Assembly: GCA_025934105.1 (NCBI GenBank)
Contig: JAICYS010000028.1
Coordinates: 1 to 34,674 of the forward strand
Origin: Myxococcota bacterium
GTDB taxonomy: Bacteria > Myxococcota_A > Polyangia > Fen-1088
DNA: 34,674 bases
Reading direction: 5' to 3'
In this document: piece by piece, positions 1 to 34,674 of the stretch
How the letters are laid out: each line of letters opens with the position of its first letter
How positions within the stretch are numbered: position 1 is the first letter of the stretch
Program-made: the position numbers and the translations under genes
The notes under the pieces: model-generated
Seen by the model: the letters and a program-made list of their open reading frames with translations, nothing else
What the model was told of the DNA's origin: nothing
The model's database searches: none

Positions 1-179
1 ACGTCCGGCTGCGCGTCCCGAGGCGCGTCGGCGGCCGCGTCGCGCACCGCCGGCGCCGCCGCGACGGGCGCAGGCCGCGGCGCGCCCGCGTCGACGGCCA
101 CCGCGGAGGGCCGCGAGCAGGCGCTGCCGGCGCCAAGGACCAGGGCCAGCATTGTCCGGCCGATGTGCTTGCGCGACAT
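1..179 (-). CDS. Lipoprotein, N-terminal part only (runs off window edge)
   Basis: The first 59 codons of a leftward gene are visible; the rest lies outside the window. The start is well supported: GGAGGTGACC sits directly before the ATG. The N-terminus has the basic stretch MSRKHIGR, a short hydrophobic segment and a lipobox-like GSAC with the cysteine near residue 20. An Ala/Pro/Asp-rich low-complexity stretch follows, like the flexible tethers of exported lipoproteins. No enzymatic domain is visible in this part, so no function can be given. It diverges from the pirin gene across only 56 bases, so the two may share a promoter region. Confidence 0.7.
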   Translation of the reverse strand, partial: MSRKHIGRTMLALVLGAGSACSRPSAVAVDAGAPRPAPVAAAPAVRDAAADAPRDAQPD

Positions 180-235
180 GGTCACCTCCGGCGCGGATTG
201 TGACCATACTGGGGGGCACGTCAACTGGAGCCGCC

Positions 236-1171
236 ATGAACGCCGCCGACCCCCTCTCGCTCGTCATCACTCCCCGCAGCCGCGACCTGGGCGGATTCAG
301 CGTGCGGCGCGCGCTGCCGGACGGCCGGCGCCGCATGGTCGGCCCGTTCATTTTCTTCGATCACATGGGCCCGGCCGATTTTCCCCCCGGGCACGGAATC
401 GACGTCCGCCCGCACCCGCACATCGCGCTGGCGACGGTGACGTTCCTGTTCGAGGGCGAGATCGTTCATCGGGACAGCTTGGGCTCGCACCAGGCGATCC
501 GGCCAGGCGATGTGAACTGGATGTTGGCCGGACATGGCATCGTCCATTCGGAGCGGACCGGCCCGGAGCTCCGGCAGCGTGGCGGCCGGCTGCACGGCAT
601 CCAGTCGTGGGTGGCGCTGCCCACCAACCGGGAAGGGGCGGCGCCCAGCTTCGTGCACCACCCGGCCGCCACCATCCCGCGCGTCCAGCGGCCGGGCGTC
701 GATCTGCGCGTGGTGGCCGGCACCGCTTACGGGCACGAATCGCCGGTGGGGGTCCTGTCTCCGACGCTGTACGTGGCGGCCACGCTGGAGGCGGGCGCGG
801 CGCTGGAGGTCGACCCCCAGCACCCCGAGCGCGCGGTCTACGTGCTGGCGGGCAAGATCGCGGTCGCCGGGCACGAGCTCGGGGAGGGGACGATGGCCGT
901 GTTCGATCGCGGCTCCGTCGAGCTGCGCGCCCTGGCGGCGACCAGGCTGGTGATCGTCGGCGGCGCGGCCGTCGACGGCGAGCGCCACATCTGGTGGAAC
1001 TTCGTCGCCAGCTCCGTCGAGCAGATGGAGCAGGCCAAGCAGGACTGGGCGGTTCGAAACGAGGCGCGCTTCCCCAGGATTCCAGGCGACGAGCAGGAAT
1101 TCATTCCGCTGCCCGAGGACCCGAACCGGCCCATTCGTCCCGGCGAAAGCAAGGTGACGTTCAACCCGTAA
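236..1171 (+). CDS. Pirin family protein
   Basis: A 311-residue cytosolic bicupin of the pirin family. Pirins are iron-binding proteins; some bacterial members have quercetin 2,3-dioxygenase activity and others act as regulators, so the role here is open. The N-terminal cupin keeps the expected metal ligands: H60 and H62 in RPHPHIAL, then H104 and E106 in HGIVHSERTG, matching the H-x-H...H-x-E arrangement of human pirin. The C-terminal half, from about residue 170, fits the Pirin_C domain. I chose the ATG at 236 because the family homology begins at once after it (LVITPRSRDLGGFSVRRALP) and a GGAG lies 5 bases upstream; a longer reading from 152 adds 28 residues that look non-coding. It converges on the Gly-rich gene, with a hairpin between them. 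Confidence 0.93.
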   Translation: MNAADPLSLVITPRSRDLGGFSVRRALPDGRRRMVGPFIFFDHMGPADFPPGHGIDVRPHPHIALATVTFLFEGEIVHRDSLGSHQAIRPGDVNWMLAGHGIVHSERTGPELRQRGGRLHGIQSWVALPTNREGAAPSFVHHPAATIPRVQRPGVDLRVVAGTAYGHESPVGVLSPTLYVAATLEAGAALEVDPQHPERAVYVLAGKIAVAGHELGEGTMAVFDRGSVELRALAATRLVIVGGAAVDGERHIWWNFVASSVEQMEQAKQDWAVRNEARFPRIPGDEQEFIPLPEDPNRPIRPGESKVTFNP

Positions 1172-1223
1172 AAAAAGGCGCCGCGGTGTGCGGTGACCCC
1201 GCACGGCCCGCGACGCCCATCGT

Positions 1224-1245
1224 CGCTCCGCCTGGCGGCGGAGCG
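1224..1245. terminator. Hairpin between convergent genes
   Basis: A perfect 9-bp inverted repeat, CGCTCCGCC and GGCGGAGCG, closes a TGGC tetraloop. It lies between the pirin stop at 1171 and the convergent Gly-rich gene's stop at 1260. There is no U-tract on either side, so it is either a bidirectional hairpin of the GC-rich type or a Rho-assisted end. A smaller stem, GTGCGG/CCGCAC, lies at 1188-1204. Confidence 0.5.
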
Positions 1246-1259
1246 CAGGTGGTCGTGGC

Positions 1260-1913
1260 TTAATGCGTGCTGCCCGAGCCCATCCCGCTCGATGAGCCCG
1301 AGCTGCCGGTCGTGCCGGTGCCGGTCCCCATGCTGCCGGTCGTGCCGGTGCCGGTCCCCGTCCCCATGCCGGTGCCCGAGCTGCCGGTGGCGCCGGTGCT
1401 GCCGCTGCCGTAGCTCGACGAGCTGCCGCCGTAGTTCGACGAGCCCGGCGAAGCGCTGCCCGAGCTCGAGGTCCCCGGCGTCGAGCGCGTCGACGGCGAC
1501 GCCGACCCCGGCTGCGCGGGCGGCGTCCCCAGGCCCGTACCCCCGGGCGTGGTGGTGCCGTTCGTCGAGTTCACGCCCGACGCGCCCGTGCCCGCGCCGG
1601 TGTCGGTCGCGTTGTGCGAGCTGCCGGGCGTCGCGGTCGTGTCATCGAGGCCCGCGCCCGAGCTGCCCGGCGTGCCGTAGGTCGAGCCCGACGACCCCGG
1701 AGCGCCGAGGGTGTTCGACGTCCCGAGGCCGCTGCTGCCCGACCCCATCCCGGACCCGCTGGTCCCCGAGCCCGCACCCGCCTGAGCAACCAGGCGCCAA
1801 CCCGCATACGGAGCACCTTCCGCGACTTGCGCCGCGGGAGCACGCATTTCAATCGTAGGAGGCTGCGCCGCCGGCCCCTGCCCCACTGCCATGACTGGAA
1901 GTATGAACACCAT
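1260..1913 (-). CDS. Low-complexity Gly/Ser/Thr-rich protein
   Basis: A 217-residue protein. After a weakly hydrophobic start (MVFILPVMAVGQGP) and about 45 residues of normal composition it becomes almost pure Gly, Ser, Thr and Pro. The start at 1913 is chosen over an ATG at 1976 because AGGAGG sits 8 bases upstream of it. Near the C-terminus a tandem 30-bp DNA repeat (1303-1332 and 1333-1362) encodes two copies of GTGTGTTGS plus one variable residue. I recognise no domain. The composition resembles a disordered linker or surface coat rather than an enzyme. The N-terminus is too weak to be sure of export. The good ribosome-binding site and unbroken frame favour a real gene, but GC-rich DNA can keep such frames open by chance. 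Confidence 0.55.
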   Translation of the reverse strand: MVFILPVMAVGQGPAAQPPTIEMRAPAAQVAEGAPYAGWRLVAQAGAGSGTSGSGMGSGSSGLGTSNTLGAPGSSGSTYGTPGSSGAGLDDTTATPGSSHNATDTGAGTGASGVNSTNGTTTPGGTGLGTPPAQPGSASPSTRSTPGTSSSGSASPGSSNYGGSSSSYGSGSTGATGSSGTGMGTGTGTGTTGSMGTGTGTTGSSGSSSGMGSGSTH

Positions 1914-1997
1914 GTCGTTTTCCTCCTGGAGACGAATGTGTGCCCGCGCCGCCTCGTGGCCAGCCCTGGCATTCATTCTGCTCCGGGAACCGCGACC

Positions 1998-2031
1998 GTG
2001 AGCGCGCGCCAGCTCGGGCGCGCGCGCTCAC
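1998..2031 (-). terminator. GC-rich hairpin at the end of the 61-residue lipoprotein gene
   Basis: A perfect 12-bp inverted repeat: GTGAGCGCGCGC at 1998-2009 and its complement at 2020-2031, with a 10-base loop. It overlaps the stop codon of the small lipoprotein gene (2028-2030) and separates it from the next leftward gene. No run of T follows on the minus strand, so its efficiency as an intrinsic terminator is uncertain. Confidence 0.5.
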
Positions 2032-2213
2032 TCGATCTCGACGACGCCGGGGCAGCGCCAGTGTGGCCGGTGCCAGCGGCCGCGCCGGTCGTAGTGACCG
2101 TCGATCCAGTACCCGCCCGGGCAATGCCGGCCACGCGCCGGCGCCACGTAGCAGCCGGCGCCCACGCTGCCGACGGCGAGTGCCAGGCCAAGGAGAGCAA
2201 ACAGTCGTCGCAT
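2028..2213 (-). CDS. Small His/Trp/Tyr-rich lipoprotein (61 aa)
   Basis: A 61-residue protein with a clear lipoprotein signal: MRRLFALLGLALAVGSVGAG, then C21. The mature part is only about 40 residues and very rich in Trp, His, Tyr, Gly and Arg, with the core YWIDGHYDRRGRWHRPHW. It recalls the short WxxGxW/YXXGH-type envelope proteins of proteobacteria, whose function is poorly known. Three further cysteines or histidine clusters could bind metal, but that is speculation. It lies 57 bases downstream of the AsmA-like gene on the same strand, with a 12-bp palindrome in the gap. The ribosome-binding site is weak. Confidence 0.7.
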   Translation of the reverse strand: MRRLFALLGLALAVGSVGAGCYVAPARGRHCPGGYWIDGHYDRRGRWHRPHWRCPGVVEIE

Positions 2214-2249
2214 TGCCAGGAGCCTATCGGGCCCGGCCGGGGCGTCAAA

Positions 2250-2261
2250 TGACTCGAGTCA
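2250..2261. promoter_or_regulatory. Perfect 12-bp palindrome upstream of the small lipoprotein gene
   Basis: TGACTCGAGTCA reads the same on both strands and sits 37 bases upstream of the start codon at 2213, in the short gap after the AsmA-like gene. Its position suits an operator for a dimeric regulator. Nothing links it to a particular protein. Confidence 0.3.
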
Positions 2262-2270
2262 CATCGTCCG

Positions 2271-5200
2271 CTATTCCGTCAACTGACAGCGCCGCAGGTC
2301 TTCGGGCCGGAACCAGTCGAACACGGTGACCGCCGCGCGCGCCCAGGCGCCGTCGCCGCGCAGCCGCCCGGACCAGGCCGCGCCCCGGTTGGTGGCGCGC
2401 AGGTGGCAGCGAAAATCGACGGTGACGTCGGGAAGCACCGGCACCTCGACGCGAATCCCTTTGTCCACGCCGCGCAGTTCGAGATCCAGCGTCAGGTGCG
2501 GCGGCAAGCTGCGCCACCAGGGGCCGGCGGCGCGCGGCTTGCCCGACTTCGGCTGCAGGACGGCCGGGGCGTGCTTCGATCGATCGAGCACGCCGCCCGC
2601 CACGGTCACGGCCCCGCCCAGCGTCAGCTCGCCGCGCGGGTCGCCGACCAGCCGGAGGTCGGCGTCGAGATCCGGCACGTAAAACTCGGACGACGGGCTC
2701 CCCAAGGTCAGGTCGGCGCCCGTGAACGGCACGTCCACCCGGCCAACCCGGAACGGCGACAACGAATCGACCCGCGCCCAGGCTGGATGCGCGGGGCTGC
2801 CGATCCGGACCAGCCCGATCCCGTCGAGCCGCACGTCGAGGCCCGTCGTCCGCACCAGGTCGCCGTGCGCCTCGACGACGCCCTGCCCGTGCGCCGCCGG
2901 CGTGGCCCGCGACAGGCGCACGGTGAGGTCGTTCATCTGGAGGCGCCCATCCACGCGCGGCCCCGGCGTGCCGGCCAGGGTTCCGCTCACCCGCGCGGCC
3001 ACGCCCAGCCGTCCGGCGATCGACACGCTGCCCGGCAGGCGCAGCGGAAAAGTCGTCGCGTCGACGTCGGCGTCCAGTTGCAGGGCCAGCGCGGTGCGGT
3101 CCGGCTGATCGAAGTCCAGCGTGGCGCCGCCCCCCACCCGCGCGGTCACTCCCGGCGTCGACAGGGCGACACCCACCGCCGTCAACGAGCGGCCGTCGAG
3201 ATCGAAGCGGCCACCGGCGGCCAGCGTCAGCGGCGCGGGCCAGGCGGCGGCGCGCACCACCAGATCGCGCGCGACCCGCAACGAGCCAGCGCCGCGCGGG
3301 CGCACGAACAGGTCCTCGAGCGACAGGTCCAGGTCCAGCACGCCCCGCGCGCTCTTCACCTGCCGCGGCCACAGCTGCGGCCAGCGCGCCACGTCCAGCG
3401 CGCCGGCCAGATGCCCCGAAGCGTCGACCCCGCTCATGCGCGCCTCCAGCCGCACGCCGGTCAGGCCGGGGCCGGCGACGCTGAGGGCCGCGCCGGCCTT
3501 GAGCGGCGCCCCGCTGCGATACGCCACCGTCACGCGGCCGCTGGCCCGCAGCGGCGCGCCGGCCAGCCGCGAGGGCAGCCAGGGCTCGAGCGGCCGATCC
3601 TGCGCGTCGATCTCGGCGTCGACGGACAGCGGCCCACGCCGGCGCACGCGCGCCTGCAGGCGGAGGCCGGGCTCGACGGTCGCGGTGACGTCTCCAGCGT
3701 CGCCGGTCAGGCGGACCTCGGCGGCGAGATCGCCGATCGGCCGGTGCGCGATCCTGAGCCCACTGACGGTGACGTGCCCCTTCACCGACGGGCGACCGGC
3801 CGTCCCGGCCAGGCTCAGGTCGGCGCCCAGCCGCCCGGACAGAGCCGGCAGCCCGGCCCGATCCAGCCCCGGCAGCGCGGCGATCGGGTAATCGCGCGCC
3901 CCGACCGACAGCCCCAGCCGGTCGCCGGGTCCCACCCGCCCGCCGAAGGTCAGGCTGCCGCCTCCGACGCGCTTCAGTTGAAACGGCGCGACGCGCGCGC
4001 CGCCGTCCGGCGTGAGCAGCGCATCCAGGCGGCGCGGCAGCACGAACCGCTGGCCCAGCACCGACACCGTCGCCGGCGGCGGAAACGCCAGCTTCACGTC
4101 GACGCGCTCCAGCGTCCCGCTGGCCGCCGCGCCGACGCGCAGCGGTCCGGTGGCGATCCCGTCCGGGATCCAGTCCTCGAGCGCGGCGACGGCCAGGTTG
4201 CCGCGGACGTCGACGTGCGACCGGGAGCGCTGGGCCGATGGAAACGCGATCTCCGCGTCCAGCGCCGCCGACAGCCCGGTCCACGACAGCCGCTGGCGGT
4301 CCAGGAAGAGCGTGGCGTTCTCCAGCCGGATCGCGCCAATCGACGCGTAAAGAGCGTCGCCCGCCGGGGCGGTCCGGCTGGCGGCGCCGATGCGCAGCTC
4401 GTAGCGGCGCGGTCCGCGCGGCGCGCGCCGCCGGTCCAGACGCAGCTCGGCGTCGGGGATGCGGGCGCGGATTCCCGCGAAGGTCGGCGCGAGCTGGGCC
4501 GTCGCGTGAAAGCGCCCCCGCAGCTCGCCGCCCAGGAGCGGACGCAGCGCCGGCGCCAACATCCACGTCGTGTCCAGGCCGGCCAGCGCCAGCTGCAAGT
4601 CGGCCGACCCGCCGGCCAGCCGCGCCGAGACTCTCGTTCCGCCGCCGGTGATGTCGAGGATCCCTTCCAGGGCGTTGAACGGCCCCTTCACCAAGGCGTG
4701 CAGGTCGCCGTCGATCCGCTGCAGCCAGGCCCCGCCCGGACGCCAGGCGGCCTCGAGCCGGGCCAGCGCGCCGCCGAACCGAGTCCAGCGGACGTCCGCG
4801 TCCAGGCCGGGCGGCCCCGGCGGGCGGCGGCCGCCCGGCGCCGGAAAGATGTTGCGGAACAGCGCGCGCCCCGTCAGCAGCGCCCGCCCGGTGGTGCCGC
4901 TGTCGACGGCCAGCGACAGATCGGTCGGCGCTTCGCGGAACACGCCGACGCGCCGGATGGCCACGCTGTCCAGCGGGACGCGCGTGCGCCAGGGGCTGCG
5001 CGGGCCCCCGATGCGCACCGAGCCGCCGCGCGCGACGACGTCGTGCACCTCGAACAGCAGGACCGGGCCACCGCCGCCCGTCCGCAGCGACCCGACCGCC
5101 TCCGCCCCGGCCAGCGTCATCCCCCAGCTGTCGAAGGTCAGCTCCGCGTCCACGCCGGCAAGCTCGACCCGCTGCAGCTCCAGCGATCCGCCAGCGCCGA

Positions 5201-5696
5201 CACCGGCGCGCGCGGCCCGCCGCGCGGCGTGGGGGTCCAGGCACGCCTGCCGCCCCGCCGGCGGGACGGCGCGAAAGGCGTCCGCCGTCCCCAGGCCGTC
5301 GGAGTCCAGGTCCAGCCGCCAGCGCCCGTGGACGATGCGCAGGAGCGGCGCGACCACGGCGCCGCCGCGGCGCACGGCGATTTGGGCTTCGACGCGCGCC
5401 GCCGCCAGCACCACCTGCCCGTCGGGCCCGGTGATCCGGAGGTCCTCGACCACGATTTCCATCGGGCGGCCCAGCACCAGATCGATGACGGCCGCCCAGC
5501 CGGCGTGCGCTCCGCCCAGGGAGACGGTCCCGCACATCGTGCGGGTGGCCCGCGCCACCACCCAGCGCGCGACGGGCCCCCGGACGAGCAAGGGCAACGA
5601 CAGCGCCACCAGCAGGACCGCGCCAACCAGCCCCGCCCCGAGCCTGAGCAGCACGGCGGCGGTCCGGGACCCCGGGCGGCGGGCGGGCCGATTCAT
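2271..5696 (-). CDS. AsmA/TamB-like inner-membrane-anchored giant protein
   Basis: 1141 residues. One N-terminal membrane segment (about residues 14-39: AAVLLRLGAGLVGAVLLVAL) is followed by a very long periplasmic region of short alternating beta strands. That pattern (repeated L-x-L-x-V, GG and AxxSG turns) fits the AsmA/TamB/YhdP bridge-like family, whose members span the periplasm as a hydrophobic beta-groove and move phospholipids or help assemble outer-membrane proteins. It diverges from tamA-tamB across 125 bases, so the three genes form one envelope-biogenesis locus. The end (residues about 960-1141) loosely resembles the strand pattern of the TamB C-terminus but lacks a clear TamB-type ending. 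No good ribosome-binding site precedes the ATG; the start rests on the basic N-terminus and membrane segment. Family is likely, cargo unknown. Confidence 0.8.
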   Translation of the reverse strand: MNRPARRPGSRTAAVLLRLGAGLVGAVLLVALSLPLLVRGPVARWVVARATRTMCGTVSLGGAHAGWAAVIDLVLGRPMEIVVEDLRITGPDGQVVLAAARVEAQIAVRRGGAVVAPLLRIVHGRWRLDLDSDGLGTADAFRAVPPAGRQACLDPHAARRAARAGVGAGGSLELQRVELAGVDAELTFDSWGMTLAGAEAVGSLRTGGGGPVLLFEVHDVVARGGSVRIGGPRSPWRTRVPLDSVAIRRVGVFREAPTDLSLAVDSGTTGRALLTGRALFRNIFPAPGGRRPPGPPGLDADVRWTRFGGALARLEAAWRPGGAWLQRIDGDLHALVKGPFNALEGILDITGGGTRVSARLAGGSADLQLALAGLDTTWMLAPALRPLLGGELRGRFHATAQLAPTFAGIRARIPDAELRLDRRRAPRGPRRYELRIGAASRTAPAGDALYASIGAIRLENATLFLDRQRLSWTGLSAALDAEIAFPSAQRSRSHVDVRGNLAVAALEDWIPDGIATGPLRVGAAASGTLERVDVKLAFPPPATVSVLGQRFVLPRRLDALLTPDGGARVAPFQLKRVGGGSLTFGGRVGPGDRLGLSVGARDYPIAALPGLDRAGLPALSGRLGADLSLAGTAGRPSVKGHVTVSGLRIAHRPIGDLAAEVRLTGDAGDVTATVEPGLRLQARVRRRGPLSVDAEIDAQDRPLEPWLPSRLAGAPLRASGRVTVAYRSGAPLKAGAALSVAGPGLTGVRLEARMSGVDASGHLAGALDVARWPQLWPRQVKSARGVLDLDLSLEDLFVRPRGAGSLRVARDLVVRAAAWPAPLTLAAGGRFDLDGRSLTAVGVALSTPGVTARVGGGATLDFDQPDRTALALQLDADVDATTFPLRLPGSVSIAGRLGVAARVSGTLAGTPGPRVDGRLQMNDLTVRLSRATPAAHGQGVVEAHGDLVRTTGLDVRLDGIGLVRIGSPAHPAWARVDSLSPFRVGRVDVPFTGADLTLGSPSSEFYVPDLDADLRLVGDPRGELTLGGAVTVAGGVLDRSKHAPAVLQPKSGKPRAAGPWWRSLPPHLTLDLELRGVDKGIRVEVPVLPDVTVDFRCHLRATNRGAAWSGRLRGDGAWARAAVTVFDWFRPEDLRRCQLTE

Positions 5697-5821
5697 GTGC
5701 GGGCCAGCGTATCAGCTTCGCACCGCAGCCCCGCGATCCGGGGCCGCTTTTCGGGAAACGCCCGGGAACGCGCCCGGCCTTCCCGCAACCCGGACCGTGG
5801 CCATATTGCCCGGGGACGGAC
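5697..5821. promoter_or_regulatory. Divergent intergenic region between AsmA-like gene and tamA
   Basis: A 125-base gap between divergent start codons must hold both promoters if both genes are transcribed from here. On the plus strand, CATATT at 5799-5804 is a possible -10 and GGGGACGGAC precedes the tamA ATG. I cannot find a convincing -35 on either strand. Confidence 0.3.
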
Positions 5822-7978
5822 ATGGCGCGAGTTAGGGCGGACCGCCGCGGGGCCGAGCTCCGGCGCGCGCGAGTCCCGCTCGCGTGGGGGGCATTCGTCT
5901 GGCTGGGGGTGGCCGTGCAGGGTGGTCTGGCCGGGTGCGCGCACGAGGAGCAGCGACACGAACCGGTCGTTCGCGACCTGACCATCGAGGGCACCGACGC
6001 GCTGTCGCCGCGCCAGATCAAGAAGAAGATTTTGACCAGCAAGACCGGGTGGTGGCCCTTCGCGCACAAGGAGTACTTCGACCCGGTCACCTGGGAAGCC
6101 GACCTCAAACGGATCGTCCGTCTCTACATGGCGCACGGCTTCTACCAGGCGCGGGTCGCGCGCGCTTCCGTCACGCCCAAGGGCAGGGACGGGGTGGCGC
6201 TGGAGGTGAAGGTCGAGGAGGGTCAGCCGACGAAGGTGGCCAGCCTGCAGGTGGCGGGGCTGGACGATCTGCCGGCCGGCGACCAGGCGGCGGCGCGGGA
6301 CGGGCTGTCGGTGCGGGTCGGGCAGACCTTCGACGAGGGGAACTGGAACGCCAGCAAGAGCGGCGTGGTGTCCAAGCTGAGGGGCCGCGGCTATTTCCGG
6401 GCCGAGGCGGCCGGCGAGGCCCTGGTCGGCGAGAACACGCACCAGGCCAAGCTGACCATCGTCGTGCACCCCGGCCTGCAATACCGGTTCGGCGAGATCC
6501 AGGTGAAGGTCCCGCCCGACGGCCAGATCCCAGCGGTGCTGGTGTGGGACCAGACGCGCCTGGCCGTCCAGACGGGCGCGCTGTTCAACGACGACGCGCT
6601 GGACGAGGCCCAGCGGCGTGTGTTCGGGATGGGCGTGTTCTCGACCGTGCGGGTGGTGCCGGGGACGCCGGACGACACGACGGCGCGAATTCCGGTGGTG
6701 GTGACGGTTCGCGAGGCTCCCTTCCGGACGCTGCGCGCCGGCGGCGGCCTCAAGATCGATCAGATCCACCAGGAGGCGCGCCTCATCGGCGAGTGGAGCC
6801 ACCGCAATTTCCACGGCGGCCTGCGCAAGCTGACCGTCCACGCCGAAGCCGGGTGGGCGTTTTTGCCCAGCATCTGGGCGGTGGCCAGCGACGACCTGCC
6901 GAAGGCGCCGCGCAACGGGCCGGTCGCGGACCTCAGCGTGTCCTTCGAACAGCCCCGCTTTGTGGGCCACCCGTCGTTGCGCGAGCACAGCAGCATCGAG
7001 CTGCAGCGGACGATCGAGCAGAGCTACGACAACCTGGCCGGCCGGTTCGGCACCGGAGTCATCTGGCAGCCTCGGGCGCGCGTGTCGATCTTTCCCTCCT
7101 ACCGGCTGGAGGGCGATTATCTGAACGGCGCGCCGATCAACAGCGCGGCCACGGCGCCGCTGACGCTGGGCTGTCACACGTCGTCCGACTCGTGCCTGGT
7201 GTGGCTGTCCTACCTGGAACAGACGGTGACCTGGGATCACCGCGACAAGCCGCTCGAGCCGCGGCAAGGCTTCTACGCCGCCCTGTCGCTGCAGGAAGGC
7301 GGCGGCCCCCTGCAAGGGAACTTCAGCTACCTGCGCGTGCTGCCCGACGTCCGCGCGTACGTCAGCTTCTTCGACGACAAGGCGCTGACGCTCTCGGCGC
7401 GGCTGCGGGTGGGCGAGCTGTGGCCCACCTCGGGAATCGCCGAGGACAGCGCGGTCGTTATCCGGTTTTACGGCGGGGGTGCCAACTCGATGCGGGGCTT
7501 CTCCGAGCGGCGGCTGTCGCCGCTGCTGGAGGCGCCGGTGCCGGGCACGTTGGACCCGGCCACCAACCAGCCGGTCGTCCAGGCCGTGCCGATCGGCGGC
7601 AACGGCCTCCTGGACGGCAGCTTCGAAGCGCGCTACTCGCTGACCGACAGCTTTCGTCTGGCCGGATTCGTGGACTTCGGCCAGGTGACGTCCGGGCTGA
7701 TCGGCCCGAGCGATCTGCCCAGCACGCTCTGGGCGGCGGGCGTCGGCATCCGCTACATCACGTCGGTGGGGCCCATCCGCCTGGACCTGGCCCGGCGGTT
7801 GCCGTTCGGCACGCTGCCGCCGCTTTACGGCGCGAGGAACGGGAACATCGTGCAGCTCGACAACCCGCCCGACTGGAGCTGCTTCGGCCTGTTCGCTCCC
7901 CGCCCCGCCACGCAGGACATGACGGTGACGACCGACAGCGCCTGCGTGCTTCAGATTTCGATCGGAGAGGCATTCTGA
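5822..7978 (+). CDS. tamA: TamA-like Omp85 outer-membrane protein with lipoprotein signal
   Basis: 718 residues. Omp85/BamA superfamily proteins pair periplasmic POTRA domains with a C-terminal 16-strand barrel. Here the POTRA region runs from about residue 48 (VRDLTIEGTDALSPRQIKKK) to about 300, and the barrel (bacterial surface antigen/D15 domain) from about 330 to the end, finishing in phenylalanine (QISIGEAF) as outer-membrane barrels usually do. RFYGGGANSMRGFSERRLSP near residue 550 is the conserved barrel motif with RGF. TamB follows after one base, which makes the TamA assignment better than BamA. Oddly, the signal ends in a lipobox, GGLAGC with the cysteine at residue 39, whereas the textbook TamA has an ordinary cleaved signal. 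The ATG at 5822 has GGGGACGGAC upstream. Confidence 0.92.
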   Translation: MARVRADRRGAELRRARVPLAWGAFVWLGVAVQGGLAGCAHEEQRHEPVVRDLTIEGTDALSPRQIKKKILTSKTGWWPFAHKEYFDPVTWEADLKRIVRLYMAHGFYQARVARASVTPKGRDGVALEVKVEEGQPTKVASLQVAGLDDLPAGDQAAARDGLSVRVGQTFDEGNWNASKSGVVSKLRGRGYFRAEAAGEALVGENTHQAKLTIVVHPGLQYRFGEIQVKVPPDGQIPAVLVWDQTRLAVQTGALFNDDALDEAQRRVFGMGVFSTVRVVPGTPDDTTARIPVVVTVREAPFRTLRAGGGLKIDQIHQEARLIGEWSHRNFHGGLRKLTVHAEAGWAFLPSIWAVASDDLPKAPRNGPVADLSVSFEQPRFVGHPSLREHSSIELQRTIEQSYDNLAGRFGTGVIWQPRARVSIFPSYRLEGDYLNGAPINSAATAPLTLGCHTSSDSCLVWLSYLEQTVTWDHRDKPLEPRQGFYAALSLQEGGGPLQGNFSYLRVLPDVRAYVSFFDDKALTLSARLRVGELWPTSGIAEDSAVVIRFYGGGANSMRGFSERRLSPLLEAPVPGTLDPATNQPVVQAVPIGGNGLLDGSFEARYSLTDSFRLAGFVDFGQVTSGLIGPSDLPSTLWAAGVGIRYITSVGPIRLDLARRLPFGTLPPLYGARNGNIVQLDNPPDWSCFGLFAPRPATQDMTVTTDSACVLQISIGEAF

Positions 7979-7979
7979 C

Positions 7980-10900
7980 ATGCGGCGGGCGGCGCGCGTC
8001 ACCGGCAAGGTGCTCTTCGCGGTGCTGGCGGTGGTGTTCCTGGCCATCGGCGGCCTCTGGACGTTCGCCGAGAGCGCGCGCGGCGGCGATCTCATCCGGC
8101 GGCTGGCGCTGCGGCAGGTGAACGGCGCCATCGCCGGAGACCTGGCCATCGACCGGCTGCGATTCGGCGGCGACCGGCTGTCTCTGTCGGGCGTGGTGTT
8201 GCGCGATCCCGCCGGCGGCGTGGTCGCGCGTGTCGGCGCCGTCGACCTGCGGTTTGCGCCGCTGGCGCTGTTGGGCGGCACGCTTCGGATCGATCGCCTG
8301 CAGATCGACCGGCCGGACCTGCGCGTGATCTCGGGCCCCGACAGCTCCAACCTGTCGCGGGCCCTGGCCAGCCGGCATCCGTCCCGGGCGGCCCCGGCCA
8401 AGCCCGCGCCGCCGTCGCGCTCGACCGGCCCGGGGTTCGTCGTCGATCTGCGCCGCTTGGCGGTCCGCGGCGGCAACCTGTCGCTGCACGCCGGCGCGCC
8501 GCCGGTGCACGTGCGCTCGCTGAACGTCGACGGGTCGGTCCGCTACGAGACGGGCACCGAGCGGGTCCGGACGGACCTGCGCGTGGTGGCGGTGGGCGCC
8601 CGCTTCGAGGCGCGGGGCGGGCTGGAGCTGGGCGCCCGCCGCGCCGCCCAGGACGGGTTCGCGCTGCGCGTGCACGACGTGAACCTGGCCGATCTGATGC
8701 GCGACGCGCCGCAATCGGACCTGGCGCTGAACCTGGACGCCTTCGGGACGAACGCGGCGGTCGATCTGAAGGCGCGCTCGCCCGGCTTGATCGCGAAGGG
8801 GCACGCCTCGACGGACGGGGTTCACGTGGACGCGCACCTGGGCGTGAACGCGACGGATCTGGACGCCACGGCCCGCAGCCTGGCCCGCTGCCATCTGGCG
8901 CCGCCCCTGGAGCTGGCCGGCGCCGGCACCGTCGACGTGGCGGCCAGCGGGACCCTGGCGCACCCGAAGGTGACGCTGGCGGCGCGGGTTCCGCAGCTCG
9001 TCTACCAGGATGACGCCGTCCGGGACCTGAAGATCAGCGCGACGCTGCCCCGCATCGATCAGCCGCAAGAGGTGCGGCTGGACGTCGCGGCGGCCGGGAT
9101 CCGGCTGGCGGACCGGCGCATCACGGGGCTGGAGCTGGCGCTGCACATCATCGGGCCGCACATCACCGTCAACGCGCGCACGGCCACGCCCTATCCGCTG
9201 GCCTTGACGGCCGACGGCTGGCGGCTGACGCCGCACGCCCTGCGCGTCGACGCGCTGACCTTGCGCTATCCGGGAGAGTCATGGGCGCTGGCCGGGCCCA
9301 CCAAGCTGGTCGTCGACGGCGACCGGCTGGAGCTGGCCGGGCTGGACCTTCGCGGCCGCGGACAGCGGATCCGGGCCGACGTGTCCAAGCTCGGCAAGGC
9401 CGGGCGGGCGCGGGTGGCCGTGTCTCACTTCGACCTCGGGCGCCTGCCCCGGCCGCTGGTGCCGCCCGCGGTGGCGCGGCTGGGCAAGATCGATCTGGAC
9501 GCCGACGTCCGATTTTCGGCGTCGCGCCTGCGCGGTCGGATCGGCGCCCGGGCGGCCGGAACCGGGGTGGACGCCCGCTTCGACCTGCCGGCCGCCTGGC
9601 CGCCCCGCGACGCGAGGCAGCCGGTGCGAATCAAGCTGGTCACGCCCGAGACCGACCTCGGCCAGCTCGCCCGGACCGTCGAGACGGTGACCGGACGGCC
9701 CCTTCCGGTCGCCGCGCGCGGCCGCCTCCAGCTGAACGTCGACGCCGACGGACGCGCCGGCAGCCCGCACGTCGCGGTGACGCTGCACGGGCGCGGGCTG
9801 GCCATCGCCGATCAACCGGTGGGCGACGTCGACCTGTCCGTCGAGGGGAACGGCGACCGACCGCTCGCGCTGCGGCTGCAGGCCAAGGGCGCGGCCGGCG
9901 GCGTGCTGACCGGGCCGTTGCAGGTGACCGCGCAAACGAACGAGTCGCTGCGGGCGATGGTGCGGCGGCCCCCCGACGGAAAAGCCCTGGCTCGGCTGCC
10001 GTTCGAAGCCCACCTGGACGCGCGCCGCCTGTCGGTGGCCGCCGCCGGCAAGCTGGCCAGCCCGCCCGTGCAGGCGCGCGGGACCGTGGCGTTGCACGCC
10101 GATCTGCACGGCACGGCGCAGGCCCCCGAAGGGACGCTGGCCGTCGACGTATCCGGCCTGACCGCGCCGCACGTGCCGGCCACCGACGCCCGCATCGAGG
10201 GGGCGCTGGACGGGCGCGCGGCCCGGCTGAACGTCCGCCTGGTCCAGGCGCGGCACGCGTTGCTGGCGCTGACGGCCCGGGTGGAGGCCACCTGGCGCGA
10301 GCTGCGGGACCGCGCCGCCTGGCCCGAGCTGCCGCTGCGCGTGCGGGCCGTGGTGGGCCCGGTGGCCGTCAAGCACGCCGGACTGCCGCGGCCCGATCAG
10401 CCGGACGTGCGGCGGTCCGAGCTGTCCGGCCGGCTTCACGCCGACCTGGCCGTCGACGGCACGCTGCGCGCGCCGCGCTTGCTGGCGCACGTGCAGGCCG
10501 ACGACGTGCGGCTGGACCGCACCGCCGTCGGCTACGCGCGGCTGACGGCGCGCTACGAACAGGAACGCGCCGGGATGGACCTGCTGGTGGCGTCGGCCAA
10601 CGGCGGCAAGCTGACCGCCGGGGGCAGCGTGCGCGCGAACCTGGGCCTGCCGGCGCTGGCGGCCCATCCGCCCGACGTGCAGCGGCTGCCGTTCGAGCTG
10701 ACGGTCAAGGCGCAGCAGCTGGACCTGCGCGGCTTCTCCGGGCTGACGGACATGCTGCCCCAGGTGGGCGGCCTGCTCGACCTGCAGATCCAGGCGCGGG
10801 GGACGCCGGCCGACCCGCGCTTTTCGGGGCGCGTCGAGTGCACGCGCTGCGAGGTGGAGGTCGACAGCATGGGCGACTTCCACGACATCCACCTGGCGCT

Positions 10901-12128
10901 GCACGGAGACACCGACAAGATCGTCCTCGACGAGCTGACCGCCAAGAGCGGAGCCGGCCAGGCCCGGATCACCGCGGCGCTGACCAGCAACGCCGGACAC
11001 ACGTCCTACGATCTGTCGGGCGCCATCAAGGCGACCACCATGCCCATCTACCAGGAGGGGCAGGAGCTGGCGACGCTCACGCTGCATGCCGACCTCTCCG
11101 GCTCGGCGGGCGGCGCCCATGCGCGCGCCAAGATTCACATCGCCGACGCGCGCATCGCGCTGTCCGACCAGAAGCGCAAGAACCTGCAATCGCTGAAGGC
11201 GGCCGACGACATCATCCTCCTCGAGAACGGGCGACCCATCAACCGCCGCCAGGCCAAGCGGCTGCGGGCCGTCACCGCGCGGCTCGACCGGCTGCGGGCG
11301 GGCGGCCCGGCCGCCGCCGCGGGCGAGGACCAGGCGCCGCCGGCCGCCGCCGGTCAAGCCGCCAGCGTCGGCCCGTGGCGCAGCTTGCTCATCGCGATCG
11401 ACGCGCCCCGCAAGCTGTGGGTGAGCGGCAACAACGCCAACCTGGAGCTGGGCCTGGCCCAGAATTTCCGCGTGCGCGTCGGGCGCGAGGTGCAGGTCTA
11501 CGGCCAGGTCATCACGCACCGCGGGCGCATCAACGCCTTCGGGCGACGGTTCGACCTCAAGGCCAACTCCACGCTGAACTTCGGCGGCCCCGCCGACCAG
11601 CCCACGCTGGACGTGACGGCCCAGTACCAGAACGACGCCGAGAACGCGACGGTGCTGCTGACCGCCAAGGGGCCGCTCGACCACCTGGCCATCGGCGTGA
11701 GCTCGCCCAACCGGCCCGAGCTCAGTCAGTCGCAGCTCTACACGCTGATCATCACCGGGCACGTGCAGATGGGCGGAACCGGCGGCGGGTCGGGCGGCTC
11801 GGCGGCGGCCAACGAGGCGTCGGGCCTGATCGCCAGCGCCATCGCGGGCGGCCTGCAAAAGACGCTGGCCAAACGCCTGCCCGTCGACGTGTTGACGATC
11901 GACGCCGGCGGCGGCGGCCTGACCGGCACGCAATTCGAGGCCGGACGCTACATGACCGACCGGCTGTACGTCGGGTACGTGGGCCGCATCGGCGCCGACC
12001 CGACCCGCTATCAGAACCGGAACGCGGTCCACGTCGAGTACGAGCTGGGATCCCGCTGGCAGTTCGCGGGCGAATACGGCGACGTGGGCACCGGCTCGGC
12101 GGACCTCATCTGGAAGAAGACCTACTGA
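7980..12128 (+). CDS. tamB: Translocation and assembly module protein TamB
   Basis: 1382 residues. TamB is anchored in the inner membrane and reaches across the periplasm to TamA; the pair helps insert some outer-membrane proteins and has been tied to phospholipid transport. An N-terminal membrane segment (about residues 10-30, LFAVLAVVFLAIGGLW) precedes a very long beta-strand-rich body. The C-terminal 300 residues fit the TamB domain (DUF490): VYGQVITHRGRINAFGRRF and FNFGG-like turns, PTLDVTAQY, SQSQLYTLIITG, and an ending with ... FAGEYGDVGTGSADLIWKKTY-type strands. The gene starts one base after the tamA stop, with GGAGAGG inside the tamA end, so translation is probably coupled. It is close to the length of E. 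coli TamB (about 1260). Confidence 0.93.
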   Translation: MRRAARVTGKVLFAVLAVVFLAIGGLWTFAESARGGDLIRRLALRQVNGAIAGDLAIDRLRFGGDRLSLSGVVLRDPAGGVVARVGAVDLRFAPLALLGGTLRIDRLQIDRPDLRVISGPDSSNLSRALASRHPSRAAPAKPAPPSRSTGPGFVVDLRRLAVRGGNLSLHAGAPPVHVRSLNVDGSVRYETGTERVRTDLRVVAVGARFEARGGLELGARRAAQDGFALRVHDVNLADLMRDAPQSDLALNLDAFGTNAAVDLKARSPGLIAKGHASTDGVHVDAHLGVNATDLDATARSLARCHLAPPLELAGAGTVDVAASGTLAHPKVTLAARVPQLVYQDDAVRDLKISATLPRIDQPQEVRLDVAAAGIRLADRRITGLELALHIIGPHITVNARTATPYPLALTADGWRLTPHALRVDALTLRYPGESWALAGPTKLVVDGDRLELAGLDLRGRGQRIRADVSKLGKAGRARVAVSHFDLGRLPRPLVPPAVARLGKIDLDADVRFSASRLRGRIGARAAGTGVDARFDLPAAWPPRDARQPVRIKLVTPETDLGQLARTVETVTGRPLPVAARGRLQLNVDADGRAGSPHVAVTLHGRGLAIADQPVGDVDLSVEGNGDRPLALRLQAKGAAGGVLTGPLQVTAQTNESLRAMVRRPPDGKALARLPFEAHLDARRLSVAAAGKLASPPVQARGTVALHADLHGTAQAPEGTLAVDVSGLTAPHVPATDARIEGALDGRAARLNVRLVQARHALLALTARVEATWRELRDRAAWPELPLRVRAVVGPVAVKHAGLPRPDQPDVRRSELSGRLHADLAVDGTLRAPRLLAHVQADDVRLDRTAVGYARLTARYEQERAGMDLLVASANGGKLTAGGSVRANLGLPALAAHPPDVQRLPFELTVKAQQLDLRGFSGLTDMLPQVGGLLDLQIQARGTPADPRFSGRVECTRCEVEVDSMGDFHDIHLALHGDTDKIVLDELTAKSGAGQARITAALTSNAGHTSYDLSGAIKATTMPIYQEGQELATLTLHADLSGSAGGAHARAKIHIADARIALSDQKRKNLQSLKAADDIILLENGRPINRRQAKRLRAVTARLDRLRAGGPAAAAGEDQAPPAAAGQAASVGPWRSLLIAIDAPRKLWVSGNNANLELGLAQNFRVRVGREVQVYGQVITHRGRINAFGRRFDLKANSTLNFGGPADQPTLDVTAQYQNDAENATVLLTAKGPLDHLAIGVSSPNRPELSQSQLYTLIITGHVQMGGTGGGSGGSAAANEASGLIASAIAGGLQKTLAKRLPVDVLTIDAGGGGLTGTQFEAGRYMTDRLYVGYVGRIGADPTRYQNRNAVHVEYELGSRWQFAGEYGDVGTGSADLIWKKTY

Positions 12129-12176
12129 CGCCGCTTGGACCGTTCTTGATTAAGCCGCGGCCCGGGGATCGACGGC

Positions 12177-12437
12177 CGCATCCTGGTGGTCGAGGACGAA
12201 AAGATCTGCGGGAGGTGCTGGCCTACAACCTGCGTCAGGCGGGCGGGCGCGGGTGCGCACGCGCAGAACCTGCGGAGGACGTGCGGGGGCGACAAACCGG
12301 GCGTGAGCCCCCGGACCATCGACACCCACGTCAAGCGGCTGCCCGACAAGCTTGGGGGCGCCGGCTCCCTGGTCGAGACCGTCCGCGCGACCGGAGACCG
12401 GCTGCGGGCGGAGCACCAGGTCGTCGTCAAGGCGTAG
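12177..12437 (+). pseudogene. Remnant of a PhoB/OmpR-type response regulator
   Basis: The two ends of a response regulator are fused with the middle missing. The 5' end reads RILVVEDEK; one base is then missing (near 12204), and the next frame continues LREVLAYNLRQAG, the start of a receiver domain of the PhoB kind. After a garbled stretch, the original frame resumes with the end of a winged-helix DNA-binding domain: VSPRTIDTHVKRLPDKLG, then LVETVRATGDRLR. Intact relatives have RLRDKLG and VRG-x-GYRLR, so key positions are also mutated (Arg to Pro, Tyr to Asp). About 260 bases remain of an expected 690; the phospho-acceptor Asp and most of both domains are gone. Its end overlaps the galE 3' end by 11 bases. 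I am confident it is non-functional; the PhoB identity is likely but not certain. Confidence 0.8.
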
Positions 12438-13422
12438 GACGCCGGCCGAAACGGCCGGGCCGCTCGTGCCAGCGAAGGGCGTGGCCGACGATGGTGTCCA
12501 GCTCCGCGTAGCGGGGCCGCCACCCGAGGAGCTCGGCGGCCTTGCGGGCGTCCGCCACCAGGATGGGCGGATCGCCGGCGCGCCGTCCAACCTCGCGCGT
12601 CGGGACCTTCCGCCCGCTCGCGAGCTCGACCGAGCGGATCACCTCGCGCACCGAGTGGCCGCGACCGGTCCCCAGGTTGGCGGCCAGGCTGCTGGCGCCC
12701 TCGTTCAAGCGGCGCAGGGCAGCCAGGTGCGCCTCGCCCAGGTCGGTCACGTGGATGTAGTCGCGCACCGCGGTGCCGTCCGGCGTCGGATAATCGGTCC
12801 CGTAAATGTCGAGCGGCGGCCGCTGGCCCAGCGCCGACCGGATCGCCAGCGGGATGAGATGCGATTCGGGCTCGTGCTCCTCGCCCAGCTCACCGTCGGG
12901 ATCGGCGCCCGCCGCGTTGAAGTAGCGCAGGACGGCGAAGCGGATCCGGTGCGCCGTCTGGTACCAGCGCAGCATCTTCTCGACGATCAGCTTCGACTCG
13001 CCGTACGGGCTGACGGGGGCCTGCGGGTGGTCTTCGTCGATGGGGACGCGCACCGGTTCGCCGTAGGTGGCGCAGGTGGACGAGAACACCAGGTCGCGCA
13101 CGCCCTGCTTCACCATCGCGTCGAGCAGGTTGATCGTGCCGACCACGTTGTTGCGGAAGTACTTGCCGGGATCGGTCATCGACTCGCCGACGTAGGTGTA
13201 GGCGGCGAAGTGGACGACCGCGCTGACCCGGTGCTCTTCCATTACCCGACAGACCAGGTCGCGGTCCGCCAGATCGCCCTCGACCAGCGGGCCCCACTTG
13301 ACGGCCTCGCGGTGCCCGAACACCAGGTTGTCGAGGACGATCGGCTGCAGGCCGGCCCGGGCGCAAAGCTTGGCCGTGTGGCTTCCGATGTACCCGGCCC
13401 CGCCCACAATCAAGATCGACAT
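12427..13422 (-). CDS. galE: UDP-glucose 4-epimerase GalE
   Basis: 331 residues, the usual length. GalE interconverts UDP-galactose and UDP-glucose with a tightly bound NAD, completing the Leloir pathway and supplying UDP-galactose for envelope glycans. The Rossmann motif GGAGYIG is at residues 7-13. The catalytic S115-T116 lies in VFSSTCATYG, with Y140 and K144 in SPYGESK. RYFNAAGADPDGELGEEH and DGTAVRDYIHVTDL are hallmark GalE segments. GGATGTGAC precedes the ATG. It is a single gene, 7 kb from galT and galK, which lie on the same strand in a sugar-uptake operon without their own galE. It diverges from a small secreted-protein gene across 119 bases. Confidence 0.96.
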   Translation of the reverse strand: MSILIVGGAGYIGSHTAKLCARAGLQPIVLDNLVFGHREAVKWGPLVEGDLADRDLVCRVMEEHRVSAVVHFAAYTYVGESMTDPGKYFRNNVVGTINLLDAMVKQGVRDLVFSSTCATYGEPVRVPIDEDHPQAPVSPYGESKLIVEKMLRWYQTAHRIRFAVLRYFNAAGADPDGELGEEHEPESHLIPLAIRSALGQRPPLDIYGTDYPTPDGTAVRDYIHVTDLGEAHLAALRRLNEGASSLAANLGTGRGHSVREVIRSVELASGRKVPTREVGRRAGDPPILVADARKAAELLGWRPRYAELDTIVGHALRWHERPGRFGRRPTP

Positions 13423-13541
13423 GTCACATCCATTGGGTTTCGCGTTGCGGCGCTGGTGTTTGGCGGGCGCGGGCCCGATCGTTGAAGGCCGGGTTTGCCA
13501 TCGCCAGGGCCGGCCTTAGGTTGGAGGTGCGGGAGGGACAC

Positions 13542-13961
13542 ATGGTGGGTCGATGGGCGCGAATCGCGGGAATGGGTTGCGCACTGGCGATGGGGGCGGC
13601 CGCCGGCGCGCAAGCGAATGACCAGCCGCGTGATACGTCGGCGGCGAATCAATGCCCGCTGGGACGCACCTATCGGGCCACCGCGGTGACGCCCGACCAT
13701 GCCCGCGAGCAAGGCTACGGCCAGGACGTGCAGCGGCTGCGCGGCGCCGACATCCACATCGCCGCCCAACCGGGCCTGACGCAGGAGTGGTTGCAAAAGT
13801 CGATCGAGCGCAGCGTTGCCAACGGCGATTGCGACTTCGGAACGTCCCATTTGACGGTGAACGTTCTGTCGGCCGGCAACGCGTTCGAGGTGCGGCTCAC
13901 GACGCCGGACGAGCGGGCAGCGCGCCAGGTGCTCCAGCGGGCGCAACAGCTGGTCCGCTGA
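13542..13961 (+). CDS. Small secreted protein of unknown function
   Basis: 139 residues. GGGAGGG lies just upstream of the ATG at 13542, which makes this start better than the one at 13482. The N-terminus is a Sec signal peptide (basic MVGRWAR, hydrophobic core, cleavage near AQA-ND at about residue 26). The mature part has two cysteines (in NQCPLG and NGDCDFG) that could pair, and a likely alpha/beta fold with TSHLTVNVLSAGNAFEVRL near the end. I do not recognise a family. It converges on the FG-GAP-like lipoprotein gene with 14 bases between the stops. Confidence 0.75.
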   Translation: MVGRWARIAGMGCALAMGAAAGAQANDQPRDTSAANQCPLGRTYRATAVTPDHAREQGYGQDVQRLRGADIHIAAQPGLTQEWLQKSIERSVANGDCDFGTSHLTVNVLSAGNAFEVRLTTPDERAARQVLQRAQQLVR

Positions 13962-13975
13962 GGTCCGCCGCGGCG

Positions 13976-14737
13976 TCACTCGAGCGTCTCCAGGACGGTG
14001 ACCGGGCCGCCGGGCTGACGGCGGGTGAGGACAAAGGCGCGCATCACGTTGGGGGCGTTGAGATCGGCGGTGCGGGCCAGGTTCAGGAACACGATGGCGT
14101 CGCCGATGCCGTCGCCGTTGAAGTCGCCGCCGGCCCACCAGGTGAGCCGGCCCTGGTAGCGGCCGCGCACCACCAGCTCGCGATAGTTGGCGCGCGCCGC
14201 GGCGCGGTCGAAGGCCAGCGTCGGATCGACGGCGTGCCAGGACCGCGTCTGCCCTGGCTTCGCCGGCGCCGGTGACAGCGCGGCCGGCAGGAGGTCGCCG
14301 GGATGGTTCGACGACACCACGTCCGCCAGGTAGGCGGCGCGGGGCGCGCTGGCCCGCCGGACCAGAGCCAGCGCGCGACAACGGATCGACTTTTCCTTGA
14401 ACGTGTCGCGCTCCCATTGCGGGCCCAGCTCGACGTCAGTCTCCTGAATGCCGTCCAGGTCGGCACAATTGATCAGATGACGCCGGAGGCGGTTCGGCGC
14501 GTGACCATCCTTGAGCACGATGGTGCCGTTCAGCCAGGGCGCCGTCCAACCGACCTCCAGATCGTCCGACCCCGATTCGACCAGCCCCGGCCAGACGTCG
14601 ACCCCTGACGGCGCGCGGTGCGGCTGCGGCACCGCCGCGGACGGTGCCGCGGGCAGCGGCGGCGCGGCTCGCTTGCAGGAACAGCAGCCAAGGAGGCTCA
14701 GGGCCGCCAGCAGCGCGGACCGGCGACGGGCGGTCAC
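13976..14737 (-). CDS. Lipoprotein with FG-GAP/VCBS-like repeat
   Basis: 253 residues. The GTG start overlaps the methyltransferase stop (GTGTGA), so it is translationally coupled to that gene. A lipoprotein signal, LLAALSLLGC with the cysteine at residue 18, is followed by a Pro/Ala-rich tether. Near residue 200, WWAGGDFNGDGIGDAIVFLN is a classic FG-GAP/VCBS element: a calcium-binding DxDGxxD loop of beta-propeller repeats. An earlier segment, NCADLDGIQETDVELG, may be a second, weaker blade. Proteins of this type are often surface or periplasmic binding modules; the ligand is unknown. Pairing with a cytosolic methyltransferase in one transcript is unexpected. Confidence 0.75.
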   Translation of the reverse strand: MTARRRSALLAALSLLGCCSCKRAAPPLPAAPSAAVPQPHRAPSGVDVWPGLVESGSDDLEVGWTAPWLNGTIVLKDGHAPNRLRRHLINCADLDGIQETDVELGPQWERDTFKEKSIRCRALALVRRASAPRAAYLADVVSSNHPGDLLPAALSPAPAKPGQTRSWHAVDPTLAFDRAAARANYRELVVRGRYQGRLTWWAGGDFNGDGIGDAIVFLNLARTADLNAPNVMRAFVLTRRQPGGPVTVLETLE

Positions 14738-16056
14738 ACCACCCCCGGAGGCAGCGTGGCAAAGAACGCTCGCAGCTGATCGCCGATTCGCGGCGTGTCG
14801 AACCCCCACAGGCGCCCCATCTCGGCGGCCACGTCGTTCAACGAGCGCTGTCCGTCGAGGAGCGAGATGACGCTGCCCGCGAACACCGACTGGCGGCCGA
14901 ACGCGATCAGCGGGTCCGTCAGGGGAATCGGCCGTGACGGATCGGCGATCCAGGGCAGCTCCGCCGCGGCGGGCGGGGGAGCCGCGGCGGGGGCGATTTT
15001 GCGGGCGGCAAACGAAAACACCGTCTCGATTCGCCGCGAACCGCTGGCCGGCGAGTCGAAATAGGGGACGTCGTCGCGCGACCGGCTGACCAGTTCGAAA
15101 CCCGAGGCCGCCGTGAGGTCCCAAATCTCTTCGATCGTGTAGGTGGTGCCCAAGCTCTGTTTGAACCGCAGGGGACCGACGTTGAGCCAGGTCCCGCCCG
15201 TCCGAAGCACGCGATTGACGGCTGCAGCGGTCTCGCGAAAGTCGCGCTCGTTGGCGTCGATGAACCACGGCGTGAGGACCGTGTCGAACGACTCGGGCGG
15301 AAACGGCGGAGCCAGCGCGTCCGCCACGGCGAACGTGAACCCCGGCCCCGGCCGAACGTCCGACCGGAGCTGGTGCTGGACCACGACCCCCTGCTGGGAG
15401 TGCGGGGCCACCGGAAACTCCGGCAACACGACGGTCTCGCCGCGCATCAGGCGAGCGGCCACCAGCAACGGAAACGGGTTGAGATCGATGGCCCAGGTCT
15501 CCGTCGGCCCCAGCGCCCGATGCACGTCGACGGCCAGCCGGCCGGCCCCCACCCCGTAGGCGGCCAGGCGGCCCAGCGGCTGCCGGACCATCCGCTGGAC
15601 GACGGCGCGGGTCGCGTCCACCTCGGCCTGCCCCCAGGCCCAATCCCGAAACACGTTCTCCCCGAAGCGCAGCAGCTCGTCGGCGCCGCCGGCGCCGGGC
15701 GCCGCCGGCAACAGCTGGCGCTCGCCCCCGGTGACGTCCTGGAACAGCCGCTGGACCTCCAAGCGCTGTTGCTCGCAAGCGGCCACCACGGCTTCGACTC
15801 GGGCCCGCGTCCGAGGCAGCGCCTCGGCGCCGGCCGCCTCGGCGCGCCACTGCTGCAGGCTGCGCTCGGTCTCGGCCGTGAAGTCCGCCAGGCGATGGAT
15901 CCAGACCGCCCGCCACAACCTCGGGTCGGGCATCAGGCAGGGAAGGTCGCCCACCGGCGGATAGGCCGTTCCGCAGGCCGAGCAGCGGGGCGGCTCGGCG
16001 GCCAGGTCCAGCGGCCGACCGTCACAGCGCGGGCAACCGACGGGCCCGGTCGTCAC
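14734..16056 (-). CDS. N2227-like SAM methyltransferase with N-terminal zinc ribbon
   Basis: 440 residues, cytosolic. An N-terminal zinc ribbon of Trm112 type has C8, C11, C25 and C28 (GCPRCDGRPL ... RCSACGTAYP). The catalytic part is a class I SAM methyltransferase: glycine-rich VGAGRLA, the acidic ribose-binding end in AIDLNPFPLL, then VLTPWFIDAN, TGGTWLNVGPLRF and YTIEEIWDLTAASGFEL. These last three blocks match the N2227/carnosine N-methyltransferase family, which methylates imidazole nitrogens of histidine-containing peptides. The last 60 residues form a separate small domain that recalls PqqD-like winged helices; this is tentative. I chose the GTG at 16056 because the zinc ribbon starts right after it and the upstream ATG would overlap the divergent oxygenase gene. 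The substrate is unknown. Confidence 0.82.
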   Translation of the reverse strand: MTTGPVGCPRCDGRPLDLAAEPPRCSACGTAYPPVGDLPCLMPDPRLWRAVWIHRLADFTAETERSLQQWRAEAAGAEALPRTRARVEAVVAACEQQRLEVQRLFQDVTGGERQLLPAAPGAGGADELLRFGENVFRDWAWGQAEVDATRAVVQRMVRQPLGRLAAYGVGAGRLAVDVHRALGPTETWAIDLNPFPLLVAARLMRGETVVLPEFPVAPHSQQGVVVQHQLRSDVRPGPGFTFAVADALAPPFPPESFDTVLTPWFIDANERDFRETAAAVNRVLRTGGTWLNVGPLRFKQSLGTTYTIEEIWDLTAASGFELVSRSRDDVPYFDSPASGSRRIETVFSFAARKIAPAAAPPPAAAELPWIADPSRPIPLTDPLIAFGRQSVFAGSVISLLDGQRSLNDVAAEMGRLWGFDTPRIGDQLRAFFATLPPGVV

Positions 16057-16076
16057 GCAACCACCGCGCGAATGCG

Positions 16077-16106
16077 TTGTGGTGGATTCGCCGATCGATC
16101 TACCAT
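16077..16106 (+). promoter_or_regulatory. Possible promoter giving a leaderless oxygenase mRNA
   Basis: TTGTGG at 16077-16082 and TACCAT at 16101-16106 are 18 bases apart. The start codon at 16114 lies 7 bases after the -10, where transcription would begin, and no Shine-Dalgarno sequence precedes it. This fits a leaderless transcript. Both hexamers are imperfect. Confidence 0.3.
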
Positions 16107-16113
16107 TCGCGCA

Positions 16114-16695
16114 ATGCAGTTGGTCCAGCTCGACGACGTCATCCCCAAACCGTATCAGAATCAATTAGAGGCGGAGATCTCGGCCCTGGGTTGGTTTTTT
16201 CACCAGGAGAGCGCACGTCCGGGCCTCGAGTTCGCGGCCAACTACGGCGGCTTTTACCACATGGCTTTCGACGCCGCGTCTCCGGTGCCGGTCGTCTCGG
16301 CCATCAACGCCATGCTGGTTCCGCTCTTGTTCGTCTCCTGCGAGAAAGCCGGACTGAGCTTCAGCGACCTGATCCGAGTCCGGCTTGGTCTGTTTGCCAG
16401 CAACGCGCTGAACGTCCCCTACCACAACCCGCACGTCGACTTTTACGAGCCGCATCTGGTCGGCCTTTACTACGTGAACGACTCTGACGGGGACACGGTG
16501 GTCTTCAATCAAACGGCCGACCAGGTGACCGTTCAGCAGTCCGCGGCGCTCGCCAATTCGGGCGGGTTCACCGAGCTGGCTCGGATCCCGCCCAAGAAGG
16601 GACGCATGGTGTTCTTCGAGGGAAGGCATTACCACGCCAGCATGCACCCGATGAAGAGCTCACACCGGATCGTGGTGACCTTCAACTTTCGATGA
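16114..16695 (+). CDS. 2-oxoglutarate/Fe(II)-dependent oxygenase (prolyl 4-hydroxylase-like)
   Basis: 193 residues, one compact double-stranded beta-helix domain. The iron triad is visible: H107 and D109 in NPHVDF and H174 in RHYHAS. R185 in HRIVVTFNF is placed to bind the 2-oxoglutarate carboxylate. These enzymes hydroxylate or otherwise oxidise proteins, peptides or small molecules using O2 and 2-oxoglutarate. LVGLYYVNDSDGDTVVFNQ is typical of prolyl 4-hydroxylase-like and phage-type members. The gene diverges from the zinc-ribbon methyltransferase across 57 bases, suggesting that the two act on the same substrate or are co-regulated. The ATG at 16114 starts exactly where family homology begins (VQLDDVIPKPYQNQL). 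Confidence 0.87.
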   Translation: MQLVQLDDVIPKPYQNQLEAEISALGWFFHQESARPGLEFAANYGGFYHMAFDAASPVPVVSAINAMLVPLLFVSCEKAGLSFSDLIRVRLGLFASNALNVPYHNPHVDFYEPHLVGLYYVNDSDGDTVVFNQTADQVTVQQSAALANSGGFTELARIPPKKGRMVFFEGRHYHASMHPMKSSHRIVVTFNFR

Positions 16696-16722
16696 GCGCC
16701 GGCGCGGGGGCCGCGCGGCGCT
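16695..16722. terminator. Strong two-part hairpin between convergent genes
   Basis: AGCGCCG (16695-16701) pairs with CGGCGCT (16716-16722), and inside it CGCGG (16703-16707) pairs with CCGCG (16711-16715) around a GGG loop; G16702 is bulged. The hairpin overlaps the last base of the oxygenase stop codon and the stop codon of the convergent DUF1552 gene, so it can serve both. There is no U-tract. Confidence 0.55.
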
Positions 16723-18310
16723 ACGTCGAGAACACCCCGGGCAGCGGGCCGGTGTACTGGCTCTGCGCCCCCAGGCTGTTCATGGTCACGCCGAACACGG
16801 GCGCCATGGCCAGCCAGAGGTCGTTGTACGGACGGTTGCCGCTCTTCCCATCGCGCGTCGGCAGCGATCCGCCCGACACCTTCAGGTAGGTGCCCCCGTT
16901 CACCTTCGTGTTCTTCCCGCCGAACACGATGAGCGGCATGTTGGTCTGGTCGTGGTCCCAGGCCCGGCCGACCTCGGTGATGTAGACGATGACGGTGTTG
17001 TCGATCAGCATGTTGCCGTCGACGTCGGGCGTGGTGGCGAACTCTTGAATGATGTTGGCGTTGGCCTGTGAATAGAACTCGTTGATCTGATTCAGCCAAC
17101 CCTGCGTCATCGAGTTGGTCGTGTGGCTGGGCGGATGGTGAGGCGTCGACTGCGGGCTCCCCTGGATGGTCGCCCCCTGGAACGAGCCCGGAAAGACCAC
17201 CCAGTTCGTGCCGGCCGACCACATGAACGTGGCAACCCGCACCAGGTCGCACTGAAACGCCGCCTTGATCAGGCGAAGCTGCGCCAGCCCCAGGTCGTAG
17301 TGCGGGTGGCTGGAGGGCTGGTTGGGAACGTAATAGTCGACCCCCGCCAGGCTGGTCGAGACGCCGTTCGACGTCTGCGTGCCGCTCTCGCTGTTCATGA
17401 AGCTGGGAGGCGCGGTCGGCTTCGTGCAGGTCGCCCCGCCGCCGCTGCCGCCCATGCCGCCGCCGTACGTGCCCTGCAAGCTCTTCTGGAGCTGGTTGAT
17501 CGCGTCCGCGTGGGCGGTGATCTTGTCCTTCTCGCTGGCCGGCACCAGCGCCTGCAGCCGCTGCAGATCGCTCTGCAGATAGCTGACCACGCTCATCTTT
17601 TGCGACAGGATGTTTGCGTTGTTGCCGCTGCTGCCCCCGCTGCCGGTCATCCCGCCGCCGAAGATCCGGTTGAAGGTGCCCAGGCAGTCGGTCACAGGCG
17701 CCAGAGGCTGGCGGGCCGAGGCCGGGTCGGAGACGCCGGACTTGGGCGCCAGATACGACAGCGTTCGCGGCGCGACCTCGTTGCGGTCCGAGCGAACGTC
17801 CGCCGCCAGCTGCAACGAACCGAACGGCGTCGGATTGGACGTGTTCGGGCCGCCCAGCACCGCCGACTTCTGCAGGAACAGCTGATCGATGGACGGTCCG
17901 CCCGCGCAGTGGTCCTGCTGGCTGGTGCTTCCCAGCGTGGGAACACCGGTCATGATGGCGACCATGCCGCCTTCGTGGGTATTCTGTCCGCCGTGATTGC
18001 CGGTGGTGTCCTTGCCGCTGGTGGCGGTGACGACGTTGAGGCCGTCGATCATGCACATGTACTTCTGCACCGGCGCGAACGGGGCCGTCTCGGTCGGCAG
18101 CGTGAAGCTGGTGGTCGTCGCCGACGCGTTCGGCCGCCAGCCGCTGAGGTCAGGCGTCGCGCCCAGCGGGTGGTGAAGGATGAGCAGCCGCAACGGCGCG
18201 GGGGCCCCGGCCGCGCGCGCCTCGATCGAACGCAGGAGCGGAACCAGCAAGGGCGCCGTACCGCCCAGTCCTCGAAGGAACGATCGGCGCGCGAACTTGT
18301 AAGACATCAT
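16721..18310 (-). CDS. DUF1552 family protein, Tat-exported
   Basis: 529 residues. The N-terminus MMSYKFARRSFLRGLGGTAP is a twin-arginine (Tat) signal of the kind usual in DUF1552 proteins. The body has the family's features: LRLLILHHPLGATPDLSGWRP soon after the signal, a conserved GGQNTHEGGM-type segment, and near the C-terminus VIVYITEVGRAWDHDQTNMP followed by VFGGKNTKVNGG. The fold is thought to resemble sulfatase/alkaline-phosphatase-like enzymes, but no activity has been shown to my knowledge. Long Gly/Ser stretches (GGGMTGSGGSSGNN and GGGMGGSGGG) interrupt it. The start overlaps the DUF1592 stop as ATGA, with GGGAGG 6 bases upstream, so the two proteins are coupled and probably work together in the periplasm. 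Confidence 0.9.
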   Translation of the reverse strand: MMSYKFARRSFLRGLGGTAPLLVPLLRSIEARAAGAPAPLRLLILHHPLGATPDLSGWRPNASATTTSFTLPTETAPFAPVQKYMCMIDGLNVVTATSGKDTTGNHGGQNTHEGGMVAIMTGVPTLGSTSQQDHCAGGPSIDQLFLQKSAVLGGPNTSNPTPFGSLQLAADVRSDRNEVAPRTLSYLAPKSGVSDPASARQPLAPVTDCLGTFNRIFGGGMTGSGGSSGNNANILSQKMSVVSYLQSDLQRLQALVPASEKDKITAHADAINQLQKSLQGTYGGGMGGSGGGATCTKPTAPPSFMNSESGTQTSNGVSTSLAGVDYYVPNQPSSHPHYDLGLAQLRLIKAAFQCDLVRVATFMWSAGTNWVVFPGSFQGATIQGSPQSTPHHPPSHTTNSMTQGWLNQINEFYSQANANIIQEFATTPDVDGNMLIDNTVIVYITEVGRAWDHDQTNMPLIVFGGKNTKVNGGTYLKVSGGSLPTRDGKSGNRPYNDLWLAMAPVFGVTMNSLGAQSQYTGPLPGVFST

Positions 18311-20184
18311 TTCGTGCCTCCCGTGCGTGCTCGGACGAAGTCGGAGACCAGCAGGCTCTCGAACAGACCCTTCACCGTCCCATCGTTCTGACCGCGCAAG
18401 GTGTTCAGCTCGCACGTGTTGTACGTGCCAATCTGGGACCCGACGGCGTACGACGTCATCTGCTGGACGGCGCAACCGGCGAACACGCCGCTCGAGACCA
18501 TGGCCTGCGCGAACGCCGGCGCGCCCGTCATGGACTGGCCCGCGAACGGCGAAGTGGGAACGAAGCTCACCGTGGGATCGATCTTGTTCCCCGCCTCGTC
18601 CACGGTCCGGTAGTTTCCGATCGGACCGAAGTTGAGCAACACGCGCGAGTAAGGATCCATTTGCGAGTGGCAGCCCTGGCAGGGCTGGAACTGCATCCGG
18701 GCGTCCGACAGAAGGACCTCGCTGTTACAGGCCGACAGCGGCGGATCGCTGGCCGACGCCGTCGGCGACTTGCAGGCCAGCACGTTCATGGCGCTGGGCG
18801 TGGACAGGTCGATGGGCCCCGGCAGCGGGTCGGCGCAGACGATCGAGTCGTGGATCAACCGCCCGCGCTTGACGATCGAGGTCACCGACGGGTCCGAGGC
18901 CGACCAGAGGAAAGCCGGCTGAGTCAAAAGGCCGCTGCGCCCCTGCGAGGCGGGCCAGGTGGCGGCGACGAACGTCGAGTCGCTGGTGGGCGCCTTGCCG
19001 TTCGCGTAGGTCAATCCGGGGTAGAGGGTCGCCAGGCGCTGGTTGACGTAGACGGTCTGCGAGGTCATGAGGTCGGCCAACTTCCCCGACCCATTCCCCC
19101 ACAGAATGCTGTTCACCCAATCCTGCGAGGCGGTCAGCAGGTCGCTCTCGATGGCCGTTTGATTCTGCTCCGAGGACGACAGCGAGGTGAACAGCGACGT
19201 GTCCTTCACCTTCGAGAACATCTGGTTCACGTTCAACCAGCTGAGGATGATGTTGGTGACGTTGGCCTGCACCGCCGGCACCGAGAACAGACGATCGATC
19301 TGCGTCATGATCCCGGACGCGCTCGACAGGCTGCCGCTGGAGGCCGCCTGTGTCAGCTGCGCGTCCGGCAGCGAGCCGAGCAGCGTGAAGCTGAGCTGGC
19401 TGGCCACTTCGTACGGCGTCAGCGTGGTGTTTGGGAAGTTGCCGCTGGCGTCCGCCGTCAGGGTGGTGGGCCCGAGCTCGGTCCGATACACGAACGAGCT
19501 GGAGAGAATGACCGCCTGGATCATGTTCTCGATGCCGGTCTTGTAGTCGGTCATCGCGCCCTGCGCGTAGACCTTCATCAGGTTCGGCACCTCGGTGGAA
19601 TCGAGGGGCCGCCGGTACGCCTTGGCCGCCAGCGTCTGGATGAAATTGGTCGCGCAGGTGGTCTGGGCCGACGCGGTGGTTCCGCTGCACGGCGCCAGCG
19701 ACGTGGTGACCGTGGAATCAATCTGGGTCAGCACGGTCTGCGACTGCTGATACATGTCCCAGAGCATCGGGGCGTCCACCTCCATCGTGGGATCCACGAT
19801 GAACGCGAACTGCGCCTCGCTCCCCTTGGACGTCAGATTGGGCGCGGCGGAGAGGCCCAGCAGGTCCTTGACCGCGGCTCCCCACTGAGCGGCCGAGAGC
19901 CGCCAAATGCGCCGGGTGACCGGAGCGAGCGGCGTGCACGCCGCCGAGCCACCGCTGCCGGACGCCGTCCCACCTGCCCCGGTGGTCGAGCCGCCGCCGG
20001 TCGACGATCCGGAGCCGCCGCTTCCAGGATTTCCGACCGAGGAGCCGGTGCCGGTCGAGCCGGAGCCCGTGCCGCCGGAACCGGCGTGAGGACCTAATTG
20101 GTCATCAATGTTTCCTTGGCAGCCGAAAGCCACCAGGCAGGCTGTCGTTACCACGAGACGGGCCCAACGATGCATGTTCTGCAT
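18307..20184 (-). CDS. DUF1592/DUF1588 family lipoprotein with one CxxCH motif
   Basis: 625 residues. A lipoprotein signal (RLVVTTACLVAFGC, C22) is followed by about 70 residues of Gly/Ser/Thr linker and then the domain series known from Planctomycetes and Myxococcota: DUF1587-like RRIWRLSAAQWGAAVKDLLG, DUF1595-like AYRRPLDSTEVPNLMKVY, DUF1592 with SSSFVYRTELG, and DUF1588/1585 with PCQGCHSQMDPYSRVLLNFG. The CQGCH motif, about 110 residues from the end, could bind one c-type haem. The function of the family is unknown; it is nearly always next to a DUF1552 gene, as here. I chose the ATG at 20184 because GGGAGG lies 5 bases upstream of it. A recognisable promoter lies 59 bases upstream. Confidence 0.9.
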   Translation of the reverse strand: MQNMHRWARLVVTTACLVAFGCQGNIDDQLGPHAGSGGTGSGSTGTGSSVGNPGSGGSGSSTGGGSTTGAGGTASGSGGSAACTPLAPVTRRIWRLSAAQWGAAVKDLLGLSAAPNLTSKGSEAQFAFIVDPTMEVDAPMLWDMYQQSQTVLTQIDSTVTTSLAPCSGTTASAQTTCATNFIQTLAAKAYRRPLDSTEVPNLMKVYAQGAMTDYKTGIENMIQAVILSSSFVYRTELGPTTLTADASGNFPNTTLTPYEVASQLSFTLLGSLPDAQLTQAASSGSLSSASGIMTQIDRLFSVPAVQANVTNIILSWLNVNQMFSKVKDTSLFTSLSSSEQNQTAIESDLLTASQDWVNSILWGNGSGKLADLMTSQTVYVNQRLATLYPGLTYANGKAPTSDSTFVAATWPASQGRSGLLTQPAFLWSASDPSVTSIVKRGRLIHDSIVCADPLPGPIDLSTPSAMNVLACKSPTASASDPPLSACNSEVLLSDARMQFQPCQGCHSQMDPYSRVLLNFGPIGNYRTVDEAGNKIDPTVSFVPTSPFAGQSMTGAPAFAQAMVSSGVFAGCAVQQMTSYAVGSQIGTYNTCELNTLRGQNDGTVKGLFESLLVSDFVRARTGGTK

Positions 20185-20242
20185 TCCTGCCTCCCGATCG
20201 AGCACGTCAATAACTTGTTTCTGGACGTCCCTGCAATGGCTA

Positions 20243-20271
20243 TTTTTAAACAAACTTACTTTACTAATCAA
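20243..20271 (-). promoter_or_regulatory. Sigma-70-like promoter for the DUF1592-DUF1552 operon
   Basis: On the minus strand, TTGATT (20271-20266) and TAAAAA (20248-20243) are separated by exactly 17 bases, in an AT-rich island that stands out in this very GC-rich DNA. The start codon of the DUF1592 gene is 59 bases downstream. Each hexamer matches 4 of 6 consensus bases. The remaining gap up to the end of galT (20272-20370) holds nothing else I can identify apart from a short TTCCGC/GCGGAA stem at 20365-20381. Confidence 0.55.
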
Positions 20272-20370
20272 GTCCCGTCGAACCCCGTCGGGGGCCGGTC
20301 GGGCTGGTCACGGCTCTCTCTTCTCAAATACTGTCCGACAGCTCCGGATGTTTTATGAGATTCGTTCCGC

Positions 20371-21411
20371 TCACGGCGGAATTGCCGCCGCCAGCCCGCG
20401 GAGGCGCGACGCCGCTTGCTCCGGCGTCAGGTCCCGTTGAGGTTCGGCCAGCATTTCGTACCCCACCATGAACTTCTTCACGGTGGCAGATCGCAGCAGA
20501 GGTGGGTAAACGTGGGCGTGAAGCTGCCAGGGCTCCGGCGGCTGGTCGTCGAACGGCGCCCCGTGCCATCCCAAACAATAAGGGAGCGACACGTCGAAAA
20601 GTGTGTCGTATGCCGCCAACAGCCGGTGCAGCAAGCTGGCCAGCCCGTCCCGCTGCCCGGCGTCGAGGTCGCACAGCCGCGCGGTTCGCCGGCGCGGCAA
20701 CAGCAACGTCTCGAACGGCCAGACGGCCCAGAACGGGACGACGGCCAGGAACTCGTCGTTCTGGCAGACGACCCGCGCCGAGAGCCGCGTCTCGCGATCG
20801 GCGTAGTCGACCAGCAGCGGCGATCCCGCCGACGCCGCGTAGGCCCGCTGGTGGCGATCCTCGGCGGCGGCGTCGCTGGGCACCACGCTCGATGCCCAGA
20901 CCTGCCCGTGCGGGTGCGGGTTCGAACACCCCATCATGGGGCCCTTGTTCTCGAAGATCTGCACCCAGCGGTGGGTCTTGCCCAGCGCCGCCGTCTCGCC
21001 GGCCCAGGTGTCGATCACGGCGCGCGTCCCTGCCCGGTCCAGCTCGGCCAGCGTCAGATCGTGGCGGGGGCTAAAACAGATGACCCGGCACACGCCGCTC
21101 GTCGGCTCGGCCCGCAACAACGGGTCCGCGGCATCGGCGCCGGATTCGGCCCCGGCCGAAGCCGGCAGCAGCGCCGGGAAGTCGTTGTCGAACACGAACG
21201 TGCCCGCGTAGGGCGGGTTCACCGCGCCGCCGGCGCGCCGGTTGCCGGGGCAAAGGTAGCAGTCGGGATCGTGGGCCGGCCGCCGCGCGGGCGGGATCGG
21301 TTCGTTCTGCCCCTGCCACGGGCGTTGATTGCGGTGCGGTGAGACCAGCACCCATTCCCCGGTCAGCGGGTTGTACCGGCGATGCGGCTGGGCTTCCGGA
21401 TCGAACGACAT
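20371..21411 (-). CDS. galT: Galactose-1-phosphate uridylyltransferase GalT
   Basis: 346 residues, the normal length. GalT exchanges galactose-1-phosphate with UDP-glucose to give UDP-galactose and glucose-1-phosphate. The nucleophilic histidine is H168 in [11 protein letters not shown]. Zinc ligands are visible as C51 and C54 (DCYLCPGN) and H117 (SPRHDLT). The N-terminal [21 protein letters not shown]-type start and [17 protein letters not shown] near the end are hallmark GalT segments. It is the last gene of the leftward sugar operon, 16 bases after the galK stop, and has no clear ribosome-binding site of its own. Confidence 0.96.
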
Positions 21412-21427
21412 CCGCGCGCTTCGCCGC

Positions 21428-22663
21428 TCAGGCCATGGCCGCCGGTTCGATCAGGCCGGCTCCGCGCGTCGGCCGCGACACGAAGGTCGTCGCGGTATTT
21501 CCGGTGCGCGCGGCGTAGTCGCGCTCGAGGCGCGTGGCCACTGTCTCGACGTGCTTCGAGCGAACCAGTGAAACGATGCAGCCGCCGAATCCGCCGCCCG
21601 TCATGCGCGCGCCCAGCACGCCGTTGGCCTCGCCGAGCTCGCGCGCGATGTCGACCAGCACGTCGAGTTCGGTCGAGCTGACCTCGAAGTCGTCGCGCAG
21701 CGACCGGTGGCTCTCGTACATGAGGGCGCCCACCTTCGCGAACTCGCAGGCCTCCAGGTGGCCGGCCGCGGCCAGGGTGCGCAGGTTCTCGGTCACCACG
21801 TGGCGCGCGCGCCGGCGCACGGTGGGGTCGGCGATCTTTCCGCTGGCCTCCACCATGTCGGGCGTCGCGTCGCGCAAGCTGGAGACGCCCAGCAGCCGGG
21901 CCGCGTCCGCGCACTCGCTGCGGCGGCGCGCGTAAAACCCGTCGGCCAGCGCGTGCTTCACGTTCGAGTTGCAGATCACGACCTCGACGTCCGGGTCGCC
22001 GAACGGGACCACGCGCACGTCCTGCGAGCCGCAATCGATGAGGAGCGCGCCCGTCTCGTCGCCGAGAACGGAGGTCAGCTGATCCATCATGCCGCAAGGG
22101 ACGCCCGCGAAGTCGTGCTCGGCCCGCTGGCAGAGCCGCGCCTTGTCCCACGGGTCCAGCCGCGCGCCGGTGGCCGCCTCCAGCAACGTGGCCGTCGCCA
22201 CCTCCAGCGCGGCGCTGCTGGACAGCCCGCCGCCGATCGGAACGTCGGACAAGATGACCGCGTTCAGCGACGGCGGCGCCAGCCCGCGCTGGCAAAAGGC
22301 GCTGACGATGCCGCGCAGGTAGTTGGCCCACGACGGCTCGCCGGGCGCGTCCGAGCCGTCCAGCCGGATGTCGACCGATCGGTCCAGCGCCGCGCTGTAC
22401 GCCTGCAGGCGGATTTCGGATCCCGCCGCCGGGCCGCCGGCGACCACCACGTGGCGATCGATGGCCAGCGGCAGCACGTAGCCGCCGTTGTAGTCGGTGT
22501 GCTCGCCGATCAGGTTGACGCGTCCGGGGGCCGCCACCACCCAGCGGGGAGCCGCGCCGAACCGATCGGAGAACAGGCGCGCCGCGGTCTTCGCCAGCCG
22601 AGGCGGCGGCGAAAGAGGCCGCGACGACATCCACGCGGGCAAATCTGCCGGTAACGAGCTCAC
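21428..22663 (-). CDS. galK: Galactokinase GalK
   Basis: 411 residues from a GTG that overlaps the preceding stop codon as GTGA. An ATG at 22630 is a possible alternative but lacks a ribosome-binding site. GalK phosphorylates galactose at C1 with ATP in the cytosol. GHMP-kinase motifs are intact: the galactokinase signature [15 protein letters not shown] at 47-61, the phosphate loop [15 protein letters not shown], and [11 protein letters not shown] near the C-terminus. [12 protein letters not shown] contains the catalytic Asp region. Together with galT it shows that the imported sugar, or its hydrolysis product, is galactose. Confidence 0.95.
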
Positions 22664-23661
22664 CCCGGGTACCACACTTTCCGCGGATCGTCCGCTGCGC
22701 GCTGGTACGTCCAGGCCGACTCGACCATCTTGGCCAGGTCGTATCGGGGACGCCATCCCAGCAGGAATTTCGCCTTGGCGTTGTCCAGCCAGGTCGATTG
22801 ATAGGGCGTCTTGACGGGCACGCCTTCCAGCCCGCGCGTCCGGCCCAGGTAGGCGGCCAGCTCGCCGTAGTCGACCGGCTCGTCCATGCAGACGTTGAAC
22901 GTCTGGCCGCGCGCGGCCGGGTGGTCGACGGCCTTCAGGATCGCGTCGATCAGATCCTCGACGTGAACGAAGTTCCGCTTCACGGGCCGGCCGTCGGGGT
23001 CCAGCATCACGGGCACCGCGCCGCTTCGAACGTAACGATCGGCGGCCGCGGCGCCAACCAGGTCGCGCCAGCGGGGCCCGCCGAACACGTCCTCGCCGAA
23101 GGAGAGCTGATACTTGAAGTCGTCCTTCTCCATGATCCAGGGGGCGCGCAGGCAGCAGGCGTTCAACCCGTACTGGATGACGACCTGTTCCAGCAGCACC
23201 TCCTCCAGCACCTTCGACAGCGCATAGCAGCCGGGGTACGCCGAGTGCCGCTGGGTCTCGGTCACCGGGACGGGGTGCGGGTAGAAGAAGTGGCCCATCC
23301 CGGCGTCGCCGCCGATCAAGATGAACTGCCGGAACGTCGGGCTGACCCGGCAGGCTTCCAGCATCCAGAACATCCCCTTGATGGCGACGTCGATGATCGT
23401 GTCGGGCGTCTCCTTGCTGGTCGCCAGGTGCAGCACGTGCGTCACGCCGGCGATCGCGCGCTCGGCCACGCCGCGCTCTTCGATGGCGCCCGACACTACC
23501 TCCAGCCGCGGTTGCTCCGGCAGCTTGCGGTTGTGGCAGAGCGCCCGCAGCCGAAACCGCGAGAAGGCCGGCGCCGCCAGCAGGCGGGCGATGAAGGACT
23601 GGCCCACCTTGCCGGTCGCGCCCGTGACCAGCAGCAGAGGATGGTCGGCGGAGGCGGCCAC
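22660..23661 (-). CDS. NAD(P)-dependent epimerase/dehydratase (extended SDR)
   Basis: 333 residues from a GTG one base after the permease stop. It is an extended short-chain dehydrogenase: the Rossmann motif VTGATGKVG at 12-20, catalytic Y146 and K150 in CYALSK, and FILIGGDAG where other members carry the catalytic Ser/Thr. KRNFVHVEDLIDAIL and FNVCMDEPVDYGELAAYLG are typical of the sugar epimerase/dehydrogenase class. It differs from the GalE at 12.4 kb, lacking the SSTCATYG and YFNAAG blocks. Lying between the transporter and galK, it may oxidise or epimerise the imported sugar before the Leloir steps, for example as a galactose or uronate dehydrogenase. The substrate cannot be read from sequence. 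Confidence 0.85.
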   Translation of the reverse strand: MAASADHPLLLVTGATGKVGQSFIARLLAAPAFSRFRLRALCHNRKLPEQPRLEVVSGAIEERGVAERAIAGVTHVLHLATSKETPDTIIDVAIKGMFWMLEACRVSPTFRQFILIGGDAGMGHFFYPHPVPVTETQRHSAYPGCYALSKVLEEVLLEQVVIQYGLNACCLRAPWIMEKDDFKYQLSFGEDVFGGPRWRDLVGAAAADRYVRSGAVPVMLDPDGRPVKRNFVHVEDLIDAILKAVDHPAARGQTFNVCMDEPVDYGELAAYLGRTRGLEGVPVKTPYQSTWLDNAKAKFLLGWRPRYDLAKMVESAWTYQRAADDPRKVWYPG

Positions 23662-23662
23662 G

Positions 23663-24694
23663 TTACCGCGCCCTCTTGCGCGCCGAGGTCTTCTCGAACA
23701 CGCGATCCACGATCACGGCGGCCAGGATCACGCCGCCCGCGACCACGTTCTGCCACAGCGACTTGCCCACCAGGTTCACGGCGTTGAAGGTGATCTGCAT
23801 GATGCCGGCGCCGATGAGGACGCCGAACACGGAGCCCCGCCCGCCCAGGAGCGAGCAGCCGCCCAGCACCGCGGCCGCCACCGCGTGCAGCTCGTAGGCC
23901 GATCCCAGCGACGGCGTCGCGCTGGGCAGGTAGGCGACGTAAAGGACGCCGGCCACGCCGGACAGCCCCGCGCTGGCCACGTAGGTGGCCAGGCTGACCC
24001 AGCGGACCGGCACGCCCGACAGCCGCGCCGCCTCGGGGTTCGAGCCGATCGCGTAGCAATAGCGCCCGAACACCGACCGGTGCATCACGAACGCGGTGAG
24101 CGCGATGGCGATCAGCGCGAACCAGAAGGGCATGGGCAGCCCCAGCCCCACCCCTTCGCCCAGGAAGCGAAACCGGGGGAACTTCCCCTGAAACCCGATG
24201 TCCGTCCCGCCGGTCAGCACTTCGGCGATGCCGCGCAGGAGCAGCATCGAGCCCAACGTGACGACGAAGGGCTGGACGCCCAGCCAGGTGATCACCAGGC
24301 CCTGGGCGGCTCCGATGACCAGCGACAGGCCGAGCGCGATCGTCACCGCCGCGCCGATCCCCATCCCGGAGTACATCGTCAGGTAGCTGGTCGTGACCGC
24401 CGCGACGCAGATGATCGAGCCGACCGACAGATCGATGCCGCCGGCGATGATGACGACCGCCTCGCCCAGCGCGAACAGCGAGATGAGCGAGATGTGGCGG
24501 ATGGTGTTCCGCAGGTTGTCGCCGTCGAGGAAGATCGGGTTCAACACCGCCGTCAGGACGGCCAGGCCGATCATGACGGCCAGCATCGTCAGCTCTTTCT
24601 TGACGTGCGTGAGCCGCCCGGGAGCCGGCATGGCCGAGACCGCGCCCGGCAGGGGGTCGGGCCGCAAAGTAAGATCCGTCATTTGCGCGCTCAT
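23663..24694 (-). CDS. Sugar ABC transporter permease (RbsC/MglC type)
   Basis: 343 residues, hydrophobic, with about 8-10 membrane segments. It belongs to the BPD_transp_2 (branched-chain amino acid/ribose) permease family of the CUT2 sugar importers. EAVVIIAGGIDLSVGSI near residue 85 is the conserved family segment, and AVLGGCSLLGGRGSVFGVLIGA near residue 280 is the cytoplasmic loop region that contacts the ATPase. FGRYCYAIGSNPEAARLSGV is a further hallmark. The ATG overlaps the ATPase stop as ATGA. A single permease gene implies a homodimeric channel, as in RbsC. Confidence 0.94.
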   Translation of the reverse strand: MSAQMTDLTLRPDPLPGAVSAMPAPGRLTHVKKELTMLAVMIGLAVLTAVLNPIFLDGDNLRNTIRHISLISLFALGEAVVIIAGGIDLSVGSIICVAAVTTSYLTMYSGMGIGAAVTIALGLSLVIGAAQGLVITWLGVQPFVVTLGSMLLLRGIAEVLTGGTDIGFQGKFPRFRFLGEGVGLGLPMPFWFALIAIALTAFVMHRSVFGRYCYAIGSNPEAARLSGVPVRWVSLATYVASAGLSGVAGVLYVAYLPSATPSLGSAYELHAVAAAVLGGCSLLGGRGSVFGVLIGAGIMQITFNAVNLVGKSLWQNVVAGGVILAAVIVDRVFEKTSARKRAR

Positions 24695-26097
24695 GCGGTG
24701 GCGTACCTCAGGATGTTGGCGTCGGTGAGCTCGTCGCGGTCCAGCTCGCCACGGGCGGTGCCCTGCGCCAGGACGATGGCCCGGTGGCAGAGCGCCGCGA
24801 TCTCCTCGGCCTCCGAGCTGGAGACGATGATCCCCTTTCCGGCGGCGGCCAGCTCGCGCACCACGTCGTGGACGTCGCCCTTGGCGCGCACGTCCAGGCC
24901 GCGCGTCGGCTCGTCCAGCAGCAGCACGCTGGGATTGCGCGCCATCCATTTGCCGAGGACGATCTTCTGCTGGTTGCCGCCGGACAGACCGCCCGCCGGC
25001 TCGCCGGCCCGGAACCGAAACCGGTCGATGTAGGGACGCGCGATCCGCATCTCGTCCTCCAGCACGAACCGCTTCAGCGACGGCAGCGCCAGGTTGCGCT
25101 CGACCAGCATGCTCAGGATCAAGCCTTGCGAAGCGCGCTCCTCGGGCACCAGCGCGAACCCGGCCGCCATGGCGTCGCGCGGGTTGCGGATCCTGACCGG
25201 GCGGCCGCCCACCTGCACGGCCAGCTCGCAAGGCCGTACCCCGAACAGCTCGCGCAAGATGCTGCTGCGGCCGGCGCCGACCAGGCCGGCCAGCCCCAGG
25301 ATCTCGCCGGCCCGCAGGTCGAACGACACCCGGCCGCGCACCGACAGCAGCACCTTGGCCTGGGGCGGGGGCGGCGCCTTCTCGGAGACCTGGGTGCTGC
25401 CCGCCAGCAGGCCGACCAGCTTGTCGATGGTCGCCTCGCGGGTGGGCATCTCCGCCACCCGCTCGCCGTCGCGCAAGCAGACCACGCGATCGGTGATCTT
25501 CAGGACCTCGCGCAGCCGGTGCGAGATGTAGACGATGGCGATCCCGTTGCGCCGCAGCTCGTCCAGCAGCTCGAACAGCCGGCTGGCGTCGGTCTCGCTC
25601 AACGTGGCGGTGGGCTCGTCCAGCAGCAGGACCTTCGAATCCAGCGACAGCGCCCGGGCGATCTCGGTGCGCTGGCGCTGGCCGGGCGACAGCCAGCGCA
25701 GCGGCGTTCGCGGGTCGATGTCGCCGCCCACGCGGTCCAGCACCGCCTGGGCGCGGCTGTAGAGCGCGCGGCGATCGATGAGCCCGAGGCGGCGCGGCTC
25801 GTGCCCCAGCATGACGTTCGAACCCACGTCCAGGTCCTGCGCCTGGATCAGCTCCTGGCGCACCAGCGACAGGCCCAGCCGGATGGCGTGCGCCGGATCC
25901 TGCGGCGCCTGGCCGTTGATCGACACGCTGCCGGCGTCGGGGCGATGGATGCCGGCGGCGACCTTCATCAGGGTCGATTTGCCGGCGCCGTTGCCGCCCA
26001 GGAGGCCGACGATCTCGCCCGGCCCGACGGAGAAATCCACCCCGCGGAGCGCCCGCAGGCCGCCGAACGATTTTTCGACCCCGGTCAGCTCGAGCAT
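24691..26097 (-). CDS. Sugar ABC transporter ATPase with two nucleotide-binding domains (RbsA/MglA type)
   Basis: 468 residues with two fused ATPase domains, as usual for CUT2 monosaccharide importers. Domain 1: Walker A GGNGAGKST at 34-42, signature LSPGQRQR, Walker B VLLLDEPTA. Domain 2: a degenerate P-loop GLVGAGRSS, signature LSGGNQQK, Walker B VLLLDEPTRGLD. The lysine missing from the second P-loop is normal for this family. It is somewhat shorter than the usual 500 residues because the linker and domain 2 start (PPPPQAKVLLSVRGRVSFDL) are compact. The ATG shares its A with the stop of the binding-protein gene (TGATG). Energises import through the permease encoded next. Confidence 0.95.
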   Translation of the reverse strand: MLELTGVEKSFGGLRALRGVDFSVGPGEIVGLLGGNGAGKSTLMKVAAGIHRPDAGSVSINGQAPQDPAHAIRLGLSLVRQELIQAQDLDVGSNVMLGHEPRRLGLIDRRALYSRAQAVLDRVGGDIDPRTPLRWLSPGQRQRTEIARALSLDSKVLLLDEPTATLSETDASRLFELLDELRRNGIAIVYISHRLREVLKITDRVVCLRDGERVAEMPTREATIDKLVGLLAGSTQVSEKAPPPPQAKVLLSVRGRVSFDLRAGEILGLAGLVGAGRSSILRELFGVRPCELAVQVGGRPVRIRNPRDAMAAGFALVPEERASQGLILSMLVERNLALPSLKRFVLEDEMRIARPYIDRFRFRAGEPAGGLSGGNQQKIVLGKWMARNPSVLLLDEPTRGLDVRAKGDVHDVVRELAAAGKGIIVSSSEAEEIAALCHRAIVLAQGTARGELDRDELTDANILRYATA

Positions 26098-27086
26098 CAC
26101 TTCTTCAGCTCGCGCAGCTCGCTCCAAAAGGCGTCCACGTTCGACCGATCGATGACGCGGATGCCGGTGTTGATGGTGGGCGGGACGGTCTTGCCGTCGT
26201 GCAGCTCCTTCAGCGCCTTCACCGACTGGTAACCAAATTCGAACGGCCGCTGGACGATGGTGGCGGCGATGAGGCCGTCCTTGACGGCCTTCAGCGTCTC
26301 CTGTTCCTCGTCGAACACCACCAGCACCGGTTTGTCCTTGCGGGTCGACGCGCGCACGGCGTCCGCCATGCACGGGCCGTTGTACGACCAGATCCCGATC
26401 GCCAGCACCAGATCAGGGTAGCGCGCCAGCGCGTCCTCGACGTTCTTCTTGGCCAGCGCGCGGTCGGCGTGGTCCAGGAAGACCGGCAGGATCTCGAGCC
26501 CGGGGACCTTGCCCAGCGTCTCGTCGAGGCCCTGCTTCCGTTCGATGGCGTTCTGCATGTCCATGCGGCCGACGAACAGCGCCACCTTCCCCTTGGTGAT
26601 GTGCGCGGCCGCCAGCGCCGCCGTGGCCGTTTTGCCCGCCACCTGGCCGGCTTCGACGTTGTTGGTGCCGACGTAGACCTTGCGGCCCGACTTCGGCGCG
26701 TCCGAGTCGGTCGTCACCAGCGGCATCTTCGCCGCGACCCGGTTGAACACCTCCGTCATGGCGTCCGGGTTGATGGGGCTGATCGCCACCCCGTCGTAGC
26801 CCTGGACCATGATGTCCTCGAGAAAGCGCTGCTGATCGGCGACCTCGCCCTTGAGCGGGCGAAACATGTCGACCTTGACGCCGAAATCCTTCTCCGCCTT
26901 GCGCAGGCCCTTTTCGCCGATGTTCCAGAAGTCCGACGAGTTGTTGGTCACGAAGGCGAAGCGCACCGTCCCCCGGGCGCCCGCCGAGCCAGACGACTGG
27001 CGCTTGCAGGACGGAGCGCCGCCGATCGCGGCCGCCAGGACGGCGGCGAGGATCAGCCGGTTGTGAACGTTGGTTTTTGGCGCCAT
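26097..27086 (-). CDS. Periplasmic sugar-binding protein of ABC importer (lipoprotein)
   Basis: 329 residues. The ATG at 27086 has GGGAGG 6 bases upstream and is preferred over one at 27107. The N-terminus is a lipoprotein-type signal ending near GGAPSC (about residue 27). The mature protein is a Peripla_BP_4 (ribose/galactose-binding) fold: VRFAFVTNNSSDFWNIGEKG at the start, DIMVQGYDGVAISPINPDAM, and PLVTTDSDAP and YVGTNNVEAGQVAG, all typical of the RbsB class. It presents the sugar to the permease. The ligand is not certain: galK and galT point to galactose or a galactoside. Confidence 0.92.
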   Translation of the reverse strand: MAPKTNVHNRLILAAVLAAAIGGAPSCKRQSSGSAGARGTVRFAFVTNNSSDFWNIGEKGLRKAEKDFGVKVDMFRPLKGEVADQQRFLEDIMVQGYDGVAISPINPDAMTEVFNRVAAKMPLVTTDSDAPKSGRKVYVGTNNVEAGQVAGKTATAALAAAHITKGKVALFVGRMDMQNAIERKQGLDETLGKVPGLEILPVFLDHADRALAKKNVEDALARYPDLVLAIGIWSYNGPCMADAVRASTRKDKPVLVVFDEEQETLKAVKDGLIAATIVQRPFEFGYQSVKALKELHDGKTVPPTINTGIRVIDRSNVDAFWSELRELKK

Positions 27087-27103
27087 GGGAAACCTCCCGT
27101 CTC

Positions 27104-28414
27104 TCACCAGGTCAGCGTCAGCCCCGAGTTGACGGTGTTGACGACCTGACGGTCACCCAGCCACCACTCCGCATCGGCCCGGAAGTAGTCGATGTCAAAG
27201 TGGAGGTCCGCGGAGAAGTGATAGACCACGCTGGCGTTGATCCCCACCTGATCCTTGAGCACGCTGATCGCCGGCGTGCCGGTCGCCGGATCGGGGATCA
27301 CGTCCCCGGGAACTTCGTGGACGCGGGTCTCGCCCCAACCGGCGGCCAGATCGAAGTGGCCCAGCACGAACTGGGTCTGAACGTAGAGTCCGTCGAACTT
27401 GCGCATCTGCTGGGTGTGGGCTTGTTCGAAGATCGTCTCGTTGTTGTCGAACGCGTAATTGAGTCCAAGCCCCTGTCCGTAGTGGCCGGCGACGCCCAAG
27501 TGAAACCACCCCAGTTCAAGTCGGCCGCCCGCCCCGCCGCCGTATACGGTGGCGCTTCGATCAGCGGCGACAGCGTAGACCTTCTGCCAGGCTCCGTTCA
27601 GGAACAGGTGGATCTTGCCAAAATCTCCGAGCGGCTGATCGAATGTCAGCTCGGCCTCGGGGCGCCCATACTTCGTCCGACCCCAGTAGAGTCCGACGAA
27701 GGTGCTGGGATCGTAATAGCCGGCGGTCAATTTCAGGCCGTAAAGCGACGGGGTGGCGTACGCGACACCGGCCGAAAAGCCGTTCGCCAGAACGCCGTAC
27801 CCGATTTGCCCGCCGCTCGGCCCCTGGCTAGTGAAGCCGGCCGGATTGCCGACCCCGTAACGATGAGCGTAGAGGAAGTCGATTTCTGTCGCGCCCCGCG
27901 AGTAAAGGGTCAGCGCGCGCCCCACCAGCAGGGTCCCGGCCGGGCCCGCCACCTCGACATAACCTTCGCGGAAGTCTGTTTGATTCAGCAGGTACTTTCG
28001 TTCGCCGAGGGTCTCGGCTGCCGCCCAGAGCGAGACGTACCCGCGAACGGTGGTTTGCTCGGTCAGCTTCCGGCGCAGCCCAAACGCCAAAATATTTCCC
28101 AAAAAGCCGCTGCGGACCCGCGAACCGTCGATAGGGCCGTTGCCCACCGCGTTGTTCGGAAGATTGACCGAATCGCCGGGAATGTTGATCCCTCCGTCGC
28201 CCACCGAGTGCAACATCATCCCGGTGTTGCGGTCGAGCCCGTCCGGGAAGCCATCGCCGTGCAACACCTCGACGAAGGCTCCGACGCGCCCTTCCGTGTA
28301 GAACTCCCAGCCGCCCTCGGACTTCACCAGGGTGATCTCGGCGCGGGCCCGAGAGCCCACGCCGACCGAGACCAGAACGGCCAGGAGAATTTCGACGCGA
28401 AGTCGGCGAATCAC
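27104..28414 (-). CDS. Outer-membrane porin of the sugar operon
   Basis: 436 residues. The GTG start overlaps the previous stop as GTGA and opens a signal peptide (VIRRLRVEILLAVLVSVGVG, cut near RARA-EI). The rest is a long series of amphipathic beta strands with short turns and ends in an aromatic residue (SGLTLTW), the usual recognition end of barrels inserted by BAM. AGTLLVGRALTLYSRGATEID and YATPSLYGLKLTAGYY are like general porins of the Porin_4 type. No plug domain or TonB box is visible, so passage is probably passive. Its place between two surface lipoproteins and the periplasmic binding protein suggests a sugar-specific channel. Confidence 0.85.
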   Translation of the reverse strand: MIRRLRVEILLAVLVSVGVGSRARAEITLVKSEGGWEFYTEGRVGAFVEVLHGDGFPDGLDRNTGMMLHSVGDGGINIPGDSVNLPNNAVGNGPIDGSRVRSGFLGNILAFGLRRKLTEQTTVRGYVSLWAAAETLGERKYLLNQTDFREGYVEVAGPAGTLLVGRALTLYSRGATEIDFLYAHRYGVGNPAGFTSQGPSGGQIGYGVLANGFSAGVAYATPSLYGLKLTAGYYDPSTFVGLYWGRTKYGRPEAELTFDQPLGDFGKIHLFLNGAWQKVYAVAADRSATVYGGGAGGRLELGWFHLGVAGHYGQGLGLNYAFDNNETIFEQAHTQQMRKFDGLYVQTQFVLGHFDLAAGWGETRVHEVPGDVIPDPATGTPAISVLKDQVGINASVVYHFSADLHFDIDYFRADAEWWLGDRQVVNTVNSGLTLTW

Positions 28415-29538
28415 TGGGCTGCCGTGACCGCAGTGACGTCGATGAACACCCACTGACCGTACTGCTCGCCGTTTCCGTTGGGCCCGTCATACGGCTGGTG
28501 GAACGTCGAGGGGGCCGGCGGATTGGCTCCCGTCAGGCTCACCGAGTGGTGCTGGTTGCAAACGTTGCCCGCGTTCTGCGCGATGGTCCCGCAGTTCATG
28601 ACCTGGACGCAGTTCGAATCGAAGGTCGTGAAAGTGATCTGTCCGCCGCCGTAGATCGGGATGGTCTTGGTGTAGTCGATCGGGAAGGTGGTGTGCTGGG
28701 TGGTGGTCGTGTTGATGTGCGGGTTGTCCGCGTTGTCGACCGAGTTGAGGTAATACGTGTCCGGCATCATGCCGCTGCCGGCCGGGTACACGTCCACCTG
28801 GTAGGTGTTGTAGTCGTACCCGTTGCCGTTGGCCGGCTGCGGGGTGCCGCCCTTGGCGAACAGATCGAGGCTCTGCGTGACCGACGTGTTGTTGCCCGCG
28901 TCGCGCGTGGTGTTGACGTAGTTGTACGGCTCGACGACGCCGTACACGTGGAACGTCATGTTGTACTTCTGACCGGAGGTCCCGGAGATCGGGAACATCT
29001 TCGTCCAGGTGACCTTGTTGCCGCTGCAAGGACCGATGTTGGGACAGTCGTACCCGTCGGCGCTGGCCTTGGCGCAGTCGTGAGTCATGAGCGCGCCGTC
29101 CAAGCCGCCCACGATCGATAACAGGTCGCCGCCGCCGCTTCCCGCCATGCCGGTGCCCCCGGCGCCCATCATGCCGCCCGAACCGCTCACGTGCCCGCCG
29201 CTGCCAGTCGAGCCGCCCGGGTTGGCTCCGCCGGACCCGGTGGTGCCGCCCGCCCCGGTCGTGCCGGCCGCGCCGCCCGCCCCGGTGGTGCCGCCCGACC
29301 CGGTCGTGCCGCCCGACGCGCTGCCACCGGCACCGCTGGTCACCTCGCCGCCGCTACCGGTCGAGCCGCCCTTGGCCTCGGTCCCGCCGGCGCCGGTCGC
29401 GCCTCCCGACGCCGTGGCGCCGCCGCTGCCGGGCGTGCCAGAGCCGCCTTCGCCGGTGGGCGAGTTGGGGGGCGTGTTTGAGCAGGCGGCGCCGAACAGC
29501 AACAGCGCGGCGGCAGGTGCCAGGAGCGTGGACTTCAT
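28411..29538 (-). CDS. Lipoprotein with Gly-rich linker and an unrecognised extracytoplasmic domain
   Basis: 375 residues. GGAGG lies 5 bases before the ATG at 29538. A lipoprotein signal (ALLLFGAAC, C19) leads into about 120 residues of GTGGSGG-type linker, then a domain of about 235 residues with several cysteines (THDC, YDCPNIGPC, SNC, MNC, NVC) that could form disulfides. It is rich in Asn, Thr, Tyr and aromatic-beta patterns such as YNMTFHVYGVVEPYNYVN and YDYNTYQVDVYPAG. I do not recognise the fold. It is coupled by a 4-base overlap to the porin, so a role as the porin's surface or periplasmic glycan-binding partner is a reasonable inference. Confidence 0.85.
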   Translation of the reverse strand: MKSTLLAPAAALLLFGAACSNTPPNSPTGEGGSGTPGSGGATASGGATGAGGTEAKGGSTGSGGEVTSGAGGSASGGTTGSGGTTGAGGAAGTTGAGGTTGSGGANPGGSTGSGGHVSGSGGMMGAGGTGMAGSGGGDLLSIVGGLDGALMTHDCAKASADGYDCPNIGPCSGNKVTWTKMFPISGTSGQKYNMTFHVYGVVEPYNYVNTTRDAGNNTSVTQSLDLFAKGGTPQPANGNGYDYNTYQVDVYPAGSGMMPDTYYLNSVDNADNPHINTTTTQHTTFPIDYTKTIPIYGGGQITFTTFDSNCVQVMNCGTIAQNAGNVCNQHHSVSLTGANPPAPSTFHQPYDGPNGNGEQYGQWVFIDVTAVTAAQ

Positions 29539-29625
29539 AGGGGCCTCCATCAATCGAGAAAAAGGTCAGTCTTCCACTACTGTCGGTTCGTGGGCGTTCT
29601 TGTCGCAGCCTGAAGGCGGCACGCT

Positions 29626-29650
29626 AATATAAATAAAGATCGCTTACAAA
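29626..29650 (-). promoter_or_regulatory. AT-rich element with possible internal promoter and operator half-site
   Basis: The 150-base gap between the two lipoprotein genes contains an AT-rich island. On the minus strand it carries TTTGTAAGCGATCTTTAT (29650-29633) and then TATATT (29631-29626), a possible -10. No -35 lies at the right distance. The TTTGTAAGC block recurs in opposite orientation at the start of the LamG gene. It may be a second promoter of the operon under the same control. Confidence 0.3.
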
Positions 29651-29688
29651 TGAGGAGTGGGCGGCCGTGCCGCGGCCGACCATCTGAC

Positions 29689-30834
29689 TCACGGGCAGGA
29701 GATCGGCGCCGTCGACACGACGAAGGTCGGGTCGTCCGAGGCCTTGTCGGCCGACAGCATGCCCGGGGGCGCCGTGTGCCCGGCCGACGTGACCGAATCG
29801 GTGGCGGTGGTCCCGGACGTCTCGTCGAATTTCCAGTACCCGGTCAGGCCAGGCTCGTTCCCCACTAGCGTGTGGTTCATCGTGCTGGTGATCTCCGCCG
29901 CCGAGCGGGCCACGTTCCAGATCCGGAACTCGTCGATCTGACCGTTGAAGTAGGCGGGTGGATAGCCGCCGATCACCAGATCCGACATGCCGGTCATCAG
30001 GGTCGTCTGCGAGCTGGAGTCCGAGGTCTTGCTGGCCTTCAGGACACCGTTGACGTAAGCGCGCACGGTCGTGCCGTCCCAGGTCATCGCGAAGTGCACC
30101 CATTGGTTCATTGAAGTGCCGAGACCGGTGGGCTGATTGTCGTTGTCGAAATAGTTGTTCGTGAACGGGTCGATGCTCCCCTTCGTCCCGCCGAAATCCA
30201 GGCCGAAGCCGTCCGCCTTGCGATTGTTCGTGCCGTAAAAGAACATCGTGTTCGCGTCGCCCGACCAGCTCGTCGTCAACACGTAGGCCCAAAATTCGAT
30301 GGTGCGGTTGGCGTTCCCCAGCGGCAGATCGGCGCTGCCGTTGAACGCGACCAGGACCGCCGCCTTGGCGGGATCGTTGTTCCCGGCGACGTCGGCATTG
30401 AAAGAGATGGCGTGCCCCGCGCAGTTGGTGCCGCCCGCCCCGCCGCCGGCGTGGCCGGACGAGCCGCCCTGGCCCGGGGTTCCGCCCTCGCCTCGGCCGG
30501 CGGTCCCCCCCGTGGCCTGCCCCCCGCCGCCACCGGTGCCGTGCCCGCCGGTGCCGCCGGATCCGACCACACCCCCGCTGCCGGACGACGAGGACCCGGC
30601 GGTTCCGCCCGTCCCCACCGAGCCGCCGGCGGCCGTGGTCCCGCCGGTGCCGGCGCCGGTGTTACCGCCCTCGCCCGCCGAGAAACCGCCCGTGCTGCTG
30701 GCGCCCCCGCTCCCGTTCGTGCCGCCGGTTCCGGTGACGGGCGCGTTGCTGCTCGAGCACGAGAGCACCGTCAGGGCCAGGGGCAGCCCCAGAGCGGCCG
30801 TCAGACCGAGCCATCGCGTCGAATTTGTAAGCAT
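29689..30834 (-). CDS. LamG/concanavalin A-like lectin lipoprotein
   Basis: 381 residues. Lipoprotein signal LPLALTVLSC (C26), about 105 residues of Gly/Ser/Thr linker, then one LamG/concanavalin A-like jelly-roll domain from about residue 140 to the end. Diagnostic segments: RTIEFWAYVLT, WVHFAMTWDGTTVRAYVNGVL, FNGQIDEFRIWNVARSAAEI and LTGYWKFDETSGTTATDSV. No glycosidase catalytic motif is apparent, so binding is more likely than cleavage. The long linker suits display on the cell surface. It is the first structural gene of the sugar operon, 53 bases downstream of the ROK regulator gene. The ATG lacks a ribosome-binding site but no better start is available before the signal peptide. Confidence 0.88.
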   Translation of the reverse strand: MLTNSTRWLGLTAALGLPLALTVLSCSSSNAPVTGTGGTNGSGGASSTGGFSAGEGGNTGAGTGGTTAAGGSVGTGGTAGSSSSGSGGVVGSGGTGGHGTGGGGGQATGGTAGRGEGGTPGQGGSSGHAGGGAGGTNCAGHAISFNADVAGNNDPAKAAVLVAFNGSADLPLGNANRTIEFWAYVLTTSWSGDANTMFFYGTNNRKADGFGLDFGGTKGSIDPFTNNYFDNDNQPTGLGTSMNQWVHFAMTWDGTTVRAYVNGVLKASKTSDSSSQTTLMTGMSDLVIGGYPPAYFNGQIDEFRIWNVARSAAEITSTMNHTLVGNEPGLTGYWKFDETSGTTATDSVTSAGHTAPPGMLSADKASDDPTFVVSTAPISCP

Positions 30835-30841
30835 ACTTTAT
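30824..30841 (+). repeat. 18-bp element, inverted partner of 29633-29650
   Basis: TTTGTAAGCATACTTTAT on the plus strand matches the minus-strand element at 29650-29633 at 15 of 18 positions. The two copies therefore form an inverted pair flanking the LamG gene; this one contains the LamG start codon (30834-30832). Confidence 0.45.
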
Positions 30842-30864
30842 CAACTACCACGAGCGGTCCGTCT

Positions 30865-30884
30865 GTCACAAGCGCTTCCCACCG
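30865..30884. promoter_or_regulatory. Candidate operator between ROK regulator and LamG genes
   Basis: The palindromic core AAGCGCTT (30870-30877) within TGTCACAAGCGCTTCCCACC lies about 36 bases upstream of the LamG start. It resembles the CG-centred operators of LacI/GalR-type sugar repressors. On the minus strand TTGTGA overlaps it and could be a poor -35. The adjacent ROK regulator is the obvious candidate to bind, though ROK operators are usually more AT-rich. Confidence 0.35.
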
Positions 30885-30887
30885 CGG

Positions 30888-32030
30888 TCAGCTCGCGCCC
30901 GACCAGTCCATCGGCATCACGAATTTGTGGATGCCGGCCATCAGCAGCCCGCGCGCGAACCGCTTGGGGGCCAGGATGACGGCCACCGCGTCGAACCGGC
31001 TCCAGACGGCGGCGCGCTGGATGGCGGCGCTCAGGTAGTCGGTGGCCGCCGTGGGCAGCTCGGTGACGCGGCCCACCAGGACGACGCGGCGGACCCCGTA
31101 GATGTTGAGCGCGGCGCCCACGCCGGTCGCCACCGCGTCCAGCGTGGCCCGCATCCAGGTCGGCAGCTCGCGCTGGACCGCCCGCACCACGTCGGCGAAC
31201 GTGCTGCCGCTGCCCTTGGCGTCGCGGAGGCTCTGGATCAACCCGCGCTCGGAGGCCAGCGTCTCCAGGCAGCCGCGCCCGCCGCAGCCGCAGGGGCGGA
31301 GGTTGCCGGGAATCGGGGTGTGCCCGATCTCGCCGCTCAGCGGCAGCACCCCGTTGTAGAGCCGGCCGCGCAGCATCAGCGCGCCACCCACGCCGTCGGC
31401 GATATCGACCATCAGGAAATCGTCGGCGTCCGGCCGCGCGCCCAGCTCGCCCAGCGCCAGCGCCCGGACCTCCTGGACCAGCGCCACCGGGGCCGCCCAG
31501 ACCTGCTTGAGCATCCAGACCAGGTCGGCGTTCTCGGACCAGTGCAGATTGGGGGACAAGAGCACGCGGCCGCCGCGCTCGTCGACGATCCCGGGCGTGC
31601 TGAGCAGGACGGCCCAGGGCCGCTTGATCTCGATGTGGCGCGCGGCCTGGATCAAACGCTCCAGCCAGGCGTCGGCGTTCTCGGGCGTCTGGAACTCCGT
31701 GTCCCAGTGCTCGGTCTCGGGGGGCGCCGGCGGCAGCGCGGCGATCTTGGTCGACTCGACCCCCAGCGCCATGACGATGAAGTGCGGGCGGCTGGTCGCG
31801 AGGCGCACGTGATTGCCCGGCCGGCCCACACCCGGCCGCACCCCGTCGACGATCTTCACCTCTTCGACCACGCCGGCCCGGATCATGTCGTCGATGATCT
31901 TGCCGGCGGTCGGCTTGCTCATGCCGGTGGCCTTGGCGAGCTCGGCCCGGGTCGCCGCCTTGCGGCCCAGCAGTCGTTCGAGGATGGTCGCCTGATTGGC
32001 CAGCCGCAGGCTGGCGGGAATTGCCGGCAT
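30888..32030 (-). CDS. ROK-family transcriptional regulator
   Basis: 380 residues from the ATG at 32030; a TTG six codons upstream is possible. An N-terminal winged helix-turn-helix (about residues 14-60: [20 protein letters not shown], then [14 protein letters not shown]) is joined to a ROK sugar-sensing domain. The ROK signature is clear: [13 protein letters not shown] followed by the zinc cluster [11 protein letters not shown]. The glycine-rich [20 protein letters not shown] is the sugar/phosphate-binding part. Regulators of this class (NagC, Mlc and XylR of Gram-positives) usually repress sugar genes until the sugar or its phosphate binds. It lies directly upstream of the LamG-to-galT operon on the same strand and probably controls it. 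Confidence 0.92.
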
Positions 32031-32140
32031 CGGGGCCGACTGTATCAAAAGCGGCCTGCAGCCGGGGGCGGCCCCGAGACCCGGCGCGCGCGCTGGTCCA
32101 TGGGTCCACGGTCAGGGTGCCGGTGGACGCGTCGCTTCAG

Positions 32141-32177
32141 CTCGGGCCGGCCCCGAAAAAGGCCGGCCCGAGTTTTT
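32141..32177 (+). terminator. Canonical Rho-independent terminator
   Basis: A perfect 12-bp stem, CTCGGGCCGGCC (32141-32152) with its complement (32161-32172), an 8-base A-rich loop and then TTTTT (32173-32177). Orientation is plus strand only. No intact plus-strand gene precedes it within the window; between the divergent ROK start at 32030 and this hairpin I see no coding signal. It stands immediately before the pstA fragment. Confidence 0.85.
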
Positions 32178-32432
32178 GCGGCCGGCGAGGTGGCGGCCGT
32201 CCTGTTCACGGGCGCGGCGTACTTCCTGCCGCGCCTGCCCAAACACTTGTGGTCTCAGTTCATGTCTCCGAGCTATCACGTGCACGTGCTGTCCACGCGG
32301 TCGCCCCACGTCGACGCGACCAGGCCTCATGCAACGGGGCTGGTGCTGCGCGCGCTGGCGTTCACACTGGACATCGCCACCGTCGGGCTGCGCGGCCGGA
32401 TGCGGCGCCGGCTGCCGGGAGGCGCCGGATGA
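32178..32432 (+). pseudogene. pstA: 3' fragment of phosphate permease gene pstA
   Basis: About 84 codons that read as the C-terminal end of PstA, the inner-membrane permease of the phosphate ABC importer: [19 protein letters not shown] corresponds to the GETAPLLFTA region, followed by [20 protein letters not shown] and a last hydrophobic segment [20 protein letters not shown]. The first two thirds of the gene, and pstS and pstC, are missing; a terminator stands where the break occurs. Conserved GETAP has become GEVAA. The stop overlaps the pstB start as ATGA, the normal operon arrangement, so this is a true remnant of the original operon. It cannot make a working permease. Confidence 0.8.
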
Positions 32433-33205
32433 CCGCCGGCGCCTCCGGGCCCCCGCCCAAGCTGAAGGTCCGCGGCCTGACCGTCTACTACGGCGAGAAG
32501 AAGGCCGTCGGGCCGGTCACGCTGGACATCGTCGCCCAGCACGTGACGGCCCTCATCGGCCCGTCGGGCTGCGGCAAGTCGACCTTTTTGCGCTCGCTCA
32601 ACCGGATGAACGAGCTGATCCCGGGCTGCCGGATCGAGGGGGACGTCCGCCTGGACGGCGATCCGATCTACGGGCACGGCATCGACGCCGTCGGCGTGCG
32701 GCGGCGCATCGGGATGGTGTTCCAGCGCTCGAATCCGTTCCCGAAGTCGATCCGCGAGAACGTCGCCTACGGGCTGCGCATCGGCGGCGTGAAGGACTCG
32801 CGCGAGATCGCGGGGCGCGTCGAGCGCGCGCTGTCGCAGGCGGCGCTGTGGCAAGAGGTGAAGGATCGCCTGAACGACAGCGCGCTGGGCCTGTCGGGTG
32901 GCCAGCAGCAGCGCCTCTGCATCGCGCGCGCGCTGGCCGTCGAGCCGGAGGTCCTGCTGATGGACGAACCGGCGTCGGCGCTGGACCCGATCGCGACGGC
33001 GCACATCGAAGAGCTGATCGGCCAGCTCTCCCAGAACTACACCGTCGTGATCGTGACCCACAACATGCAGCAGGCGGCGCGCGTCGCGGACGACACCGCG
33101 TTCTTCTACCTGGGCGAGCTGGTCGAGTTCGACCGCACCGACGTGCTGTTCACCAAGCCCAGCGACCCGAGAACGGAGGACTACATCAAGGGGCGGTTCG
33201 GCTGA
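32429..33205 (+). CDS. pstB: Phosphate ABC transporter ATPase PstB, isolated from its partners
   Basis: 258 residues, full length. PstB hydrolyses ATP to drive high-affinity phosphate uptake with PstS, PstC and PstA. All motifs are intact: Walker A GPSGCGKS at 44-51, [20 protein letters not shown], signature LSGGQQQR, Walker [20 protein letters not shown] and the C-terminal [17 protein letters not shown] lies 6 bases before the ATG. Yet its neighbours are broken: only a pstA 3' end upstream and a frameshifted phoU 5' end downstream, and a terminator sits 250 bases upstream. Either it was stranded recently, or it still serves a permease encoded elsewhere. Expression is uncertain because no promoter is evident. 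Confidence 0.93.
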
Positions 33206-33234
33206 TCCGCGGCCACGATCCCTGGCGCGAACGC

Positions 33235-33366
33235 CCGAACCGCGAACACGAACTGGAGCTCCGCCGCTGCGCGAGCAACTGCTGCTCATGGCGGCCAAGG
33301 TCGAGGACCCGACCGACGCCAGCGTCCGGCCCTCATCGACCGCGACGGCCACCCGGCCGAACAGCT
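33235..33366 (+). pseudogene. phoU: 5' fragment of phoU with two frameshifts
   Basis: Just after pstB the sequence reads NREHELELRR; one base is missing near 33267, then the next frame gives LREQLLLMAAKVED; another base is missing near 33329, and the next frame gives ALIDRDGHPAEQ. Joined, these match the first PhoU helices (ExELxxLREQLLxMAxxVE ... ALxxRDxxLAE). PhoU signals phosphate status from the Pst transporter to the PhoR kinase. The remaining three quarters of the gene are gone and a different gene fragment follows without a gap. The exact end is uncertain by a few codons. Confidence 0.7.
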
Positions 33367-33669
33367 TCACGGTCTGCCGGGGTCGCACCGCGCGCTGGCG
33401 GCGCATTTCGCCGCCCGCGGCACCGGCGAGCTGCGGAGGGTTCCCGCGCATCGCCCTGCCGGCGGCCGCGCCAGCTCACCGCGCGCGCCGGCGACACCGT
33501 CCTGGCGCACTATCGACTGGCGCACGCGGCGGCGGTCAACGTCGGGCCGCACGTCCAATACGCGGCCTTCTTCCGGCTGACCCGCCGCGGTCACGATCCG
33601 TCGTCGACGGCGCCCCTGGTCGACCTCTAGCGCGAGTGGGACGGCCTGCCCAACGCGCGCCGGACGTGA
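33367..33669 (+). pseudogene. 3' fragment of a phytanoyl-CoA dioxygenase-type gene
   Basis: HGLPGSHRALAAHFAARGTGELR continues directly from the phoU fragment's frame and matches the 'PGSH' iron-ligand region of PhyH-family 2-oxoglutarate oxygenases. A frame change near 33470-33480 leads to QLTARAGDTVLAHYRLAHAA, then NVGPHVQYAAFFRLTRRGHD and APLVDL, the PhyH C-terminal part with its last histidine and arginine. TAG at 33628-33630 then interrupts the frame where family members have Trp (WREWDG); beyond it REWDGLPNARRT continues to a TGA at 33667. The N-terminal half with the H-x-D ligands is missing, so it is inactive. Confidence 0.65.
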
Positions 33670-33682
33670 TAGCAAGCGGGCG

Positions 33683-34674
33683 ATGCGAAAGCGCCTGGTC
33701 CGCCTGCTGGCCTGGATCGTCACGGCCGGACTGCTGGTGTTGCTGTTCCGGCGCATCCCGCTGGCCCAGGTGATGGCCGCCGCGCGCGGCGCCGCGACCT
33801 GGACCATCCCGGCCGCGCTGCTCTCGGCGCTGGCGATCTATCTGGGCGACTCGTTCGCGATCTGGAAGACGTTCGGCTGGTTCCTGGCGCCGCTGTCCTT
33901 CGCCGACATCCTGCTGGTCCGGGGGGCGACGTATCTGCTGGCCGCCATCAACTACAACGTCGGCCAGGGGGCCATCGTCTACTTCGTCCATCGCGTGGCG
34001 CGCGTGCCGGTGATCCGCGGCGTGGCGACGGTCCTCTTCATCATGGGGATCAACGTGCTGGCGCTGCTGTTCCTGGCCACCGCCGGGCTGGTCGCGGCGC
34101 CGGTGGTCCCCCACGCGGTGCTGATCCTGGTGCTGGTCGCCTACGCCGGCCTGGCGGTGTACGTCGCGGCGGTGGCCATCCGCCCCCGCTGGCTGGCCGC
34201 GCGCCCGGTGTTCGAGGTGCTGCTGAACTCGGGCGCGGGCGGCCACCTTCGCGCGCTGGTGGTCCGCCTGCCCCACATCGCGGCGCTGATGGCGCTGCAG
34301 ATCTCGATGCTGTGGGCGTTCGGGGTGCGCGTGCCGATCGTGCAGGCGATGGCGGCGCTGCCGGTGGTGTTCCTGGTGGCGGTGCTGCCCATCTCGGTCC
34401 AGGGGCTCGGCACCACCCAGGCCACCATGATCTTCTTCTTCTCGCGGTACGCGCCGGGCGATCATGAGGCGCAGCAAGCGGCCGTGCTGGCCGCCAGCTT
34501 GGTGGCGCAGGCGGTCCCGCTGCTGTTCCAGGCGGTGCTGGGGGTGGCCTGCCTGCGGAGCCGGGTGGGCCGCGCGCTCAGCGCGTCGGCGGAGGAGGCG
34601 CGCGCGATCGAGGGTGGGGGTGGCCCGGCGGAGCCCCTGGCGCCCGCCGAGCGGCCCGAACGCGGCCAAGCTCG
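33683..34674 (+). CDS. Polytopic membrane protein, LPG-synthase TM-region family (incomplete at window edge)
   Basis: The frame is open from the ATG at 33683 to the window end (330 codons) without a stop. It encodes about eight membrane segments: for example LVRLLAWIVTAGLLVLLF at the start and VLFIMGINVLALLFLATAGL in the middle. AAINYNVGQGAIVYFVHRVA and LPISVQGLGTTQATMIFFFS are typical of the family named for the membrane part of lysylphosphatidylglycerol synthase (PF03706, UPF0104), whose members include lipid flippases. After about residue 300 comes a Gly/Pro/Glu-rich tail. No aminoacyl-transfer domain is visible yet. The ribosome-binding site is weak (AGCGGGCG). It may have had its own promoter lost in the pseudogene zone. 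Confidence 0.8.
   Translation, partial: MRKRLVRLLAWIVTAGLLVLLFRRIPLAQVMAAARGAATWTIPAALLSALAIYLGDSFAIWKTFGWFLAPLSFADILLVRGATYLLAAINYNVGQGAIVYFVHRVARVPVIRGVATVLFIMGINVLALLFLATAGLVAAPVVPHAVLILVLVAYAGLAVYVAAVAIRPRWLAARPVFEVLLNSGAGGHLRALVVRLPHIAALMALQISMLWAFGVRVPIVQAMAALPVVFLVAVLPISVQGLGTTQATMIFFFSRYAPGDHEAQQAAVLAASLVAQAVPLLFQAVLGVACLRSRVGRALSASAEEARAIEGGGGPAEPLAPAERPERGQA

Follow-up and report, generated by a model that had tools for sequence, protein, structure and literature searches.

A methyltransferase of the N2227 (carnosine N-methyltransferase) type recurs beside genes for planctomycete-type cytochromes (DUF1592) and DUF1552 proteins, and this recurrent link is the new point of the analysis. 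At 11 of 20 other in-class loci, both partner genes are no more than 5 kb from the methyltransferase gene, where fewer than one of 20 would be expected by chance. The assignment of the enzyme to the cytochrome/DUF1552 locus is well supported, and no earlier report of the link appears among the titles and abstract openings listed by literature searches. Tentatively, with a probability of about 0.4, the methyltransferase and a neighboring 2OG oxygenase are proposed to act in the cytoplasm as tailoring enzymes for an exported locus of planctomycete-type cytochromes, their substrate perhaps being a histidine of DUF1552.

Results

Gene layout of the window

The window, which is the whole 34,674-nucleotide stretch of Myxococcota DNA analyzed here, corresponds to contig C122 of a draft genome that totals 5.99 Mb over 472 contigs. 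Its relevant features are the following.

12427-13422, minus strand: galE, on one flank of the methyltransferase/cytochrome module
13976..14737, minus strand: lipoprotein-like orphan; its GTG start overlaps the methyltransferase stop as GTGA
14734..16056, minus strand: N2227/carnosine-type SAM methyltransferase with N-terminal zinc ribbon and PqqD-like tail, 440 aa, GTG start
14743..14880, minus strand: PqqD-like helical tail, residues 393-438 (Pfam, PDB profile matches, hhalign)
15256..15258, minus strand: codon of D267, equivalent by profile alignment of the imidazole-binding D316 of CARNMT1
15973..16035, minus strand: Trm112/UPF0434-like ribbon, C8-C11-C25-C28
16057..16113, no strand: 57-base gap between the divergent methyltransferase and oxygenase starts, from the sequence
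16114..16695, plus strand: 2OG/Fe(II) oxygenase of the phrog_274 family, 193 aa, ATG start (PF13640, PF13759, phrog_274)
16721..18310, minus strand: DUF1552 (HXXSHH) protein (PF07586, E 2.9e-40) with a Tat-like ARRSFLR signal
18307..20184, minus strand: planctomycete-type cytochrome lipoprotein (DUF1595/1592/1588/1585 by domain matches, CQGCH), start codon by ORF inspection
20371-22756, minus strand: galT/galK, on the other flank of the module

Between galE and galT/galK, the cytochrome lipoprotein, DUF1552, methyltransferase and lipoprotein-like genes all lie on the minus strand. The oxygenase gene is on the plus strand, between the DUF1552 and methyltransferase genes, and its stop is separated from the DUF1552 gene by 25 bases. 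The DUF1592/1588 cytochrome adjoins DUF1552, as in a PSCyt3-DUF1552 locus. The preliminary description had listed the methyltransferase, oxygenase and lipoprotein genes, with the oxygenase divergent at 57 bases and the lipoprotein coupled to the methyltransferase; all three lie where it put them, the gap is exactly 57 bases, and the coupling is seen in the GTGA overlap. A promoter scan of positions 13300-20800 found none, and terminator-like sites in the same interval are about as frequent as in shuffled sequence.

The propeller fold that had been suggested for the lipoprotein was rejected: several FG-GAP repeats would be required, and the protein has a single FG-GAP-like stretch of 15 residues that falls under the cut-off (E 0.37). 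Apart from itself, no full-length homologue was found in 317 genomes. The lipoprotein is a species-specific passenger outside any conserved unit.

Linkage of the methyltransferase to DUF1592 and DUF1552

The methyltransferase is present in 23 of 317 genomes of the class. The search returned 29 matches including the window, and the neighborhoods of 20 of the 28 others were taken; six were excluded because they are short fragments or match weakly (G114 twice, G268, G107:C799, G258, G138), and the remaining two (G043, G296) have no DUF1552/1592 match near the methyltransferase. Where the link is present, its arrangement varies, the methyltransferase gene being convergent, divergent, upstream or downstream. 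The gap between methyltransferase and DUF1552 genes is at most 200 bases at 9 of 21 loci, window included, where 0.04 would be expected. When five f6 loci are collapsed to one and the window is excluded, gaps no longer than 1.1 kb remain at 6 of 16 loci (expected 0.13, P 2e-9). Both expected values come from an approximate model that uses per-genome DUF1552 counts and uniform placement and ignores contig ends.

Descent from one linked ancestor is an unlikely account of this pattern. The DUF1552 tree has 8 changes between linked and unlinked labels, at least 6 of them forced by supported branches; the linked copies are thus spread over the tree rather than forming one clade, which argues against inheritance of a single linked locus. 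On the methyltransferase tree, linked and unlinked members intermingle to the extent seen after shuffling (7 changes versus 7.0), so that this tree too is without a single linked clade.

The link is not universal. Nine of the 20 in-class loci (8 of 20 after the contig join described below) lack the DUF1592 and DUF1552 pair within 5 kb on the contig, and no DUF1552/1592 HMM match was found near the methyltransferase in two weak in-class homologues (L105, L106) or at five out-of-class loci (L098-L101, L108). At L098 (G583), the gene immediately upstream encodes a protein with a Tat-like signal that matches no Pfam family, and CxxCH motifs occur in two genes upstream of that one. DUF1552 is present in 9-53 copies in each genome with a match and methyltransferases are few, so most DUF1552 proteins do without the enzyme.

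The sister species

In the sister species (G001), the methyltransferase lies on a 4825-base contig (C217) that carries, on one strand, a CxxCH porin-like gene, a cytochrome lipoprotein, the oxygenase and the methyltransferase; the porin-like call was made by eye with no Pfam family, and the cytochrome match is weak. A second contig (C91) carries, also on one strand, galK, a 33-residue galT remnant, DUF1592 and DUF1552, the last two encoding proteins 67% and 72% identical to those of the window. The ends of the two contigs share exactly 99 bases, and the reading frame of a cytochrome lipoprotein crosses the join. The natural reading is that they would form one run: galK, galT remnant, DUF1592, DUF1552, cytochrome, porin-like gene, cytochrome, oxygenase and methyltransferase. 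This join raises the in-class linkage count to 12 of 20. Compared with the joined locus, the natural reading of the window is that three middle genes are missing and the oxygenase is inverted, with an assembly error possible in either draft. The methyltransferase and oxygenase are 64% and 78% identical, respectively, to their sister-species homologues, which indicates that the genes are more than chance.

The methyltransferase

The carnosine-methyltransferase-type catalytic domain of the preliminary description is borne out by a PF07942 match of 32.4 bits (cut-off 27). A profile built from 20 homologues (alignment A1, window included, L053 left out) matches human CARNMT1, which methylates the histidine of carnosine, a muscle dipeptide, first among solved structures (5yf0, E 4.5e-14), followed by another carnosine methyltransferase (5x62, E 3.8e-11). 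The third match, the Trm112-like SCO3027 (2kpi, E 4.5e-7), covers the N-terminal ribbon; C8, C11, C25 and C28 are kept in all 20 aligned members, in agreement with the Trm112-like ribbon first described. L053, a relative outside A1, is without it.

In the 5yf0 alignment, the Asp of the FID motif corresponds to chain residue 269 and the His after LLY to residue 300. Their spacing of 31 equals that between D316 and H347 of CARNMT1, which, according to PMC6971037, bind and hold the imidazole; a role for D316 is also given in PMC6400499. The D316 equivalent, D267, is invariant (20/20), whereas the H347 equivalent is K299 in the window and His in only 4 of 20 members. Histidine, the target named in the preliminary description, therefore fits the invariant Asp but not the second imidazole contact. 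Because this contact is not kept, membership of the wider N2227 family is claimed rather than the name carnosine methyltransferase; imidazole N-methylation is plausible from the sequence, in a pocket that would differ from that of CARNMT1. The AlphaFold model of the methyltransferase with one homologue (mean pLDDT 43.6) was too poor for a fold search.

The C-terminal tail had been suggested to resemble PqqD. Of 17 tails, 10 match Pfam PqqD (best E 0.002); taken alone, the tail of the window is not one of them, and the full-length window protein has a weak NCBIfam PqqD match (E 0.037). Below E 0.01 the tail profile finds three PDB entries only, all of them PqqD (5sxy/5vrd/3g2b) and led by 5sxy (E 3.4e-4), and hhalign of the tail against a set of 19 PqqD sequences drawn from related genomes gives a probability of 94.6 with a score of 41, compared with at most 12.5 across 30 column shuffles. 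The alignment covers PqqD columns 16-64 of 67, with no strand before them. The relationship to PqqD is therefore upheld over the helical half, but the N-terminal strands, the peptide-binding part of PqqD, are unmatched. The tail is accordingly read as a PqqD-like helical core; a peptide-binding role does not follow from the match.

The 2OG oxygenase

The oxygenase matches both PF13640 and PF13759 above their cut-offs. Inspection places H107-V-D109, H172 or H174 and a distal R185 at the positions of the iron site (HxD...H) and distal Arg of a 2OG/Fe(II) oxygenase, so the initial 2OG assignment stands, with the HxD motif and distal His present. Phage family phrog_274 matches residues 2-192, essentially the full length (E 6.5e-33). 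In the phage collection, all 104 records matching this oxygenase are cyanophages and none reaches 60% identity, the highest value among the best 20 of the 104 matches being 35.1%. The label "DNA endonuclease V" carried by many of these phage matches has no support in the sequence.

No match to the oxygenase turned up among viral contigs, and a genome-contig scan returned the sister MAG only. The oxygenase profile has no related solved structure, giving chance matches only (E 0.25 or more), and the AlphaFold model was too poor for a fold search (mean pLDDT 33.8).

Adjacency of oxygenase and methyltransferase is confined to this genus, where two sister species have the pair in opposite orientations. 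The expectation that the two genes neighbor each other in relatives thus holds for the sister species, but there they share one strand and are not divergent. Of the 317 class genomes, 4 have strong phrog_274 matches (E under 1e-30), and each of these also carries the methyltransferase; because three of the four belong to one family, this co-occurrence is only suggestive. The two more distant genomes with the methyltransferase and a strong phrog_274 oxygenase (G006, G294) have them on different contigs, so the pairing is not seen there. In G006, the oxygenase relative directly follows genes for a CYGCH lipoprotein (PSCyt2 below its cut-off, at E 0.021) and a DUF1501 protein that barely exceeds the cut-off of its family.

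The DUF1552 partner

Tat-like signals are found in 11 of 12 linked DUF1552 proteins and in 37 of 41 others, and several histidines are nearly invariant in the alignment. The 41 comparison proteins are 40 from a high-scoring, and hence biased, listing plus L053. At one column, His is present in 8 of 12 linked proteins versus 1 of 41 others; the tree shows three gains of this His, and a sign test on independent pairs is not significant. As a mark of linkage this column was rejected: it was found post hoc by scanning all columns, the pairs are non-significant, and the His is absent from the window's DUF1552. One unlinked DUF1552 with the column His adjoins another methyltransferase, which may be chance.

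Discussion

The methyltransferase is proposed to N-methylate an imidazole, most likely that of a histidine side chain, with its ribbon and tail holding a protein or peptide substrate. That substrate would possibly be a histidine of the DUF1552 partner, modified before export, and in this genus an optional further modification would come from the oxygenase. Folding of Tat cargo takes place in the cytoplasm; DUF1552, as such cargo, would fold there, so that its histidine would be reachable before export. The position of both genes in an exported redox gene group suggests that the methyltransferase may be a tailoring enzyme and not a peptide-antibiotic gene. A more specific version, in which dedicated maturation of folded DUF1552 before export is carried out by a histidine methyltransferase with ribbon and PqqD tail and an optional phage-type 2OG oxygenase, is doubtful; if true, histidine methylation would be an integral part of a redox machine that is exported, and DUF1552/DUF1592 would gain a first handle on their function.

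A serious competing reading, although we judge it somewhat unlikely, has a small molecule or a sugar as the substrate. Here the two enzymes would act on an imidazole compound or sugar for the exported cytochrome system, and no protein would be modified. CARNMT1 itself acts on a dipeptide (PMC6971037 and PMC6400499), the window module sits between galT/galK and galE, and a carbohydrate role is suggested for planctomycete-type cytochromes in PMC5615132. A sugar O-methyltransferase (6uv6) is also among the weaker PDB matches, but it spans the general SAM fold only, and the PqqD-like tail carried by 17 of the 20 A1 members is a protein-type add-on that argues against a small substrate. The RiPP-like pathway of the preliminary description, in which the tail would bind a precursor peptide for methylation and hydroxylation of its histidines, is highly improbable. 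The statistical relationship of the tail to PqqD favors it, but the alignment leaves out the strands before column 16, the 57- and 25-base gaps flanking the oxygenase hold no precursor gene and have no room for one, and the neighbors are cytochrome and DUF1552 genes rather than RiPP genes.

It is also rather improbable that the linkage matters functionally only to the methyltransferase, with the oxygenase a chance phage-like passenger. Its adjacency in just two sister species, in opposite orientations, and the cyanophage origin of every matching record in the phage collection are consistent with a passenger. Against this, the oxygenase of G001 is packed 3 bases from a cytochrome gene, its relative in G006 stands directly behind another cytochrome-like/DUF1501 pair, and all four genomes with strong phrog_274 matches carry a methyltransferase found in so few genomes overall, albeit with three of the four from one family. 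Tailoring of the exported cytochrome locus by both enzymes remains the preferred reading. The functions of planctomycete-type cytochromes are described as wholly unknown in PMC5615132, and a recurrent methyltransferase of known chemical class would allow the chemistry of the cytochrome/DUF1552/DUF1501 system to be predicted in a testable way for the first time. It would also add to the carnosine-methyltransferase family a branch that is bacterial and may act on proteins.

Comparison with known systems

With CARNMT1, the window enzyme shares the catalytic fold, the motifs RDW, GxGxGR, FID and GPL and the imidazole-binding Asp; in contrast, it is bacterial, has an N-terminal ribbon and a PqqD-like tail, and is without the H347 equivalent. 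The four-Cys ribbon resembles the Trm112/UPF0434 zinc ribbon (matches to 2kpi, 2js4 and 2pk7), but Trm112/UPF0434 is a separate partner, whereas here the ribbon is fused in cis to the methyltransferase. The last ~48 residues align with PqqD, the RiPP recognition element, yet lack its N-terminal strands and have no precursor adjoining. The oxygenase is alike over its full length to the phrog_274 cyanophage 2OG oxygenases, from which it differs in being chromosomal, beside cytochrome genes, and at most 35% identical among the matches listed. Finally, domain order and pairing in the window are those of the planctomycete-specific cytochrome (PSCyt3/PSD) and DUF1552 pair, to which this locus adds a methyltransferase and, in this genus, an oxygenase.

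Genomic setting of the methyltransferase/cytochrome module

The module, which holds the N2227 methyltransferase, the 2OG oxygenase and the DUF1552 and DUF1592-type genes, splits the galactose genes of the window, with galE on one side and galT and galK on the other:

5822-12128, plus strand: Omp85/POTRA protein, then TamB-like protein
12427-13422: galE, flanking the module
13482-13961, plus strand: small, secreted-looking ORF between galE and the lipoprotein gene
20371-22756: galT and galK, flanking the module on the other side

A Pfam search with the ORF at 13482-13961 returned no family. In the sister species genome (G001), all that is left of galT is a 33-residue remnant, which adjoins the DUF1592 gene.

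Neighboring genes at related loci

Three other methyltransferase loci (L039, L040 and L041) have a homologous lipoprotein-like gene immediately upstream of the methyltransferase gene; the protein encoded at L039 matches VWA weakly, with a score that does not reach the Pfam cut-off. At L038, a second SAM methyltransferase of a family other than N2227 (8661-9704) is located between the DUF1552 and N2227 methyltransferase genes. The DUF1552 protein of L179 is the only one of the 41 unlinked proteins to carry the extra histidine. A class I methyltransferase gene at this locus (Methyltransf_23, 5502-6395) is convergent with the DUF1552 gene, 2 bases apart.

Cyanophage relatives of the window oxygenase, members of the 2OG/Fe(II) oxygenase family phrog_274, widely bear the annotation "DNA endonuclease V" in phage records, a name that appears to be wrong. 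Finally, at L042 and L043, the methyltransferase and the DUF1592/DUF1552 pair appear to be enclosed by a gene cluster that we take to be ebo-like.
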